From Cytobacillus gottheilii (GTDB lineage: Bacteria > Bacillota > Bacilli > Bacillales > Cytobacillaceae), in assembly GCF_001636345.1 (NCBI RefSeq), contig NZ_KV440945.1:2623354-2687353 (forward strand): DNA of 64,000 bases, read 5' to 3'. Each line of letters opens with the position of its first letter. The first letter of the stretch is position 1. The position numbers and the translations under genes were made by a program. The notes under the pieces are model-generated. The model did not search any database. It was not told the origin of the DNA and was given only the letters and a program-made list of their open reading frames with translations. Of the stretch, positions 1-64,000 are shown in pieces.

Positions 1-221
1 TAACAACGGATGAAGCAGCAATCCTCTTGGAAATTACAGAAGCTCGTCATAAGGTTGGCTCCACTATATTCTGTTCACAGATTGATCCTAGTGGATGGCA
101 TTTAAAGCTAGGAAATGAAACGATTGCGGAAGCAATCTTAGATCGTATTATTCATGACTCCTATCAAATTCTACTAGATGGAGAAGTTTCTATGCGTGAG
201 CGTCATGGGTTAGGCAGGTAA
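1..221 (+). pseudogene. istB: IS21-family helper ATPase (IstB), 3' part only
   Basis: The reading frame is open from the window edge (codons visible from base 3) and ends at 221, so this is the C-terminal part of a longer protein. The tail, with a [14 protein letters not shown] stretch followed by SMRERHGL, is typical of the end of IstB, the DnaC-like AAA+ ATPase that helps the IS21 transposase choose and capture target DNA. The Walker motifs lie outside the window. It is not a copy of the complete IstB at 9.0-9.7 kb, whose C-terminus differs, so two IS21 lineages are present. Whether the gene is intact upstream cannot be judged. Confidence 0.75.
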
Positions 222-240
222 CCTTAATATGGCCACATAA

Positions 241-441
241 ACCACTAGGGAGATTCAGAAGATTGAAGAATACTATTATTGGGTGGGTTACAAAACCTGG
301 ATTCCTTTCCCAAAGGAACTAAATGAAATGCTTTTAGAGGTATACGTCGAGGAACCTATTCCTTATAGCTGGACTGAGGAAGATATATTTGAAGGGACTA
401 GAATGATAATCTTCGATTACTTCAGTAACCAATCTAAATAG
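241..441 (+). pseudogene. orphan C-terminal gene fragment
   Basis: An open frame of 66 codons runs from just after a TAA at 238-240 to TAG at 439-441, but has no usable start codon or ribosome-binding site near its beginning. The translation (IEEYYYWVGYKTWIPFPK at the start, DYFSNQSK at the end) reads like real protein and is followed directly by a strong terminator. I do not recognise the family. It is best read as the 3' end of a gene whose front was lost when the neighbouring IS21 sequence arrived. Confidence 0.45.
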
Positions 442-453
442 TTAATTAATAAT

Positions 454-499
454 AAAAGCCCTATCAGATTACTAGAATGTTAATCTGTAGGGCTTTTTT
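454..499 (+). terminator. intrinsic terminator after the 241-441 fragment
   Basis: A long, nearly perfect stem (AAAGCCCTA-C-AGATTA pairing with TAATCT-G-TAGGGCTTT) is followed by a run of T residues. It lies 12 bp after the fragment's stop codon. The A-rich left flank would let it work in both directions. Confidence 0.85.
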
Positions 500-516
500 A
501 TCCATTGGTAAACATG

Positions 517-580
517 TGGCGGAGAGTGGTAAATTCCTTGGCGGAGAGTGGTAAAAAAGATGGCGAGGGTGGTAAAATCT
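517..580. repeat. three 22-bp direct repeats, probable IS21 terminal repeats
   Basis: The motif TGGCGGAGAGTGGTAAA starts at 517 and again at 539, with a degenerate third copy at 561, giving an exact 22-bp period. Multiple short direct repeats at the termini are characteristic of IS21-family elements, and an IstB end lies about 300 bp upstream. The repeats are therefore probably transposase-binding sites of that element or a relic of another copy. The unrelated fragment and terminator in between mean the region is a mosaic. Confidence 0.5.
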
Positions 581-686
581 CTTGGCTGTATTCATAAATC
601 ACCTAGAATGGATTTAATTAACACATCTATTTTCTACTACCCTGCCCATTTTCTGGTGTAAGCACAGTTTCGCTTATGACATGAAT

Positions 687-730
687 GTTGCCCACTTGTT
701 ACATAAGAAAGCCGACTATATAGGCAGCTG
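687..730. repeat. dispersed intergenic hairpin repeat, copy 1
   Basis: The arrangement is TTGCCCACTTGTT, then ACATAAGAAA, then a small hairpin (GCC...GGC) and AGCTGATC. The same order of blocks recurs at 16593, 17177 and 17653, always between genes. See the matching finding. Confidence 0.45.
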
Positions 731-778
731 ATCGTGAGTATTAGCACTCTTTCCATAAAGAAGAGTAAGTATGACTTG

Positions 779-1036
779 TTATAATTGTTCATTCAAAAAC
801 TTTATAAATTTCATTTTGAAATCTTCGTTCTTGATTATTTTCTTAACACGATAGGTATTTTGTAAATACATTCTAACCTTTCAATTTACAAAGAATAACC
901 TATGATATCTTTCATCATCATAAATATCCTTAAACCAAGAATAATTCTTTAACATTTCAATATTTCGGTCAATTTTTTTTGTATCCAAAGAGGTACTGCC
1001 ATTTGGTATTAGTGAGGCAAGAAATTCTTCTAGCAA
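779..1036 (-). pseudogene. small hypothetical gene with an in-frame TGA
   Basis: A TTG start at 1034-1036 follows an AAAGGAG site (1047-1053, 10-nt spacing). The frame encodes a charged helical protein of 85 residues ending at 779, but codon 52 is TGA (881-883). Residues on both sides look equally protein-like (DDERYHRLFFVN before, KVRMYLQNTYRVKK after), so this looks like a nonsense mutation in a single gene. The alternative is a genuine 51-residue product. Selenocysteine is unlikely because no stem-loop follows the TGA. The family is not recognised. Confidence 0.5.
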
Positions 1037-1184
1037 GCTCTTTAAGCTCCTTTATAATTAAACTTTATTATATCTTTTATATTAAGTAACTTTGTTGATT
1101 GTCTTCTATCACTATCTGGATAGATCCGAAAAGTTGACTTGGTTCCGCAACTGAAACATAAATACCTTATAGTTTTAAAAGATT

Positions 1185-1421
1185 TTAAGTGAATAAAATA
1201 AAAATAGCCAAAGCGATAACCCCTATTCCTGCTAAGAATAAGAAGATCCTCCTTATTATAGGGGGAAATAGCTTATAAATTATTAGTATGAAAAAATCAC
1301 TTAGATCTGTTGGTATATCTGATGCAAACTCCTTCAAGTCCTTTTTCTTGCTAAAAATCGCCATCCATATACAAAATACACCTACCATTATTAAAAAAAT
1401 TGAAAAAATAATTATTCCCAT
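1185..1421 (-). CDS. small two-helix membrane protein, unknown
   Basis: This 78-residue protein has hydrophobic segments at about residues 2-24 and 55-77, separated by a lysine- and aspartate-rich loop (KKKDLKEFASD). That pattern is consistent with a two-pass membrane protein, with both ends on the same side. No conserved motif allows a family assignment. It stands alone: the next upstream gene is the fragment on the opposite strand before 441, and the downstream neighbour is the broken gene at 779-1036. Confidence 0.55.
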   Translation of the reverse strand: MGIIIFSIFLIMVGVFCIWMAIFSKKKDLKEFASDIPTDLSDFFILIIYKLFPPIIRRIFLFLAGIGVIALAIFILFT

Positions 1422-1816
1422 CTTATTATCCTTGTCCCCTAAAATTAAAGTCTATCGTAAAATAATTATTATCCGATTTAGGCTTTTATTAAAGAGGTAA
1501 ATAATCCCATTGTCACAAATAGAACATGTTCAATGGGCAACTAACCTTAAAGTTAAGCGCCAGATTATTTAAGTGAATTTATTTAAAAATTTTATATTTA
1601 AGGCAACAAAGTTCCTCTTCAAGTTAACCAGCATGACATAAACAGGCATGTACTTCTGAAATATTGCTTTAAGTAACTGTAACCAAAATAGGTAAATAAC
1701 CTGCATCGCATGCTACCTTTTGAAAATAAGGAAATGTGTCTATTATCAATTAGCGTTTCGATACCGGTTTGCCCTCCCCCTTAAGTTTCTATATTCAGTA
1801 TTATACTTAACATAAT
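1422..1816. other. intergenic, no feature recognised
   Basis: This AT-rich stretch has no open frame with a ribosome-binding site and no clear terminator. It separates the small membrane protein from the 3' end of the MFS gene. Confidence 0.5.
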
Positions 1817-3070
1817 TTATTTCTCTTCTAAATGTAATTCTCCTTTAACGTTATTATCTTCCCTATAAAAACTCTTATTATTGGACTTTAATACTGAAAC
1901 AGAAAAAATAAAAGAGAAAAGCAACATGACTAGGGCCAAAGTGACTGTTGTAAGTCTTAGAGAAACAATGTCTGCTATTACTCCAAAAACTAAAATAAAT
2001 ACTACTTGGATAGCACTTTGGATTAGCTGGTAAATGCTTGTTACTCTCCCCATTACATTAACAGGAACATTGTTTTGATAGAAAGTCACAATTCCTGCAT
2101 TTAAAAACACATTAAAGAAACCTATTGTAACAAAACCAGCAACTATAGAGGTAAATGACCATGAGAACGCATAGATTACATAGCCAATTGTCATCATGAT
2201 TAATCCAATAGCTATCATAAATCGAAGTGCAAATTTATTAGAGAAAACCGATAATAATAAAGCTCCTACAACAGAACCAATACCAGTTATACTAATTAAT
2301 AAGCTATAATCAAATTCAGAAAGACCTACTACTCGTTGAGTAAAAACAACTTCTTGTGCATCCATAGTAAAGGAAAAAACCATAATTATAATAAAACCCA
2401 TATAAATAAAAGATACATATTTATTGTTTACCATGAATTTTTGAACAATCGTAAAGTCATGAATCACTTGTCCAATAGTCAATGTTGGAATCGTTTCTTT
2501 ATCAAAATTTTCTTTTTCAGGTAAAAAAAATAGTAAAATTGCTGAAATCAGGAAAAAGAAAGCATTTAGCCACAATGTTGCTTCAACAGAAGTTAATAAA
2601 ATAAACGAACCCCCGATAGCAGGTCCAATAATAAATGCTCCTGAACTAGCAAAAGATTGAATAGAGTTAAAACGCTTTCTTTTTTCTATTGGAATGAGAA
2701 TAGTAATATAGGTTATAGAAGATGGATTAAAAAATGCTTTTGCCACACTCAAGACAACTAATATTCCATAAATAACTACCATGTTTGTTGCCACCGGGAT
2801 TAAGCAGATGAAGGCAGCTCTAACTAGATGCGTTACAATCATTAATTTTCTCTTGCTTCGATAGTCAATAAAACTTCCAGTCCAGAACTTTGTAACAATA
2901 TTAGTCAGTGGTCCTACAATCCATAGCGCTGCAACTGCAGCTGCCGACCCAGTTAACTGATAAACTATAATATTAATTGCAACTAAATAAAGAAAGTCAC
3001 CTATACTTGAAAAACCGATGGATAATAATAATATTGATGGATTCTTCCAATCCCTCCAAATATCCTTCAT
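1817..3070 (-). CDS. MFS efflux transporter, macrolide-efflux (DHA3) type
   Basis: This 417-residue protein has about twelve hydrophobic segments and the MFS loop motif variant GSFIDYRSKRKL near residue 65, followed by PSSITYITILIPIEKRKRFNS. These features match the DHA3/MefA-like proton-driven drug exporters of Gram-positive bacteria, and the length is normal for the group. The ATG follows AGAGGAATAAT. It lies downstream of the XRE-TPR regulator on the same strand, so the two are probably cotranscribed and the regulator is likely to control the pump. The substrate cannot be inferred. Confidence 0.8.
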   Translation of the reverse strand: MKDIWRDWKNPSILLLSIGFSSIGDFLYLVAINIIVYQLTGSAAAVAALWIVGPLTNIVTKFWTGSFIDYRSKRKLMIVTHLVRAAFICLIPVATNMVVIYGILVVLSVAKAFFNPSSITYITILIPIEKRKRFNSIQSFASSGAFIIGPAIGGSFILLTSVEATLWLNAFFFLISAILLFFLPEKENFDKETIPTLTIGQVIHDFTIVQKFMVNNKYVSFIYMGFIIIMVFSFTMDAQEVVFTQRVVGLSEFDYSLLISITGIGSVVGALLLSVFSNKFALRFMIAIGLIMMTIGYVIYAFSWSFTSIVAGFVTIGFFNVFLNAGIVTFYQNNVPVNVMGRVTSIYQLIQSAIQVVFILVFGVIADIVSLRLTTVTLALVMLLFSFIFSVSVLKSNNKSFYREDNNVKGELHLEEK

Positions 3071-3109
3071 ATTATTCCTCTTTTCTATTAAGGTTCTTTC
3101 AACTCCTTT

Positions 3110-4384
3110 TTAGCTACTCATACGCTGACGCACTTTTTCACTTGCAATAAATGCGTATTTGAAGCAAATACTTGCTCGCTTATAAGCGTTGAGTCCTTCA
3201 TAAATCGATGCCCATAAAGGTGCATAGTACAATATCAGTGAATAATACTCTTGCTCAAAGAAATAAGGGAAAACAAGCTCTTCTATGTCTTTTACCTTAT
3301 TTAGCGAAAAATCTCGATCACTTACATACTTGAGCAAATCTAGTTGATATTTATGATGCCATACATTAAATCGTTCCTTTGGATAATGGGTAAATAGCTT
3401 ATTCAATATATCTTTGTCACCCTGTTGATATGAGGCTCTCATCCAATTTATTACAATATGTAAATCCTCCTCAAAGCCATTTGCTTGCTCATAATAAGAC
3501 ATCGATTTCTTGAATAAACCTTGGCATTCATAACTATAGGCAAGGTTGTTGTAAAGAGAACTCCATTGCCTTGGAGATTGTATAGATGAAACGTTTTTTA
3601 ATAAATCCAGACCTGCTTCAAATTCCAACAGTGCCTCTCGAAACCTATGTAAATCATTCAAAATAACGCCTTTCATTGAATAAAGCTTCAACTGAAATAA
3701 AGGTTTGTAATAATGCGAGAACGCTTCATCCGCACGATTGATATAATATAGAGCTTGCTGGAATGAATAATAGCGGTGGTGAGCAAAAGCTAAATGGTAA
3801 AGATAATTCGCTTGCTCAAAACGATTGGCAGTAATCATATAATTACTGACATGCTGTTGCTCTTCTCGAAAGATAATCTCATCGAACTCAAAGAAAGATA
3901 AATGAACATCCGTCGTAGTCGCAATATACATTTGTGTTACCCGATCTTGATGCCAGATGACGAAAGGTTCAATTCTCATCAGCAGCTCCCTAGCTACAGT
4001 TAAGGCATTGATGGATGACAAAAAACGACTATAGACCAAACTGGCCAGCAAATCGATTTCTTGTTGAAAAACCTCCGTTTGATAAGACTCCAACGTTGCT
4101 AATTCGTTTTGTGTCAGATTTTCATTCGATAATAGTTTTGCATATAATGCTTCAAGAAAAGAATGTTTCAATTCTATATTGGCTACCTCTATGCCTAAGT
4201 CAATCCCTAGACGTGCTAACAGCATTTCGTATACGGTTTGTTCGGCAATCACCACACCATTTTCAATACGACTCAAATAAGAAGGTGTACAAATGCCTAA
4301 AGATACATCATCCTGTCTTAAACCTTGTTGCTGACGATGATATTTTATCATCCGCCCCCAGTTCTTTCCTTCATTCTCTGTCAT
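3110..4384 (-). CDS. XRE-type HTH regulator with TPR-like C-terminal domain
   Basis: Residues about 10-65 form a Cro/C1-type helix-turn-helix (RQDDVSLGICTPSYLSRIENG). The remaining 350 or so residues are helical, with aromatic and leucine spacing typical of tetratricopeptide repeats. This layout is that of the PlcR/NprR/AimR/Rgg class, whose members often bind short signalling peptides. I place the start at the ATG at 4384, since the GTG nine bases earlier lies inside GGGGAGAGGTG. The MFS gene follows about 40 bp after the stop. A short open frame with a strong ribosome-binding site lies upstream and could encode a cognate peptide, but this is inference. Confidence 0.8.
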   Translation of the reverse strand: MTENEGKNWGRMIKYHRQQQGLRQDDVSLGICTPSYLSRIENGVVIAEQTVYEMLLARLGIDLGIEVANIELKHSFLEALYAKLLSNENLTQNELATLESYQTEVFQQEIDLLASLVYSRFLSSINALTVARELLMRIEPFVIWHQDRVTQMYIATTTDVHLSFFEFDEIIFREEQQHVSNYMITANRFEQANYLYHLAFAHHRYYSFQQALYYINRADEAFSHYYKPLFQLKLYSMKGVILNDLHRFREALLEFEAGLDLLKNVSSIQSPRQWSSLYNNLAYSYECQGLFKKSMSYYEQANGFEEDLHIVINWMRASYQQGDKDILNKLFTHYPKERFNVWHHKYQLDLLKYVSDRDFSLNKVKDIEELVFPYFFEQEYYSLILYYAPLWASIYEGLNAYKRASICFKYAFIASEKVRQRMSS

Positions 4385-4568
4385 TCTTTTCACCTCTCCC
4401 CTAATTTTAACAAATTTTCTTTAACATATATTGTGTATATGGTAAGTATTATTTTAGATCATAACCCGAATTTCACAGCACTTACACAACTAGAATAAGC
4501 CATTATATTGATCGATAGTTCGAATTCATCAACGGCACAAACTTTTACAAAATGGTTCATTGATTTAT

Positions 4569-4670
4569 TTAACCATAAACATTAATGTTAAATTTACTAA
4601 TAATAAGTTTACCTACCTTGTAATTACTCACACGTATGTTAACTATAAGATTAACAACAGCTTTATTCAT
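4569..4670 (-). CDS. possible 33-residue peptide gene upstream of the XRE-TPR regulator
   Basis: The sequence GGGGGAGG ends 10 nt before an ATG at 4668-4670. The frame encodes 33 residues, beginning MNKAVVNLIVNIRV and ending KFNINVYG, with stop TAA at 4569-4571. The ribosome-binding site is among the strongest in the window. The product is basic and amphipathic, without a clear cleavable signal peptide. It reads in the same direction as the regulator and ends about 185 bp before it. It may be a signalling or leader peptide, or a chance frame. Confidence 0.4.
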   Translation of the reverse strand: MNKAVVNLIVNIRVSNYKVGKLIISKFNINVYG

Positions 4671-4989
4671 TATTAATCTACCTCCCCCTTTAATAACAAA
4701 AGCATATTTATTTTAGAACGCATTAATAAAAAATTTAAAGTATAACTATTTTCAATTTATCATAAAAAAACAACATTATTTATATCTTCAGTCATATAAT
4801 CGGGTTTAACCTACACACATGACTATAAGTTTCCATGCTTAAGTATTTTTTATATTCTTCAGTGATGGAATTAGAATAAAAGAATTTACTTCTTTCAAAA
4901 ATGTTTACTATGATTACCTAGATTCCTTGTAGCAATCTAATGAGAGTTGATACTAATTATCAGTTTAAATAACCAATTTAGACAAAAAA

Positions 4990-5019
4990 AAGAACAATTT
5001 TCAGGAGAAAATTATTCTT
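4990..5019 (-). terminator. terminator of the 5018-5434 gene
   Basis: On the minus strand AAGAATAATTTTC pairs with GAAAATTGTTCTT and is followed by a run of eight T. The stem overlaps the stop codon of the gene. Confidence 0.7.
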
Positions 5020-5434
5020 AATTATTATTAACCTTTTGATATAACTTAAATTCCTCATCTTCATCTAACCATTCGATTGAAAAAGATTGTTGATCTGACT
5101 GTTTAAATTGGAAGTCTTCGTAGTCACTAGTTTTAATTATTTTATTATCTTTTAAGGTTTGCTCTCCTCCACCAACACCATAACCTGTTCCTTCTAATGA
5201 CCAGGAATTAACTTCAATTATGCTGTTATCTTTACCGATGTATTCTATTATTATTTTACTTTGGTAATTCACATGGCCTTTACTAGTAAAAGTAGATGAA
5301 ACTTTCCAATTTTCACTTTTCCCCTCATATAAATATTGTTCACTTATATGCCTACCTTTTAAAAAATCATATGCAAAAAAAACAAAGATTATAAAAGCTA
5401 TGATCAAAAATATTAACTTATTTCTCTTCACCAC
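5018..5434 (-). CDS. membrane-anchored extracellular protein, unknown
   Basis: This 138-residue protein starts with basic residues (MVKRNK) and one long hydrophobic helix (about 7-24) with no cysteine after it, suggesting an uncleaved signal anchor. The rest is polar and beta-rich, with a glycine-rich GTGYGVGGGEQ segment near residue 83, and would lie outside the cell. Tandem GTG codons follow GGGAGGGAAA, so the start may be 5434 or 5431. It has its own terminator. No family is recognised. Confidence 0.6.
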   Translation of the reverse strand: MVKRNKLIFLIIAFIIFVFFAYDFLKGRHISEQYLYEGKSENWKVSSTFTSKGHVNYQSKIIIEYIGKDNSIIEVNSWSLEGTGYGVGGGEQTLKDNKIIKTSDYEDFQFKQSDQQSFSIEWLDEDEEFKLYQKVNNN

Positions 5435-5517
5435 TTTCCCTCCCTTTATAAATTATTATACAGATAAATGAGTAAATATTTATTTATATTAAAAGAATCT
5501 AAAAATAATGTTCATTA

Positions 5518-5751
5518 TTAGGTAATCCAATAGTGCCCGGTAAGTTCCAACCCTATGATCACTTTTTCATGTTTTGTTCCAGCTTTTATTGATTGATCCA
5601 ATATAGAAACATTTGAATCTCTGCTTGGTATTTTCAAAATAACAAGTGGGTTGCAAAACTCCGTTCCTCTATAGTCCGGTGCACGTGCAACATGCTTCAA
5701 CTTGAATGAAGGGGTTTTTGGTGAATTATACTCTGATATGTCATTGCTCAC
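5518..5751 (-). pseudogene. IS110-family transposase remnant (N-terminal part)
   Basis: The frame contains HEKVIIGLELTGHYW, which matches the GxEPTGHYW segment of the DEDD RuvC-like domain of IS110 transposases, preceded by an FCNPLVI segment common in that family. It stops straight after this motif, so less than a quarter of a normal transposase of about 400 residues remains. A second IS110 piece lies just beyond on the opposite strand. Confidence 0.65.
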
Positions 5752-5888
5752 TCTTCAAACATTTCCTAGGTCATAAGACGTTTTAAAAGCAGGAAAAAAG
5801 ACCATCATAAAGAAAATAAATGAGATCTGTAGAAGCAGTTCACCTAGAGTGGGCAAACAATCCATTTTCGGAATAGATAAAAAATCGG

Positions 5889-6016
5889 GGAGCGACTATT
5901 TCTGAAATCGGGGAAATGTATCGGTTTAATCACCCTAAGAAACTGGTGCGTTTCCAGGAATTGATCCAAGTGTCTTTGAATCTGATACATTCAAAGGTAC
6001 TTTAAATATTCAGTAA
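5889..6016 (+). pseudogene. IS110-family transposase remnant (C-terminal part, frameshifted)
   Basis: Translation gives ATISEIGEMYRFNHPKKLV in one frame, then IDPSVFESDTFKGTLN in another. Together these are the conserved core of the C-terminal Transposase_20 domain (AEIGDI.RF..P.KLVAF.GIDPS). A frameshift near 5960 and the stop at 6014-6016 show that it is dead. It is oriented against the N-terminal remnant, so the original element was rearranged or two copies are involved. Confidence 0.65.
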
Positions 6017-6042
6017 TACACGAAATAAAGTTGTTTCAAAAT

Positions 6043-6225
6043 TCACTCAAATATTTTATCAACAGTTATTTTCGTTAATACTAATAAAATAATAAAAATT
6101 GCTATCGATATTATAATGTTAAATATTGCGGTTGGTGCAAAAAAGAAATAATTTAAAACCTTTGTGGTGATAATATAATTTAGGACAAATACTGCAAGGA
6201 AAACAAATATGTATTTGAAGTTCAA
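6043..6225 (-). CDS. small two-helix membrane protein, unknown
   Basis: This 60-residue product consists almost entirely of two hydrophobic segments (about 4-24 and 32-52) with a short basic stretch at each end. The start is TTG at 6223-6225, seven bases after a GGAGGG site, which supports translation. No family is recognised. It is followed only by the IS110 debris. Confidence 0.5.
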   Translation of the reverse strand: MNFKYIFVFLAVFVLNYIITTKVLNYFFFAPTAIFNIIISIAIFIILLVLTKITVDKIFE

Positions 6226-6469
6226 TACATCACCCTCCGCAAAAATAAAAATCAGAATATTATTATAATTTTAACATAAGGTTTTTTAAAAAGTAAAGGA
6301 TTGTTATGGAAATAACAGGAATTTAAATTTTGAAGGAGAGATTTTTTTCAAAGTCAGTAATCCTGTCTCTGTTAAACTTTAATTATATTTAAATTAACGG
6401 AAACTCTATTTCCTTTGATTACTCAAATTCAATGTAAGTCTTCAAAAGCATTTATTCATTCTAAATTTT

Positions 6470-7069
6470 TTAATTCTTGATAACTAAATCAGCTTTTTCG
6501 ATTGGCGAAACTGTTTCCATATAATAATCTTCAGCTTTCCAGTATCTCTTTTGAAACTTCTCAATTTTATTTTGTGTATCGACATTTTCACGATTGAACC
6601 TCTCTTCTCTTGAACAATTCAGATAAATCATAAAATCGAAATAGTTTTTCCACTCTTTTCTTTGTAAAAAAACTCCTTCGATTATAATTAGACAAGTATC
6701 AGGTATTTTAACTGTATGTAATTTTTGCAAATCACAACTATTGTCATAAGTCAATAATTGTAGTTCATTAGCTACTTTAAGTTTTTTGAATAACTTCTCT
6801 TTCAGCCATTCTACATCCCATTGCAAATTGTAATACTCATGCCACTCTTCATAACCGGTGTTATAACGTTTTTTTCTCTCTACAATGTAATCGTCTAAAT
6901 GCAAAACACAAGCCAACATGTTTTTATCTTGAATATGCTGTTCGATGTTTCTTACTATTGTTGTTTTACCAGAACGACTTAATCCATCTATTCCTAGAAC
7001 AACCCTTTGACCTTGTTCAACTTTTGGAATTCTTTTAAATAAATTTGTTATTTTATCTTCCAAGCTCAT
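6470..7069 (-). CDS. uridine kinase-like P-loop kinase
   Basis: This protein of about 200 residues has a Walker A loop (GIDGLSRSGKTT) near residues 27-38, an HLDDY segment near 60 that matches the substrate-side DD motif of the uridine/phosphoribulokinase group, and IIIEGVFLQR near 128, typical of the kinase beta-strand 4. It probably phosphorylates a nucleoside or a similar small substrate using ATP or GTP in the cytoplasm. Such stand-alone kinases are common in Bacillus and their substrates are mostly unknown. The ATG at 7069 is preferred over the GTG at 7075, but the ribosome-binding site is weak for both. Confidence 0.7.
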   Translation of the reverse strand: MSLEDKITNLFKRIPKVEQGQRVVLGIDGLSRSGKTTIVRNIEQHIQDKNMLACVLHLDDYIVERKKRYNTGYEEWHEYYNLQWDVEWLKEKLFKKLKVANELQLLTYDNSCDLQKLHTVKIPDTCLIIIEGVFLQRKEWKNYFDFMIYLNCSREERFNRENVDTQNKIEKFQKRYWKAEDYYMETVSPIEKADLVIKN

Positions 7070-7407
7070 TCCCACCCAAATTTTAATATGCCAATTGCAC
7101 TATAGCGCCCCGTTTCTATCATAAGCAAGATTTCACTTATTAGAGGACTGGTCTCCCTTTACTTAAAGAAGCAGCTAAGCATTGGTAGTCAAAAAATACA
7201 TTCCTAAAAGGATTACCATGATTAGCAATATACCTAAAAAACACGCTTCATTTTTTCCCCCTTTAATATATATTGCTAGCTTGTCACTAATTCCTGTAAA
7301 TTCTTTATTCTAATCGTATTTTCCTTCCTAAGCTAACATGCCCCTATTATGGAATTTTAAAGAACCTGTCAAGTTAGGCAGTTTATCTGGAATTCCTCCG
7401 TTATAGC
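7070..7407. other. intergenic with repeat-like block and broken micro-gene
   Basis: This stretch holds the broken 25-residue gene described separately and a block at 7093-7125 (TTGCACTATAGCGCCCCGTT...ATAAGC) resembling the dispersed intergenic repeat. Nothing else is seen. Confidence 0.4.
7175..7251 (-). pseudogene. very short membrane peptide gene with one base missing
   Basis: An AGGGGGA site precedes ATG AAG CGT at 7251. After a run of six T the frame closes at once. One more T would continue into a hydrophobic peptide (FLGILLIMVILLGMYFL) ending at the TAG at 7175-7177, about 25 residues in total. The strong ribosome-binding site and typical single-helix composition suggest a real small membrane protein gene with a one-base homopolymer loss. 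The loss could be a mutation or a sequencing error. Confidence 0.35.
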
Positions 7408-7929
7408 TTAATTATCTTCCTTCCAACCAATTTGCTGAATAATAATAGCTATCACTTTATCTTCATTAATCCCAAACTCTATATTTATCCTATTATCTTT
7501 ATCAAAATATCCAACCGTATCTATGCCACTTTCAACCCTTTCATAATACTGATCACCGTATTCTTTCATTACCTTTTCTTTTTTATCTCCAATTTTAATT
7601 TCTTTATAAGTTTCATATATTTTAGAGTTTTCGTGTGTTCTTTTAATGAATAATCGAATAACCTTGTCATCTACAAATCCAAACTCCACACCATCGTAAC
7701 TTAAATATTTTGACTTTGGATTGTCTATTTCTTCGACTTCATTTGATTTTCCGAAATTGTTGATTACATCCTTCTCAGATGAATTTATTGAAATAGAATT
7801 GATATCTTCACTTGACAGATCAATACTCCCTGTACTTTCATAAAAGTCCATCGTTTCTTTCGCTAATGGTTCGCATCCTATTAAAATTAAAAACATAATT
7901 ATAGTTGAGATTTTTAGATATCTCTTCAA
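7408..7929 (-). CDS. lipoprotein, unknown
   Basis: The N-terminus has basic residues, a hydrophobic run and a lipobox-like LIGC, so the mature protein should be lipid-anchored on the outer face of the membrane. The rest is a polar alpha/beta domain in which a pattern resembling IKIGDKKEKVMKEYG appears twice, as in small repeat folds of the SmpA/BLIP type. I start at the TTG at 7929 because GAGGGGG lies just before it; the upstream ATG at 7947 is overlapped by that site. No partner genes are adjacent. Confidence 0.65.
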   Translation of the reverse strand: MKRYLKISTIIMFLILIGCEPLAKETMDFYESTGSIDLSSEDINSISINSSEKDVINNFGKSNEVEEIDNPKSKYLSYDGVEFGFVDDKVIRLFIKRTHENSKIYETYKEIKIGDKKEKVMKEYGDQYYERVESGIDTVGYFDKDNRINIEFGINEDKVIAIIIQQIGWKEDN

Positions 7930-8066
7930 AACAATCCCCCTCTTCATTTATAGATTGGACTATTTAACCATAAGATCTAATACTTTTAATATTTTTAGCA
8001 TAGTAATAACTTCCCTTGTTAAAGACCATTATTTTTGTCATTGGTTAATGAAACGCAATTCTTATT

Positions 8067-8696
8067 CTAATTGTTATTAATTATTTTTTCCGAAATGAAA
8101 TCATTATTACTTATATCTAGGTTAGTAATTACGTATAAACCATCCTGTTTCTTTCGGAAAATCATCTCTAGACAATTTTTTACCCAAAATATATTGTTTG
8201 TAAGAAGTGATTGTCCATCATGAGATACAAGATAAATCCTCTTCTTATCTTGTTTTTTACACCATTCTAGAAAATGTTTTGCTAACAAAATAAACTCATT
8301 TTCTGGAATAATATTTATTCCATATATCCATAAATTAAGTGACGATTCTTTATCAAGGATAAAATCAGGAAAATCCTTTCTTATCTTTTCTCTTGTTAAT
8401 AGATGATAACATGGAAGTGTTTTTGAATCTTGTTTTAGAGGAAATATTCTTGGGGAGATTAGTCGGCTTACCAATTTTGTAGGACTTATTCCTTCTGTCC
8501 ATATCATTGCTGTTTGTAACGCCCTTCTTATAGGGCTGATTATTACAATGTCATCTTCTGAAATTGGAAATTGACTTCTAAGCTCTCGCGCCTGAATTAT
8601 ACCTTCTTTTGTTAAAGAAGGATCAGTTGTATATATACTATAAGGTAGATTCAGAGTATGTTCACCCTGTTCGTGCCTAATAAAAACTAACTCCAA
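8067..8696 (-). CDS. histidine phosphatase (phosphoglycerate mutase) superfamily protein
   Basis: The 209-residue protein begins MELVFIRHEQGEH, the RHG-type motif in which His8 would be the phosphorylated residue, although the usual glycine is replaced by glutamate. SPIRRALQTA near residue 75 supplies the second arginine, and LVSHDGQ near 155 gives the second catalytic histidine. It is likely a small phosphatase; the substrate is unknown. The TTG start follows GAGGAGG with eight-base spacing. The RHG to RHE change is unusual but occurs in the superfamily. Confidence 0.75.
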   Translation of the reverse strand: MELVFIRHEQGEHTLNLPYSIYTTDPSLTKEGIIQARELRSQFPISEDDIVIISPIRRALQTAMIWTEGISPTKLVSRLISPRIFPLKQDSKTLPCYHLLTREKIRKDFPDFILDKESSLNLWIYGINIIPENEFILLAKHFLEWCKKQDKKRIYLVSHDGQSLLTNNIFWVKNCLEMIFRKKQDGLYVITNLDISNNDFISEKIINNN

Positions 8697-8903
8697 TTTA
8701 TTATCCTCCTCATATATAGCGGTCTCTTAACATTATTCCTGCAGATTAATAAGTAGAGAAACAATCAGCTATGGTAGTTAAGAATTATATTACAGTGAGT
8801 AACCTTTGATTTAATGTAAAACATATACTTCTTAATTTATTCCCGCTTATACTTATTATTCCTCCCCCACTATTCTGACCCTTTAGTAAAATAAAACTAA
8901 ACA

Positions 8904-8922
8904 AGCTGCCTTAGTGGCAGCT
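8904..8922 (-). terminator. hairpin formerly ending the 11401-11808 gene
   Basis: AGCTGCC pairs with GGCAGCT across a five-base loop, followed on the minus strand by a T-rich stretch. With the IS21 element removed, this hairpin would lie about 35 bp after the stop codon of the secreted-protein gene now ending at 11401. Confidence 0.6.
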
Positions 8923-8939
8923 CTGGAACTTTAATATTA

Positions 8940-8948
8940 GTACCCTTC
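8940..8948. repeat. left target-site duplication of the IS21 element
   Basis: GTACCCTTC here is identical to the nine bases at 11391-11399 beyond the other end of the element. Confidence 0.85.
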
Positions 8949-9018
8949 TGTATTTGGCAACTAAAAAATGCATAAAACGGCAATTAAAAATGTATCCACT
9001 TGTCAACGAACTCGTTTA

Positions 9019-9738
9019 CTAATTTTGTAAAATAGATTCTCTGTAGCGATGACTATCACCATTAAACACTACAAGATGCGAATGGTGAATGAGTCGGTCA
9101 ATAACTGCCTCTGTCAATATAGGATCGCCAAAGACATGATTCCATTGACCGAACTGAAGATTAGTTGTTATGATGATACTCTTTGCCTCATAACACATCG
9201 AAATGACTTGAAATAGTAATTCTCCTCCCTGTTTATGTAGGGGAATATAGCCCAATTCATCAAGTATCAAGCAATCTAGTTTTTCAATCTGCTTAAACAG
9301 TTTGCTTAACGTACCCTTTTCATTGGCATCAAGAAGACGGTTGACCAATCCTGCCACTGTGTAGAACTTTACTGATTTGCCATACTTCTGTATGGCATTT
9401 AACCCAATCAGTGTGGCTAGATATGTTTTCCCTGCCCCTACTCCACCATAGAAGATGGCATTCTCTTGTTGGTCCATAAATTCTCCATTCAATAGAGAAT
9501 CCTTTGTTAGTCCTCCAGGCAATTGTACTTCTGTCCAATCAAATGGCTTTCCTTTAACTTTAGGGAGGGTAGCCTGAGTAAGTAATAAATTGGCTTTTCG
9601 CTCCTCCCTTTGTTGGATTTCCTCCTCAAAAAGCTTTAGTAAAAAGTTTTCATTAGTTGTTGCTTCTACCTCGTGGTAATGTTCCCTAATCCAACTGAGT
9701 TTTAATCGTTTCGCATAGGACTGAATCTGCTGGTTCAA
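9019..9738 (-). CDS. istB: IS21-family helper ATPase
   Basis: This 239-residue DnaC-like AAA+ protein has Walker A GGVGAGKT at residues 98-105, Walker B LDCLILDELGY near 150-160 and a sensor region SIIITTNLQFGQW. IstB assembles on DNA with ATP and directs the IstA transposase to a target. Its TTG start overlaps the istA stop by four bases (TTGA), the usual translational coupling in IS21. Length and motifs are complete. Confidence 0.9.
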   Translation of the reverse strand: MNQQIQSYAKRLKLSWIREHYHEVEATTNENFLLKLFEEEIQQREERKANLLLTQATLPKVKGKPFDWTEVQLPGGLTKDSLLNGEFMDQQENAIFYGGVGAGKTYLATLIGLNAIQKYGKSVKFYTVAGLVNRLLDANEKGTLSKLFKQIEKLDCLILDELGYIPLHKQGGELLFQVISMCYEAKSIIITTNLQFGQWNHVFGDPILTEAVIDRLIHHSHLVVFNGDSHRYRESILQN

Positions 9739-11240
9739 TGTTTTGTCACTCCTTTATGGAGCTGGTCATAAAGATCAAGTCCTCTTGTAGCTTTAGGTAA
9801 TTCAGGTAACGGGATTGTCGGCTTTATCTCACTACGTACTCCACGTCCATTAATAAGTTGGTAGAATACTTGTTTAATTGCCTCGACAGAGGGATGTCCT
9901 TTCTCTGAAGCGGTGACAAGAGCTTTCGTTATTATGGTGAAATCGTAATCTTTTAATATAGTCGATAATAATCGCAATGCTTCCGGTTTTTCAGATACCG
10001 TGCAGCACTCAAAATACACCTTCCATTCCTCAGGTAGTTGATCATAAAAACTGGTATACTTTAGTGCCATAGGGCGTTTGGCCATTAAATTTAAATAAGG
10101 CTGCCATTTCATCGACTTGCGGTATTGCCCGTACAGTCGAGAATGACTCACTACTAATTGATGATCATCATTTAAGATCTCAACGGTATTGTAGGATATC
10201 TTTACTAATACCTTGCTTTGTGCATATCTTGGTGAAGTGGAGTACAGGTTCAAGTCCAGTTTAATATAACCATATTTATCAGCTTTCAACGTTTCATATC
10301 TAACACAATTGTATTCTTTAGAAGGTAAAAGTAGAAAGGCTGCTTTATCTTCTTCAAATAGGTCAGATATTAAGCTTTCTTTTTGGTAATGCTTTCGATT
10401 TCTGTCACTCTCAGCTTTTTCCCATAACTTCATATTTAGCTCATCGAGCTCAATAATAGAAAGACTAGGAAGGAGAAAGTTATTTCTCACATACTTTACC
10501 ATGGATTCAACGTGTCCTTTTTCATTGCCACTGTTGGGATTACAAAACTCGCACTCAAACCCATAATGCAGTACGAAATTTTGGAACTCATCCGTTAATT
10601 GCCGTTCTCCATTCGGCAAGATCTTCTTTACGGCAGGGGATAGGTTATCAAAACGTATGGTTTTTGGTACTCCTCCCATATGATGAAACACTCTCTTCAT
10701 TCCTTCTAAGAAACATTCCTTGTTTTGCGAAGGAAAGACCTGAAAATAAAATCCATTACTTGAAGGGAAGGACATCACTAGAAATGGCAAGACTAACTCT
10801 TCACCTGCATATATAAACGGAGCCTCCCCGAAGTCCACCTGTGCTGTTCCTGGAATAGATTCTAATGGAAGTGCAGCTTGAGGTGACTCCTGCAGTAACT
10901 CCTTCTTCTTGAATGAAACATAATTCCGTACACTACGATCAGAGCCTTTGAATTCATGAAGTTCTTTTAACAATTCCCACATTCTCTTAGCCGTTCTTCG
11001 GAACTTCTTTTTCTTCCTCAAGTCTTCCATAATCCAATCATCTAGGATAGATTTTACTGGGCCTAATACCGGTGCTTGTCTTTGTTGCACTTTTTTTACC
11101 TTTTCGTTAAAGTCCTCCATGTCCGCATATTTCTTAACTGTTCTAGGATCCTTCCCCATTCTTTTAGCTACATCTGTATAATTGCAATCTTTATTATTAA
11201 CCTCGTGTCTGATATACTTAATCTCGGCCACTGCCAACAT
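9735..11240 (-). CDS. istA: IS21-family transposase
   Basis: An N-terminal HTH region (about residues 15-45, DVAKRMGKDPRTVKKYAD) is followed by an rve-type DDE integrase core: AQVDFGEAPF (first Asp), IRFDNLSPAV (second Asp) and NEKGHVESMVKY (Glu). A C-terminal Mu-transposase-like barrel follows. IstA cuts and joins the element ends together with IstB. I prefer the ATG at 11240, because GGAGG lies 10 bases upstream, over a TTG at 11273. All catalytic residues are present. Confidence 0.9.
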   Translation of the reverse strand: MLAVAEIKYIRHEVNNKDCNYTDVAKRMGKDPRTVKKYADMEDFNEKVKKVQQRQAPVLGPVKSILDDWIMEDLRKKKKFRRTAKRMWELLKELHEFKGSDRSVRNYVSFKKKELLQESPQAALPLESIPGTAQVDFGEAPFIYAGEELVLPFLVMSFPSSNGFYFQVFPSQNKECFLEGMKRVFHHMGGVPKTIRFDNLSPAVKKILPNGERQLTDEFQNFVLHYGFECEFCNPNSGNEKGHVESMVKYVRNNFLLPSLSIIELDELNMKLWEKAESDRNRKHYQKESLISDLFEEDKAAFLLLPSKEYNCVRYETLKADKYGYIKLDLNLYSTSPRYAQSKVLVKISYNTVEILNDDHQLVVSHSRLYGQYRKSMKWQPYLNLMAKRPMALKYTSFYDQLPEEWKVYFECCTVSEKPEALRLLSTILKDYDFTIITKALVTASEKGHPSVEAIKQVFYQLINGRGVRSEIKPTIPLPELPKATRGLDLYDQLHKGVTKH

Positions 11241-11315
11241 CTCCTTAATACCTCCTGCGCTTGTTTGTCCCAACAGGAAGTGTATGTGTATTTTGGAATG
11301 TTGACAAGTGGTTTT

Positions 11316-11356
11316 TTTAATTTGTACAGGCCCCCTCGGGGCCTGTACAAATTAAA
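11316..11356. terminator. perfect 19-bp inverted repeat at the istA end of the IS
   Basis: Arms 11316-11334 and 11338-11356 are exact complements (TTTAATTTGTACAGGCCCC with its complement) around a three-base loop. It sits inside the element between the terminal repeats and istA. It would form a very stable hairpin in RNA entering from outside, so a role in shielding istA from read-through transcription is likely. Confidence 0.7.
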
Positions 11357-11390
11357 TGCCGAACCTTACATTTTTATAATGCCATAAACA

Positions 11391-11399
11391 GTACCCTTC
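11391..11399. repeat. right target-site duplication of the IS21 element
   Basis: GTACCCTTC here is identical to 8940-8948. The duplication ends two bases before the stop codon of the secreted-protein gene at 11401. Confidence 0.85.
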
Positions 11400-11400
11400 C

Positions 11401-11808
11401 TTATCGAGATAAATGTTTGTAGTCTATAATTTCGATATTAAAATCGTGGTTACATTTCTGCTTATTAATCTTTTCACTGTCACAGGATGGGGATACTCTT
11501 ACTTTAACTAAATCTTCTATATCGTTATTATCTTTTGAAGGAATATTAATTTTTACATCAATGTCATATGAATGATTGTTATTGTACTTTATTCCGACAA
11601 TTCTTTGCCATTCCCAGCCAAATAGGTCATCGCCTTTATATTCTTTTATCACTCTTTTATCAATAGTTGGCATTACTAAGTCTGAAACAATATCTTCAGT
11701 TGTGAAATGCGAATTTTCTACTTCTGGAATAGTTTCTGCATTGACTGTGTGCACAACGGTAAATGCAAATAATAATGATCCTACTAGGCATAAGCATTGT
11801 TTAACCAA
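11401..11808 (-). CDS. secreted DUF3888-like protein
   Basis: A signal peptide (hydrophobic run LCLVGSLLFAFTVVHTVNA, then AE) precedes a mature domain of about 110 residues containing DLVMPTIDKRVIKEY and GWEWQRIVGI, which resembles the DUF3888 family of small exported Bacillus proteins. Two cysteines (PSCDSE, KQKCNHD) could form a disulphide outside the cell. I start at the TTG at 11808, after GAGGTGG. The IS21 element has inserted directly behind the stop codon, separating the gene from its terminator near 8904. The 18394 gene looks like a distant relative. Confidence 0.6.
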   Translation of the reverse strand: MVKQCLCLVGSLLFAFTVVHTVNAETIPEVENSHFTTEDIVSDLVMPTIDKRVIKEYKGDDLFGWEWQRIVGIKYNNNHSYDIDVKINIPSKDNNDIEDLVKVRVSPSCDSEKINKQKCNHDFNIEIIDYKHLSR

Positions 11809-12143
11809 TAAAATCCACCTCATATATATTTTTCTTCATACTCTTCCCAAACATTTATTCTTTATTCTAATAACGTTACCCTATACTTAAAATAGAAAGA
11901 TTGCTTGTTCAGCCTTATCTTGTTGGATGGGATGGTGATGATATGAAATCGTGCTTCTCGAATAATAAGCTAGACTATACATGCTTCCTTTTTGTTTAAT
12001 ATTGGGTCTTTCTTCAACTAAACTATCCCCTAAGTATAGATATAAGCATTTCATTATGGAGTTGCATTGCGTCACGAAGTTTAACAAATGTGTATAGACT
12101 TTACATCCTAAAGCAAACTAAGTAAAAAAAGGATGTGATTGTT
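11809..12143. other. intergenic between divergent secreted-protein genes
   Basis: This is the shared upstream region of two divergent genes. No convincing promoter or small gene could be fixed. A minus-strand open frame at 11887-12087 lacks a ribosome-binding site. Confidence 0.4.
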
Positions 12144-12608
12144 TTGCAAAAGATTGTCTCATGTTTATTATTTTCTTTCTTAATGATGGGCTTTGTATCA
12201 AGTAATTGCCTAGCTACTTCTTTGGATAAAATTCCTGCTAAAGAATCTTCTAAACAATGGGAAGTAGTTGTAGATAAAGCGGATAGTCAAGATCCAACAT
12301 CCAGTATTTCAGATAAACCAGAGTTATATAAGTTTTACAGTCTTGACATTAAAAATAATGGCAATGATAATATTGAATTGGTAAGGGTTGAAGCATATAG
12401 AGATGATCCTAATACAAACATAGAATTTGAACTGTTTACTATTCAAAATGATTTACCTGAAAAGAATTTATCTCCAGCATTTCATCATTCAAACTTTCCT
12501 TTATATACGAAAGCAACAGAGCTTAAAGTTGTTGTAACTTGGATAAAGAAAAGCGATAATCCTAACGACCAGCGCAAATATAGAGAACAATTTGTTTTCA
12601 AACAGTAA
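12144..12608 (+). CDS. secreted protein, unknown
   Basis: A signal peptide (LLFSFLMMGFVSS, ending near the LAT residues) is followed by a mature domain of about 130 residues with a beta-sandwich-like pattern (YKFYSLDIKNNGNDNIELVRVEAY, then KVVVTWIKK). This suggests an exported, perhaps Ig-like, domain. The TTG at 12144 is chosen because the GTG at 12135 is only one base from the AAAGGA site. It has its own terminator. The family is not recognised. Confidence 0.6.
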   Translation: MQKIVSCLLFSFLMMGFVSSNCLATSLDKIPAKESSKQWEVVVDKADSQDPTSSISDKPELYKFYSLDIKNNGNDNIELVRVEAYRDDPNTNIEFELFTIQNDLPEKNLSPAFHHSNFPLYTKATELKVVVTWIKKSDNPNDQRKYREQFVFKQ

Positions 12609-12617
12609 CTTACAATT

Positions 12618-12641
12618 GAGAGGTGACACCTCTCTTTTTTT
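12618..12641 (+). terminator. terminator of the 12144 gene
   Basis: GAGAGGTG and CACCTCTC form a compact stem followed by seven T, nine bases after the stop codon. Confidence 0.85.
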
Positions 12642-12940
12642 GTCTAGGTGGATATTTCGTTATTTGTCTTTATTTAAAAAATGATCAGATCGTCGGTGAA
12701 TTCCACTTGAAATGACCGGAAGTCTTAGGGGAAAGAGTCCAGAAAAACCTTCTGATGAGAGAACATAATATTTTTAAGGAACGCAAATAGAAACCTAGGA
12801 ATGATGCCCTAACTCTCCATTTAAACTGTATTTGTGACAGGAATAGCTGCCTAATTTAGCAGATTGAATTAAAATAACATCCACCCTAAGCGGAATCATT
12901 ACACATTAAGAACCACAGCGACCTTTAGCTCTTCAAAAAA
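12642..12940. other. intergenic, no gene seen
   Basis: This stretch contains only short broken frames on both strands. A GAATTCCACTTGAAATGACC block near 12698 has the look of an old mobile-element end, but nothing pairs with it here. Confidence 0.35.
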
Positions 12941-13888
12941 CTAACGCAGCGTGTTTTCAAGAATGTACCCATTATCCCACGTTCCTATCAGAATAAATCG
13001 GTCATCGCTGCTGAATTCCCCAAAGCAAGCATATTGAATCTCTTCAACAACAATTGGTTCTAAATCTTCGTAGCGCAGGATTATAACTCTTTTACTATAT
13101 GTAAGGATAATAAATCGACCATCATTTGAAAGGTGAATATACTGAAAAACACCTAATTCTGGAGAAACTTTATCTGACAACTTAACTTTCTTAATAATCT
13201 CCTTAAATTGTGCATCAAGCATAATTATGTCATATCTTTCAACTACAATAAATGAGTTATGAATAGAGTTAAAAAGGATAAAATTCCAATCCCAGATCTC
13301 AGAGTTTTCTATTACCTCTATCGCTTCATTTTTTATTGGTTCTTTCACTTTTACAATTTTACGAACTATGTATTCATCGTTGAATTTATCGGTAATTTCA
13401 TATACAAGAGTAAATAAATAGGCTCTTTCAGCCTCGATGAATTGATTGTAATAGGCATAATTAATTGAATCTTTAAATTGAGTTAAGACTCTAATGTCAC
13501 CATTTTCCATGTTGATTAATGCCAATTGGTTTCCGTCTTTTGTATTCAATGTATCTAGAATAACGAGTGAAGTATTGGTTAAAGCAAAGTCTGCTTCAAC
13601 AAGTTGATATTTTTCATTTGATTTTATGGTCATAATTAATTCAAATCCAACTGTTTCATACAAATATAAAGTACCGCTTGTGTTTTTTATATACAAATAT
13701 TCATCATTGTCGGAAAAGTGAATAAACCCTGGGTGATTAGGTTTACTAAGCTCCTTTATTTTTTCCCAAGAATTCGTATCATAAATAATTGTTTTACTGC
13801 CCATTGTATGGCATAAAAAACGATAGTCATTGGAAAATTTAATCTGATAAGAGGTTTTAAATTTTTTAATTATCTTCATCTGAAGCAT
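12941..13888 (-). CDS. WD40-like beta-propeller protein
   Basis: This protein of about 315 residues is made of repeated blocks in which a hydrophobic strand follows a [FL]S-[ND]D pattern: KFSNDYRFLCHTM, HFSDNDEYLYIKN, HLSNDGRFIILTYSK and EFSSDDRFILIGTWDN. These are the D-strand turns of WD40-type blades, spaced 40-60 residues apart, suggesting a six- or seven-bladed propeller. It has no signal peptide and is therefore probably a cytoplasmic scaffold. The start is set at the ATG at 13888, which follows AAAGGAAGTG; the earlier ATG at 13918 would contain that site. Function unknown. Confidence 0.6.
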   Translation of the reverse strand: MLQMKIIKKFKTSYQIKFSNDYRFLCHTMGSKTIIYDTNSWEKIKELSKPNHPGFIHFSDNDEYLYIKNTSGTLYLYETVGFELIMTIKSNEKYQLVEADFALTNTSLVILDTLNTKDGNQLALINMENGDIRVLTQFKDSINYAYYNQFIEAERAYLFTLVYEITDKFNDEYIVRKIVKVKEPIKNEAIEVIENSEIWDWNFILFNSIHNSFIVVERYDIIMLDAQFKEIIKKVKLSDKVSPELGVFQYIHLSNDGRFIILTYSKRVIILRYEDLEPIVVEEIQYACFGEFSSDDRFILIGTWDNGYILENTLR

Positions 13889-14033
13889 AGAAACACTTCC
13901 TTTATCAATTTCCGTCATATCATGTTCTAATCTTTCTCATCTTATCCCTATTTGCACGTACCTGACCTGATTAGTTAAACCACTTCATAAAAACACTAAT
14001 CCTATGTGTCTCAACACACTTGTTCCTATAAAG

Positions 14034-14447
14034 TTATTTCCGATAAAAATACGGACCATAAATCCCTTTTTCGTGCGGAATAACGTATGTCCAATTAAAC
14101 CCTTTATCAACTACATACACGTCTCTATATTCACCATATTGATCTAAAAAATCGTTTGCTTTCATTTCTGAAGCAAATTCTACTTTTAAAACATCATTGG
14201 ATTCTTGAAAAAATATATAACAGTATTGTTTGTTCACTCTATCAAAAGTTTTGTTTGCCTCTTTACCCTCAAGGTAATTCATTCTATTACTATGCAACAG
14301 CTCCCATAAAAAATGGTGACGATATAATCTTTTTTCATTTATAGATTCAAAGAATGATTTGATCCATTCTTTTCTATAATCATTACCTATGCTCTCAAAT
14401 TCCGTTACAATAATTCCTTTTTTACGAAGATTAGTGGCTAAATTCAA
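14034..14447 (-). CDS. DUF4275 family protein
   Basis: The 137-residue protein has the features of DUF4275: EWIKSFFESI near the start, RHHFLWELLHS, a KEANKTFDRVNKQYCYIFFQ core and the C-terminal DVYVVDKGFNWTYVIPHE followed by GPYF. It is cytoplasmic with no known activity. Members are often found singly in Bacillus accessory regions. The TTG start follows GGAGG with eight-base spacing. Confidence 0.75.
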   Translation of the reverse strand: MNLATNLRKKGIIVTEFESIGNDYRKEWIKSFFESINEKRLYRHHFLWELLHSNRMNYLEGKEANKTFDRVNKQYCYIFFQESNDVLKVEFASEMKANDFLDQYGEYRDVYVVDKGFNWTYVIPHEKGIYGPYFYRK

Positions 14448-14982
14448 CTATTGTTACCTCCATTTCCTTCCTTTACTTTACTGGTAACCAGATAAACCTC
14501 TAATGAAAAATTGTCTTCTTAAATTTTGCTGGCTGATTTGCCCTTTATAGATCAATGCCCCTATGAACAATATCCATTTATTATGTCAGATTACATAAAT
14601 GCAGCTTGGGCATAATCTTTAGGAGCTAACCTTAATGCATACACTGATGTTAGTAACCCAATGGAGTATAATAATGATAGCTATATTATAGTATACTACT
14701 AATAAAGTTGGAATTATTAGGAAGAAAATACACTTAAATATTCAGGAACTTAATCACCTCTTGGAAACTATTTTTCTGTGATAATAATTCCCCATTCAAA
14801 TATTAAATAATAGCCACTAAACAAGCCAACTTCTGAAATGGTATCTATTTTATTTTTCATTAAAATTTTTCTTGAAGTATAACTTCATTCTGCACATACA
14901 AAGTAACGTCAAAAATTAAAGTGCTTTTACAAATTTTGTGCTAAAGTTAGAGTGGAACTGGGAATTTTAGGAGAGTGAATAG
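14448..14982. other. intergenic, AT-rich, no gene seen
   Basis: Only short decayed frames are visible, for example a minus-strand frame near 14600-14690 reading YALRLAPKDYAQAAFM with no start. The stretch also holds the upstream region of the lipoprotein gene at 14983. Confidence 0.4.
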
Positions 14983-15468
14983 ATGTACAAATTAATTCAA
15001 ATTGTGTTCCTTTTATCATTAATTCTAATCCTTACAGGGTGTAATTCCACTGAAGAAAGAAAAGCAGAAGGTTTAATCAAGGAATATTATCAGTCAATGA
15101 TAGATGGCAATTATGAGAAGGCTTTCGAACAATTACATTTGTTCCAATATGATGGAAGAACGGATGATTATAAATTAGATGAAGAATTCTCATTATCTGC
15201 TGAAGAAGCAAAAGAGTTCTATTTAAAAAAAGTAGAGATCTCGCAAGAAAAAGGTTATCAATTAATAAACTTTGAGATTGGTGAAGTCGAATATGAAGAT
15301 GGCCATTCATTCTGGCATCATATAAAACTTCAAACAGAACATAATGGCCAGGAATTTGAATGGAATGAAACAGCATCAATTTATAATGGGAGATTATTGA
15401 TTGGCGGAGATGACCCATTTCAGATTTACCGTGACGGCAGAATGAACTTTGATATTGAGGGTTTTTAA
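14983..15468 (+). CDS. lipoprotein with NTF2/DUF4878-like domain
   Basis: A signal sequence ends in the lipobox LTGC (Cys20), so the protein should be anchored outside the membrane. The mature part starts with AEGLIKEYYQSMIDGNYEKAFEQL, the helical opening typical of NTF2-like lipoproteins (DUF4878 type), followed by a strand-rich region. The ATG follows GGAGAGTGAATAG. The SRPBCC gene starts 21 bp later with its own site, so the two may form an operon. Confidence 0.65.
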   Translation: MYKLIQIVFLLSLILILTGCNSTEERKAEGLIKEYYQSMIDGNYEKAFEQLHLFQYDGRTDDYKLDEEFSLSAEEAKEFYLKKVEISQEKGYQLINFEIGEVEYEDGHSFWHHIKLQTEHNGQEFEWNETASIYNGRLLIGGDDPFQIYRDGRMNFDIEGF

Positions 15469-15489
15469 TTAGTAAAAGGAGAAAATAAA

Positions 15490-15945
15490 ATGCCTATAAT
15501 TGAGCATCAGCAATTTATTAAAGCACCAGTTGAAGTATGTTTCGACCTTGTAAGAAATGTAGATATTCATACTCAAACGACCTCTAAAACTAGGGAAAGA
15601 GCTGTTAGTGGAGTGACAGAAGGATTTTTAGAACAAGGTGATACGGTTACCTGGGAAGCCATCCATTTTGGGATTAAACAAAGGTTGACAGCCAAAGTGA
15701 CAGTAATGGAGAAACCACATACATTTGTTGATGTTATGGTGACGGGAGCTTTCCATTCCTTCGTTCATACCCATCAGTTTATTGAAGAAGCTGGAGGAAC
15801 CATAATGATTGATAAATTTCAATATAAATCACCATTCGGTCCAATTGGCGTTGTAGCCGACAAGTTATTTTTGGAGAAATATATGACGTCATTCATTGTT
15901 TCTCGGGCAAAAGCATTGAAAAAGATTGCTGAGAGTATGGAATAA
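15490..15945 (+). CDS. SRPBCC (START-like) family protein
   Basis: The 151-residue protein starts with a strand (IIEHQQFIKAPVEVCFDLVRNVDIH), continues through TWEAIHFGIKQRLTAKVTVMEKP and ends with a long helix after DKLFLEKYMTSFIVSRAKALKKIAE. This helix-grip pattern belongs to the SRPBCC/polyketide-cyclase-like superfamily, which holds hydrophobic ligands in a cytoplasmic pocket. The ligand is unknown. The AAAAGGAG site and ATG are well spaced. Confidence 0.75.
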   Translation: MPIIEHQQFIKAPVEVCFDLVRNVDIHTQTTSKTRERAVSGVTEGFLEQGDTVTWEAIHFGIKQRLTAKVTVMEKPHTFVDVMVTGAFHSFVHTHQFIEEAGGTIMIDKFQYKSPFGPIGVVADKLFLEKYMTSFIVSRAKALKKIAESME

Positions 15946-16026
15946 CCTTCCTAAAGTCCAAGATCAGCTGTTAGTCGAGTAGTTTTTTATCTTATGACTA
16001 GAAGGGTAGATTAGTGGTAAAAGTTA

Positions 16027-16191
16027 ATGGTTTTGATATGGAGTTTTGTAGGCGTGTTTGTTGTTGCACTACTCTTATTTTGATATTTTTTAGATAAAAA
16101 AACCAACCGTTATAAACGAATCAGTGATAAAAATGCTAAAGATGGCCAAGAATTAATGAAGGATGAAGCACAAAAAGCACACTCCACCTAA
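16027..16191 (+). pseudogene. small single-helix membrane protein gene with in-frame TGA
   Basis: From ATG 16027 the frame reads a hydrophobic helix (LIWSFVGVFVVALLLF), then TGA at 16081-16083, then YFLDKKTNRYKRISDKNAKDGQELM to the TAA at 16189. A tryptophan codon changed to TGA would restore a normal 54-residue one-helix protein with a charged tail. No stem-loop follows the TGA, so selenocysteine is not supported. The gene is probably dead, as is the one that follows. Confidence 0.5.
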
Positions 16192-16209
16192 TTCGAACCA
16201 TACAAATTG

Positions 16210-16414
16210 GTCGTAATGGATGATGAAATGAAATACAATATTGGATTAGCAAGTATTTGGTTCTTACACTATTGGGTGCTGCAGTCAATGACTACGAAAG
16301 GGACGATACAAGCGGAACTGATACCTTCTCTGTTCAGGTAAAATGAAAGGTGTGACCGTCATTAAAAATGAAACAGTTTCTGCTAAAATATTGGGACACT
16401 TTACTGGAAAGTAA
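16210..16414 (+). pseudogene. decayed gene with frameshifts, unknown
   Basis: Two overlapping frames together give GAAVNDYERDDTSGTDTFSVQ and then GKMKGVTVIKNETVSAKILGHFTGK, ending at the TAA at 16412. The sequence reads as one protein broken by frameshifts, with the front part lost. The family is not recognised. It follows the broken membrane gene and may have formed an operon with it. Confidence 0.35.
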
Positions 16415-16592
16415 CATTCCCTTTTCATAGTAATTAGCGGACTCAGAAAACAAGACATTCTGAATAGACTGTTCTGATTTTTTAAGATAGAGGTGATTAA
16501 GAAAGAGCCCACATATACACTTTAATGAATAAAATAATGTTTATCTGGCTCTTTTGGGATATTGGAGTTATTGAATGCACCCGTTGCTTTAA

Positions 16593-16642
16593 ACTGCTCC
16601 GTTTGTTCCATAAGAAAAGCCGCCTTATTTGGCAGCTGATCT
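16593..16642. repeat. dispersed intergenic hairpin repeat, copy 2
   Basis: ACTGCTCCGTTTGTTCCATAAGAAAA is followed by GCCGCC-TTATT-TGGCAGC and TGATCTG. This is the best match to copy 1 at 687 (same blocks, including the GGCAGCTGATC tail). Confidence 0.5.
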
Positions 16643-16704
16643 GAAACATATGCACCCGTTATGCTTTTTATTATTGGTATAAACAGGATATTAAGTTTTT
16701 CATA

Positions 16705-17103
16705 TTAATTAGGGAGATTTAGTTGCCACGAAACTCCAAAACGGTCATTTAGCCAGCCGAATTTCTTACTGAATCCATAATCTCCTAGTGGCATAAGTGC
16801 TTGTCCACCTTCGCTCAGTTTCTGATAAATATTGTCAAGTTCTTCTTCGGTATTACAAGTAACAAATATTGAGAACGAAGGTGTGAAGGAAAACTGATGT
16901 TTTACATTACTGTCAATGCACATAAATTCTTGACCTTTTAATGTGAAAGTAGCCTGCATGACAGTTCCTTCATCCCCACTTTCATTTGCACCATATCGAA
17001 CAATGTTTGTAATTGCTGAATCCTCAATCAGAGATGTGTAAAAATTCATTGCTTCTTCTGCTTTGCCATCTTGAAACATTAAAAATGGTCTGACCTTTTC
17101 CAT
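16705..17103 (-). CDS. VOC/PhnB-like protein
   Basis: The 132-residue protein matches the PhnB-like branch (3-demethylubiquinone methyltransferase domain) of the vicinal oxygen chelate fold: KVRPFLMFQDGKAEEAMNFY at the start, FTLKGQEFMCIDSN, then PSFSIFVTCNTEEELDNIYQKLSEGG, and FGWLNDRFGVSWQLN at the end. These proteins are small cytoplasmic dimers, often of unknown activity. I place the start at the ATG at 17103, 10 bases after AAAAGGAG; a TTG two codons earlier is possible. Confidence 0.8.
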   Translation of the reverse strand: MEKVRPFLMFQDGKAEEAMNFYTSLIEDSAITNIVRYGANESGDEGTVMQATFTLKGQEFMCIDSNVKHQFSFTPSFSIFVTCNTEEELDNIYQKLSEGGQALMPLGDYGFSKKFGWLNDRFGVSWQLNLPN

Positions 17104-17176
17104 TATCAATCTACTCCTTTTAGGACCTATTTTCTAAATATTAGTTCAACTTGTATTATAAATCCATTCTTTTACT

Positions 17177-17219
17177 AAACTGCCCTTATAGCATCATAAG
17201 AAAACGGCTTCCATTTTAT
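17177..17219. repeat. dispersed intergenic hairpin repeat, copy 3
   Basis: AAACTGCCCTTATAGCATCATAAGAAAA is followed by a CGGC-containing tail. It has the same order of blocks as copy 2, but the terminal hairpin is degenerate. Confidence 0.4.
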
Positions 17220-17251
17220 CTAAGGAAAGCACCAGTTAGTTCAACAAGGAG

Positions 17252-17572
17252 CTATACCTTTTTAATTAATTTGGAAAAATTGAATATACCCAACAACAAA
17301 CAAATCATACTTAAAGCCCAAAATACTGCTGTTTCCCCTAAACGAAGAGATATTTCTTCCGATGCCATAGGATGAAGGTAATCAAACGAAATGGCTTGTA
17401 AAGAAAAATATACTGCAACAGAGGATAACAAAAAATGTAGGAAAAGCCAAGCGTATGCCCCACTCCGTCTCTTATTTTTCACCCACAAAAAAATTGTAAT
17501 TCCAATTGCAATTCCCATTATAATTAAAAATCCACTAATTAACATACTTATGGTTTCTTGTTCCATTGGCAT
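17252..17572 (-). CDS. membrane protein with three helices, unknown
   Basis: The 106-residue protein has hydrophobic segments at about 10-30, 40-62 and 80-100, with the basic loop KNKRRSG after the first. The ATG at 17572 lies eight bases after GGAGG. No characteristic motif is present. The gene stands alone between two copies of the intergenic repeat. Confidence 0.6.
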   Translation of the reverse strand: MPMEQETISMLISGFLIIMGIAIGITIFLWVKNKRRSGAYAWLFLHFLLSSVAVYFSLQAISFDYLHPMASEEISLRLGETAVFWALSMICLLLGIFNFSKLIKKV

Positions 17573-17652
17573 ATAGAAAACCTCCTAAATTTAGGTATTA
17601 ATATTATTAAACTGTACCACCTATTTTAGTAGAATATAATTCTTTTCCTCTA

Positions 17653-17700
17653 GCCTGCATACGTTAGCATAAAAAGAAAAAGCTGCCGATAATGACAGCT
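17653..17700. repeat. dispersed intergenic hairpin repeat, copy 4
   Basis: GCCTGCATACGTTAGCATAAAAAGAAAA is followed by the hairpin AGCTGCC-GATAAT-GACAGCT. The hairpin is slightly mismatched. It lies just downstream of the 17746 gene on the minus strand and could act as its terminator. Confidence 0.45.
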
Positions 17701-17745
17701 CCCATCTTCAACACTTTCACCCAATAGTTGAATATCTATCAATAA

Positions 17746-18027
17746 TTAACTTACTGTTGTATTACCTTTTAACTTTAAAAAAGTTTTTCCAACAAGTGCA
17801 AAGGCAATCAACATAGTAATCAAACTTGCAACAAAGAAACCAATTGCATATATTCGAATATTCGCTTCTGGTACTCGGTCATTTATCTCTAATCCTAAAA
17901 GGTATATTCCGATGCCTTCACCATCCACATTCGTTCCAAGAGACCATAAATCTAATCCTTTGTTGACCATTAAAAAAGTAAAGAAAGTAAGAAAAATAAT
18001 AACAATCCAACGATTAATAGCGTTCAT
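17746..18027 (-). CDS. small two-helix membrane protein, unknown
   Basis: The 93-residue protein has hydrophobic helices at about 6-22 and 59-83, joined by a polar loop (SLGTNVDGEGIGIYLLGLEINDR) that may lie outside the cell. The start is fixed at the ATG at 18027 by AAGGAGGGG seven bases upstream; the longer frame to 18123 runs into a copy of the dispersed repeat. Family unknown. Confidence 0.6.
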   Translation of the reverse strand: MNAINRWIVIIFLTFFTFLMVNKGLDLWSLGTNVDGEGIGIYLLGLEINDRVPEANIRIYAIGFFVASLITMLIAFALVGKTFLKLKGNTTVS

Positions 18028-18393
18028 TTTTATACCCCTCCTTATTAAATAATATACCATATTTCCCCATTCCCCCTTTAGTCTTCTTATTGCACTAACC
18101 CGACCCGTTTTTATAACAAGCACAATTTTGTTGATATGCTAGTTATAGTATATATACATTTTTAATGAGTATCGAAAATACACAAAGACAACAGTGCTGC
18201 TTTATCGTTAAGAGCATAATATAAGCTCTACCGTAAAAGGAGTCCTTAACTGGAACAAGTGTCTCACTTTATCAAGCAAAAACTGTGACGTCTTTTCAAG
18301 CGGTCATAAAAGATTGGTTTATTTATATTATCAACTAATAATTGGTATGCGTTTAATTGCTCCAAGTGGAATACTATCTTTGAGGTGAATAAT
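18028..18393. other. intergenic with partial repeat block
   Basis: A block at 18091-18122 (TTGCACTAACCCGACCCGTTTTTATAACAAGC) resembles the front half of the dispersed repeat. No gene or promoter could be fixed. Confidence 0.4.
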
Positions 18394-18852
18394 ATGAAAA
18401 GATTTTTAATGTTAACTTTTTTAATCTTAATGAGTCTATCGGTCCCTATTTCTCTAGCACATGCAGACAAAGATCCTAGCAGCAAGATCAACAAAGAAAT
18501 TTACGCTTCTCCAGAAGAGCTTTTGGTTGATATGATTAATCCTTATATCACAGAAATTGTTAATAAAGAATGTGAAGAAGGAGTGAATTGGACATTTGAG
18601 AGAGTCAATAAACTAGAGTTGATTGTCGATCATACGGGATCAGTGTCAAAAAGTTGGTACGAACTTGAATTGATGATTCGTACATTTAGTTCTAACCTAA
18701 AGAATGAAGCTATGAATTTGGACACGGTGACCGTACAGATTGATCCTAAAACGTACTTCGGCTCAATTGAAGGTAAGAGAAAGAAGCTTGATGAAGTGTC
18801 GGTTAAAGTTGTTAAATACAGCCATCATCATGATAACAAAAAGAATCAGTAA
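18394..18852 (+). CDS. secreted DUF3888-like protein
   Basis: A signal peptide (FLMLTFLILMSLSVPISLAHA, then DK) precedes a mature domain of about 128 residues. It contains ELLVDMINPYITEIVNKE, the helix seen in DUF3888-type exported Bacillus proteins, and two charged strands (SWYELELMIRTF, DTVTVQIDPK). The C-terminus is rich in His and Lys. The start is the ATG at 18394, eight bases after GAGG, not the GTG at 18385. A strong terminator follows directly. Confidence 0.55.
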   Translation: MKRFLMLTFLILMSLSVPISLAHADKDPSSKINKEIYASPEELLVDMINPYITEIVNKECEEGVNWTFERVNKLELIVDHTGSVSKSWYELELMIRTFSSNLKNEAMNLDTVTVQIDPKTYFGSIEGKRKKLDEVSVKVVKYSHHHDNKKNQ

Positions 18853-18856
18853 AGTT

Positions 18857-18884
18857 TGAGCTGTTGGAAAACAGCTCATTTTTG
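18857..18884 (+). terminator. terminator of the 18394 gene
   Basis: TGAGCTGTT pairs with AACAGCTCA around a GGAA loop, followed by TTTTTG. Confidence 0.9.
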
Positions 18885-19148
18885 TAACTGCCTATTTAAT
18901 GAAGTTTACAATTAACTTAAACAAACTAACACTATAAGGATTAGAGAGCTGCAATATGATTAACCATTCTATAATTGGCAGACAGTAAACATTTGGTCTG
19001 TAATTTACGTTAATTCATCGATCGAGCAATTTCTAACATCTCTCTTTTGATAAAATTAAACTGGTCATTTCTATAAATGTGTCTTGTTTTACAAAAAAAT
19101 AATTTTACAGCTTTAAAAAATGTGTTGAGTTAGGATATCTATTTTCAC

Positions 19149-19270
19149 TTATCTAGAAACATAAAAAATTCTTAGCCTTCCCATTGTTTTATCATTTATG
19201 AAGGGGTCTATATTCAGTCCAGCTATTGCTATTAGCTCCTCCTTCTCGTTAAAGACACATATAAAACCAA
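19149..19270 (-). pseudogene. orphan C-terminal fragment, unknown
   Basis: A frame without a start codon reads VFNEKEELIAIAGLNIDPF and ends TMGRLRIFYVSR at the TAA at 19149-19151. It is short and lacks a ribosome-binding site, so it is listed only as the possible tail of a lost gene. Confidence 0.25.
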
Positions 19271-19273
19271 AAA

Positions 19274-19735
19274 TTAATCAAAGTTAGATAACCTCTCTCC
19301 TGAAATGGTTTCGAACAATTTTCCCGATTTACTCTTACTTAACTGAACATATTTCCCTTCACCTTGTATAACAAGCTCGATTTGTTCATTGTTAGGGCTG
19401 ATCCATAGATCATAATTTATAACAGCTATTCCCTTGTTACTGCTGAAATTGATTTGGAAATCAGGAGGGTGTGTCATACTTACTTCAGCATTTTCCCAGT
19501 GAATACTTTCCAGTAGATGTTTGACATTTTGAACAGTGGCCTGATTGTTGATTTCTTTGAATTCCTCATAATTTGCCTCTTCTCCAACACGTTTTTGAAC
19601 CTTCAACTTAGTTTCTGAATGCTGTAATTTATCTTGAACATTAATCTGAACTTCATTTGTTCCTCTAATGGAACAACCTGAAATGATAATTGAAAAAATT
19701 CCAATACAAATAATGAAATAGATATATTTCCTCAA
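19274..19735 (-). CDS. lipoprotein, unknown
   Basis: A signal sequence with the lipobox-like IISGC marks this 153-residue protein as lipid-anchored. After a charged, probably extended segment (KLQHSETKLKVQKRVGEE) comes a beta-rich domain with HPPDFQINFSS and AVINYDLWISPNNEQIELVIQ. A YKYVQLS-like strand near the end (GEGKYVQLSK) suggests a small anti-parallel sheet. The TTG at 19735 is used because the GTG at 19744 is fused to the AAAGGA site. No partner genes. Confidence 0.65.
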   Translation of the reverse strand: MRKYIYFIICIGIFSIIISGCSIRGTNEVQINVQDKLQHSETKLKVQKRVGEEANYEEFKEINNQATVQNVKHLLESIHWENAEVSMTHPPDFQINFSSNKGIAVINYDLWISPNNEQIELVIQGEGKYVQLSKSKSGKLFETISGERLSNFD

Positions 19736-20055
19736 ATCGCTCACTCCTTTCCTCTATAGACGATTGTTCTTCGGTTAAGTTACTAAAAATTCAAATTAAT
19801 AGACGCACCGCTAAATCGTAAATCGGGTTTGAAACTAAAAACACTTTATGCAATATACCTAATAGTCCATGCACCTGTATAAGATAAAAGATAAATTTAT
19901 AGATGCTAAGCATAACTATGTTATATCATTTATTTATCTTAGTAACTAATAAGCAGGTTTTGTATCACGATGTTTGTTTTTCAAATATTTTACTGATCAA
20001 TACTGCTTCTTAAAGCACAAAACCCTTCCACATCTGAAAGGGTTTTTTTACTCTA
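19736..20055. other. intergenic, terminator only
   Basis: Apart from the terminator at 20019-20049 nothing is recognised here. Confidence 0.4.
20019..20049 (-). terminator. terminator of the DUF6440 gene
   Basis: AAAACCCTT and AAGGGTTTT form the arms of a ten-base-loop hairpin with T runs on both strands. Confidence 0.75.
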
Positions 20056-20259
20056 TTATTCCGAACCGTCAATCGGATCCACAATGACTTTTCCGTTTTC
20101 ATCTAATAATGGTGTTAATCCGCTGCCTTGTGTATTCCATACATGCATATAATTAACACCTGTTTTCCGATCAACCAAAATGTAGATCAGTCCGTGCTGA
20201 TAATTTTGGACTAGTTTTTCATCAAATCGTTTTTCTTCTTTGCTTTTGTCTCGAAACAT
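20056..20259 (-). CDS. DUF6440 family protein
   Basis: The 67-residue protein has a charged front (MFRDKSKEEKRFDEK) and a compact strand-rich core (YILVDRKTGVNYMHVWNTQGSGLTPLLDENGK). This matches the small DUF6440 proteins common in Firmicutes and often found next to phage genes. The ATG follows GGAGTGAGG. Its role is unknown and it lies alone upstream of its terminator. Confidence 0.75.
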   Translation of the reverse strand: MFRDKSKEEKRFDEKLVQNYQHGLIYILVDRKTGVNYMHVWNTQGSGLTPLLDENGKVIVDPIDGSE

Positions 20260-20460
20260 GCTACCTCACTCCTAATTTAATTTATTCGTGATGTTATTTA
20301 AAAGGTTCCCTGTTTATTTTCCTCACTGCTAGCGATCTAATCCAATAATCTGGATTGCACATAAACAAGCGAAATAAACTGACTCTTTTAATGCACACTT
20401 TCTTTTTTGGAAATTTATAAGAAATAACGGCTCAGTTTATTTTTCACAAGTATGCACATA

Positions 20461-21681
20461 TTATTTCCCGCAGCACTTCTTATACTTCTTCCCGCTGCCG
20501 CAAGGGCATTGTTCGTTTCTGCCAACTTTTTTTTGCCTTGATTTTATATCAATAATGTTGCTGCTGGAAGATGTTGCTAACACAGCGGTTGGGTTTGTAT
20601 TTGGTTTGCGGATTTCTTTTGGTGCGTAGCCTTTTAAGTGCCATTGTTTTGTATGATTGACTAATGTCATGACAGGATTCATAAAAGCATTTACCTCATC
20701 AACATCCTTAAAATCGATGTATTCCTGTATATAAATCAGAATTTCACCGAATTGCTTGCCAATCTTTATGAGAAGTACAATTTCTCCTACAATGTCTTCA
20801 GCTTCGGACTTTTTCAAGGGATAGTGAGTCAACATGTATTGCACCAGTTGCTGATAGCTGGCGGTCTGATCAATGTAGCCAGGTTCACTTGCTTTAAAGA
20901 GCTGTTCCTTTGTAAAAGGATAAAACCCAATATGCGGCCGCATTTTATGTTCTTTTTTGAGCTTATCTAAATCTTCCAGTTCATCATGCTGAACATAACC
21001 GTCTTTAAAAATAATTTCTGAGTCATATACTCTGCGATCAAGTAAAAGCTCTAAATACATGAGCAGATTTACTGGCTTTTTCAGCAGATTTTCAATCATC
21101 GATAGTAACTCATTGTATGAGACTGCTCCATAATAAAAAATAATTCCTTTTGTGATTTTTAATAGCTCCGTGTTTTGTTTGACTGCTTGTTTTATGTCTG
21201 TGCTTTCACAAAGCGCCTTTAGCTGCTCTACTAGATCTGCTGGAATATAAAGGACTCTTTCTCCGTTAATGGATCCTGTTGCTACTATGCCGCTTTCACG
21301 AAAATAGCTAATCTTTTGATGAGTTAAATCAGTAAATGCATAATACCCTCCATTTTGGAGAATTTTAATGATCACCTGCATTCTCTCTGCATCAATACTT
21401 GCCAAAAAAGATTCCATTTGATTAACGATGCTTTCAATTAGCACTTCTATTAATGGTGCTTTTTTTAATGTACTGAGTCCCTGCAGCCCGTAAAATTTCC
21501 GAATGGTATCTAATTCTGCTTTTGTCTTCTTGCTCAGGGTATCTTCCAGACTAATAGGGTATTCAACTGTTGCATATAGCTTTTTATCTCTCTTATCTTC
21601 TTCCAATATAACCGTTTCTTTCATATTGGAGAGTGCCTTTAAAAGTTGTTTCTCTTCGTTGCTGCTCACTTTATTACTCAT
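20461..21681 (-). CDS. SEC-C motif protein, unknown function
   Basis: The protein of about 406 residues ends in a SEC-C zinc-binding motif (GRNEQCPCGSGKKYKKCCGK), the same C-terminus found on SecA and on several unlinked Bacillus proteins. The rest is mostly helical, with KTKAELDTIRKFYGLQG near residue 40 resembling the SAP/Rho-N-type helical start. SEC-C usually mediates binding to a protein partner or ribosome. I start at the ATG at 21681, which follows GGAG; the upstream gene's stop overlaps this site, so both are translated from one message. Confidence 0.75.
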   Translation of the reverse strand: MSNKVSSNEEKQLLKALSNMKETVILEEDKRDKKLYATVEYPISLEDTLSKKTKAELDTIRKFYGLQGLSTLKKAPLIEVLIESIVNQMESFLASIDAERMQVIIKILQNGGYYAFTDLTHQKISYFRESGIVATGSINGERVLYIPADLVEQLKALCESTDIKQAVKQNTELLKITKGIIFYYGAVSYNELLSMIENLLKKPVNLLMYLELLLDRRVYDSEIIFKDGYVQHDELEDLDKLKKEHKMRPHIGFYPFTKEQLFKASEPGYIDQTASYQQLVQYMLTHYPLKKSEAEDIVGEIVLLIKIGKQFGEILIYIQEYIDFKDVDEVNAFMNPVMTLVNHTKQWHLKGYAPKEIRKPNTNPTAVLATSSSSNIIDIKSRQKKVGRNEQCPCGSGKKYKKCCGK

Positions 21682-21686
21682 TTCTT

Positions 21687-22304
21687 TCACTCCATTATAT
21701 CTTCGTACATTCTTAGTTGATGAGGGTATTCTACTCCTATGTGCTCTACATTAAGTTTCCGCTGCAGATCAACCGGGAGAATAAAGATGATCTCTTCATT
21801 GTGCAGGTCACTGCCTTTAATTTCACCTATTCTTGTATAACCGGAAACCTCATCGCCTATCATAGCAAGCTGAAACTTGGATTGTCCATAAATAATGACA
21901 GAGAGTTCAATGAACATCTCATGCATTCTTTTTAACCATTGGTTTTGCTTGATGGTTAAAGGATAGTCAATTGAAAAGTACTCTTCTATTTCACATAGCG
22001 GAATTGAAACAATGACGGAGGCTGTTTCACCATCAAGAATGACTTCAACAAGGCTGTTAAGGGTGATCGTTTTTGAATAAGTAAGTTTTCCAATGAACGA
22101 ATATGTTTGCTCTTTATTTATCTGAATTGGAAGCTGGACAGGCTGGCGTTTTTCCACATAGTTATCCTTATAAGCTAAATCCATGTGCATTGCCATGGTT
22201 TTGAGCGCTGCATTTATGACTTCTTGGTCGCCTCCATCATACTGCATTTCCAGTTCATAATAGCTCCCACGCCATTGAGCAGGGTCGCTTATTTTTTTGG
22301 TCAT
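21687..22304 (-). CDS. hypothetical protein, in operon with the SEC-C gene
   Basis: The 205-residue cytoplasmic protein opens with DPAQWRGSYYELEMQYD and alternates strands and helices (TLNSLVEVILDGETASVIVSIPLCEIEEYFSID, then QLAMIGDEVSGYTRIGEI). No catalytic motif stands out and I do not recognise the family. The ATG follows GGGGGGA. Its stop overlaps the ribosome-binding site of the SEC-C gene, suggesting coupled expression and a joint role. Confidence 0.6.
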   Translation of the reverse strand: MTKKISDPAQWRGSYYELEMQYDGGDQEVINAALKTMAMHMDLAYKDNYVEKRQPVQLPIQINKEQTYSFIGKLTYSKTITLNSLVEVILDGETASVIVSIPLCEIEEYFSIDYPLTIKQNQWLKRMHEMFIELSVIIYGQSKFQLAMIGDEVSGYTRIGEIKGSDLHNEEIIFILPVDLQRKLNVEHIGVEYPHQLRMYEDIME

Positions 22305-22360
22305 CGAGATCCCCCCTCATCTAAATGGATCTAAGATTTGCAGTTATCATTGTAAAAACA

Positions 22361-23536
22361 TTACGAACGCAGCTTCACACGATAATGACTCATCGATTTT
22401 GGTACTCCTTTTAACTCAAGAAACCCTGTATAGATTAAGTCCCTGATCCGATATTCCAAATAGTCCGCATGTTTAAATTCTTTACGGTTTTCCAAAACCT
22501 CACCAATAACACTGCCTGTTTTAATAAAGTCTTTTTGTTCCTGTTCCTCATGTAATTTTTTGATCGTATTTAAAATTAGTGAATCATAGTGATTCTGTTT
22601 TACTTCCATTATTTCATTGTCACGGAAAGTCCGCAAAACTCCCTTAGCCTGTGAGAGTGTCTCCCATTCTTTATGATATTGATACAGCTCTGCTTCATTT
22701 AATGCCTTAACTTCTCCTCTTTTTTCAAAAAGAATCCTAACATCTTGAGAGGCAAGATGACATGTATATAAGAATTCGTGTTGTGCATCCTTTGTGGTTA
22801 TGTATTTCTCATAGAGTTCAACAGAATTCATTAGATAAATCACATTTGCTTTATGCCGCAGTATGTATAAAATAAACCGCAGGAATGTTTGTTCATATGC
22901 ATCATTTCCATACCAGATATAAATCGGCAGAGTTTCTGGAATGTCTTCGATCTCCCGCAGCATATTCCTAAATTTATTTCCACCCTCAAATTCATCCTGC
23001 TCACTATTAATATGGTCAAACAGCCATTCATTGCGATACACTTGTCCTTTTTTCTCATGAAGCTTCCATATGGGACCGATTGCAAGAAATTCAGTAAAGC
23101 CTATAACAGCCTTTGGATGCTGCAGTCCTACTCTAACCGAACCTGCTGCGGATTCGGAAGAAACAATATGTACGCTATCCACCTCTTTAAATGGATCTCT
23201 GCTGAACGGTTTACAAGCCAGCAATGAGCGATATTGCTGGATACTGTTGTTGATTTCTTCAACCATATCGTTCAACACATCCTGGTTGACGAATATACTG
23301 TATCCTTCAGGCGGTTGGGTCTCTTCATGTTTAAACGTTTCAAACGCTTCCTCATCAGCTATTTCAAATGATCTCCACTCGCCATTTTGATTCCAATTCG
23401 AAACAGTTAAATACTCCGTAGAGTCCATTTTATACATATAGACCCGATTAGGCTCCAAATAAAAATATACGAACGGAAATCTGACTTTGCTTTTCACTTC
23501 GATCCACTCCTTTTCTATAAATTTTACCATACTCAC
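22361..23536 (-). CDS. DUF1835/DUF3658-like protein
   Basis: The 391-residue protein has an N-terminal region of about 115 residues, then VHIVSSESAAGSVRVGL and AVIGFTEFLAIGPI (residues about 122-157), which match the DUF1835 core. A C-terminal helical section (EYRIRDLIYTGFLELKGVPKSMSHYRVKL) resembles DUF3658. Such proteins are cytoplasmic and biochemically uncharacterised. The start is uncertain: GTG at 23536 or ATG at 23530, with a weak ribosome-binding site for both. It is followed by the 22304 gene after a 56-bp gap, so it may head a three-gene operon. Confidence 0.65.
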   Translation of the reverse strand: MSMVKFIEKEWIEVKSKVRFPFVYFYLEPNRVYMYKMDSTEYLTVSNWNQNGEWRSFEIADEEAFETFKHEETQPPEGYSIFVNQDVLNDMVEEINNSIQQYRSLLACKPFSRDPFKEVDSVHIVSSESAAGSVRVGLQHPKAVIGFTEFLAIGPIWKLHEKKGQVYRNEWLFDHINSEQDEFEGGNKFRNMLREIEDIPETLPIYIWYGNDAYEQTFLRFILYILRHKANVIYLMNSVELYEKYITTKDAQHEFLYTCHLASQDVRILFEKRGEVKALNEAELYQYHKEWETLSQAKGVLRTFRDNEIMEVKQNHYDSLILNTIKKLHEEQEQKDFIKTGSVIGEVLENRKEFKHADYLEYRIRDLIYTGFLELKGVPKSMSHYRVKLRS

Positions 23537-23546
23537 TCATGTAAAA

Positions 23547-23576
23547 AAGCGCCATATCCAATTAGGAATGACGCTT
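23547..23576 (-). terminator. terminator of the kinase-ABC operon
   Basis: On the minus strand AAGCGTCAT pairs with ATGGCGCTT around a short inner stem, followed by TTTTTT. It ends the message of the 23620-28683 operon before the DUF1835 gene. A second hairpin (GAGGT...ACCTC, 23585-23604) lies nearby. Confidence 0.75.
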
Positions 23577-23619
23577 CGTTTTTGAGGTCAGAAAAGAACC
23601 TCATTTTTTCAGCTGTACT

Positions 23620-26217
23620 CTATATATTCTCTTGTTTAATACTCTCAATAATATTATCCTGATTGACTTTTCGAATTGAATACAGCATGGCTGTTCCTAC
23701 AATCACGAAAATGCTGATAACGCAATAAATAATATTCATCCAAGGCACTTCAAATGTATATTCAAATGATGAGGTTGTAGCATAATAGATCAGATACATG
23801 ACAATAAGGCTGAGCGGCAGGCCATACAGTAAGGATTTTAGACCGTAGAAGAGACTCTCATAGCTGATCATTTTATTAAAGCCCATCGGTGTCATTCCTA
23901 CTGACTTGAGCATAGCAAACTCTCTTTTTCTAAGGGAAACACTAGTAGATATTGTGTTAAAAATATTAGCAACTGAAATCAATGTGATCAGGGCAATAAA
24001 CCCATAGGTAAAGACCGAAAGAATCAAAATTAGCTGCTCCTGCTCCTGTCTGGCTTTGTACAGATTAGAAACATAAAAATCAGCGTCGGCGTCTTCGATC
24101 ATTTCCTGCAGTTTTATCGGGTCTGAACTGCGAAGAAATACACTTGAATTAGCCATTTCCTGTTTGTCAGATGCCACTAACTCATTAAAAACCTCTTCGG
24201 TCGTAATTAAGTTAACACTGCCGATGCCACCGTAATTAACCCCCATCGGAACCTCATTTGTTTCAGCCACTATGGTGACATCTGCAAATTCACTTTCGAT
24301 TGATTGCTCATAATCATAATAAAGCAAAGATAGAGATTCACCAATTTCCTTAAAAACAGCTTCTGTTTCGACAAATTTTCCACTTTCAGAGTCTTCGTAT
24401 TGTGCTGTATTTACTAAGATGACCGGGTGACTTTTCAATGGTTCATCTGTAAATGATTTCACACCAATTTGTTCTGCGTAATCTTCAAAGCTTCGTTCAT
24501 CCAAACTGGTTACGGAAGTGTAATATGGAACTCCCTTTTCATCCAGCTCTATTAATCCGCTTTTTATGTCTTCCTGAAACGGCAGAGCCGCCTCCTCTTC
24601 TTTCACATAAAAGTTTAGATCAATTTGTTTTTGCAGCACTGAACTCTCAACCAAGTCAAATTCTTTAATACTTGCCAGCTGTTCTGACTTTTCTTCATTA
24701 CTGCTATTGAGTGAAACTCTAATGTCAAAATTAATTCCTTCCTGTGACAGTTCTAATGATTTTTTTAAGCTATCGGTAAAATAGGAGACCGATAAAAATA
24801 AGAGAATGCTGATGACAAGGGAAAAGACGGTCACATTATAACGGCGCTTATTTCGTTTTAAATTTTTGAGCCCTATTTCTCCTTCGATGCCAAATAGCTT
24901 TCTCACAAGTTTCGGTGTTTTAATCTTTTTGCCTGTGAGTTTTACATCCTGTGATTGGCGGATCGCATCAATTGCTGATATTTTTGATGCTTTAACAGCC
25001 GGTAAATAGGTTGAAATAAAGATGGTTACTAACGACAAAAGGCATGCTGTCACAATTGACATTGGTGTAATGACTACCGTTAATTTTTCTGAAATGCCTA
25101 AAGCTCCTTCAATCATGTCATTAATTAATAGGAAGGTGATCCATATACCTGTTAAACCGGCGATGATCCCCAGGGGAATACTGATAAGAGCAATGACAAA
25201 ACCCTCAAAAAAGACGGAATTCCTTTTTTGGCGTTTAGTTGCCCCCACACTTGACAGCATCCCTAAATGACGGGATCTTTCAGATACACTGATCGCAAAC
25301 GCATTATAAATTAGTGCAACAGAACCAATCATGATAACTGCAACAATAATCCCCAGCAGCCTATACAATGTAGTTTGCAGGTTTGCATTATCTGTAACAC
25401 CGTAATAGCGGAGCAGACTGTCATTAAAACTTAAAGATGCTTTCTCCAATCCAATACTGTTTGCTAAAACCTCCGCATGGTCAAATATGTCCTTATTAAT
25501 ATCTTTCACGATAACAGATACATCAGCTGAAACATCTGCTTCAACATCTAAATAAGAAATCATGGTATATCCAGGCGACCATGTTGGCTCCCACTCAGGT
25601 CTTTCAATTTTACCAACAATCTCATATGTCTTTTCAGCAGTGTCTTCAATCGTTTCAGCTGTTTCGCCGTCCAGTTGAACAACTGAAGCTGTTTGTTTTA
25701 ATTCCATCTCAGGATCAGAGTCTGGCAGATTACTCACTCTTTCTCCAACCTGCAGTGTTACTTCATCACCAATCTGATAAGAAACTCCTCCGTTTGTTTT
25801 CATATGTTCTGAAACAACTGCTTCATTGCTCTCTTTTGGCAATCGGCCTTCTTTTAAATGAATTGGATAATTCTCTAAGCCATCTGTATCAAAGGATTTA
25901 ATAAAGACATATGGCTTATTTTCATTTTCAGAGCCTGTTAAATTGGCATAGCCCTCATCTCTCGATAAAAAGGCTGATTGTGTTTGATCGTCATCCTGAA
26001 TCGCCTGTATTTGTTCTTTACTTACATTTTCGTACGACACATGCCATTCGCCATTATTGGCAATGGACTGTTTTTTAAATAAATCCAGGAAAGAGACTCC
26101 TAAAGTGGTCACTGCAGCAATCATTGCAACAGAAATAATAACACCAAAAATCGTAACGAGCGTTCTCCTCTTATTCTGTTTCAAGTGCTGAATGGTTAGC
26201 TTGTTAACGATATTCAT
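23620..26217 (-). CDS. ABC transporter permease, FtsX/MacB type
   Basis: The 865-residue protein has a first helix near residue 20, a large extracellular domain (about 45-280), three helices (about 285-420), a second helix plus extracellular domain (about 465-700), and three more helices (about 730-855). Both FtsX modules carry the usual RxRxxxMLxSxG sequence (RSRHLGMLSSVG; LRKREFAMLKSVG). These permeases do mechanical work or export peptides rather than form channels for small molecules. The start overlaps the ATPase stop by ATGA. With the kinase and regulator upstream, peptide-antibiotic resistance is the likely role. Confidence 0.85.
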   Translation of the reverse strand: MNIVNKLTIQHLKQNKRRTLVTIFGVIISVAMIAAVTTLGVSFLDLFKKQSIANNGEWHVSYENVSKEQIQAIQDDDQTQSAFLSRDEGYANLTGSENENKPYVFIKSFDTDGLENYPIHLKEGRLPKESNEAVVSEHMKTNGGVSYQIGDEVTLQVGERVSNLPDSDPEMELKQTASVVQLDGETAETIEDTAEKTYEIVGKIERPEWEPTWSPGYTMISYLDVEADVSADVSVIVKDINKDIFDHAEVLANSIGLEKASLSFNDSLLRYYGVTDNANLQTTLYRLLGIIVAVIMIGSVALIYNAFAISVSERSRHLGMLSSVGATKRQKRNSVFFEGFVIALISIPLGIIAGLTGIWITFLLINDMIEGALGISEKLTVVITPMSIVTACLLSLVTIFISTYLPAVKASKISAIDAIRQSQDVKLTGKKIKTPKLVRKLFGIEGEIGLKNLKRNKRRYNVTVFSLVISILLFLSVSYFTDSLKKSLELSQEGINFDIRVSLNSSNEEKSEQLASIKEFDLVESSVLQKQIDLNFYVKEEEAALPFQEDIKSGLIELDEKGVPYYTSVTSLDERSFEDYAEQIGVKSFTDEPLKSHPVILVNTAQYEDSESGKFVETEAVFKEIGESLSLLYYDYEQSIESEFADVTIVAETNEVPMGVNYGGIGSVNLITTEEVFNELVASDKQEMANSSVFLRSSDPIKLQEMIEDADADFYVSNLYKARQEQEQLILILSVFTYGFIALITLISVANIFNTISTSVSLRKREFAMLKSVGMTPMGFNKMISYESLFYGLKSLLYGLPLSLIVMYLIYYATTSSFEYTFEVPWMNIIYCVISIFVIVGTAMLYSIRKVNQDNIIESIKQENI

Positions 26218-26897
26218 GGATGAAGCACCTCATCCTTTGCAATCCTGCCATCTTCTATCGAAATAACGCGGTCTGCTTCAAGTGCCACCCGCTCGTCATG
26301 TGTAATCACAATAAGTGTTTGCTTGTAGGTTTTATTAAACATTTTCAGCAGGTCCATTATTTCTTCGCTGTTTTTGCTGTCCAGATTTCCTGTCGGTTCA
26401 TCTGCAAGCATAATGGCAGGCTGGCTGATAAGCGCTCTTCCAATCGAAACACGCTGCTGCTGTCCGCCTGAAAGCTGATTCGGCAAATGTGACAGCCGGT
26501 GTTCTAAGCCTAGCGTATTTACAATATCAGTTAAATGCTGATTGTCGACTTTATGTCCATCAAGAAGTACGGGCAGCGTGATATTTTCTTCCACTGTCAA
26601 CACAGGTATTAGATTATAAAATTGATAGATCAATCCAATTTGCCTGCGTCTGAAAATTGCAAGCTGTGATTCGTTTAATCCATAAATATCGGTATTGTCA
26701 ACGAGCACCTTGCCGCTTGTTGGAATATCGACACCGCCAAGCATATGCAGCAGAGTTGATTTTCCGGAGCCCGATGGTCCAATAATCGCTACGAACTCAC
26801 CTTTTTTGACTGAAAAAGAAACATCATCAAGAGCTTTGACTGCTGTATCTCCTGTTCCGTACACTTTAGACAGATTCTCTATTTTTAAAATATCCAT
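26214..26897 (-). CDS. ABC transporter ATPase, LolD/MacB/BceA type
   Basis: This 227-residue ATPase has Walker A GPSGSGKST (residues 40-48), a Q-loop at YQFYNLIPVLTVEENI, the signature LSGGQQQR near 142, Walker B IMLADEPTGNLDS and the switch histidine in VITHD. The DEPTGNLDS form is typical of the MacB/LolD group that pairs with FtsX-type permeases. The start is the ATG at 26897, eight bases after GGAGG; the in-frame ATG at 26915 precedes that site. It is coupled to the permease gene by overlap. Confidence 0.9.
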   Translation of the reverse strand: MDILKIENLSKVYGTGDTAVKALDDVSFSVKKGEFVAIIGPSGSGKSTLLHMLGGVDIPTSGKVLVDNTDIYGLNESQLAIFRRRQIGLIYQFYNLIPVLTVEENITLPVLLDGHKVDNQHLTDIVNTLGLEHRLSHLPNQLSGGQQQRVSIGRALISQPAIMLADEPTGNLDSKNSEEIMDLLKMFNKTYKQTLIVITHDERVALEADRVISIEDGRIAKDEVLHP

Positions 26898-26990
26898 ATC
26901 ATATACCTCCAACATTCAATTTACATAAAGTATATCTGCCTAAAATGACTCTGCCGTGACTGTAAAATGACAATTTAGTCACTTAAGCTG

Positions 26991-27995
26991 TTACAGAATT
27001 TGTTTATATAATTTGATATGGAATGTTGTTCCTTGGTTAAGTTCACTTTTGACAGTAATAGAGCCGTTCTGCCTTTTAATGATGCTATATGCCATGGCTA
27101 GTCCTATTCCAATGCTGTCATCACCAGCATTTTTCCCTTTGTAAAATCGCTTAAATATGTATGGAAGATCTTCTTTCGGGATACCTCTGCCATTGTCAGT
27201 GATGATGATTTCAGTAAAAAGGGCGTTTTCAGAGCAAGAAGCCGTGATGCGTCCGCCCTCCCCAGTATGCTCAACACAATTTTTCAAAATATTCACCAGC
27301 GCTTCTGCAGTCCAGTTGGCATCTCCAATAAACGTCGCTGTCACATCACCTGTGAGTTCAAATGTTTGATTTTTTACATCCATCGGAATCAGGACCGGCT
27401 GAGTTGCTTTTCTAATAGCATCTGCCGCGTTAACAGGGTCCTGTTTAAATTGGATTGTTCCGGCATCAATTTTTGATAGCTTTAACAGTGAAGACACAAG
27501 CCAATCAATGCGTTCAAGCTGTACGGTCATACTGCGGGTGAATTCTGAACGCTTTTTAACATCTAAGTTGCTGTCGTTCAGGAGATCAGACATCACCATC
27601 ATGGACGTTAAGGGAGTTTTTAATTGGTGTGAAATATCAGATATAGCATCAGTTAATTCTTGCTTATTCTTTTGCAGATAATTACTTTGGTCAGAAAGCT
27701 TCCTTGTTACTTTATAAAATTCATTTTTTAGAATGCTTAATTCACCTTCATAATTATCACGAATGTCATATGCTATGCTTTCACTGCTGATTTTCCGCAT
27801 ATAATCTGTGAGTTTTTCAATTTCCCGATATCGCCACCTTGTAAATAGTAAAAAAGCGGTAATCAGCAAAACTTCCGTTGCCAGAATGTAGATAAGAGCT
27901 TCGGCTGTTAAAAAAAATGTGGCTGCTCCCAATATAAGTACACTTATTGTCATCAATACAACCAAAAATAATTGCCATTCTCTGTTCCGCCACAT
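26991..27995 (-). CDS. sensor histidine kinase with short extracellular loop
   Basis: Two helices (about residues 9-30 and 33-52) are separated by only a few residues, so there is almost no outside domain. This is the intramembrane-sensing layout of BceS-like kinases. A HAMP-like linker leads to DISHQLKTPL (phosphorylated His123 with the chosen start), then the N-box region VNILKNCVEHT, DNGRGIPKEDL and GIGLAMAYSI of the ATPase domain. The ATG at 27995 follows the regulator's stop by one base. In such systems the ABC permease is often the actual sensor. Confidence 0.85.
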   Translation of the reverse strand: MWRNREWQLFLVVLMTISVLILGAATFFLTAEALIYILATEVLLITAFLLFTRWRYREIEKLTDYMRKISSESIAYDIRDNYEGELSILKNEFYKVTRKLSDQSNYLQKNKQELTDAISDISHQLKTPLTSMMVMSDLLNDSNLDVKKRSEFTRSMTVQLERIDWLVSSLLKLSKIDAGTIQFKQDPVNAADAIRKATQPVLIPMDVKNQTFELTGDVTATFIGDANWTAEALVNILKNCVEHTGEGGRITASCSENALFTEIIITDNGRGIPKEDLPYIFKRFYKGKNAGDDSIGIGLAMAYSIIKRQNGSITVKSELNQGTTFHIKLYKQIL

Positions 27996-27996
27996 G

Positions 27997-28683
27997 CTAC
28001 TCACCTACTTTATAGCCAATACCGCGGACGGTTTTAATGATTTCTGGTGTTTGCGGATGGTCCTCAAGCTTTTCACGCAATCTTTTAATATAAACGGTCA
28101 GGGTGTTATCATTCACAAAATCACCTGCTACATCCCATAACTGTTCAAGCAGCTGTGTTCTTGACAGCACTTGTCCAATATGATTGCTGAAGATGAGCAG
28201 CAAACGATATTCAAGTGCAGTTAGAAATACTTCTTCCTCCCTCTTGAACACTTTACCTTCCAGTGTGTTTATGACTATATGTTGAATTTCAATAGTTTTT
28301 TTATTCAGCGGCTGTTTAGCGTATCTGCGCAGCACTGATTTAATTCTCGACAGCAGCTCCCGAATCCGAAAAGGCTTCGTAATATAATCATCCCCGCCCA
28401 TATCGAGGCCCATTACTACATTCACCTCATCGTCGAAAGCTGTTAAAAAAATGACCGGGAGATCACTGCGCTCTTTCACGTATGAGCATAAATCATAGCC
28501 GCTTCCGTCTGGAAGTCCGACATCAAACAAGCAAAGGTCAATACGGTCTATCTCTTTAGATAAAATATCCAATGCTGAAGCAAAATTATAACAAAGAATG
28601 GATTCAAAACCATCTTGTTGTAATGTATATTCAAGACCAGCAGCAATCGTTTTGTCGTCTTCAACAATCATAATCGTAACCAT
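27997..28683 (-). CDS. OmpR-family response regulator
   Basis: The receiver domain has acidic residues at E8, D9 and D10, the phosphorylation site D54 (LFDVGLPDG), T81 and K103 (ITKPF). The C-terminal winged helix runs from about residue 128 to 226, with LTALEYRLLLIF and NTLTVYIKRLREKLE leading to TVRGIGYKVGE. It probably activates its own operon when the kinase or ABC transporter senses an antimicrobial peptide. It is the first gene of the operon. Confidence 0.9.
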   Translation of the reverse strand: MVTIMIVEDDKTIAAGLEYTLQQDGFESILCYNFASALDILSKEIDRIDLCLFDVGLPDGSGYDLCSYVKERSDLPVIFLTAFDDEVNVVMGLDMGGDDYITKPFRIRELLSRIKSVLRRYAKQPLNKKTIEIQHIVINTLEGKVFKREEEVFLTALEYRLLLIFSNHIGQVLSRTQLLEQLWDVAGDFVNDNTLTVYIKRLREKLEDHPQTPEIIKTVRGIGYKVGE

Positions 28684-28713
28684 TTAATTCACCTCAACCT
28701 CTAGCATAAAGGA

Positions 28714-29439
28714 TCAATGAAGTGATAAGCAAAGTTTATTTATTTTAAAATAAAATACCCCTGCACAGGGCAGGGGCAAGTTGATTAATGCTTCATTTGG
28801 TTGTTCATAGGCATTTGCCCTGCTGCTGGGTGCTGCAGCTGGAGCGTATGCATTTGTTAAAGCCTGCATATCCTGTGCTGCCAATTGTGGAACTTGGTAG
28901 TAGTGATTCTTGTTTTGATAAATCGATAGCTCATAAGCCATTTCAATGCAATTTGGCACTGAATCTGCCAGCACTCTGCGCACGACTGGATTTGTTGTTT
29001 CCAGTGCAGACATTGTTTTTTGAGATGCAGCTGACTTATGTGCATGCAGCAGGCACCCTGAAATGTATTCATCGTTAATTTCAGTTGCAGACTGGAATGG
29101 TTTCTTAGGCGCTCTTGGTGTTAAACCATAAATAAAATCATTGTTTTGCGTCATATTATACGTTTGTGTCGGTACCTGAGGATCTTGACCTGTTTTGAAG
29201 CACTCAAGAGTTGTATTATACTCTTGAACAAGGAAAGCATGCTGGCGATTCATGATATTAATCAGTTCAGGATCTTGTGCTTGCTCCTTTAGCATGACAA
29301 ATTGATTAATCGTGCCAACCCCTGCAGTTAGTACTTCATTTAAGTCAAAAACCTCATGTCCACCATGGTTCATTTGCGGCGGTACAGTACCTGTGTGCAT
29401 ATTTTGATGCATTTGTTGGCCTTGTTGTTGGATGTCCAT
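28714..29439 (-). CDS. CotF-like spore coat protein, frameshifted near its end
   Basis: The N-terminus is Gln/His/Met-rich, followed by a helical ferritin-like coat domain (LNEVLTAGVGTINQFVMLKE, RQHAFLVQEYNTTLECFK, ISGCLLHAHKSAASQKTM, SVPNCIEMAYELSIYQNKN) as in CotF-family spore proteins. After AYAPAAAP the frame runs through the gene's own terminator to 28714. Removing one C from the CCC run at 28828-28830 would give AAPAAGQMPMNNQMKH and a stop at 28785-28787, just before the terminator. So the reported tail is very likely due to a one-base insertion or a sequencing error. GGGAGG precedes the ATG. Confidence 0.8.
   Translation of the reverse strand: MDIQQQGQQMHQNMHTGTVPPQMNHGGHEVFDLNEVLTAGVGTINQFVMLKEQAQDPELINIMNRQHAFLVQEYNTTLECFKTGQDPQVPTQTYNMTQNNDFIYGLTPRAPKKPFQSATEINDEYISGCLLHAHKSAASQKTMSALETTNPVVRRVLADSVPNCIEMAYELSIYQNKNHYYQVPQLAAQDMQALTNAYAPAAAPSSRANAYEQPNEALINLPLPCAGVFYFKINKLCLSLH
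28758..28776 (-). terminator. terminator of the coat protein gene
   Basis: CCCCTGC and GCAGGGG form a compact stem followed on the minus strand by TATTTTATTTT. The shifted coat frame runs through it. Confidence 0.85.
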
Positions 29440-29605
29440 GATATTACCTCCCTTTTAAGTTTCAGTGTTACCTTGTTATTATGAAGATTTTCCGGTTTGT
29501 TATTCACTTGTTTCGATAACCAAAATTAAGCATTGAGGTAAGGGAATTTAGTAATTCTATGTAACAAAATGTCGTCCAAAAAGCAGACTTTTAGAATTGA
29601 ATGCC

Positions 29606-29926
29606 TTATGATTTAGCCTTAATTTGTTCCCGGATATTTTCTAATTCTTTTATAGGCAGCGTACCGAGGGATTTCATTATTTCTTTTTCAATGGATTTGC
29701 GATTTCTCTCCCGAAACCCATCCCACCAATCACGAAGTCCTTCTGTATTCTTGAGCAAATATTCAATATCGATCTCTTCAACCTCATCATCAGAGAGATA
29801 GGTTAAGACCTCACCAAGCATTTTGTTTAAATGCTCTATTTCATCTTGAGCGCTGTTAGGTTGCTGTTCATTGGGCTGAAGCGTATCAGTTTCTGTTTCA
29901 TCAGATTTCTCAGCTTTTCTTGGCAT
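29606..29926 (-). CDS. acidic hypothetical protein
   Basis: The 106-residue protein has a disordered, Gln/Glu/Asp-rich first third, an EVEEIDIEYLLKNTEGLRDWWDGFRERN centre and a basic-acidic helical end (KSIEKEIMKSLGTLPIKELENIREQI). It looks cytoplasmic. The ATG lies about 10 bases after GGAG. No family is recognised. It shares its orientation with the coat gene downstream but is separated from it by 166 bp. Confidence 0.55.
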   Translation of the reverse strand: MPRKAEKSDETETDTLQPNEQQPNSAQDEIEHLNKMLGEVLTYLSDDEVEEIDIEYLLKNTEGLRDWWDGFRERNRKSIEKEIMKSLGTLPIKELENIREQIKAKS

Positions 29927-30039
29927 TATGAGATCGCTCCTGTTTTTTCTTTAGCTTGCCCAATTAACGGAGTTGAAGTCGAGGTTATTGAGGAATGGGT
30001 TTATATCGAGAGTGGGGGGTGGTTGTTGCAGCCTGATAG

Positions 30040-30235
30040 TGAAATAAGCGGAGATTTTACCGTTATTTGCTGAAATGAGCTATTTTCGGGGAAAATAAGC
30101 GGAGGTTTTCCGACTATCTCGCGGAAAACAGCCTATTTTTATGTTTTTTGGGTTGTTAGTCGGAATTTCTCCGTCTATTTCATCACTTTTTCCGTGATTT
30201 TACGATTTAAGCGGAATTCTTCCGTCTATTTTATC
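30040..30235. repeat. four short intergenic repeats (AAGCGGA...TCCG type)
   Basis: The pattern AAGCGGA-N6-CCG-N5 with TATT-like ends occurs at about 30043 and 30090, and in variant form (TCGGAATTTCTCCGTCTATT; AAGCGGAATTCTTCCGTCTA) at about 30158 and 30209. Each copy has a small inverted repeat (CGGA...TCCG). The last copy contains the stop codon of the endonuclease-like gene at 30226. Confidence 0.6.
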
Positions 30236-30957
30236 CAGGATGGATCCCTCAATCCATAATAAACCCTAGATTGATCCCTACACTCCATAGTACACCAGAT
30301 AGGAGCCTTCACCTTATCCCCCAGTCGATAAGTGCGGACCCTTTTTTGACCTGATGCGGGAATCAGAAGCTTTTTATCAACTAGGTTAGAAAGCACTTTT
30401 TTGACAGTTTTATCACTTAACTTCATATAATGTAGAACTTCTTTAGGGGAAATGGCTTCTCCTTTACGAACTGCTAACCGGATTACTTCCTTTTCAGCGT
30501 AGGACAAGGATGTTTCATCGAACTCATCACCCAGCCATTGGCCGATCATTTGCTGAACAATCTGTTGGCAGCGGCGTGGCTTCTCTTTTATTTGGTCATA
30601 AGAAAAGCGAATCACAGTCCATCCATCAATCACTAACTGATTTTGACGATCAAGGTTGTCAGCAAATTGCCATCTGCTTATGTTCTTTAAATGAGGCCCA
30701 TACCCGTCAATCTCAAAACATATCCGAATTCCCGGGCGAATATAAGCAAAATCCAAATACCTTTTGCCGTCCTTGAAATCATCTATTTCATATTCTGGAT
30801 GAAGGTACTTGAACTGATAAAATATCGGCCACCACACTTGCTTCAAAAATAGCATTTCAGCCTGACTATGGCCTTCTTCCAAGCGCCGCAGCCGTTCCCC
30901 AGTTCTTGCCTGCATGTGAGCATTTAAAAACGCCTGATATTCTTCTTCATATCCCAT
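30226..30957 (-). CDS. Vsr/DUF559-like endonuclease-fold protein with winged helix
   Basis: Residues about 40-130 carry a restriction-endonuclease-like core: YLDFAYIRPGIRICFEIDGYGPH, then RQNQLVIDGWTVIRFSYDQI. The D..(E/Q)xD and WxVIRF pattern is that of Vsr and DUF559 nucleases. Residues about 150-215 form a winged-helix domain (AISPKEVLHYMKLSDKTVKKVLSNLVDKKLL). It may cut or bind damaged or foreign DNA, but no partner methylase is adjacent. The ATG follows AAAGGAGG. The stop lies inside a member of the adjacent repeat family. Confidence 0.7.
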   Translation of the reverse strand: MGYEEEYQAFLNAHMQARTGERLRRLEEGHSQAEMLFLKQVWWPIFYQFKYLHPEYEIDDFKDGKRYLDFAYIRPGIRICFEIDGYGPHLKNISRWQFADNLDRQNQLVIDGWTVIRFSYDQIKEKPRRCQQIVQQMIGQWLGDEFDETSLSYAEKEVIRLAVRKGEAISPKEVLHYMKLSDKTVKKVLSNLVDKKLLIPASGQKRVRTYRLGDKVKAPIWCTMECRDQSRVYYGLRDPSWIK

Positions 30958-31227
30958 TGAATTCCTCCTTTTTCATAATAGATACTTCTTCATTATTAGA
31001 GCCTAAAACTTACCCAGGAGATCTTTTAACCTGGAATCCAGCATAGCTGTCTTTTAATCTGCATTAATTTGATTGAACATTGGAAGAAATGGTGCAGATG
31101 GAGGTAAATTTACAAAGGGTAGTCAGCGGATATTACTATTTTAGTTTAGTATAAATCTTCCAATTGTCAATTTATATCCTTTAAATACTGAGAACCAGCA
31201 TACACAATTGAATCCTAACTTTATCGG

Positions 31228-31722
31228 TTATAACCCGTTGCACCTAAGAACGTATTGAATTAATTGAACATATTCTCCTAAGTATTCTTCCTTTCCAGTT
31301 CTGCTTGTTTCTTGAAATCCTAATTTCTCAAGCATTTTTCGTGAACGCTGGTTGTTTTCATGCGTTTCAGCAGTGTATTTGGCTATTCCATATTTCTTTA
31401 CACCATATTTCATCAAATCTGACGCTGCTTTTGTGCCAATTCCTTGACTCCAAAGCATTCTTTCACCGATCGCGATTCCCAATTCGGCAGTATGGTTCTT
31501 CATATCTGCCATGTCGCCATATCCAATTAATTTTCCGTCTTGCTCAATCCCTAATCTGACAAATTCTCTAGAGGAATAATACAACTGATTGAACCACCAG
31601 TCATATAATTCCTCTGGCTTTCGATCAATCTTCCAGCCATTTGCATGACAAAAAGTCTTATCGGTACTCCAATTGAGTACATATTTGTAATCGTTCATGG
31701 TAATAGGTCTGATTTTTATCAC
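31228..31722 (-). CDS. GNAT acetyltransferase, RimJ/RimL-like
   Basis: The 164-residue protein starts with IKIRPITMNDYKYVLNW and has the acetyl-CoA loop in the form AIGERMLWSQGIGTKAASDLM (Q/RxxGxG/A, near residue 95) and the N-acyltransferase end ETHENNQRSRKMLEKLGFQE. It transfers an acetyl group from acetyl-CoA to an amine; the substrate is unknown. I use the GTG at 31722 after GGAGG; a TTG at 31734 is possible. Confidence 0.8.
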   Translation of the reverse strand: MIKIRPITMNDYKYVLNWSTDKTFCHANGWKIDRKPEELYDWWFNQLYYSSREFVRLGIEQDGKLIGYGDMADMKNHTAELGIAIGERMLWSQGIGTKAASDLMKYGVKKYGIAKYTAETHENNQRSRKMLEKLGFQETSRTGKEEYLGEYVQLIQYVLRCNGL

Positions 31723-31771
31723 AGCTTCCTCCAATTCACTCTTCCTTTGAAATCCATTACAAACTACAGTG

Positions 31772-32050
31772 TCATGACCTCTTTCTAAAAACCGTATGAA
31801 TCACCCCAAAGAAAACACAAGCATTTACAACGATAAAAACTGAGAATTCCTTCAACTCAGTCGGAGATAATTTTAATTCTTCATTTAGGAAAAATTGCAT
31901 CTCTTCATTTAAAGATACAGGTATGGTTAAGTTGGATAAAAACATACCTATTACTGCAAAAATGCCGTATATTTGAAGAGCCTTTTTTATTGTCATGTTT
32001 TCCTTTGTATGTATGTTTATTTCAGCAGCTGCTTTTGTTTGCACTTCCAA
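31772..32050 (-). CDS. small two-helix membrane protein, unknown
   Basis: The protein of about 92 residues has helices at about 21-40 and 68-85, with an acidic middle (SLNEEMQFFLNEELKLSPTELKEF). The start is the TTG at 32050, which follows AAAGGAGG; a longer frame to 32131 would place this site inside the coding sequence. No family is recognised. Confidence 0.55.
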   Translation of the reverse strand: MEVQTKAAAEINIHTKENMTIKKALQIYGIFAVIGMFLSNLTIPVSLNEEMQFFLNEELKLSPTELKEFSVFIVVNACVFFGVIHTVFRKRS

Positions 32051-32222
32051 TCTTGCTCCTCCTTTCTCTGTCTCCTTTTTATACGAAGAAATAAATAGAA
32101 AGTTCCATATTTTCTTAGACGTACAATACATTTTTATACAGCAAATTTTTGATGTGGTAGTTCAGTTTTCATTTTAGCTCAGCTCCATATGTACTATTAT
32201 GCTGCGGTATCTTACAGGAGTA

Positions 32223-32249
32223 CAAAAAAGTCCGCTGGCAGCGGACTTT
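32223..32249 (-). terminator. strong hairpin terminator between the repeat array and 31772
   Basis: AAAGTCCGCT pairs exactly with AGCGGACTTT around a three-base loop, followed on the minus strand by TTTTTTG. It would end transcription coming from alkD through the repeat array. Confidence 0.8.
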
Positions 32250-32391
32250 CATCTGGGTTATAAGTGGTTTGGGTCACCGTTCTAACAGTAACTAGATCTT
32301 GGCTAACAGTTTGCGGACTTTGGAGTAGCGTTTCACTTATTTCTAAGACTTTTTTGCCATTTAATGCGGCTATATCCTGTTTTTGAAAAAA

Positions 32392-32807
32392 ACACGACTC
32401 TTTTTTCCAGTTACTAGGGGTTTCGTGTCCCGTTTCTCTCATTTACACGACACTTTTTACCAGTTACTGGGGTTTTTTGTCCTCTTTCTCTCATTTACAC
32501 GACTCCATTTTCCAGTTACTAGGGTTTTGTGTCCTGTTTCTCTCATTCACACGACTCCATTTTCCAGTTACTGGGAGTTCATGTCCTGTTTCTCTCATTT
32601 ACACGACTCTTTTTACCATTTACTAGGGTTTCGTGTCCTGTTTCTCTCATTTACACGACTCCATTTACCAGTTACTGGGGTTTCATGTCCTGTTTCTCTC
32701 ATTTATACGACTCCATTTTCCAGTTACTAGGGTTTCGCGTCCTGTTTCTCTCAATAACATAACCCCAATTACCATTTTTCAGCATTTCATATTTCGTTTC
32801 TCTCGGT
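32392..32807. repeat. 52-bp tandem repeat array, eight units
   Basis: The unit starts ACACGACTCC and ends GTTTCTCTCATTT. The marker TTTCTCTC recurs at 32433, 32485, 32537, 32589, 32641, 32693, 32745 and 32797, exactly 52 bp apart. Units differ at a few positions and the last is most degenerate. Since 52 is not a multiple of three, it is not a repeated protein. Many unit junctions carry a six-base inverted pair (TCGTGT...ACACGA). It lies at the 3' end of the AlkD-like gene. Confidence 0.95.
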
Positions 32808-32849
32808 AATACGCCAAATATCGGTAACCCAGCCCAAGTCCCATTCCAC

Positions 32850-33938
32850 TCACCTAACAATAAATGAAAGCTTAGCTTTTTCTTCCCCATTTATAAGAAT
32901 TGCTATCGTGTGATCACCAGGATAGTGTTTTCTTGTTGTCATATTTCTAAAGGATTGTTTCTTTTTATACAGAAGCGGTTTATCCTTCGAGATGGTATTT
33001 TCCGTTATTTTAAATATTTTAGCGGATTGTTTGCCTAGTGCTTTTGCATAGTGGATACGGTATTCCAACCGGATCATGGTTGCTTCGTTTCGCTCTGAGG
33101 CGGTGGCAAAGGAAAATTGAAGTTCTTCTCCAATATGGATCGTTTCATTTTCAATCCTTAAGTTTTGAACAGATAATCCTTCTGCACCTGAATATCCGAA
33201 TAAGGCTAGAGCAGCAGGATCGCTCTTTTTTAAAAGCGTTCGGCAAGCGTGTTTGATAATCCAGTCCGTATAAGGATGTGAACCAATCCAGCTTTGCGCT
33301 AATTGAAGGACAAGTTCTGGATGATCCTTTGAGATATCATTTAAATTATTGGCTACACTTTTACGAACATATAAAGACTCATCTTCCTTCAAAAGCTCAA
33401 AGATGGGAATAATAGGAGATGGGTCTTTTTTTAACGGCTGAAGGGCCATTCCCCAAGGGAGACGGGGACGAATTCCCTCACTTGCCAGACGCCGAACATT
33501 GGCATGAGGTGAGACTGCCCAGTTCTCCATTTGTTTTGCCATCTTGTCTAGATCCTTCAGGATAAACGGACGGACGGCAAATTCAGATGTCGAATACATA
33601 GTGAAATGTTCCAAGGCTGCAATGGATAGCTCCCAGTGATCCAAGCCAAATACTTCAACATAGTCTGGAAAAATAATGGCTGCCAAATCTTCATTTTTAA
33701 AATGGGGTGCAACTTTCATTAGCAAGTCTAAGCTTTCTTCGTAATCCGCAGGCAAGCCTTCATTCAGTTTTAGCGTAATATGACGCATCCGTTCTTTTAA
33801 TGTTCTATACTCCCATTGATCATCAAAAACAGCAGAAGTAAATACCTCCCCGTTAAAGGGAGGATATTCACTTTTAATTGAAGAGATAAGTTTATGAATA
33901 AATGGTACATTGTAGATGTCTTTTAATGCAGAAGCCAT
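32850..33938 (-). CDS. AlkD-like DNA alkylation repair protein
   Basis: The 362-residue protein consists of HEAT-like helical repeats and contains WAVSPHANVRRLASEGIRPRLPW and LYVRKSVANNLNDISKDHPELVL, which are hallmark segments of the AlkD/AlkC DNA glycosylase family (COG4335 branch). A beta-sandwich-like C-terminal part of about 100 residues follows (NLRIENETIHIGEELQF onwards). These enzymes remove alkylated bases. The ATG follows AGGAGAGACG. It lies 27 bp after sbcC on the same strand, so it may be cotranscribed with a DNA-repair nuclease. Confidence 0.8.
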   Translation of the reverse strand: MASALKDIYNVPFIHKLISSIKSEYPPFNGEVFTSAVFDDQWEYRTLKERMRHITLKLNEGLPADYEESLDLLMKVAPHFKNEDLAAIIFPDYVEVFGLDHWELSIAALEHFTMYSTSEFAVRPFILKDLDKMAKQMENWAVSPHANVRRLASEGIRPRLPWGMALQPLKKDPSPIIPIFELLKEDESLYVRKSVANNLNDISKDHPELVLQLAQSWIGSHPYTDWIIKHACRTLLKKSDPAALALFGYSGAEGLSVQNLRIENETIHIGEELQFSFATASERNEATMIRLEYRIHYAKALGKQSAKIFKITENTISKDKPLLYKKKQSFRNMTTRKHYPGDHTIAILINGEEKAKLSFIVR

Positions 33939-33965
33939 TTCAGCGTCTCTCCTTAGATTAGAAGC

Positions 33966-36900
33966 TTAATGATTCTTCAATAAAAATTGCGTTTTGCTGC
34001 CTGTTTGGGTTGCAGTTACTTCTAATCTTGCATCAATTCTTTCTTTTAGTTCCGGCACATGGGAAATCACGCCTACGAGACGGCCGCTGCTTTGAATATC
34101 AATTAATGATTCGATCGCCTGATCTAATGATTCAGGATCAAGTGTGCCGAAGCCTTCATCAATAAACATGGTTTCAAGCGAAACCCCGCCTGCATAGTTT
34201 TGAACAACATCAGCCAGGCCAAGTGCCAACGCAAGAGATGCTTTAAAGCTTTCTCCGCCTGACAATGTTTTCACATGCCTTTCCTGTCCAGTATATTGAT
34301 CATAAATAAGCAGTTCAAGTCCGCTTTGAACATTTCCTTTTGAGCGGTCTGTTTTGCGCAGCAATTCATAGCGTCCGCTCGTCATTTTTGTCAGACGGCT
34401 GTTGGCTTCCCTTAAAATATCATCTAAAAAGGCCGCAAGAACAAAACGTTCGAATGTGATTCTGTACGTATTTTGACCTTTTGAAATGTCAGACAAATGG
34501 CCAATAAGCTGATAGCGCTCTTCCAATTCCTTCATGGAAGCATTAATCTCATCGATCTTTTGTTTGGTTGCTGTGTTATCTCTCTTTTTAATCGTTAACG
34601 CGGTATATTGCTCCTGAAGAATCGAGATTTGCTCGTCCAATTCCTTCAGCTGATTTCTCATTGCCTCAAGATCAGGTGCCTCAACATTGTGAAGGAGCTC
34701 TGAAAGCTCAGATATTCTGTCTGTGACAGAACGCAGCTCTTCTCTATAATTGCGGATGAAGCTGTCAAGATCCTGTAGCTGCAGTTCCGTACGCTTTGCC
34801 TGTTTGTACTCTCCATATACTTTAAAGCCCTGTTTTTGCATTTTTTCAACAAATAGATTGCGCTCAATTTTTAGCTTTTCCCGGATTTGAACAGCGTTTT
34901 TCTCCTGCAGCTCTAATCTGGCTTTTTCTGCAGCGTGCTTTGACTGTGTCTCCTGATGCATCTTTTGTGCTGCTTCAAGCTGTTTGAGCATCTGCTGCAG
35001 TTCATTCTCGGCTTGCTGTAATTGTTTTTGATAAAGCTGTACGGATCGCAGTTCAGCTGGGATTTTTCCTGTCATACGAGTCAGCTCTGTTTGTTTTTCG
35101 GTATACAGAATAGTTGCTTCATTGACTTTTTCTCCGGTGGATTGAAGTTCGTGTTGAAGATTTTTCTTCGCTTCTTCACCATTTTTCAACTGTTTTTCAC
35201 ATAGAGAAAGTCTTTCTTTTTCGTTGCTGAATTCTTTTTGTGTAAGTGTTAATTCCTGTAGCTTATCTTTAGCTGTTCGAAAAAGAGATGGCAGCTGCTC
35301 CATCTGATAGTCAGGAGAATGCTTTCGTATGTCCTCTTCTAAATCATTTAACGTATCAAAGATCGCTTGCTTGGACGATTGTGCCTGATAAAATGCAGAC
35401 TCAGCCTGCCCTTTTTGCTGTTCCGCTTTGACCAGCCTTTCCTTGGCAGCTTTTAAATCTTCATCAGTTGGAACTTCGCCGCTTGCATGTGCAGGCACCG
35501 GATGATGGTTTGAACCACAAACAGGACAAGCCTCTCCATCAGCAAGTTTCCCAGCCAGCACAGCAGCCTGGCCTTTAAGCCACGTGTTTTCTAAAGCTTC
35601 TTGAGTTGCTTTTGCATCATCTAACTGTCGTTTTGTTTGAGTATAAAATTCTTCTTTTTCTTTATGGATTCGCTCTGCTTCATGATAGCGATCAGATTGA
35701 TTTTTAAACTGATGCAGCTTTTGCAGCTCATTGTTAAGCTTTTCGATGATATGCTCATTTTGTATAAACTGAAGCTGATTTTGTTCCAATTTACCTTTTT
35801 CTGCAGTTAATTCTTCAAGTTTGGCTTCTATTTGTTTTTGGCGTTCCTCAAGCTCGGAACGCTTCTCTTTTAACTGCTGGAGATTTTTATTTGCTTCCAT
35901 TGCATCAGCCTCTACAGCTGCAAAAGAATAGATATCCTCTTGAATATTCTTTAAGCGATTGACGTTTTCCTGAGCAATTTTTCTTTCCTCTTCCTTATTC
36001 TGTTCCGCTGTCCATAATTCCTGATGTTTTTGAAGCAATTGGGATAAATCTGTAAAACGGGTTTCGGCTTGTTTGTGCTCCTGCTCGGCCACATCTAAAT
36101 CGCGCTTTAGCATATGACATATTTCTTCCTGCTGTTCCAAAATAGCCGCTTTATGCGCAAGCGCAATCTCGGCTTCCTTTTCTTCAACAGATGTTTTTAA
36201 ACCATCCAACTCGATCTTACGCTTCTGCAGGTTTTCTTTTGTTTCCAGCTGCTTGACGATATTTTCTGCTTCATAAATCTTTTGCTGTAGTTTGTTTCGT
36301 TTCTCCTGCTCTGTCTTGCCTGCTTTTATGAGCTGCTCTAGAGCAGCTTCCATGAAGGATATTTCTTCCTCCAGGAGTGGAAGGATTACAACATCATTTG
36401 TGCTTCCTGCGTCGAGGTAATTCTTAAGTTCATCAGAAAAAGATGCATGTATTTGCTGAATTGCATGTGATCGATCATCAAGTCTTTTTTCCACTGCCTT
36501 TTTCAATTGAGATGCTTCTTCTTTTAAAACTTCTTCCATTCTTTTATATAGTTCTGTATGAAAGAGGCGCTGCAGAATCAATTCTTTGTCCTTACTGTCC
36601 GACGTAAGAAGTTTACGGAACTCTCCCTGTGGAATCATTAAAATTTGCCGAAATTGATTGCTGTCAATGATCATAATTTCTTTAATTTTTTCATCTACAT
36701 CTCTTACATTTGATGCGAGGAGCTGCAATTTACCGTCCTTGTCATAGATATAAAGTTCAGCTTTTGCTCCAACCGTAGTTGTTCCATCGCCCCGTTCTTT
36801 TTTCTTGATTTGCTGAGGAGATCTCGAGATAAAATACGTTTTATTTCTGAGTGAAAACTCAAGTGACACTTCTGTTGCTATACTGTTAAGTGCAAATTGG

Positions 36901-37103
36901 CTCCGCAGATCACTGCCATTACGATCTTCGCCGCTCGCTTTACCATATATCGCGAAGCTGATTCCATCAAAAATGGTTGTTTTGCCAGCTCCTGTTTTAC
37001 CTGATATAACAAACATTGTTCTCAATCCGAGTTGTGTAAAGTCGATCTCTTCTTTTCCTGCGTACGGCCCAAAGGCTTGCATAGTCAATTTTAGCGGTCT
37101 CAT
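33966..37103 (-). CDS. sbcC: exonuclease subunit SbcC (SMC-like ATPase)
   Basis: This 1045-residue ATPase has an N-terminal Walker A (ISGKTGAGKTT, about residues 34-44), long coiled coils, a zinc hook CPVCGS near residue 520, and C-terminal signature LSGGESF and Walker B TMFIDEGFGTLD. With SbcD it opens and cuts hairpin DNA and double-strand ends. The start overlaps the sbcD stop by ATGA. Length is normal and all motifs are present. Confidence 0.95.
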   Translation of the reverse strand: MRPLKLTMQAFGPYAGKEEIDFTQLGLRTMFVISGKTGAGKTTIFDGISFAIYGKASGEDRNGSDLRSQFALNSIATEVSLEFSLRNKTYFISRSPQQIKKKERGDGTTTVGAKAELYIYDKDGKLQLLASNVRDVDEKIKEIMIIDSNQFRQILMIPQGEFRKLLTSDSKDKELILQRLFHTELYKRMEEVLKEEASQLKKAVEKRLDDRSHAIQQIHASFSDELKNYLDAGSTNDVVILPLLEEEISFMEAALEQLIKAGKTEQEKRNKLQQKIYEAENIVKQLETKENLQKRKIELDGLKTSVEEKEAEIALAHKAAILEQQEEICHMLKRDLDVAEQEHKQAETRFTDLSQLLQKHQELWTAEQNKEEERKIAQENVNRLKNIQEDIYSFAAVEADAMEANKNLQQLKEKRSELEERQKQIEAKLEELTAEKGKLEQNQLQFIQNEHIIEKLNNELQKLHQFKNQSDRYHEAERIHKEKEEFYTQTKRQLDDAKATQEALENTWLKGQAAVLAGKLADGEACPVCGSNHHPVPAHASGEVPTDEDLKAAKERLVKAEQQKGQAESAFYQAQSSKQAIFDTLNDLEEDIRKHSPDYQMEQLPSLFRTAKDKLQELTLTQKEFSNEKERLSLCEKQLKNGEEAKKNLQHELQSTGEKVNEATILYTEKQTELTRMTGKIPAELRSVQLYQKQLQQAENELQQMLKQLEAAQKMHQETQSKHAAEKARLELQEKNAVQIREKLKIERNLFVEKMQKQGFKVYGEYKQAKRTELQLQDLDSFIRNYREELRSVTDRISELSELLHNVEAPDLEAMRNQLKELDEQISILQEQYTALTIKKRDNTATKQKIDEINASMKELEERYQLIGHLSDISKGQNTYRITFERFVLAAFLDDILREANSRLTKMTSGRYELLRKTDRSKGNVQSGLELLIYDQYTGQERHVKTLSGGESFKASLALALGLADVVQNYAGGVSLETMFIDEGFGTLDPESLDQAIESLIDIQSSGRLVGVISHVPELKERIDARLEVTATQTGSKTQFLLKNH

Positions 37104-38245
37104 TTCAATGCTTCCTCCTTCCGTACTTTTTCAATAACATCAGCGATCGCTGCTTTTCTTTCTTCTGTAAAAGGAGATATTGTCATTTCCTCATAAAATT
37201 GCTGAAATAAATCGAGCTCAGATTTTTTTCCATCCTTAATAGATGTAAAAGATGATTTCTTTTTCATATCAGTTATAGATATTTTTCGCTCTAAATGAAG
37301 AACATTTGGGAAAACTTGTCGGAGCTTGTTAATCGGATCAATTAAAGCTCCCTCATCTAATAGATTAATTTTAAAATAATCTTCTATGTTTTCTTTTTCA
37401 TAGAAAGAAGGATCTAGTAATTCTTCTAGGTGTCCTTCGATTTCTCTCATATCTTTTTTAGGCTGAATCGAGCGTGTGCGAAGCTCAAATTCTCCATTTT
37501 CTTTCATTTCAATAATGGATATAGATTTATTTTGCTTTGATTCAGAAAAAGAATATTTTAAGAGAGATCCAGAATAGCGGACTGTATCATGCTTGATTGC
37601 GTCTGGGCTATGCAAATGCCCTAAAGCCGTATAGCTGAAAGGTGAAAATACATCAGCATGCACACAGCCTGAACCGCCAACAGATAATGTACGCTCCGAA
37701 TCGCTTGTTTTTCCGCCTAACACAAAGGCATGTCCAATCAATACATTTGGTTCATCATGATTGATGTTTTTTTCAATCTCTCCTACCACTCGTTTCATTG
37801 CATCATCATGGGAGTGAATGCTTGAATCATCAAATAAGTGCCGCACCATACCAGGTTCTGCAAATGGAACTAAATAAAAGTTCACACCGTTAATAGTGAC
37901 CGGCTGAAAGTCTGATTGCAGCTTCCCTTCCAAATAAAAGTGGCTTTTTTTATACCAAGAGCTACCAAAAGAAAGGCGTTCAGCACTGTCATGGTTGCCT
38001 CCTATAGCAACAATCGGAGTGTTTAGCTCTACATTAATCTTAAATAATACTTCATTCAGCAATTCAACCGCTTCAGTTGGAGGAACAGAGCGATCATATA
38101 AATCACCTGCTATGACAACTGCATCCGGCTTTTCTTCTTCGACAACTTCAATAATTCTCTCTAAAAAGTAGCGCTGATCCTCTGTCATATATACACCGTG
38201 CACAAGCTTCCCTAAATGCCAATCAGCAGTATGTATAAACTTCAT
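37100..38245 (-). CDS. sbcD: exonuclease subunit SbcD
   Basis: This 381-residue calcineurin-like phosphoesterase has the metal-binding motifs HTADWHLGK (residues 5-13), GDLYD (about 48-52), GGNHDS (about 82-87), IGHAFV and LGHLHSPD. It is the nuclease part of the SbcCD (Mre11-Rad50-like) complex. The ATG follows GGGGAGGAAAGGCA. It is coupled to sbcC. Confidence 0.95.
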   Translation of the reverse strand: MKFIHTADWHLGKLVHGVYMTEDQRYFLERIIEVVEEEKPDAVVIAGDLYDRSVPPTEAVELLNEVLFKINVELNTPIVAIGGNHDSAERLSFGSSWYKKSHFYLEGKLQSDFQPVTINGVNFYLVPFAEPGMVRHLFDDSSIHSHDDAMKRVVGEIEKNINHDEPNVLIGHAFVLGGKTSDSERTLSVGGSGCVHADVFSPFSYTALGHLHSPDAIKHDTVRYSGSLLKYSFSESKQNKSISIIEMKENGEFELRTRSIQPKKDMREIEGHLEELLDPSFYEKENIEDYFKINLLDEGALIDPINKLRQVFPNVLHLERKISITDMKKKSSFTSIKDGKKSELDLFQQFYEEMTISPFTEERKAAIADVIEKVRKEEALK

Positions 38246-38326
38246 TGCCTTTCCTCCCCATTCCCTATTATTAGAATCTATTATAACAAATCAAAAATGG
38301 GGATAGGAATATTTGTTCTATTTTAA

Positions 38327-38908
38327 TTATTTTAATTTCGAAGGATGAGGATTTTTATGTTCACCATTTACTAATTCTGCAAATAATTCCCCTGGAGGTG
38401 TCTGATCGGCAATAGGGTTTTGAGCTGTAAGTCCCATTAACCTTTTGAATTCGCCAACAGTAAGAGGCTTGGCTTCATCAGTTAACTCATAACCAATTTG
38501 TCCATTAGGTTCCAGTGTTGCTGTTTTTATGTTCTCTATCTTATTTATACCCGATATTCGAATGCGCATCTCCAGCTCATCAACAGAAATGCGCAATTTT
38601 TTCAACTGATGAATATCAATGATGCCATCTTGAATGATAACTTTTGACTTGCCTGTAATAAATTTTTCAACTGCATTAAATTTTAACTGTACAATTTCCA
38701 TGAAGACAAGGGCTGCCACAAAAATCCCTGCGGCAACGACTGTTTTCCAGACGCTTTGTTCTACAATAGGTTTAACAATGATCGATCCGATGGAGATCAT
38801 GACAACCGTTTCTGCAAGGGTCATCTGCGAAATCGATTTTCTGCCAGCCAGTCTTAAAAGAAGTACACCAGCAAAAACCATTATGAGGGCTGCAAGAGCA
38901 AAGTTCAT
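38327..38908 (-). CDS. DUF421 (YetF-type) membrane protein
   Basis: The 193-residue protein has about three helices in the first 75 residues, including RKSISQMTLAETVVMISIGSI, which is the DUF421 hallmark. A soluble domain follows (VIIQDGIIDIHQLKKLRISVDELEMRIR, then ETATLEPNG-type strand). YetF-like proteins are common in spore formers, some in germination or spore contexts, but this one is a generic member. It lies 80 bp upstream-to-downstream of sbcD on the same strand with its own ribosome-binding site. Confidence 0.85.
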   Translation of the reverse strand: MNFALAALIMVFAGVLLLRLAGRKSISQMTLAETVVMISIGSIIVKPIVEQSVWKTVVAAGIFVAALVFMEIVQLKFNAVEKFITGKSKVIIQDGIIDIHQLKKLRISVDELEMRIRISGINKIENIKTATLEPNGQIGYELTDEAKPLTVGEFKRLMGLTAQNPIADQTPPGELFAELVNGEHKNPHPSKLK

Positions 38909-39121
38909 GAATAATCACCTTTCTTAAAAATTGACGCAGACTCCCCTATAAACTGAGAGTGGCATCTGTTATGTGATTTAGTGTGAAAAAGATTGCTTCT
39001 AGACAAGACATAGCCTATTACTTTTAAAAATTCATTGCTGAGTATTCTATTTTTTGGATTGATAAAGGAAATTATACAGAAATGGGAAGAGTTTCTTTGA
39101 GGATTATAAGTGAAATGATAA

Positions 39122-39151
39122 AAGCAGCCGAGGCAAAAGCCAGGGCTGCTT
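39122..39151 (-). terminator. terminator of the cold-shock gene
   Basis: AAGCAGCC pairs with GGCTGCTT, followed on the minus strand by TTTATC. The inner GGC...GCC adds a second stem. Confidence 0.8.
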
Positions 39152-39164
39152 GGTTAGTTAGCGA

Positions 39165-39365
39165 TTATAGTTTGTTTACGTTTGCAGCTTGAGGTCCGCG
39201 AGCACCTTCAACAACTTCGAAAGATACTTCTTGACCTTCATCTAAAGACTTGAAGCCTTCAGTTTGAATAGCAGAGTAGTGTACGAATACATCGTTTCCG
39301 TCTTCGCCTTCGATGAAGCCGAATCCTTTTTCAGCATTAAACCATTTTACTTTACCGTTTTTCAT
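39165..39365 (-). CDS. cold-shock protein (CspD/CspB-like)
   Basis: The 66-residue protein has RNP1 (KGFGFIEGE) and RNP2 (DVFVHYSAI), so it binds single-stranded RNA or DNA as an RNA chaperone. The start is fixed at the ATG at 39365, which follows TAGGAGGATTTTTTTT; the longer frame to 39401 is upstream of this site. A leader of about 150 nt before the start is typical of cold-shock mRNAs. Confidence 0.95.
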
Positions 39366-39528
39366 AAAAAAAATCCTCCTATTGACTAAACCATTAGCCA
39401 TCTTTAATCACCATTTACAACGATTATGCTTTACCTATACTACTGTTCCTAACCTTGTTTAAAGAGACGGAAAAGTTGCTAAAAAGTATAACACGATGCA
39501 GAACGGCTATTCTTAACTTAGCATTATA
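39366..39528 (-). promoter_or_regulatory. cold-shock mRNA leader with candidate -10
   Basis: TATAAT occurs on the minus strand at 39523-39528 and would give a leader of about 150 nt before the csp start. No good -35 was found at 17 bp. Long structured leaders of this size regulate csp mRNA stability and translation with temperature in related genes. Confidence 0.4.
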
Positions 39529-39568
39529 CTTAAAATATGTCAACAATTTCCGTTCCCTCTATTTTCCT

Positions 39569-39706
39569 CTATTGTTTCATTTTCTCAGGCAAGCTCTGGA
39601 TTGAGTTGACGACAACATCAAGCTTTGCTTCGATCCGATTTAGTAAGAATAAGGTTACTACAATTGGAAAACCAACATCGCTAATAATTTGGGAAATCTC
39701 ATCCAT
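39569..39706 (-). CDS. YvrJ family protein
   Basis: The 45-residue frame opens MDEISQIISDVGFPIVVTLF and continues LLNRIEAKLDVVVNSIQSL, which is the YvrJ family pattern (GFPI.V..YLL.RIE.KL). It is a tiny protein with one membrane helix. AGGGAGGG precedes the ATG. It is found with DUF2922 and DUF1659 genes in many Bacillus genomes, as here. Confidence 0.85.
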   Translation of the reverse strand: MDEISQIISDVGFPIVVTLFLLNRIEAKLDVVVNSIQSLPEKMKQ

Positions 39707-39837
39707 CTTATTACCCTCCCTTCCTTTTTATTAGAAATTTGTGAGCGTTCATTTCATCAATAGAGAAGCATTGGAGAAGCTAGACTCTTTTTACGAAATT
39801 TCATTCTCATGCTAAAAAATAGTTCATATTAAAACAA

Positions 39838-39860
39838 GGCCAGCAGACTTCCTGCCGGCC
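39838..39860 (-). terminator. terminator of the DUF1659-DUF2922 pair
   Basis: GGCCGGCAG pairs with CTGCTGGCC (minus strand), followed by TTGTTTTAAT. Confidence 0.75.
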
Positions 39861-39870
39861 TCTTCTGCAA

Positions 39871-40089
39871 TTAGACAAATTCATAGGATGTTACAGTGCG
39901 TTCTACTAATCTAGCTTCTTTTACAGCCACATAGCTGCCATTGCTGCCTTGAAATACATCTGATGAAATCATTTGCTCCATCGCTGCTCTTACTGCATCT
40001 GGATCGATCGGCTCTTTCGGCTGATCAATTGAAATTCTGGCCTGCTTGTCTAGGTTTGTCAGAAAGGTAAGCTCCAATGTCTTTTCCAT
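39871..40089 (-). CDS. DUF2922 family protein
   Basis: The 72-residue protein has the DUF2922 pattern: LELTFLTNLDKQARISIDQPKEP at the start, then VRAAMEQMISSDVF and ARLVERTVTSYEF. Function is unknown. It lies 37 bp after the DUF1659 gene, with which it almost always occurs. Confidence 0.85.
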   Translation of the reverse strand: MEKTLELTFLTNLDKQARISIDQPKEPIDPDAVRAAMEQMISSDVFQGSNGSYVAVKEARLVERTVTSYEFV

Positions 40090-40126
40090 GCCTTTTTCCC
40101 TCCCTTCTTTTGTTTAAAGTTGGTCA

Positions 40127-40345
40127 TTATTCTACGATTGTGTAGCTGTCGTTTCTTGTTATTGAAACGATTGGAGTGTCGGTAAGAGTGCCTACAGCTT
40201 GTGCTGCGGATAGTAAACCATCTGCTGTAGCTTCTTTTTTGATGTTTGAAAAAGTTTTGGATTTAAGGATCGGTTCTCCTTTTTCATTCAAACCTGTTTC
40301 AAACGCAAGCTTTAACTTGGTATCAACCATAAGTGCTTGTGCCAT
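40127..40345 (-). CDS. DUF1659 family protein
   Basis: The 72-residue protein begins MAQALMVDTKLKLAFETGLNEKG and contains KSKTFSNIKKEATADGLL and ITRNDSYTI, typical of DUF1659. The start is the ATG at 40345, eight bases after GGAGG; the GTG at 40354 is part of that site. Function unknown. Confidence 0.85.
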   Translation of the reverse strand: MAQALMVDTKLKLAFETGLNEKGEPILKSKTFSNIKKEATADGLLSAAQAVGTLTDTPIVSITRNDSYTIVE

Positions 40346-40503
40346 TGCCATCACCTCCTTTCACTTTCTATATAAATAAAAAGCAGTAGAAAGGACAGGT
40401 AGCAGGCAAAAGTTTTTTAATTCATTTCGCTCAGGTTAATAAAACAAGCCATTCTATCACATTTTCATAAGATATATAGAAGCCGGACAAAGGAGGTGGT
40501 TTG

Positions 40504-40776
40504 ATGGACTTATTAACATTCCTGAACCAGAAATACGTTATGCTAATACCGGCTCTTTGGGTTATTGGAGCTGCTTTAAAAAATACCCCTATTATCCCGG
40601 ATTGGACGATTATTTGGATTTTATTTCTATGTTCAATCACGATTGGAAGTCTAGCTCATGGCTTTACGTACGAGTCAGTGGTAAATGGGATTATAGCTGC
40701 TGGTATAGCTGTTTTTGGGCATCAAATGTTGAAACAGACTTTGGAAGGAGGCCTGATAAGAAAACAAAAGAAGTAA
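40504..40776 (+). CDS. phage-type holin (holin superfamily V-like)
   Basis: The 90-residue protein has helices at about 12-27, 35-52 and 58-75. The sequence KYVMLIPALWVIGAALKNTPIIPDW, then IIAAGIAVFGHQMLKQT, matches the Hol44/phage_holin_5_2 family. Outside phages, such holin-like genes accompany the YvrJ/DUF1659/DUF2922 group in Bacillus. The start is the ATG at 40504 after AAAGGAGG. It is divergent from that group, whose nearest gene starts 158 bp away. Confidence 0.75.
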   Translation: MDLLTFLNQKYVMLIPALWVIGAALKNTPIIPDWTIIWILFLCSITIGSLAHGFTYESVVNGIIAAGIAVFGHQMLKQTLEGGLIRKQKK

Positions 40777-40974
40777 GGAAGGAACAAAATCAGCTTTCTG
40801 CCAATTGATCATGCCAGCTGCTGCTGGCATATTGGCTACATATAGAAAAGAATAATTAATTGTGGATCTGACATGGATATCGATACTAAAGAGAACTAGA
40901 AGGATATATAAGGGGATGAATTGTTTAAAAAGATAATTTCACCTTAACCAATGTAAATATAGAGAAAAACATTG

Positions 40975-42859
40975 ATCGAGTAGGAGGGGGTGACTAACCC
41001 CCGACCTCTCACACCACCGTACGTACCGTTCGGTATACGGCGGTTCAATTAAGTTTGACGTAGAAATTCATATCTTTGATATAGACTTTTGAGCCCTCGA
41101 TTACTCCAATAAGAGTTATTGAGGGTTTTGTTTAGAACCGGACTAGAGGCTATTCTCCAATATCTCTTTCTGGAGTTTCCCCATTCGTATGCCTTTTGGT
41201 CTGGAACACCTAAGCCCTTGAGTTTTCTTACTCTTGTCCCCGGATTCTTCCATTGTTTCCATTCAATCATACGAAGTCTTCTCCTAATCCACTCATCAAA
41301 TTCTTTAAATTTGCTAGGTGTATCGGCTAATGCAAAATATCCACACCATCCCGTTAGATATTGATTTAGTTTCTCAATTCTACCTTCCATGGAAATGGAT
41401 TTGGAACGGGAGGTTAACTCTCGTATTTTAGCTTTAAGCCTTTTAATACTTTCGTTGGCTATTCGAACCTTCGGTTTCTTATTAATCGTAAAGCTAAAGC
41501 CAAGGAACTTTCGTTTCCACGGGCGGTCAACCGCTGATTTATCCCTGTTCACTTTGAGCTTTAATTTCTGCTCAATAAAACATGTAATCGAGTTCATCAC
41601 ACGTTCTCCAGCTTTCTTCGATTTCATGTAGATATTACAATCATCGGCGTAGCGGACAAACTTGTGACCTCTCCTTTCTAACTCTTTATCAAGCTTATCC
41701 AAAAGGATATTCGAAAGAAGAGGGCTCAGGGGGCCTCCTTGTGGTGTTCCTTCTTCTGCATCGTAGACTACACCATTTATCATGATTCCTGCTTGGAGAT
41801 ATTTCCGTATTAATTTCAAGACCAATCGGTCTTGGATTCTGCTTGCCAATATCCCCATCAACTTATCATGATTCACTTTGTCAAAGAACTTCTCCAAGTC
41901 CATATCAATCACCCACCTATAACCTTCACTTATGTATCCCCTTGCTTTACGAACAGCGTCATGGCCTCTTCGGCTTGGCCTGAACCCATAACTATGTTCT
42001 GAGAAGATTGGGTCAAAAAGTGGGGTTAAAACTTGGGCAATTGCCTGTTGAATGAACCGGTCTGTCACGGTCGGTATTCCTAGTAATCTTACTCCACCGT
42101 TCGGTTTCGGGATTTCGACTCGACGGACTGGGGTAGGCTGATAGGTACCCTTCCTTAAAGAGTCACATAGGGTGTCCCAGTTTTCATAGAGCTGTCTTCG
42201 TAGGGATTTTACGGACATTCCATCTATGCCGTGACTTCCTTTGTTCTTCTCCACACGTTTAAGTGCTTCTATTAAGTTTTCCCGTGACAGAATCAGATTC
42301 ATTAACATGTGATATTTCCTTTCGACGTGAACGTAGAAGTCTAATTATGTTATTCCTGCTCCACCCTCATGAAGTCCCCTGTGGATTCACCACTTCCTCC
42401 TTCAAGTAAGTCCTTTCGGCTTGTCTGCTTCTACACAGGAATTGTATGCCTAGTTCTCGTTCTTCCTAATTGTTCAGTCCTTCCCTTACCGTCTCGAGTA
42501 GGTAAGGTACTATGACCTCTGCTGACTTCTGGTTGTTCAGCTATCTATTTCTAGATAGGTTACCAAGTGTACTTGGCGTACCAACCAGACCTCCCCGCGT
42601 AAGAGTACAATCTTTCCCTCCATCTATCTGCTCCCTTTACTCTGTACCACCTTCGGCAGTAAGGACTTTGTTTTGTCTGGCAAACGCATCCAATGATACC
42701 TAGCCTTGTATGAAGTTCGTATTCCTCAGACCGGAGGTTTGCCGCTCGCTTCCTTCAGATTCCGCGTCGCCGCGGACACCCTTGCGTTAAGCTAACCACT
42801 ACTACTGCCTTCGTGGCTCGGGACTTGCACCCTATAGATTGCACCCATGCCGGGCGCAC
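40975..42859 (-). mobile_element. group II intron, class C type
   Basis: The 5' end is GTGCGCCCGG at 42859 (minus strand), the standard start of bacterial class C introns. A candidate domain V hairpin lies at 41014-41043 (CCGCCGTA...TACGGTGG arms), with domain VI (GGGGG...CCCCC stem) just after and an end near CTACTCGAT at 40975. It carries a reverse transcriptase gene. It is inserted after the terminator hairpin of the chemoreceptor gene, the normal target type of class C introns. The exact 3' junction is uncertain by a base or two. Confidence 0.85.
41049..42308 (-). CDS. ltrA: group II intron reverse transcriptase/maturase
   Basis: The 419-residue protein has reverse transcriptase domains in order: RT1 with GIDGMSV, RT2 with IPKPNGGVRLLGIP, RT3 FGFRPSR-like (SYGFRPSRRGHDAV), RT4 VIDMDLEKFFDKVNHD, RT5 TPQGGPLSPLLSNILLD and the catalytic YADD (FVRYADDCNIYMKS). 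A thumb/maturase X domain follows (LTGWCGYFALAD; WIRRRLR). A C-terminal HNH endonuclease is absent, as usual in class C. It helps the intron fold, splice and reinsert. No disabling change is visible. Confidence 0.95.
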   Translation of the reverse strand: MLMNLILSRENLIEALKRVEKNKGSHGIDGMSVKSLRRQLYENWDTLCDSLRKGTYQPTPVRRVEIPKPNGGVRLLGIPTVTDRFIQQAIAQVLTPLFDPIFSEHSYGFRPSRRGHDAVRKARGYISEGYRWVIDMDLEKFFDKVNHDKLMGILASRIQDRLVLKLIRKYLQAGIMINGVVYDAEEGTPQGGPLSPLLSNILLDKLDKELERRGHKFVRYADDCNIYMKSKKAGERVMNSITCFIEQKLKLKVNRDKSAVDRPWKRKFLGFSFTINKKPKVRIANESIKRLKAKIRELTSRSKSISMEGRIEKLNQYLTGWCGYFALADTPSKFKEFDEWIRRRLRMIEWKQWKNPGTRVRKLKGLGVPDQKAYEWGNSRKRYWRIASSPVLNKTLNNSYWSNRGLKSLYQRYEFLRQT

Positions 42860-42865
42860 CAGAAA

Positions 42866-42897
42866 GGAAAAAGCACCCCTCCAGAGATGCTTTTTCC
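42866..42897 (-). terminator. terminator of the chemoreceptor gene and intron target
   Basis: GGAAAAAGCA and TGCTTTTTCC (minus strand) form the stem, with inner CTC/GAG pairs, followed by TTTCTG. The intron begins seven bases after the stem. Confidence 0.85.
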
Positions 42898-42928
42898 AGC
42901 TTCTATATTATTGTTTAAACAAAAGCAG

Positions 42929-44641
42929 TTATAGTTTAAAACGTGAAACAACGGTCTGCAGATCTTCAGACAATTTCGCTAATGACTCTGCTGAAGTTGC
43001 AACTTCTTCCATTGTTGCCAGCTGTTCTTCAGTTGCTGCGGACGTTTCTTGAGCAGAAGAAACATTGCGTTCAGATATATCTTTGATTGTAATGATTTGC
43101 TCGTTAATCTTATCACTAATTTCCGATAACGTTTCAATTGATATATTGACTTCTGCCACTCTTTCAATGACATCTCCAATGGACGTAAATATTTCCAAAA
43201 AGGCAGCATTGGCATTCTCTGTATCTGTCAGTCCTTCATGAACTTGGGCATTTCCTTCTTCCATCGCAATAACAGCCTGCTCTGTTTCTCCTTGAATGAG
43301 ATCTACCATCTGCTGAATCTGATCTGCAGATTTCTTTGATTCTTCAGCCAGCTTTCTTACTTCATCTGCAACAACAGCAAAACCTTTGCCATGTTCACCA
43401 GCTCTTGCTGCCTCAATCGCTGCATTTAACGCTAATAAGTTCGTTTGATCGGCAATGGACGTAATCATTCCAACGAAATTGCTGATTTCTTCAGAACGAG
43501 TTTTTAGGGCCGTTATATATTGAGTAGCATTTCCAACAGATGTGTTGATATCCTTCATTTGCTGTACCACGTTTTTTACAGCATCTGTACCTTTATCCGT
43601 CAATTCAGTTGCTTTCTCTGTCGCAGATAACATCTTTTCACTGCTTTGTGATATTTCTTTTATACCAGATGACATTTCACCAACAGATAGGGAAATTTCT
43701 TGAAATTGATTCAGCTGAAGTTCTGTTTCTGCTACATTTGACTGCGAAATGTGCGCAACCTGCTCCGAAGCAAGTGTGCTTTGTTCTGAGCTTGCTGCCA
43801 TTTCTTCACTGCTGGCAGCTACTTGACTGGAAGTATCCCTAACTTGTCCAACTAGCAATCTTAGTTCATGTACCATTTTATTTAAAGATGTAATAAAGCT
43901 TCCAATTTCATCGCGGTTTTTAACCTTTATTTTCCCTTGGCTTAAGTCTCCCTCAGCAACCAAATCAATCGTTTTTGCGGCAAGTTTTATTGGTTTAGAT
44001 ATGGATGCGCCAATGAAATAAGCAACAATAACACCAAGAATAATTGCACCAATACTGCTTAAAAGCACAATCATCTGTATTGTTCTGACAGCTGCAGCAG
44101 TTTCCTCCGTCTGTTCAGATAGCAGATTCTCTTCAACTTTTACCAAGCTGTCTGCTGTAGTGATAAATTCTTCTCCAGCTTCCTTTGCAGAAGTTTCTGC
44201 CAATTCCATATAAGCAGCTTCATTTTGCTGAATTTTTAATGTGATTTGCTCTTCAGCAATCTCGTAAAATTGTGTATGCAGTGCATCGATTTCTTCAACC
44301 AGCTGCTGTGATTCCTGATGGTGAGCACTCTCTTTTAAAACGTCTATGTAATGAATTAGTCTCTTGCGGGCACTTTCAAAGTCTTCCAGGTAAGAAGAAT
44401 CCCCTGTGAGCAAATAGCCATTAATACCATTCGCCTGATTATATAAGTCTATTTTTAAATCTTTTACAGTCAGTGCAACCGGCACTCGATTATCAATAAT
44501 TTCTTCGTACTGTTTATTTACATGTTCAAGCTCATAATTGGATAATCCCGCTACAATACCAAATAGCAGAAATACGATGAAAAATCCTAACAGCAGCTTC
44601 TTCGCTACAGTCATTTTCATTTTCTTTCCTTTTTTCATCAT
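42929..44641 (-). CDS. methyl-accepting chemotaxis protein
   Basis: The chemoreceptor of about 570 residues has a first helix ([17 protein letters not shown]), an extracellular four-helix sensor of about 150 residues ([17 protein letters not shown] onwards, with [13 protein letters not shown]), a second helix ([22 protein letters not shown]), a HAMP domain and the cytoplasmic hairpin. Its tip ([36 protein letters not shown]) contacts CheA/CheW. The ligand is unknown. The start is uncertain: ATG at 44641 or 44638 after GAGAGGAAGAGG, or 44620. Confidence 0.9.
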
Positions 44642-44703
44642 CCTCTTCCTCTCGTGTCGAATAGTAGGTGTAAATAGGATATTATACTTATAAGTTACCA
44701 TAG

Positions 44704-44730
44704 AATAGGGCTAAACGTCAGCTACTTTTA
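44704..44730 (-). promoter_or_regulatory. possible SigD-type promoter for the chemoreceptor gene
   Basis: TAAA at 44727-44730 lies exactly 15 bp from GCCCTATT at 44704-44711, compared with the motility consensus TAAA-N15-GCCGATAT. The first element, the spacing and GCC match; the rest of the -10 does not. The position would start the transcript after 44701, consistent with an internal start codon. Confidence 0.3.
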
Positions 44731-44890
44731 GCCTATTTCATAGAATGGCTAAAATGTTTGTTATGTAAAAGGAAATAGTTAACGAAGTACAACCTGACAG
44801 GGTTAAAGCTGAATTAAATAATTTGCTGAATCATTTTTCTCAGCAAAAGGCGTGAGTTGCTCTTTTTATCTATTTTATTGTAAAAAAAAT
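44731..44890. other. intergenic with a possible gene tail
   Basis: A plus-strand frame (44766-44855) reads EIVNEVQPDRVKAELNNLL and then NHFSQQKA without a start codon. It may be the end of a lost gene. Nothing else is visible. Confidence 0.25.
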
Positions 44891-44917
44891 GCCGCCAAAC
44901 TCTTAGAGTTCAGCGGC
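44891..44917 (-). terminator. terminator of the VanW-family gene
   Basis: GCCGC and AACTC pair with GAGTT and GCGGC; on the minus strand this is followed by ATTTTTTTT. It lies about 130 bp after the stop of the 45045 gene. Confidence 0.75.
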
Positions 44918-45044
44918 CACTATGCAGACCAAAGATCTATTAGGGAGGAGATCTTACAATGTTATTGTATGCATGATCCTTTTACTGGCTTGGACAAACA
45001 TCCCTAGGTATAATCATCATTTCTTTATTTTTTTAACATTGGAC

Positions 45045-46070
45045 TTACACTTGTTTTTTCAGGATGCTTTCATATTGTTTTGCTGTACGGATTTCTACTG
45101 TTAATTGCCCATCCGCCATGACAGTATGAATTAGAAAAGGGGCACCTGCTGTATTTTGAAAGCGGAAATCAAGACCTCCATAAGAAACAGTTGCATCTCT
45201 TCCGACTGGCACATATCCAACCGTAACTGAATGATTATGCTTTTCAACATATTCAACAGCCAATTGATCAACTGCATTAAATAAGGTCGAAGAAGTTTGG
45301 CAGATCCCTCCGCCAATACCCATAACAAGTTTGCCATTTACAGCTTCTTCAGCCGGCTGATAACCATGTGCTTCGTCACTTGGACCCACTGTTGTATTGA
45401 ATGAAAAAATATCATCCTTACCGACAATAACCTGGTGAATTGCTTCTGTTGAGAGTTCAATATTTTTTGTTCTTCCTGCCACATTAGGATTAAAATGTGT
45501 TGTATAGGAAGCAATGACAACCTCATTTAATTTGCTGGCGTCTTCCTCAGCATAGCCGCTTGCTGTCGTATATAAAGGAAGCTCTACCTCACCGCCTTTT
45601 TCTGAGGCAGCTAATATCCGTTCGACAAGTTCTTCTTCTTCAAGAATAACTCTTGGTGTTCCTTTAATGATTTGCCCATCAGCACCCATTTTATCAGGAT
45701 ATATGCGCTGATCATAACCACTCTTTTCATCAGTGCCTCGAGCCAGCTCTTTCGCCCACTTTTTTAATTCTTTTACATAGGCTTCCTGATTTTCACTATA
45801 GCCTAATTCTTCAGGATCTATTACTCTAATTTCTTTTTCTGTATTTGGATCAATGATTGAAATATGACGAGGTTTTTCAGCCTCCGTTTCTAACTCCTCC
45901 TTTTGCTCTGATTTTGGCTGTGCGGCACGTTCTAAATCTTCAATTTTTTCCTCAAGCTGAACAATTTCCTTTTTTAATTCCTCTTCCCTGGTTTCCTGTC
46001 CTGAACACCCGCTGAGAATGACTAATCCGAGAACTGCAATTAAGCTGTAAAAACTCCATTTTTGCTTCAT
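45045..46070 (-). CDS. VanW family lipoprotein
   Basis: The 341-residue protein starts with a signal sequence and lipobox LSGC. A coiled coil of about 40 residues follows (ELKKEIVQLEEKIEDLER), then the VanW domain (FSFNTTVGPSDEAHGYQPAEEAVNGK, GIGGGICQTSSTLFNAV, HNHSVTVGYVPVGRDATVSYGGLDFRF). VanW proteins are exported, envelope-associated and of unknown activity; the homologue YoaR of B. subtilis is the nearest known type. The start is the ATG at 46070 after GGGGGAAAC. Confidence 0.85.
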   Translation of the reverse strand: MKQKWSFYSLIAVLGLVILSGCSGQETREEELKKEIVQLEEKIEDLERAAQPKSEQKEELETEAEKPRHISIIDPNTEKEIRVIDPEELGYSENQEAYVKELKKWAKELARGTDEKSGYDQRIYPDKMGADGQIIKGTPRVILEEEELVERILAASEKGGEVELPLYTTASGYAEEDASKLNEVVIASYTTHFNPNVAGRTKNIELSTEAIHQVIVGKDDIFSFNTTVGPSDEAHGYQPAEEAVNGKLVMGIGGGICQTSSTLFNAVDQLAVEYVEKHNHSVTVGYVPVGRDATVSYGGLDFRFQNTAGAPFLIHTVMADGQLTVEIRTAKQYESILKKQV

Positions 46071-46170
46071 GTTTCCCCCTGCATACATGTAAAATTTAGA
46101 TTCATTTATATGTATGGGCCGAAAAGGAAAGATATGTAAGAGTTTATAAAGATTTTTTCATTCTAAAAAG

Positions 46171-46782
46171 TTAAAGAACCAGTTTATAAACTAGGAACCG
46201 TTCATATTGATTTTTCTTAAACAAGGCAGATAAATCTATTTCCTGCTTTAGCTCAAAACATGGATGTTTTTCTAGAAAATCCACATAATCACTGTCGATA
46301 TAATAAAAAATCAATTCGATATCTCGCCAGCTTTCTTCTGCTGAAAGTAAGATATTATTGACCACCTTTATAAAGATCTGCACAGTAAAAGGATTAAAAA
46401 AGTAAAAACGATTTTGAGAAGGAAGGATTTTGTAATCCTCTGCTAATGTACATTCAAAGTGTATTTTACCACTCGATTTAGCTTTCTTCATTTTGTAGCT
46501 ATTGGCATTCAAAAGTGCCTGCTGATAAAATTGTTTATTCATTTCAATTCCTGTCGCTGCATTTTGAAAATGGAAATGAGTATAAAAATTTAATCTGCCC
46601 TTCCCACAGCCATAATCAACTAAATGATCAGAAGGAGAAAGCTGATAATGCTTAAACAATTCATCTAGGGCACGATAAGGCGTCGGCTCATAGCGGTGAT
46701 AATGAAATGAAGAAATAACACTAAGCTGCTGATCTGATGTAGAAATATTTAGTTTTGCTTCATACTGTTCTTCCTTTAACAT
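46171..46782 (-). CDS. SAM-dependent methyltransferase
   Basis: The 203-residue protein has the class I SAM-binding loop VDYGCGKGR near residue 55, an acidic end of strand 2 (ATGIEMN) and FYFFNPF near 125 in the place of motif IV. This resembles rRNA/small-molecule methyltransferases of Firmicutes, but the substrate is unknown. It starts with AGGGGAATACAAAT-ATG. The LtaS-type gene lies 64 bp upstream-in-map, with a terminator between the two. Confidence 0.75.
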   Translation of the reverse strand: MLKEEQYEAKLNISTSDQQLSVISSFHYHRYEPTPYRALDELFKHYQLSPSDHLVDYGCGKGRLNFYTHFHFQNAATGIEMNKQFYQQALLNANSYKMKKAKSSGKIHFECTLAEDYKILPSQNRFYFFNPFTVQIFIKVVNNILLSAEESWRDIELIFYYIDSDYVDFLEKHPCFELKQEIDLSALFKKNQYERFLVYKLVL

Positions 46783-46811
46783 ATTTGTATTCCCCTATCT
46801 TTATCATATGG

Positions 46812-46843
46812 AAAAGGCTGCCCATTATGTAAGGCAGCCTTTT
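46812..46843 (-). terminator. terminator of the LtaS-type gene
   Basis: AAAAGGCTGCC pairs exactly with GGCAGCCTTTT, followed by CC and an A/T tail. Confidence 0.9.
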
Positions 46844-46845
46844 GC

Positions 46846-48873
46846 TTATTCTGTATCTTCTTCAGTACTTGATTGTTCTTGATCTGTGGATGTTTCATCT
46901 GTCTGCTCTTCATTTTCATTAGAAGGCTCGGAGTCATCCTCAGGAGCAGTATAGTTATATTGAGAACGGTCAATTGCTTCAAAGCCTTCTGGTTCATAAA
47001 AACGAAGGAGGTCTCCGTTAACGACCTTGTCAGATAACGCAAGCTTATTCTCAACAACCGCCTGCATTTCTTCAGCTTCTTTTAGGCGAGCTTCATCTTC
47101 AATCAATTCACCTGTTTTGGAATCATAGTATTTACCTGAAATCGACGTAATGGTTGAGCTGACAAAATCACCATTTCTGAATGGTATGACATCGTCATGT
47201 CCCTCTGACAATAAGTCTGTTCCAAATTGCAGATAATCTTTTGTATCTACACCAAGTAAATGCATCAGTGTAGGCATCAAGTCAATCTGACCGCCATACT
47301 CGTGATTTATTCCGCCTTCCATTCCTGGAACGCGAATGAATAACGGCACACGCTGCAGGCCAGTTTGTTCAAATGCGCCAACTTCATGACCTAACACTTC
47401 TTCCATTGCCTTTGTATGGTTGCTTGAGATTCCATAGTGGTCGCCATACATAACGATCACAGAGTTCTCATACAGCCCTGATTCTTTAAGATAATTGAAA
47501 AACTCTTCTAAAGCTTCATCCGCATAACGAGCTGTACGGAAGTAATTATCCACTGACTTATCTCCAGTGGTGTGAGGAGCAATGGTTGCTTTATCCTCAG
47601 CTAATGGATATGGATAATGGTGTGAAACAGTAATAAATTTTGTATAGAAAGGCTGTGGCAATGATTCAAGCAGCTGTTCAGACTGCTCAAAAAACGGCTT
47701 GTCCATAAGTCCATAATCAGCCATATCTTCTTCATTCAGTTCATAGTAGCTGCTGTCAAAAAAGTGATTATATCCAAAAGATTTATAAATCTCATTACGG
47801 TTCCAGAATGTGCCAGAATTACCGTGGAATACAGCAGATGAGTATCCTTTCTGACCTAAGATCCCTGGAGCTGATTGATAAGTGTTCATCCCTTTTGTTG
47901 TAAATGCAGATCCTTGCGGAAGTCCGTATAAAGAGTTCTCAAGGATAAATTCTGCATCAGCTGTTTTTCCTTGTGCTGTCTGATGAAAGAAGTTATCAAA
48001 GTAAAGAGTATTTTTATCCTCAGTTAATGAATTTAAAAATGGTGTTACTTCTTCACCATGCAGTTCATAATTCATAAGGAACGTCTGAATAGATTCAAGG
48101 TGAATATAAATGACATTCTTGCCTTCAGCAATGCCAAAGTACTCTGGATTAGGTTCTGCATAATTCGATGACGTAAAGTTTACAACTTCTGTCGTATCGT
48201 TGCTGTCGGCCATTACACGCTGTGCCGAAGCTTTTGTGCTTTGAACTGCATCGTAAATTGTATAGTTGTACATACCTAAATACTTAACTATATAGTTACG
48301 GTCAAATCCTCTTGTTAATAACTGCGGACGATCTGTTTCTGCTAAGCCAAGATTTGCACATGAAATCGCCAGTGCCAGTGAAAATACTGCTGCAGCTTTG
48401 CGGCGGCTCATATCCTTCATTTCAATCTTCGCAAATTTAAACACAAGCATTAATAATAAAAATGCAAAATCTGCAAAGAATAACAGGTCATATGGTCTAA
48501 GCAATGATAATACACTGCTGCTGACATCTCCAAAGTTTTGAGTCTGCGTTAAAGTCGGCAGTGTAATAAAGTCGTTGAAGAATCTGTAATAAACAGTATT
48601 CGCATAAAGTAAAAACGACATAAAGAAGTACAGCACCATTAAGGTTATATACTTTTTGCGCCCTTTAAAAAAAGAAGCAATCCCCAAGAACAAAATGGAA
48701 GATCCTAACGGGTTTAAAAATAACAAAATCTTTTGAAGTGTATTTTCTATACCAAGTTCAAATTGTGTTAATTGTACAAAATATGTTTTCATCCAAAGGA
48801 AGAACACAGCTAAAAAGAAAAAGCCAATATATTTGCTGAAAATACTTTGACCTTTACTCAACATGTTGTTCAT
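46846..48873 (-). CDS. lipoteichoic acid synthase family protein (LtaS/YfnI type)
   Basis: The protein of about 675 residues has five membrane helices in the first 190 residues and then an extracellular sulfatase-type domain. Catalytic Thr lies in GKTADAEFI (near 300), metal ligands are in VIYIHLESIQ, MYGDHYGISSN and the GGQIDLMPTLMHLLG region. It polymerises glycerol phosphate from phosphatidylglycerol onto a lipid anchor. The C-terminal 35 residues are extremely acidic (EDDSEPSNENEEQTDE), an unusual tail for the family. Start is the ATG at 48873 after AAGGTAGGTG. Confidence 0.9.
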   Translation of the reverse strand: MNNMLSKGQSIFSKYIGFFFLAVFFLWMKTYFVQLTQFELGIENTLQKILLFLNPLGSSILFLGIASFFKGRKKYITLMVLYFFMSFLLYANTVYYRFFNDFITLPTLTQTQNFGDVSSSVLSLLRPYDLLFFADFAFLLLMLVFKFAKIEMKDMSRRKAAAVFSLALAISCANLGLAETDRPQLLTRGFDRNYIVKYLGMYNYTIYDAVQSTKASAQRVMADSNDTTEVVNFTSSNYAEPNPEYFGIAEGKNVIYIHLESIQTFLMNYELHGEEVTPFLNSLTEDKNTLYFDNFFHQTAQGKTADAEFILENSLYGLPQGSAFTTKGMNTYQSAPGILGQKGYSSAVFHGNSGTFWNRNEIYKSFGYNHFFDSSYYELNEEDMADYGLMDKPFFEQSEQLLESLPQPFYTKFITVSHHYPYPLAEDKATIAPHTTGDKSVDNYFRTARYADEALEEFFNYLKESGLYENSVIVMYGDHYGISSNHTKAMEEVLGHEVGAFEQTGLQRVPLFIRVPGMEGGINHEYGGQIDLMPTLMHLLGVDTKDYLQFGTDLLSEGHDDVIPFRNGDFVSSTITSISGKYYDSKTGELIEDEARLKEAEEMQAVVENKLALSDKVVNGDLLRFYEPEGFEAIDRSQYNYTAPEDDSEPSNENEEQTDETSTDQEQSSTEEDTE

Positions 48874-49136
48874 TTCTTGCACCTACCTTCTAGCACACTA
48901 TTATAGCATATTAGCATTCTATTTTATATATGATTAACTTCCCTAACCAATAAATGGTTATTTTATCCTGTGTCAAAACAATGACCACAGTTATATAACT
49001 ATACTCCGTTTTTTTATTAAGTCAAGTATCTCCAATTAGACAGAAATTTATCAATAATATTGCAATACCAGATGAACAATTTCCAAACGCTTGATCGATA
49101 CTTGTATTGTGCCCAAACTCTTGCTTAGACGATACA

Positions 49137-49334
49137 ATGGATAAGGAACTGGAGATATTTAGTATAAAACAGCATTATTGGATTGTCCAATCATTTCCAT
49201 TCGACAAAATCGGCGTCCTGAGATGCTGGTGGTTTCGTCAGGCTGAGTATGCTCTCATCACACAGAAGGACGGTTTTCTGCTTTTGCAAGTCTGCTGGCT
49301 CACATATAAAAAACCCGAACAAATAGACAGATAA
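49137..49334 (+). CDS. doubtful small protein, tryptophan-rich
   Basis: A frame from ATG 49137 encodes 65 residues with HYWIVQSFPFDKIGVLRCWWFRQ and LLLQVCWLTYKK. The start lacks a clear ribosome-binding site, and the end overlaps the minus-strand terminator at 49312. It may be spurious; it is listed because it is the only sizeable frame in this 500-bp gap. Confidence 0.2.
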   Translation: MDKELEIFSIKQHYWIVQSFPFDKIGVLRCWWFRQAEYALITQKDGFLLLQVCWLTYKKPEQIDR

Positions 49335-49362
49335 TCAATAAATCGTCTAAACTGTTCGGGTT
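49312..49362 (-). terminator. terminator of the DHA2 transporter gene
   Basis: AACCCGAACA pairs exactly with TGTTCGGGTT, with an inner TAGAC/GTCTA stem, followed on the minus strand by TTTTTTAT. Confidence 0.85.
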
Positions 49363-49403
49363 AAACATAGTCTGAATTACTTACTTTTCAACCTGATTTA
49401 CTA

Positions 49404-50927
49404 TCAGTTTTTAGCTAATTTTGGCGAAAACTTCTGCGGTTCTTCAGCTGGTTCTTCTGCCTGTTTAGAACGTTTAATGAAGAAAGCTAAAATTAAAGCC
49501 ACTGCCGCAATTCCAGTCGCCACTAGGAATGCATCATTAATGCCTTCTAGTGTAGCTTGCATCGTAATTTGCTGCTGCAATTGAGCTGCTGCTTCAGCTG
49601 TAGGCTGAGCACCGCCGCTTTGCTGCATAGCATCCGCTGCGAGATCTTTTGCATAATTCTCACTTTGTGTTGTCATAATTGTGACAAGCAAAGCAGTCCC
49701 AATCGCACCTGAAACTTGGTTTAAGGTATTGTTCATCGCAGTACCATGCGGATAAAACTTCGTTGGCAGCTGATTAAGCCCGTTTGTTGAAACTGGCATC
49801 ATCACCATTGACATCCCGAACATACGAACAGAGTTCATGATGACAAGCTGCGTGTATGTGATATCCATCGTTAAATTACTGAAGAAATATGTTGTTACTA
49901 CGGTAATTGCTAATCCAATAATCGCTAATACACGACCGCCAAATCTATCGAATAAACGTCCAGTTATAGGTGACATTAACGCCATAACCAATGCACCTGG
50001 CAGCATCATTAAGCCTGCATCTAATGGCGTAATACCACGGATGGTTTGAACATAAATAGGTATTAATAGCATTCCTGAGAACATAGCCATATTCATTGTC
50101 ATTGTTATAACAGAAGATAATGCAAACATCGGGAATTTAAAAACGCCAAAGTTCAGCATTGGAACAGTCTGTTTGTGCTGACGGATAATAAATGTAACGA
50201 GTGAAACCACTCCGACAGCCAGTGGAATAATAACATGCAGACTATCCCAGCCTTTACTTCCTGCAGAGCTGAATCCATATAAAATCCCGCCAAATCCTGC
50301 GCTCGATAGGATAACAGATACAATATCCAAACGAAGATGCACTTTTTCTTTCTTATCTTTTAATAAGAAGAAACCAATTAGCAATACAATCACTGCGATT
50401 GGGGTTACAAAGTGGAAAAGCATTCTCCAATCATAATTTTCAACGATCCAGCCAGATAGTGTTGGCCCAATTGCAGGTGCAGCCATTAAGATCAGACCGA
50501 AAATCCCCATAGCCGCTCCCCTTTTTTCAATTGGAAAGCTAACCAGCATTACATTCATTAATAACGGCATCATGATAGCCGAACCTGATGCCTGCAGCAT
50601 TCTTCCTGAAAGCAAAATTGGGAATACATCGGCGATTCCGCATATTAAAGTACCAATTGTAAATAAACTCATGGCAACTAAGAATAATCTGCGCACTGAA
50701 TATTTTTGAATTAAAAACGCAGTCATCGGAATTAATACTCCATTGACGAGCATAAAGCCAGTCGTTAGCCACTGCACAGTTGTTGGTCCAATTTCTAAAT
50801 CTTTCATAATAGACGGCAAGGCGATATTTAGCAGTGTATTATTTAAAAAAGCAATAAATGCACCAATCATTAAAACTGCAATAATGCCGTACGGAGGCCG
50901 TGTGTTTGAATTGTGTTTTTCTTCCAT
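49404..50927 (-). CDS. MFS drug exporter, DHA2 (EmrB/QacA, LmrB-like)
   Basis: The protein of about 507 residues has 14 hydrophobic helices and the family motifs FLNNTLLNIALPSIM (helix 1), VQWLTTGFMLVNGVLIP and ASGSAIMMPLLMNVMLVSFPIEKRGAAMG (motif C region, helix 5), and GPTLSGWIVENYDWRMLFH. It exports drugs in exchange for protons. The C-terminus is extended by about 25 charged residues. The start is the ATG at 50927, six bases after AAGAGGTG. The operator-like palindrome upstream points to control by a TetR-type repressor (LmrA/QacR-like), not present in the window. Confidence 0.85.
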   Translation of the reverse strand: MEEKHNSNTRPPYGIIAVLMIGAFIAFLNNTLLNIALPSIMKDLEIGPTTVQWLTTGFMLVNGVLIPMTAFLIQKYSVRRLFLVAMSLFTIGTLICGIADVFPILLSGRMLQASGSAIMMPLLMNVMLVSFPIEKRGAAMGIFGLILMAAPAIGPTLSGWIVENYDWRMLFHFVTPIAVIVLLIGFFLLKDKKEKVHLRLDIVSVILSSAGFGGILYGFSSAGSKGWDSLHVIIPLAVGVVSLVTFIIRQHKQTVPMLNFGVFKFPMFALSSVITMTMNMAMFSGMLLIPIYVQTIRGITPLDAGLMMLPGALVMALMSPITGRLFDRFGGRVLAIIGLAITVVTTYFFSNLTMDITYTQLVIMNSVRMFGMSMVMMPVSTNGLNQLPTKFYPHGTAMNNTLNQVSGAIGTALLVTIMTTQSENYAKDLAADAMQQSGGAQPTAEAAAQLQQQITMQATLEGINDAFLVATGIAAVALILAFFIKRSKQAEEPAEEPQKFSPKLAKN

Positions 50928-50952
50928 TGTTTTCACCTCTTATTGTACTGTT

Positions 50953-50970
50953 GGTACATTAATTTGTACC
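50953..50970. promoter_or_regulatory. operator-like palindrome upstream of the DHA2 gene
   Basis: GGTACA and TGTACC form exact six-base arms around TTAATT. A further GTAC lies at 50945-50948. The palindrome overlaps the candidate -10 of the transporter gene, the normal position of a repressor site. Confidence 0.5.
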
Positions 50971-50991
50971 TTTGTTCTACATCATAGGCAA
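50963..50991 (-). promoter_or_regulatory. candidate promoter of the DHA2 gene
   Basis: TTGCCT (50986-50991) lies 17 bp from TACAAA (50963-50968) on the minus strand. The -10 overlaps the palindrome. Confidence 0.4.
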
Positions 50992-51120
50992 TATCATATA
51001 ACACTCAATCACTTTATGCAATCAAAATTTCTTCGATTTCCTAAATTTATTTTTTCTGACTTTATAGAGATATTATTAACCATTTTCCCTGGAATTCTCC
51101 TTTTAATAGTGTGAAAAGCA

Positions 51121-51154
51121 AAAAACTCACCATTTTAAAAAAAGGTGAGTTTTT
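51121..51154 (-). terminator. terminator of the nitric oxide synthase gene
   Basis: AAAAACTCACC and GGTGAGTTTTT pair fully around an 11-12-base A/T loop, with T runs on both strands. Confidence 0.9.
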
Positions 51155-51164
51155 ATTAGGTCTT

Positions 51165-52256
51165 TCATGAATGATTAGCATAAGGTGCCTTCTGATAGAA
51201 GTAATTTGGCTTCTTAATTTTATTATCATAGGAAGAATGAAAGATATGGGTAGAAGCCGGGGAAATTGGCGGTATAAGCCATGTCCAGTCTCCTGTAACC
51301 TCTCTTTTCTGATCGGCTTCTATTTCTTCAAACCGCTTAAATTGCTTAGCGGCCGTATGATGGTCCACAATGCTGACACCATTTTTCTTGTAAGAGTAGA
51401 GTACAGCTGCATTTAACTCGACTAGTGCTCGATCCTTCCATAGAGTTGCATTTGTTTTAGTATTCAATTCAAGCAACTCAGCAACTTGTGGCAGCACATT
51501 GTACCGTTCAATATCAGCAAAGTTTCTTGCACCAATTTCAGTGCCCATATACCAGCCGTTAAAAGGAGCTGCACTATACTCAATGCCGCCAATCTCCAGC
51601 TTCATTTCAGAAATAATCGGTACTCCATACCATTTTAAGTTTAAATCTCGAAATTCCGGATACTCTGGATGCTCTATCTCTATTTCTTTAACAAGCTCAA
51701 GAGGGACTTCTCTCCATCTTGGCGTCTGATTATTGATTTGAACTACAATTGGCAGGACATCATACATACCATATTTAGGCTTCCAGCCAAGCTGAATACA
51801 TTCCTTTGTGAATGCAGCGGAATGAGGATCGCCGGTTATACCTTTCTCTGAATCATATCCAGCATATCGAATCAGCTGATGATTCCATATGCGGAAAGCC
51901 TGGTTTTTCTCCTTTTGAGGAAAAATCGTAATGGTAGGACGAATTCTTCCCTCATTTGTTGCGTAAGTAATATGGTCTATGAGAGCAGCTAACATTTCCT
52001 CTTCATTTTCAATGTTTCTTTTATCAATGACCGTGAGCTGTTCCCAAAATAACCTGCCAATACAGCGATTGCTGTTTCGCCATGCCAGTTTTGCTCCATA
52101 AGTTAACTCTTCAGCAGTGTGATTGTATGTACCTGTATGATCAATACTCTTTTCGATTTCCTGGTGACGAAGTTCAATTTCTTCTCTGCTTTTGCCAAGT
52201 TCCTGATAACAGAGGTGAATAAACTCTTTTGCCTCTGTTTTTAGTTCATTACTCAA
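51165..52256 (-). CDS. nos: bacterial nitric oxide synthase (oxygenase domain)
   Basis: The 363-residue protein has the NOS heme site [10 protein letters not shown] with axial ligand Cys65, and [15 protein letters not shown] near residue 240, whose Glu binds the arginine guanidinium. The pterin region ([18 protein letters not shown]) is near the end. It makes NO from arginine using electrons from cellular flavoproteins, since the reductase domain is absent as in all Bacillus NOS. NO protects against oxidative stress and antibiotics. Length is normal. The start ATG follows AAAGGAGG. Confidence 0.97.
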
Positions 52257-52437
52257 GAGTGAACCTCCTTTTAATGATACTTCATATATATACTCATAGA
52301 ATTTACTGATATTAAGAAATCTTGATGCATGGCAAAAATAAAAGGACAGCTAATGTCTCAATTTGAATCTCTAAAATAAAACGCTTTTTCAAACATAATC
52401 TGCGTTGCTATTCATAAATTCAATTTTCTACAAAAAA

Positions 52438-52457
52438 AACTGCTATAGTCAGCAGTT
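52438..52457 (-). terminator. terminator of the tRNA-Sec gene
   Basis: AACTGCT and AGCAGTT form exact arms around six bases, followed on the minus strand by TTTTTTT. It is 33 bp after the CCA end. Confidence 0.85.
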
Positions 52458-52489
52458 TACCTTATTTTATATAGTATTATTAGCTTTGC

Positions 52490-52586
52490 TGGCGGGACCG
52501 CCTGGGAATCGAACCCAGCTGACCGCTCACGGCGGTCACAGATGGTTTTGAAGACCACGGGGGACACCAGTACCCCATTCAGCCCC
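52490..52586 (-). tRNA. selC: tRNA-Sec (UCA anticodon)
   Basis: A 97-nt tRNA runs from GGGGCTGA at 52586 to an encoded CCA at 52490. The anticodon loop CTTCAAA gives anticodon UCA (52549-52551), which reads UGA. The variable arm is long, with a 7-bp stem (TGACCGC/GCGGTCA, 52520-52538), and the T arm (CTGGG-TTCGATT-CCCAG) is standard. Seven pairs of the acceptor stem form, with an A-G mismatch at position 8. These are the marks of selenocysteine tRNA, which SerRS charges with serine before SelA converts it. No other sel gene is in the window. Confidence 0.95.
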
Positions 52587-52618
52587 ATTTCTAAAGTTGA
52601 GAATATGTAAGCTCTTAA

Positions 52619-52624
52619 ATTATA
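52619..52624 (-). promoter_or_regulatory. candidate -10 of the tRNA-Sec gene
   Basis: A perfect TATAAT lies 32 bp before the tRNA 5' end, allowing a short leader removed by RNase P. A convincing -35 was not found at 16-18 bp. Confidence 0.35.
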
Positions 52625-52822
52625 TTTCGTCGATATACTGTAACATGGTACTATGTTTTTCGTTATCTTTCAATAGTAAATACCTTGTTGTTTCTATTTA
52701 ATTGTTACATTCTTATGAACACTCAAATGACTGAATATAATGAATGTGCTGGAATGGCTTCTTGTCTGATAGTAAAACAAGGTTTATAATAGGATCAGAA
52801 TATTTCAGTGTAGGTGAATGCA

Positions 52823-53248
52823 ATGCTTGAAGGCTGGTTTTTATGGTTTATTTTATTTTGGATTATCGTTTTACTCGGGTCATTTGCGATTGGCGGCTTT
52901 TTTATGTTCCGAAAATTTTTAAAGCGCTTGCCAAAAGAAGACGGCAAGTCCGATATGGATTGGGAAGAACATTTTGTAATGGAAACAAAGCATTTATGGA
53001 AGCAAGATGAAAAAGAGCTGCTAGAGGATCTTGTCAGTCCCGTTCCAGAGTTATTTAGGGATGTAGCACGCCAGAAAATCGCTGGAAAAATAGGAGAACT
53101 TGCTGTAAAAGAGAAAGCAAAAGTGATTAATCAGGATTTGGTTATCCGAGGATATATTTTAGCAACACCAAAAAGGGATCATAAATTTCTCCGCAAAAAA
53201 CTGGATGAAAGCCGAATTAGTACAGTCCCTTATGAACATTTATTCTAA
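52823..53248 (+). CDS. yneK: YneK-like DUF2621 protein
   Basis: The 141-residue protein has one N-terminal helix (FLWFILFWIIVLLGSFAIGGF) followed by a charged cytoplasmic domain with MDWEEHFVMETKHLWKQDEKELLEDLVSPVPELFRDVARQKIAGKIGELA. This is DUF2621, the YneK family. In B. subtilis yneK lies beside ccdC, as here, although in this window it is convergent with it. The start is the ATG at 52823; the GTG at 52814 is part of the ribosome-binding site. Function unknown. Confidence 0.85.
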   Translation: MLEGWFLWFILFWIIVLLGSFAIGGFFMFRKFLKRLPKEDGKSDMDWEEHFVMETKHLWKQDEKELLEDLVSPVPELFRDVARQKIAGKIGELAVKEKAKVINQDLVIRGYILATPKRDHKFLRKKLDESRISTVPYEHLF

Positions 53249-53262
53249 TCAAATGTATAAAC

Positions 53263-53296
53263 AAAAAATGCTCCGGCACATGCTGGAGCATTTTTT
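53263..53296. terminator. bidirectional terminator between yneK and ccdC
   Basis: AAAAAATGCTCC pairs with GGAGCATTTTTT. It lies between convergent genes and has T runs on both strands. Confidence 0.9.
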
Positions 53297-53352
53297 GTTT
53301 AATTTGGAAGAAGGACAATCTATTACCGGATGCGAATAAGCCGTTCTTCTTA

Positions 53353-53835
53353 TCAGACCGCATTTTTCCCTAATAAAAGAGTGTTCTGCAGCTTCTTAAA
53401 ATTGATATACATCGCAATACGCCAAGGTACAATCATAGCAAAGGCTAAAATCCAAAACATACCTCCAAGCTGGCCAACATCAATAGATGCGCTTAAAATG
53501 GACTTTGCCGCAATTCGTATGACAAGTAATCCAATTAAAATGAATATAAATGCTTTAGAGCGGATTAAATATATATCGTTTTCCTTAATTTCAAATTTAG
53601 ATGTTTTAATCAATAAGATTGAAAATAACATACCTACTAAGATGGCTTCCAGTATTTCAATTGGAGTCACACGGAAGACAGGAAATATAAACATTAGCGC
53701 ACCAGTACTCATAAATAATGGCGGCAAAATAATTTTTCTAGCTGAAGCAGGTTTTTCAGCAGACTTCATTCGGATAAACATAGCAAAAATGGCCATGAGC
53801 ACTGCACCTATAGAAGAAACAACTACCATGTTCAT
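53353..53835 (-). CDS. ccdC: cytochrome c biogenesis-associated membrane protein CcdC
   Basis: The 160-residue protein has four or five helices and the CcdC/YneJ features KSAEKPASARKIILPPLFMSTGALMF, then FRVTPIEILEAILVGMLFSILLIKTSKFEI and IPWRIAMYINFKKL near the end. It is encoded with CcdA and YneI in Bacillus, and ccdC is thought to belong to the cytochrome c maturation locus, although it is not essential for it. The order ccdA, yneI, ccdC is kept here. Confidence 0.85.
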   Translation of the reverse strand: MNMVVVSSIGAVLMAIFAMFIRMKSAEKPASARKIILPPLFMSTGALMFIFPVFRVTPIEILEAILVGMLFSILLIKTSKFEIKENDIYLIRSKAFIFILIGLLVIRIAAKSILSASIDVGQLGGMFWILAFAMIVPWRIAMYINFKKLQNTLLLGKNAV

Positions 53836-53948
53836 ACAGAGACATCCTTTTTTCTATAATTTTGACTATCTTATTATATCTCATGTTAATAGAATGAGTC
53901 ATCTATTATGAGAATTAATTACGAATTTAGAGTTGAAAATGAAAAAAA

Positions 53949-53969
53949 CGGCACCTTCAAAAGATGCCG
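53949..53969 (-). terminator. terminator after yneI
   Basis: CGGCA and TGCCG with inner CTT/AAG pairs form a hairpin followed on the minus strand by TTTTTTT. It separates yneI from ccdC. Confidence 0.75.
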
Positions 53970-53982
53970 ATTCAGTGTTCAT

Positions 53983-54342
53983 TCAATTTAAAACTCTTTC
54001 TACCGCATCCAAAACGCGTGATTCGTCAAATGGCTTAACGATAAAATCTTTTGCGCCTGATTCAATTGCTTCCACGATCATTTTCTGCTGCCCCATTGCT
54101 GAGCACATAATGATTTTAGCTGCAGGAAATTCCTTCTTAATTTCTCTCATTGCTTCAAGACCGCTCATCTCAGGCATTGTGATGTCTAAGGTTACAAGAT
54201 CCGGCTGCAGTTTACGGTAAAGATTGATTGCTTCTAATCCCGTTTCCGCTTCGCCTACAATTTCATGCTGCGCCTTTTTTAATATGTTTGAAAGCGTAAG
54301 TCTCATAAATTTCGCATCATCCACTATTAAAATCTTTGCCAT
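53983..54342 (-). CDS. yneI: CheY-like single-domain response regulator YneI
   Basis: The 119-residue protein is a receiver domain alone: acidic pair near D7-D8 (ILIVDDAKFMRL), phosphorylation site near D54 (LVTLDITMPEMSG), conserved Ser in IIMCSAMGQQ and Lys in FIVKPFDESRV. It lacks an output domain, like CheY. YneI lies in the B. subtilis ccdA locus; its kinase and target are not known. RBS is good. Confidence 0.9.
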   Translation of the reverse strand: MAKILIVDDAKFMRLTLSNILKKAQHEIVGEAETGLEAINLYRKLQPDLVTLDITMPEMSGLEAMREIKKEFPAAKIIMCSAMGQQKMIVEAIESGAKDFIVKPFDESRVLDAVERVLN

Positions 54343-54540
54343 TGGTGTTTCCCCCTCGATACGGCGACGGTAAGTTCAATTATATGTAAAATACAGCTGT
54401 CTACTTGAGAATTACATAATCCAATATACCTAATTTAATCAAAAATATCAATTCAAAGTAACCGACAATTTTTGCGGATGTATAAGCTGAATGTTCAATT
54501 TTACTATTGTCAGTGGTTTTTCACTCACTTTTAAGCCCTA

Positions 54541-55248
54541 TTAAAACCCTTTAAATCCGCCTGTTAAAGCAGTGAAATAGGAAATAATCATTGTCATCCA
54601 ATCAAAAAATAAAATGATCCCCATAACAATCATAATATATCCGCCGATTTTCATCAATTTTACATTATGTTTTTTAATCCATTGCAATTTGCCAATAAAA
54701 AACGACATAACAAAAAATGGAACAGCGAAACCTAATGTATATGCAATCATATAAAATATACCGGAACCAGGATTTGTTGCCGCTAACGCAATAACTGATA
54801 CAAGGATTGGCCCCATGCATGGTGTCCAGCCAGCTGCGAAAGCAAGACCAATTAAGACAGAACCGAAATATCCCGCTGGTCTGTTCTTAAATTCAAAACG
54901 CCTTTCCTTCATTAAAATTTCTGGACTGATAATACCGACAATCATTAATCCAAACACAACAATAAATATTGCGCCAATCTGCCTGATCAGGTTATTATAC
55001 TCTCTGAAAAACTCACCAATAAAAGTAGAACTAAATCCGAGTGCAATAAAAATGATAGAAAAACCAATTAAAAAGGCTATAGTATGAAAAAGGCTTCTCT
55101 TCTGCAGCATAGCATTATCATTTTTCAATTCCCCTACAGACATCCCGGTTATGTAGGACAAAAAAGCAGGATATAAGGGCAAACAGCACGGTGAAATAAA
55201 ACTTAAAAAACCTGCACCCAAGGCAAGAAATAAATTAATATCTGTCAT
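54541..55248 (-). CDS. ccdA: thiol-disulfide transport protein CcdA
   Basis: The 235-residue protein has six helices and the two conserved cysteine sites of the DsbD/CcdA family: [21 protein letters not shown] in helix 1 and [14 protein letters not shown] in helix 4. It moves electrons from cytoplasmic thioredoxin across the membrane, which cytochrome c maturation and spore formation need. The length is normal. Its stop lies about 200 bp upstream of yneI, on the same strand. Confidence 0.92.
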
Positions 55249-55610
55249 CGTAACAACTCCCGATCATATAGTGATCATGTTCTATTCTAGCAAAAGCACC
55301 AAGAATAGTAAGGTTTAAATGTGAACAATTTATGTCATAACACCATTGCTCAAAAAAACACAGAATTTCAGCATGTAAGCTACCCGTAATTCTAACCCAT
55401 TCTCTAAATAGATGTCCATATATTTCTATGTTTCAAGTATGTAACTAATGTTATTTTGTTTAGACATCCTAAAGTTTTACAAAAGTTTCTTTTGAATTAA
55501 TTACCAACATTCGTTATACTAGATAGGAGCTAACAATTTTTGTGACAATTTCTTGAGTTTTACATGGGTGGTTTGTGATGTCTGTACTATTTGCTAAAGG
55601 TGAAATTGAT
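55249..55610. other. intergenic between divergent ccdA and ynzD
   Basis: It holds the candidate promoter for the Spo0E-like gene (55492-55520). The part near ccdA is AT-rich and shows no further gene. Confidence 0.4.
55492..55520 (+). promoter_or_regulatory. SigA-type promoter of the Spo0E-like gene
   Basis: TTGAAT and TATACT are separated by exactly 17 bp. The start codon lies 90 bp downstream. Confidence 0.6.
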
Positions 55611-55790
55611 ATGAAGGGATTTCCAGCCGTGAATAAAAATGAATTGCTTGCATTAATCGAAAAAAAACGTTCAGAATTAATTCAAGTAGCCATGTCAAAC
55701 GGGTTAAATTCTACGGATGCTATTAAATTTAGTCAAGAGCTGGATGCCTTATTAAATGAATACAATCGAACCTTTCTAAAAAAAGCGTAG
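55611..55790 (+). CDS. ynzD: Spo0E-family aspartyl-phosphate phosphatase (YnzD-like)
   Basis: The 59-residue protein carries LIEKKRSELIQVAMSNGLNS and SQELDALLNEYNR, matching the two helices and the SQELD motif of Spo0E, YnzD and YisI. These remove phosphate from Spo0A and delay sporulation. The start is the ATG at 55611, seven bases after AAAGGTGA; the longer frame from 55575 passes through that site. Position next to ccdA matches ynzD of B. subtilis. Confidence 0.88.
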   Translation: MKGFPAVNKNELLALIEKKRSELIQVAMSNGLNSTDAIKFSQELDALLNEYNRTFLKKA

Positions 55791-55828
55791 AATGCAGGTC
55801 ACCTCTCATGGCACCCTGCATTCTTTTT
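55789..55828 (+). terminator. terminator of ynzD
   Basis: AGAATGCAGG pairs with CCTGCATTCT, followed by TTTTATTTTT. Confidence 0.9.
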
Positions 55829-55844
55829 ATTTTTATTTACCTTA

Positions 55845-57641
55845 TTAAGTTCCTACTGCATCTTCCACAATTTCCGCTGACCCATTCTGCAATAAATACA
55901 TTTTGTGATAAAGCCCTCTTTGGGAAAGCAGCTCCTGGTGATTGCCCCTTTCAACTATTTCCCCCTGGTGGAGAACCAGAATCTGTTCGGCATCTTGAAT
56001 CGTTGATAATCGATGGGCAATTGCAATTGTTGTTCTGCCCTTTCGCATTTTGTTTAGCGCAAACTGGATGGCTTCTTCTGTTTCAGTATCAATATTAGCC
56101 GTCGCTTCATCTAGAACCAAAACCTTTGGATTAGATGCAATGGTTCTGGCAAAAGCAATTAGCTGACGCTGACCGCTGGAAAATGTTGACCCTCTCTCTA
56201 CTACCTTATGATCATATTTGTCCTCTAATTGCTGAATAAAGTGATGCGCTTGGACAAATTCAGCTGCCTTTTTAATCTCTTCATCTGATAGTCCATCATT
56301 ATATAGACTAATATTATCTTTAATAGTTCCATAAAAAAGGAATGGATCCTGCAGGACAAGGCCGAGCTTTTTGCGGAGCTCTTCTTTTCCGTAATGCTTA
56401 ATGGATTGTCCGTCTACCAAAATATCTCCGCGCTCAAATTCATAAAATCTCATCATCATATTAATGATTGAACTTTTTCCGCTTCCTGTATGACCAACAA
56501 GTGCCACCGTTTCTCCAGGTTTGGCTTTGAAGCTAATATTTTTTAGAACATCCCGTTTGCCATCATATGAAAATGAGACATTGCGGAATTCTATTTCACC
56601 ATCTGTAACTTGCAAACTGCTGTTATCAGACTGATCAGGAGCAAGCTCATCTTCATCAAGCAGTTTAAAAGCGCGTGATGCCGCAATAATCGCTTGCTGA
56701 TACATAGACAGGCGCTGCATGATATTATTAACAGGCTCAAAAAAACGATCTAAATAACTAACAAACGCATAAATAACGCCAATTTCAACTGGACTATTTA
56801 ACGAATCAAAACCAAAAAAGCTTAACACGATGATTAAAGCAAGTGCGTAAACAAGATCGATGGCTGGACGAAGCAGCAATCCATCAATCTTTATATTGCG
56901 TATTCCTGCTTTATAATGCGCTTCGTTGATTTCCTCAAATTCGTCCCGCATTCTTTTTTCCTGCTTAAAAACTTGAATAATAGCCATTCCCTGCAATGAT
57001 TCACTTAACTTGGCATTCAGCTGACTGAGCCGTTCACGCAAATCCTGGTAAAAAACGGAGCTGTATTTCCGATATGCTGCCATTATCATAAAAATAAGCG
57101 GCAATATAATAAGGCAGATTAGGGCAAGCTTCACATTCAGGATAAACATAGCAATAAAAATCCCAACCAGCAGAAATCCGCCTTGAATAAAGGTCACTAA
57201 GACACTGACAAACATATCCTTTATCGCTTCAGTATCATTTGTAACACGTGAGACAATACTGCCCGCAGGTGTTTTATCAAAATATTTTAACCCAAGAGCC
57301 TGTACCTTACTAAAGACATCAATTCTCAGCTGCTGTATGATTTTCAAAGCGATTTCCTGGAATTTCAGCAGCTGAAAATAAGAAACAATTAAGTTCATGA
57401 CTTGAAGACCTAAATATGCAGTCCCAAGTATAATTAATGGTTCCGCAACCAGATTCTGAGGACGCAAATAATCATCGATGAAAATACTCACTAGAATTGG
57501 GCCTAAAATATCTCCTGCCGTTGTTGCCAGCAGAAGGAGAAAGGCAAGGATAATTGTTTTTTTATGCGGTTTTGTATAGGATAGTAAACGAAATAAAATA
57601 TTTCTCTGTTCTTTCCCTGTTAAAACTGGTATTTTTTCCAT
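55845..57641 (-). CDS. ABC exporter half-transporter, second subunit (YheH-like)
   Basis: The 598-residue protein has six membrane helices (about 35-320) and an ATPase domain with Walker A LVGHTGSGKSS (near 390), signature FSSGQRQL in place of LSGGQ, Walker B VLVLDEATANID and switch IAHRL. The altered signature (FSSGQ) is usual for one half of heterodimeric exporters. I start at the ATG at 57641, seven bases after GGAGGG. It follows the first subunit and overlaps or abuts its end, so the two are coexpressed as one multidrug exporter. Confidence 0.88.
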   Translation of the reverse strand: MEKIPVLTGKEQRNILFRLLSYTKPHKKTIILAFLLLLATTAGDILGPILVSIFIDDYLRPQNLVAEPLIILGTAYLGLQVMNLIVSYFQLLKFQEIALKIIQQLRIDVFSKVQALGLKYFDKTPAGSIVSRVTNDTEAIKDMFVSVLVTFIQGGFLLVGIFIAMFILNVKLALICLIILPLIFMIMAAYRKYSSVFYQDLRERLSQLNAKLSESLQGMAIIQVFKQEKRMRDEFEEINEAHYKAGIRNIKIDGLLLRPAIDLVYALALIIVLSFFGFDSLNSPVEIGVIYAFVSYLDRFFEPVNNIMQRLSMYQQAIIAASRAFKLLDEDELAPDQSDNSSLQVTDGEIEFRNVSFSYDGKRDVLKNISFKAKPGETVALVGHTGSGKSSIINMMMRFYEFERGDILVDGQSIKHYGKEELRKKLGLVLQDPFLFYGTIKDNISLYNDGLSDEEIKKAAEFVQAHHFIQQLEDKYDHKVVERGSTFSSGQRQLIAFARTIASNPKVLVLDEATANIDTETEEAIQFALNKMRKGRTTIAIAHRLSTIQDAEQILVLHQGEIVERGNHQELLSQRGLYHKMYLLQNGSAEIVEDAVGT

Positions 57642-57645
57642 CTCG

Positions 57646-59394
57646 CTACCCTCCGTACTCCACAAGTTCTTCTAATTGCTGACGTAAAAACATTGTTTTA
57701 TACCAGCCTTCTATTTCCATCAGCTCTTCATGTGTTCCGCGCTGAATGATGGTTCCTCCATCCAATACAATAATTAGATCAGCATGCTGAATGGCACTTA
57801 AACGATGAGCCGTTATGATCGTTGTTTTATTTTCTCTTTCTTCCTTTAATGAACTTAAGATTGCTTCTTCGGTCTTAGCATCAACTGCTGATAACGAATC
57901 ATCCAGCACTAGAACTTCATGATTCATCAACAGAGCCCTGGCGATTGAAATCCGCTGCTTTTGTCCTCCTGAAAGCGAAACGCCACGTTCCCCTACGACC
58001 GTCTCATATCCGTCTGTAAATTGCAGGATATCCTCATGAATATGAGATATCCTTGCAGCATCATAGATTCGTTCCGTATCTATCTTTGGACTTGTAAAAG
58101 CAATGTTCTGGGCAACAGTAGTGGAAAATAGAAAATGCTCTTGCGGAACATATCCAATCGCTGCCCTCAAGCTGTCGAGTTTATATTTCTTAATTGAAAG
58201 GTTATTAAAAAGAATCTCACTCTTTTCCCCTTCAAATTCCCGTGTAAGCAGTTTTAATAAAGTTGTTTTGCCTGCACCTGTTTTCCCTACGATTCCTAAA
58301 GTCTGCCCCTTTTTTAGTTCAAAGTGAATATCTTTAAGGACGGGAACATTGGCTCCCGGATATGTAAAAGAATCAATCTGATAAAGAAGGTTTCCGCTCG
58401 GTACCTCTGAGCTGGCATCTGCATCTTCTTGAATGTCTACTTTCTCTGCCAATAATGCTCTAACACGGTCATATGATGCTCTTCCACGCTCTACAATATT
58501 AAACAGCCATCCGAACGCAAGCATTGGCCATACCAAAAGACTCAAATACGTTGTAAAAGAAACAAGTTCTCCAATTGTGATTTCCCCTGCAAGAACAAAT
58601 CGTGCTCCAAAAGCGATGGATAGAAAAAAAGACACACCCACAATAATGCTGATGGTCGGATCAAATAAAGCGTCCACCTTTGCAACTGATATATTCTTAT
58701 TTACAACATCCTCAGATTGTTTGCGAAAATCTTCTATATCTTCTTTTTCCTGACCAAATGTTTTAATGACCTTAATACCAGAAATACTTTCCTGTGTTTT
58801 ATCATTTAAATCTGAAAAAGCTCCCTGTGCTTTGTGGAAACGTTTATGAAGCAATGTTCCATACCAGCTGGTTAAAATCGCCATTAACGGCATTGGAATC
58901 AGCGCAATGAGAGTGAGCTTCCAGCTGATCGTTGCTGCCATAGCAATGATTACAGCTCCTCCTGTAGCCAAAGAATCAACTAATGTTAATACTCCAGCAC
59001 CGGCTGTCTGCTGAATGGCCGATAAATCATTGGTGGCATGTGCCATTAAATCACCAACGCGTTTCTTCTGATAGAAAGCTTGGGACATCTTAGTAAAATG
59101 GTGATAAAGATTGTTCCGCAGCAGCCTGGCAAGCTTAACAGATGAACCAAAAATCATGATCCGCCAAAAATACCGCAGCACATACATGGCAAGTGCACAA
59201 ACTGCCAAAACACCGATCCAAAAAAGAATAGTCTCAGCAGTGAGCGTATGACCAATGATATGATCAACGAAAATACCAACAATTCTCGGCGGAACCAGCT
59301 GAAGAACCGCCACAAATAATAGTAAGATAATACCTGTAATATACGCCTTTTTTTCTTGTTTAAAAAACCACATTAAATCCGTAAAAACCCTCAT
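57646..59394 (-). CDS. ABC exporter half-transporter, first subunit (YheI-like)
   Basis: The 582-residue protein has six helices and an ATPase domain with Walker A IVGKTGAGKTT (near 375), signature LSGGQKQR and Walker B VLVLDDSLSAVD. The Asp in place of the catalytic Glu of Walker B (LDDS) means one degenerate site, as in YheI and BmrC-type partners of a heterodimer. I start at the ATG at 59394 after GGGGGACAACAT; the frame to 59427 is upstream of it. Its stop lies four bases before the second subunit's start. Confidence 0.88.
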   Translation of the reverse strand: MRVFTDLMWFFKQEKKAYITGIILLLFVAVLQLVPPRIVGIFVDHIIGHTLTAETILFWIGVLAVCALAMYVLRYFWRIMIFGSSVKLARLLRNNLYHHFTKMSQAFYQKKRVGDLMAHATNDLSAIQQTAGAGVLTLVDSLATGGAVIIAMAATISWKLTLIALIPMPLMAILTSWYGTLLHKRFHKAQGAFSDLNDKTQESISGIKVIKTFGQEKEDIEDFRKQSEDVVNKNISVAKVDALFDPTISIIVGVSFFLSIAFGARFVLAGEITIGELVSFTTYLSLLVWPMLAFGWLFNIVERGRASYDRVRALLAEKVDIQEDADASSEVPSGNLLYQIDSFTYPGANVPVLKDIHFELKKGQTLGIVGKTGAGKTTLLKLLTREFEGEKSEILFNNLSIKKYKLDSLRAAIGYVPQEHFLFSTTVAQNIAFTSPKIDTERIYDAARISHIHEDILQFTDGYETVVGERGVSLSGGQKQRISIARALLMNHEVLVLDDSLSAVDAKTEEAILSSLKEERENKTTIITAHRLSAIQHADLIIVLDGGTIIQRGTHEELMEIEGWYKTMFLRQQLEELVEYGG

Positions 59395-59566
59395 ATGTTG
59401 TCCCCCACGTTCTTCCATAATAACCAACTTAGTTTATCAAATATTTAAAAAATAAGAAAGATTAAATTTAAATCCAAAAGCTGTTTGTCGGTAACAACCT
59501 GAAACCTTTTCCCTGCTCAACCGTAAGATAAGATAGCAAGAAATTCATTGAAAGGATGCGGGTAAA

Positions 59567-60010
59567 ATGAAACGACTCGTACAACTTTTGTTCATCAGTA
59601 TCCTAGCAGCAGTTTTAAGCGGATGTTCATTTTTAGGGGAAGTAAACAATTCGTTAGACTATATAAATGAAGCAACTGCACATATAGAGACACTAAATTC
59701 CTTTGCCGAAGAAGCACCAGAATTGCTTCAGGAGGCAGTAACGGATTCTGCTGTTCAAACTGAACTTGAAGAACAGCTTCTGCATGTTAAAACAGAAATT
59801 GAAGAATTTATTCAGCTTACTGACATTCCCTCATTAGCAGAAGAGCTGCATGCAGACTTTGTTCAGAAAAACGAGGCTTTATTGGCAGAAATCAATACCC
59901 TGTTAGACAATGGTAACCTCGTGATTTCCAATATTGAAAACTCTGAACTATTTACAACCATTCAAGAAGCGAACGAACTCTTTACAAGAATTGAGGACTT
60001 AGGTCTTTAA
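59567..60010 (+). CDS. DUF6376-like lipoprotein
   Basis: A signal sequence and lipobox LSGC (Cys20) mark an exported, lipid-anchored protein. The mature part of about 128 residues is helical and acidic (LDYINEATAHIETLNSFAEEAPEL, VKTEIEEFIQLTDIPSLAEELH, IQEANELFTRIEDLGL), as in the DUF6376 family of Bacillus. It looks like a helical bundle or coiled coil. The ATG follows GAAAGGATGCGGGTAAA. It is divergent from the ABC exporter pair. Function unknown. Confidence 0.7.
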   Translation: MKRLVQLLFISILAAVLSGCSFLGEVNNSLDYINEATAHIETLNSFAEEAPELLQEAVTDSAVQTELEEQLLHVKTEIEEFIQLTDIPSLAEELHADFVQKNEALLAEINTLLDNGNLVISNIENSELFTTIQEANELFTRIEDLGL

Positions 60011-60092
60011 GATTAAACTGTGACCAATCAAACATCATTCTCCTTTACCTTGTACTAAGCGAGCCATCGCTAATTGCTCAGGTAAATGAAAG

Positions 60093-60118
60093 CTGAAAAC
60101 TCATTTTCAGTTTTTTTT
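60093..60118 (+). terminator. terminator of the lipoprotein gene
   Basis: CTGAAAA pairs with TTTTCAG, followed by eight T. Confidence 0.85.
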
Positions 60119-60264
60119 CATGTCCAAGGGTATTTCTTTAAAAATGTTATATGGCGAACTTGGCAATGGGATTCTTTGAAAGATTTTATTTCTGGAAAAT
60201 TTACTCTAATGCACAACCTAATTGCAAATTTTTCAAAGCTGTATATAGATATTTGGTGCGAGAT

Positions 60265-60575
60265 CCCAGAACGGACTGGGTTCGTAACTGGATTGCGAGA
60301 CTTTCAGATGGTATTGCTTTCGGAACTGGGTTGCGGGACTTTCGGAAGGTATTGCATTCGGAACTGGGTTTCGGACCTTCAGAAGGTATCGGTTTCGGAA
60401 CTGGGGTGCGGGACTTTCAGAAGTTATTGGTTTCGAAACTGAGTTGCAAGTCATTCAGAAGGTATTGGTTTCGAAACTGGGTTGCGAGTCTTTCAGATGT
60501 TTTCGGTTTCGAAACTGGGTTGCGAGATTTTCAGAACTGATGGGTTTCGGAGCGGAGTTGCGAGACTTTCAGAAG
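60265..60575. repeat. 38-bp tandem repeat array, eight units
   Basis: The marker AACTGG recurs at 60286, 60324, 60362, 60399, 60437, 60475 and 60513, and a diverged copy falls at 60551. Period is 38 bp (37 once). A typical unit reads TTTCGGAACTGGGTTGCG, then GGACTTTCAGAAGGTATTG. Units differ by several bases each. It is unrelated to the 52-bp array, has a period not divisible by three, and stands in a non-coding gap of 700 bp between the lipoprotein and yneF. Confidence 0.95.
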
Positions 60576-60703
60576 TTTATATATCAGAGCCAAGGCTCGA
60601 GTGTTTCGATCCCTCAAATACAGATTTGGGTTTCGAACAAAAATATCTTCTTGGAACTGAGCTGCGAATTTGCTGTGCAGCTGGTCCTTACTCTAGTTAA
60701 CGC

Positions 60704-60755
60704 AAAAAAGACCACTTATCCTGAATTTTATCTCAGCAGGATAAGTAGTCTTTTT
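60704..60755 (-). terminator. terminator after yneF
   Basis: AAAAAGACCACTTATCCTG pairs with its complement (one mismatch), with T runs on both strands. It ends the tkt-sirA-yneF side and bounds the 38-bp array. Confidence 0.85.
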
Positions 60756-60899
60756 GTGCAAATTTTGAAAGTCAAGCCAATGAAAGATTAACGATAAAGA
60801 ATGATCTATCATATCTATAGCAGGAATAAGTCTTCTTCGCCATCGTTTCATTTTTAGAAAAGGATTAGATAAACACATCTAATTCTAAAGCTCTAGTAT
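60756..60899. other. short gap after yneF, no feature
   Basis: No gene or regulatory site is recognised between the terminator and the yneF stop. Confidence 0.4.
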
Positions 60900-61121
60900 T
60901 TACTTCCCTTGCTGCTTATTCATCGCATTCATCATTTGATTAATTTTCTTCTGTGATGGTTTCATACCCATTTGCATCATCATCATTTTTAGCATTTGTT
61001 CGTTAATTGGTGGATTTTTCTTTAAGTAGCTCATCATATAGCGTCGAGCAATGAAAAACCCTAGTGCCACACCTGCAAGCAATGCAAGTACGCCAACTAG
61101 AATAACCATACCCATACTCAT
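60900..61121 (-). CDS. yneF: YneF family (UPF0154) membrane protein
   Basis: The 73-residue protein has one N-terminal helix ([25 protein letters not shown]) and a methionine-rich tail ([32 protein letters not shown]), which is UPF0154/YneF. Function unknown. The start is the ATG at 61121 after AAGGAGG; the frame to 61151 is upstream. It follows sirA, as in B. subtilis. Confidence 0.93.
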
Positions 61122-61206
61122 TCTTTCTTCCTCCTTCATGTTGTCTATCATACAGTGTACTAGACCAAAGGCTATTATACAATATTTGCTCTTATTTTTC
61201 TCTTAT

Positions 61207-61644
61207 TTAGACGAATTTTCTTTCTTTTATAGGCTTTAGCCATCCATAGCGGCCATGTTCCATATCGATAGCAAGAAAAGAGCCCTCATATTTACGCAGT
61301 ACTTCAAAAAACATAGTCTCTGCATCATAGTTTCCTCTTGCTTCTATTGAGAGATAACGATCATGAATGGTTAATGCTGCACTGCTCTTTTTTCCATCAA
61401 TGATATAATTCCCTGATTTGTCCATTTTAAAATTCATTTTTTGCTGCATTTCTAAATGAATATTCTGGTGCAATCGCAGACCTGGGATAGGTTTAGTAAT
61501 ATATTGAATTTGCTTTGCTATGATTTTGTTTAGCTTTCCAGCTGTGTTTTCATATTCCTCAAATAACTCATAAAACATCCGTTCACGACCAAAATAATGC
61601 GTGGCAAATTCGTCTTCAATTAGATATATTTGATAATCTCTCAT
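61207..61644 (-). CDS. sirA: sporulation inhibitor of replication SirA
   Basis: The 145-residue protein starts MRDYQIYLIEDEFATHYFGRE and contains FLAIDMEHGRYGWLKPIKERK at its end, matching SirA (YneE). SirA binds domain I of DnaA at the onset of sporulation and blocks new replication rounds; in B. subtilis it is induced by Spo0A~P. The ATG at 61644 lies shortly after GGAGGG. It sits between tkt and yneF, exactly as in B. subtilis. Confidence 0.9.
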   Translation of the reverse strand: MRDYQIYLIEDEFATHYFGRERMFYELFEEYENTAGKLNKIIAKQIQYITKPIPGLRLHQNIHLEMQQKMNFKMDKSGNYIIDGKKSSAALTIHDRYLSIEARGNYDAETMFFEVLRKYEGSFLAIDMEHGRYGWLKPIKERKFV

Positions 61645-61785
61645 AAGGCCCTCCTTATGGGACAAACCTTTTTGAGTCATTATATCTTTATGTCAATAAA
61701 TTTACTGTCTGAAAACGTCGCAAAATTCCACTACTTTTGTCGAATGAGTTATTCTTGAAGAGATATATTCATTCGGTATTCAAAA

Positions 61786-61817
61786 GAAAGAGCGCTTTAA
61801 TACTATAGCGCTCTTTC
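61786..61817 (-). terminator. terminator of tkt
   Basis: GAAAGAGCGCT pairs exactly with AGCGCTCTTTC around 10 bases. It lies 17 bp after the tkt stop. Confidence 0.85.
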
Positions 61818-61833
61818 GACTATTTAAATGTTA

Positions 61834-63840
61834 TTAGTTTTGAAGCAATGCTTTCACACGAGCAACAACATTTGAAACGGTAAATCCGTATTCTTCCATA
61901 ATTTTCTCACCAGGAGCTGATGCACCAAATTGATCGATGGCAAGCACATCGCCTTCATCGCCAGTATAGCGATGCCATCCAAGTGATGATCCCATTTCAA
62001 TAGCAAGTCGTTTCTTTACAGTTTTCGGAATTACACTTTCTTTATATTCCTTTGACTGTGCTTCAAAACGATCCCATGCAGGCAGGCTTACTACAGATGC
62101 ATAAATCCCTTCATTTTCAAGAGATTTTTGAGCTTCTACAGCTAATCCAACTTCAGATCCTGCAGCCAATAAAAGAACGTCCGTTTTTTCATTATTTGCT
62201 TTAGAGATTACATATCCGCCTTTTGATACACCTTCATAGGCGTTTTTATCCGTATCTTTTATTGTCGGTAAATTTTGACGAGTCAGTACTAGAGCTGTCG
62301 GCTTGTTTGTTGATTCAATGGCAATCTTCCATGCTGCAGCTGTTTCATTGCCATCAGCAGGGCGAATGACTGAAAGATTTGGCATTGCACGCAAAGCTGC
62401 AAGTTGTTCAACTGGCTCATGTGTAGGACCATCTTCACCAACTGCAATACTGTCATGTGTGAATACGTAAGTAACAGGCAGGTTCATTAATGCAGCAAGG
62501 CGTATCGCTGGGCGCAAGTAGTCAGAGAATACAAAGAATGTTCCTCCAAAAACCTTTACTCCGCCATGCAGTGCCATTCCATTTAATGCAGCACCCATTG
62601 CAAACTCACGGACACCAAACCAAATGTTTCGGCCTGCAAAGCTTTCTGGTGTAAAATCTTCTGTTCCTTTAATCATTGTCTTATTAGAACCAGCTAAATC
62701 TGCAGATCCTCCAAAGAATGTCGGTAGGTTCTGAGCAATTGCATTTAATACTTCTCCTGAAGAAGCACGGCTTGCAAGGCTTTTTCCTTCTTCATAAACT
62801 GGCACATCTTTATCCCAGCCTTCTGGAAGTTCATCGTTGATTGCTAATTGCAGCTGGCTTCCTAGCTCAGGATACTTCTCTTTGTATGCAGCAAATAGGT
62901 CATTCCATTCCTGCTCTTTTTTCTGGCCATGCTCAGCAACTGCTGCTTTAAAATGATCATAAACTTCTTCAGGCACATGGAAATCTGCTTCAAATGTCCA
63001 TTTATACGCTTCTTTTGTTAATTTCAGTTCATCTGCTCCAAGTGGTGCACCATGTACATCAGATTTACCTGATTTATTCGGAGAACCAAAACCAATGACT
63101 GTTTTTACTTCAATCATCGTTGGACGGTTTTCATCACTCTTTGCTTCTTCAAGTGCCTTAGCAACCTCATGAAGATCATTGCCATCGTTGACACGGATGT
63201 ACTGCCAGCCATAAGATTTAAAACGCTGCTCAACACTTTCAGAGAATGAACGATCTAAATCTCCATCCAGCGAAATGTCATTTGAATCATAAAGAACAAC
63301 AAGTTTACCTAACTTAAGATGACCTGCAAGAGATGCTGCTTCAGCAGATACACCTTCCATTAAGTCTCCATCTCCACAAATACTGTATGTATGATGATCT
63401 ACAACATTAAAACCTTCTTTATTATAAACAGCTGCCATATGACGTTCTGCCATCGCCATACCAACTGCCATTGCCACACCTTGTCCAAGTGGTCCAGTTG
63501 TTGCATCTACTCCTGGTGTATGGCCGAATTCCGGGTGGCCTGGTGTTTTGCTTCCCCATTGGCGGAATTGTTTAATATCCTCCATCGCCACATCATAACC
63601 GGATAAATGCAATAGGCTGTAAAGAAGCATTGAGCCATGTCCAGCAGATAAAACAAAACGGTCACGATCAAACCATTTTGGATTTTTCGGATTATGATTC
63701 ATAAATCGAGTCCATAATGTATAAGCCATTGGTGCAGCACCCATTGGCATACCAGGGTGTCCGGAATTAGCCTTCTCTATCGCATCAATGGATAATGTTC
63801 GAATAGAACTAATTGATAAAGCATCTGTTTGATTAAACAT
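61834..63840 (-). CDS. tkt: transketolase
   Basis: The 668-residue enzyme has the thiamine-diphosphate motif [19 protein letters not shown] (near 155-173), substrate-site histidines in [15 protein letters not shown] and [16 protein letters not shown], and [23 protein letters not shown] in the pyrimidine domain. It moves two-carbon units between sugars in the pentose phosphate pathway. Length and motifs are normal. RBS AAAGGATG precedes the ATG. Confidence 0.97.
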
Positions 63841-63876
63841 AAATTACATCCTTTCGAGAAAAATATCTTCTCTTTT

Positions 63877-63905
63877 AATATATAGACATTCGAGAGGTAA
63901 GACAA
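63877..63905 (-). promoter_or_regulatory. SigA-type promoter of tkt
   Basis: TTGTCT (63900-63905) and TATATT (63877-63882) are separated by 17 bp on the minus strand, 37 bp before the tkt start. Confidence 0.65.
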
Positions 63906-64000
63906 CTGATAGAAACCAAAAACACATGATATTTCCTATTTTGTCACAATAAAACTTGCATTATGTAACAGGAAAGACAAATGTTCATCCATTCCTTTAA

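Follow-up and report, generated by a model that had tools for sequence, protein, structure and literature searches.

The tRNA gene at 52490-52586 of the window (the whole stretch of 64 kb that was analysed) is a genuine selC, an ordinary member of the known selenocysteine (Sec) system. On the strength of its sequence and of its partner genes, it is almost certainly a functional tRNA-Sec gene, which would be read with SelA, SelB and SelD at UGA codons followed by a SECIS hairpin. What we observe directly is the selC gene itself, its three protein partners, three UGA-containing frames with hairpins and the co-occurrence of selC with selA across genomes. Comparison within the genus further indicates that the selenoprotein shared by most of its members is a small SelW-like protein (30/33 genomes), predicted from its UGA codon and hairpin, rather than a Sec-containing formate dehydrogenase (at least 15/33). 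The other notable point is a purine-purine layer 8 in the acceptor arm, typical of the selC genes measured (68/69).

The selC gene and its signals

The gene and its surroundings are as follows:

52490..52586, minus strand: selC, tRNA-Sec(UCA), 97 nt including the encoded GCCA end (ARAGORN and Rfam RF01852)
52437..52458, minus strand: terminator-like hairpin of selC, 9 pairs and then a T run (terminator scan)
52619..52624, minus strand: candidate TATAAT -10 box, placed 32 nt upstream of the tRNA, with no acceptable -35 (sequence reading)
51165..52256, minus strand: oxygenase domain of nitric oxide synthase (NOS), lying 3' of selC beyond the terminator and outside the Sec system (PF02898, 574.2 bits)
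52814..53248, plus strand: DUF2621 gene, divergent neighbour on the 5' side, a landmark conserved at the selC site but outside the Sec system (PF11084, 238.6 bits)
53353-55248: CcdC, a response regulator and a CcdA-like protein

A prior sequence-only reading had proposed a tRNA-Sec(UCA) gene here, and two models bear it out. ARAGORN finds a single tRNA in the 64-kb window, on the minus strand, which it types as tRNA-SeC with the anticodon tca; the Rfam tRNA-Sec model RF01852 matches 52494-52586 with 58.3 bits, above its gathering score of 47. Read directly, the transcript starts with GGGGCUGA and ends in CCCGCCA, a discriminator G preceding the encoded CCA. It folds into an 8-layer acceptor arm, a 5-pair T stem, a 7-pair variable arm (UGACCGC/GCGGUCA) and a 6-layer D stem. 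The gene thus combines the features by which a bacterial tRNA-Sec is recognized: the UCA anticodon, a score above the curated cut-off, the long variable arm, the discriminator G and CCA. The UCA anticodon, long variable arm, G73, CCA and a 13-layer acceptor plus T arm are also what it has in common with selC of E. coli K-12 (b3658; RF01852). The 7-bp variable arm, the encoded CCA and the A facing G in acceptor layer 8, all claimed earlier, are confirmed by the letters: the acceptor and T arms fit the 8+5 length, with the nonstandard A-G pair as layer 8, where E. coli selC has C-G. In the register used by Rfam, five layers of the D stem are standard pairs and one is U-C; by our reading, a shift of one base lets all six pair in the window copy.

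The gene has its own terminator-like signal, as had been noted, in the form of the hairpin and T run at 52458-52437. A terminator scan of 501 bases returned 2 sites, which are both strands of this one hairpin, against 0.4 expected from shuffles, and the closest relative (G017, locus L071) has a comparable hairpin past its selC. The proposed -10 box stands in part: TATAAT is present at 52624-52619, but a promoter scan around selC listed no site there, and the selC promoter is therefore only a candidate. A TTGNNN element separated by 16-18 nt from a TATAAT, at most 70 nt before selC, is found in 27/29 genus copies beside DUF2621; this pair of boxes is absent from G017, G032 and the window selC. 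By consensus, the promoter of the window selC is poor.

Partner genes elsewhere in the genome

The source genome (4.59 Mb in 3 contigs) was searched for sel genes with the cut-offs of curated models. The sequence-only reading had staked its case on selA, selB and selD being present in this genome, and all three exceed their cut-offs: SelA with 563.7 bits (cut-off 267.9), SelB with 374 (cut-off 242.25) and SelD with 406 (cut-off 125). The complement of SelA, SelB and SelD, the last with a UGA at its Sec site, is as in the known system. The arrangement differs from the known selABC operon: by their coordinates, selB lies ~142 kb, selD ~214 kb and selA ~219 kb from selC, such that the sel genes are spread over ~219 kb, with selC at a ccd/DUF2621 landmark. 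From known biology, the selC transcript would be charged with serine by SerRS; SelA would then convert Ser-tRNA-Sec to Sec-tRNA-Sec using selenophosphate supplied by SelD, and SelB would deliver the product to UGA codons that precede a SECIS hairpin. Transcription of selC and Sec insertion at UGA are likewise what known biology leads us to expect.

It had also been predicted that this organism makes at least one selenoprotein, most often a formate dehydrogenase or a redox enzyme, and that UGA-containing frames with a SECIS-like hairpin should be sought. Three such frames were found, for SelD, the alpha subunit of a formate dehydrogenase and a SelW-like protein, and all three genes are located outside the 64-kb window. 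SelD has a single in-frame UGA, at its Sec site (STKAGUGCKIG); the stretch after this UGA, folded in 30 sequences, adopts folds that differ between relatives. The formate dehydrogenase alpha subunit likewise has a single in-frame UGA (EHQARIUHSSTVAGLAPTYGRG) and scores 1039 bits against TIGR01553 (cut-off 814.2), making it of the FDH-N type. By our reading of the translations, it stands between an FdhD-like gene upstream and, downstream, iron-sulfur, cytochrome-like and molybdopterin genes. Its Sec site is close to that of the FDH-N alpha subunit of E. coli, fdnG (TIGR01553), with ARIUHSSTVAGLAPT here and ARVUHGPTVASLAPT there; what differs is the Gram-positive host and the presence of the enzyme in 7/36 genomes of the genus. 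The hairpin loop GGUCU starts 21 nt after the U of the UGA, the same distance as in fdhF of E. coli K-12. The folding energy of this hairpin is no better than that of shuffled sequence (z 0.01 and 0.54), and the argument is accordingly carried by the likeness to E. coli.

These frames have a practical consequence. Some UGA codons of this Bacillus-like organism are probably read as selenocysteine, as supported by selC and its partner genes, and at least 3 genes, those for formate dehydrogenase, SelD and the SelW-like protein, would be truncated by an annotation that treats all UGA codons as stops.

A SelW-like protein as the commonly shared, predicted selenoprotein

Within the genus, an FDH-N alpha subunit with UGA is present in 7/36 genomes and an FdhF-type enzyme with UGA in at least 13/36, the Sec site having been read in all 13. 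Taken together, at least 15 of the 33 genomes with both selA and selC have a Sec formate dehydrogenase of one type or the other. Since it is thus not the selenoprotein common to most of the genus, we compared UGA-containing frames around selA and selD between genomes, two at a time. In the comparison of G011 with G012, one frame, ...EFCMMUNYAPKAA..., stood out besides SelD and frames that were not recognized. Its counterpart in the source genome lies near selA (contig C1:2457553-2457786, minus strand; also the read-through frame L128:7748) and encodes a SelW/Rdx-like protein of 77 aa with a CMMU motif. It scores 81.5 bits against PF10262 (cut-off 22.6) and 65.3 against TIGR02174 (cut-off 34.2); against the closer model NF041051 it reaches 85.9, just below the cut-off of 88. 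The CxxU near the N-terminus is shared with the SelW-like/Rdx selenoproteins of PF10262 and TIGR02174, and table 1 of PMC13188914 lists SelW-like proteins among the predicted selenoprotein families of prokaryotes.

A motif search of 45 selA neighbourhoods (33 from the genus, own genome included, and 12 from other genera) recovered a SelW-like gene in 41, with UGA in 40 and a cysteine codon (TGT) in 1 (G026). It was not found by motif near selA in the other 4, two within the genus (G007, locus L261; G032, locus L281) and two outside (G041, G057). Two TAA rows of this search (L258, L273) proved unrelated to SelW and are not counted. The gene with UGA is hence present in 30 of the 33 selA-bearing genomes of the genus, and in 17 of the 18 sel-bearing genus genomes that have no Sec formate dehydrogenase among the matches listed. 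What sets it apart from the known SelW/Rdx families is this location near selA in 41/45 neighbourhoods, together with the single genus member that has Cys and a broken hairpin. In the open papers searched, such a genus-wide SelW pattern was not found.

The hairpin after the UGA of the SelW-like gene has five pairs, all of them standard in 40/40 Sec copies (29 distinct). One pair is changed on both sides in 5 of the 29 distinct rows; the other four never vary. Covariation score, percentage paired and number of changed cells were reached by 0/500 shuffles, and the measures that count pairs and types (two of the five) by 362/500. When the stem is slid, 20 to 62% of cells are paired; a slide of -2 gives a covariation of 0.109 against 0.127 for the unslid stem, and a slide of +3 gives 4 changed cells against 5. 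The only Cys copy, that of G026, is also the only one with a broken stem. Given the four invariant pairs and the relatedness of the rows, we regard this as support rather than as proof.

Individual genomes depart from the common pattern in their own ways. In G026 (L275:6748), the SelW-like gene with Cys (TGT) and a broken hairpin is a natural switch between Sec and Cys, in a genome that keeps selA, selC, a UGA-containing selD and Sec formate dehydrogenases. G032, without a SelW-like gene by motif near selA, has no Sec formate dehydrogenase among the matches listed either, and its SelD match covers only model positions 1-214.

Other families were considered as selenoproteins of the genus and set aside: KCU-star (NF033934; 0/36 genomes), GrdB (PF07355; 4/36 above the cut-off, of which one is full-length and three are partial) and NF041239 (4/36, none with an internal stop, three of them having been read directly). 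Scanned for conserved UGA codons against G017, the window yielded 13 rows, in none of which a selenoprotein was recognized; those at 43050, 43824, 50179, 50707, 57920 and 58847 are antisense to open reading frames. In a control, the same scan of stretches of the source genome against G017 recovered SelD and formate dehydrogenase; between the source-genome locus L128 and G001 it gave no row, though SelD and SelW occur in both. Its sensitivity is thus limited, and the window may still contain a selenoprotein. Read-through frames in stretches of the source genome were mostly uninformative.

Distribution of selC and selA

A selC over the cut-off is found in 112/151 genomes, own included, and selA in 113/151. 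At E 0.001, all 151 genomes and all 14 controls match the selC model, which we take to be other tRNAs, so that only the cut-off separates the two classes. Applying it, 112 genomes have both genes, 1 has only selA, 0 have only selC and 38 have neither; the single genome with selA and no selC over the cut-off (G122) carries its selA on a 6.1-kb contig. Within the genus, selA, selC and selD are present in the same 33/36 genomes and absent together from G015, G016 and G023, and each of the 33 selD matches over the cut-off contains one in-frame UGA. Thus, selC is not unusual among the kin of this organism. The earlier statement that B. subtilis lacks the Sec system agrees with the control genome, in which neither SelA nor SelD was found at E 1e-60. 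In lacking selenocysteine, B. subtilis is not representative of its wider order.

A purine-purine layer in the acceptor arm

The sequence-only reading had suggested that the A-G mismatch at layer 8 could weaken recognition of the tRNA. We collected 73 selC genes from the window, the best 30 loci of other genera, and the genus plus two further stretches, second copies included; 69 of these have a full CCA end by ARAGORN and were counted, the other 4 being left out. Layer 8 is A-G in 47, A-A in 12, G-A in 6, G-G in 3 and a standard G-C in 1, that is, purine-purine in 68/69, and the sole standard pair belongs to the second selC of G002. Accordingly, A-G is not a sign of a weak window copy, and we reject the mismatch as the mark of a weakened gene. 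It is instead a feature of the lineage sampled. The D-stem layer is also nonstandard in 65/69 genes (U-C in 63) in Rfam's register, a count that depends on the register chosen.

PMC5330540 describes forms of bacterial tRNA-Sec whose arm has 12 pairs and bulges; in contrast to these, the present one keeps the 13-layer length. A purine-purine layer 8 of tRNA-Sec was not found in the open papers searched. We tentatively raise the possibility, though leaning somewhat against it as a whole, that the tRNA-Sec of Bacillaceae gave up its eighth acceptor pair for a purine-purine layer, such that SelA and SelB would read the length given by 13 stacked layers rather than by 13 base pairs, and that a SelW-like protein encoded near selA is the selenoprotein common to most of the genus, Sec formate dehydrogenase being a minority, optional one. 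The purine-purine layer offers a natural variant with which to probe the length rule of SelA and SelB recognition.

Alternative readings of the gene

Two readings would deny the gene a role in Sec insertion. It might be a decayed or orphan selC, either a relic of a lost system or a UGA suppressor acting without SelB; the missing good -35, the non-canonical layer 8 and the distances to selA, selB and selD (~219, 142 and 214 kb) would fit such a fate. Yet all three protein factors score over their cut-offs, three UGA frames with hairpins are there to be read, layer 8 is just as non-canonical in nearly every other selC measured (68/69), and selC accompanies selA in 112 of the 113 genomes that have the latter, which together make an orphan very improbable. 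The same SelA, SelB, SelD and UGA-containing genes argue against a selC*-type tRNA-Cys or an allo-tRNA, i.e. a gene resembling tRNA-Sec whose product carries cysteine or serine and is unused for selenocysteine. Such genes occur in Firmicutes and Clostridia among others, according to PMC7609411, but the anticodon here is UCA and the tRNA-Sec model passes its gathering score; of the two readings this one is the more remote, to the point of being negligible. A functional selC therefore remains by far our preferred reading.

The selC site and integration

The placement of selC beside nitric oxide synthase and the ccd locus, as first described, is confirmed by the PF02898 match and by the positions of CcdC and the CcdA-like protein. 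The two sides of the gene differ in how far they are shared. DUF2621 adjoins selC in 29 of the 32 other selC-bearing genomes of the genus (exceptions G005, G009 and G025), and selC lies within the examined flank of DUF2621 at 55/80 named loci; the loci with this pair are labelled Cytobacillus, Mesobacillus, Neobacillus, Robertmurraya, Rossellomorea, Peribacillus and Heyndrickxia, among others. NOS, which begins 233 bp past the window selC, is near selC in 1/32 other genus genomes (with up to 4 kb examined) and at 0/80 named loci. The one genome is the closest relative, G017, which has the same order of NOS and MFS genes as the window. The DUF2621/ccd neighbourhood is thus an old address of selC, and NOS a local neighbour outside the Sec system.

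The gene had further been flagged as a possible landmark for integration, a suggestion that holds for relatives and fails for the window. An integrase match of at least 300 aa begins 131-228 bp past selC at 16/70 selC loci, and PF00589 was detected in the 5 integrases scanned out of those 16 loci; an integrase is also present at 13/80 named loci, a set that overlaps the 70. Several relatives have second or partial copies of selC further on. These phage-type integrases closely past selC, their PF00589 domains and the additional copies would be the grounds for viewing the window selC, too, as one end of an integrated island. Against this, no integrase match was found in the 14 kb searched (46001-60000 of the window), NOS takes up the space from 233 bp past selC, and the order of NOS and MFS genes is shared with G017. 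On the basis of these 14 kb and the shared gene order, we reject the window selC as an island border, such an origin being highly unlikely.

In the relatives themselves, no more than the 5' half of selC is left beside DUF2621 at three loci, with an integrase after it: L161:2828-2876 (with L064:3951-4047), L153:2740-2775 and L200:2804-2837, with selC positions 1-49, 12-46 and 12-44 retained, respectively. At L161, a complete selC appears ~8 kb away. Conversely, L188, L152, L069 and L137 have a complete selC at DUF2621 and, 1 to 11 kb on, a 3' piece running from position 34, 46, 46 or 28 to 97. These half-selC patterns suggest a crossover inside the tRNA, with elements able to carry either half. 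G002 (L137-L139; G002:C16:8000-67999) has, beyond integrase genes downstream of its native selC, a glycine-reductase-like cluster (GrdB, 548 bits) accompanied by another selA, by a selB-like gene and by a second, divergent selC; this second selenocysteine cassette looks like an import.

Other features of the window

Away from selC, the window contains a group II intron (40975-42776, minus strand) whose reading frame (41049-42308) encodes a 419-aa reverse transcriptase/maturase (PF00078, PF08388). Two tandem arrays are present, one of period 38 with ~8 copies (60277-60575) and one of period 52 with ~7 copies (32392-32804). A cspA thermoregulator RNA lies at 39120-39541 on the minus strand (103.5 bits, gathering score 78).
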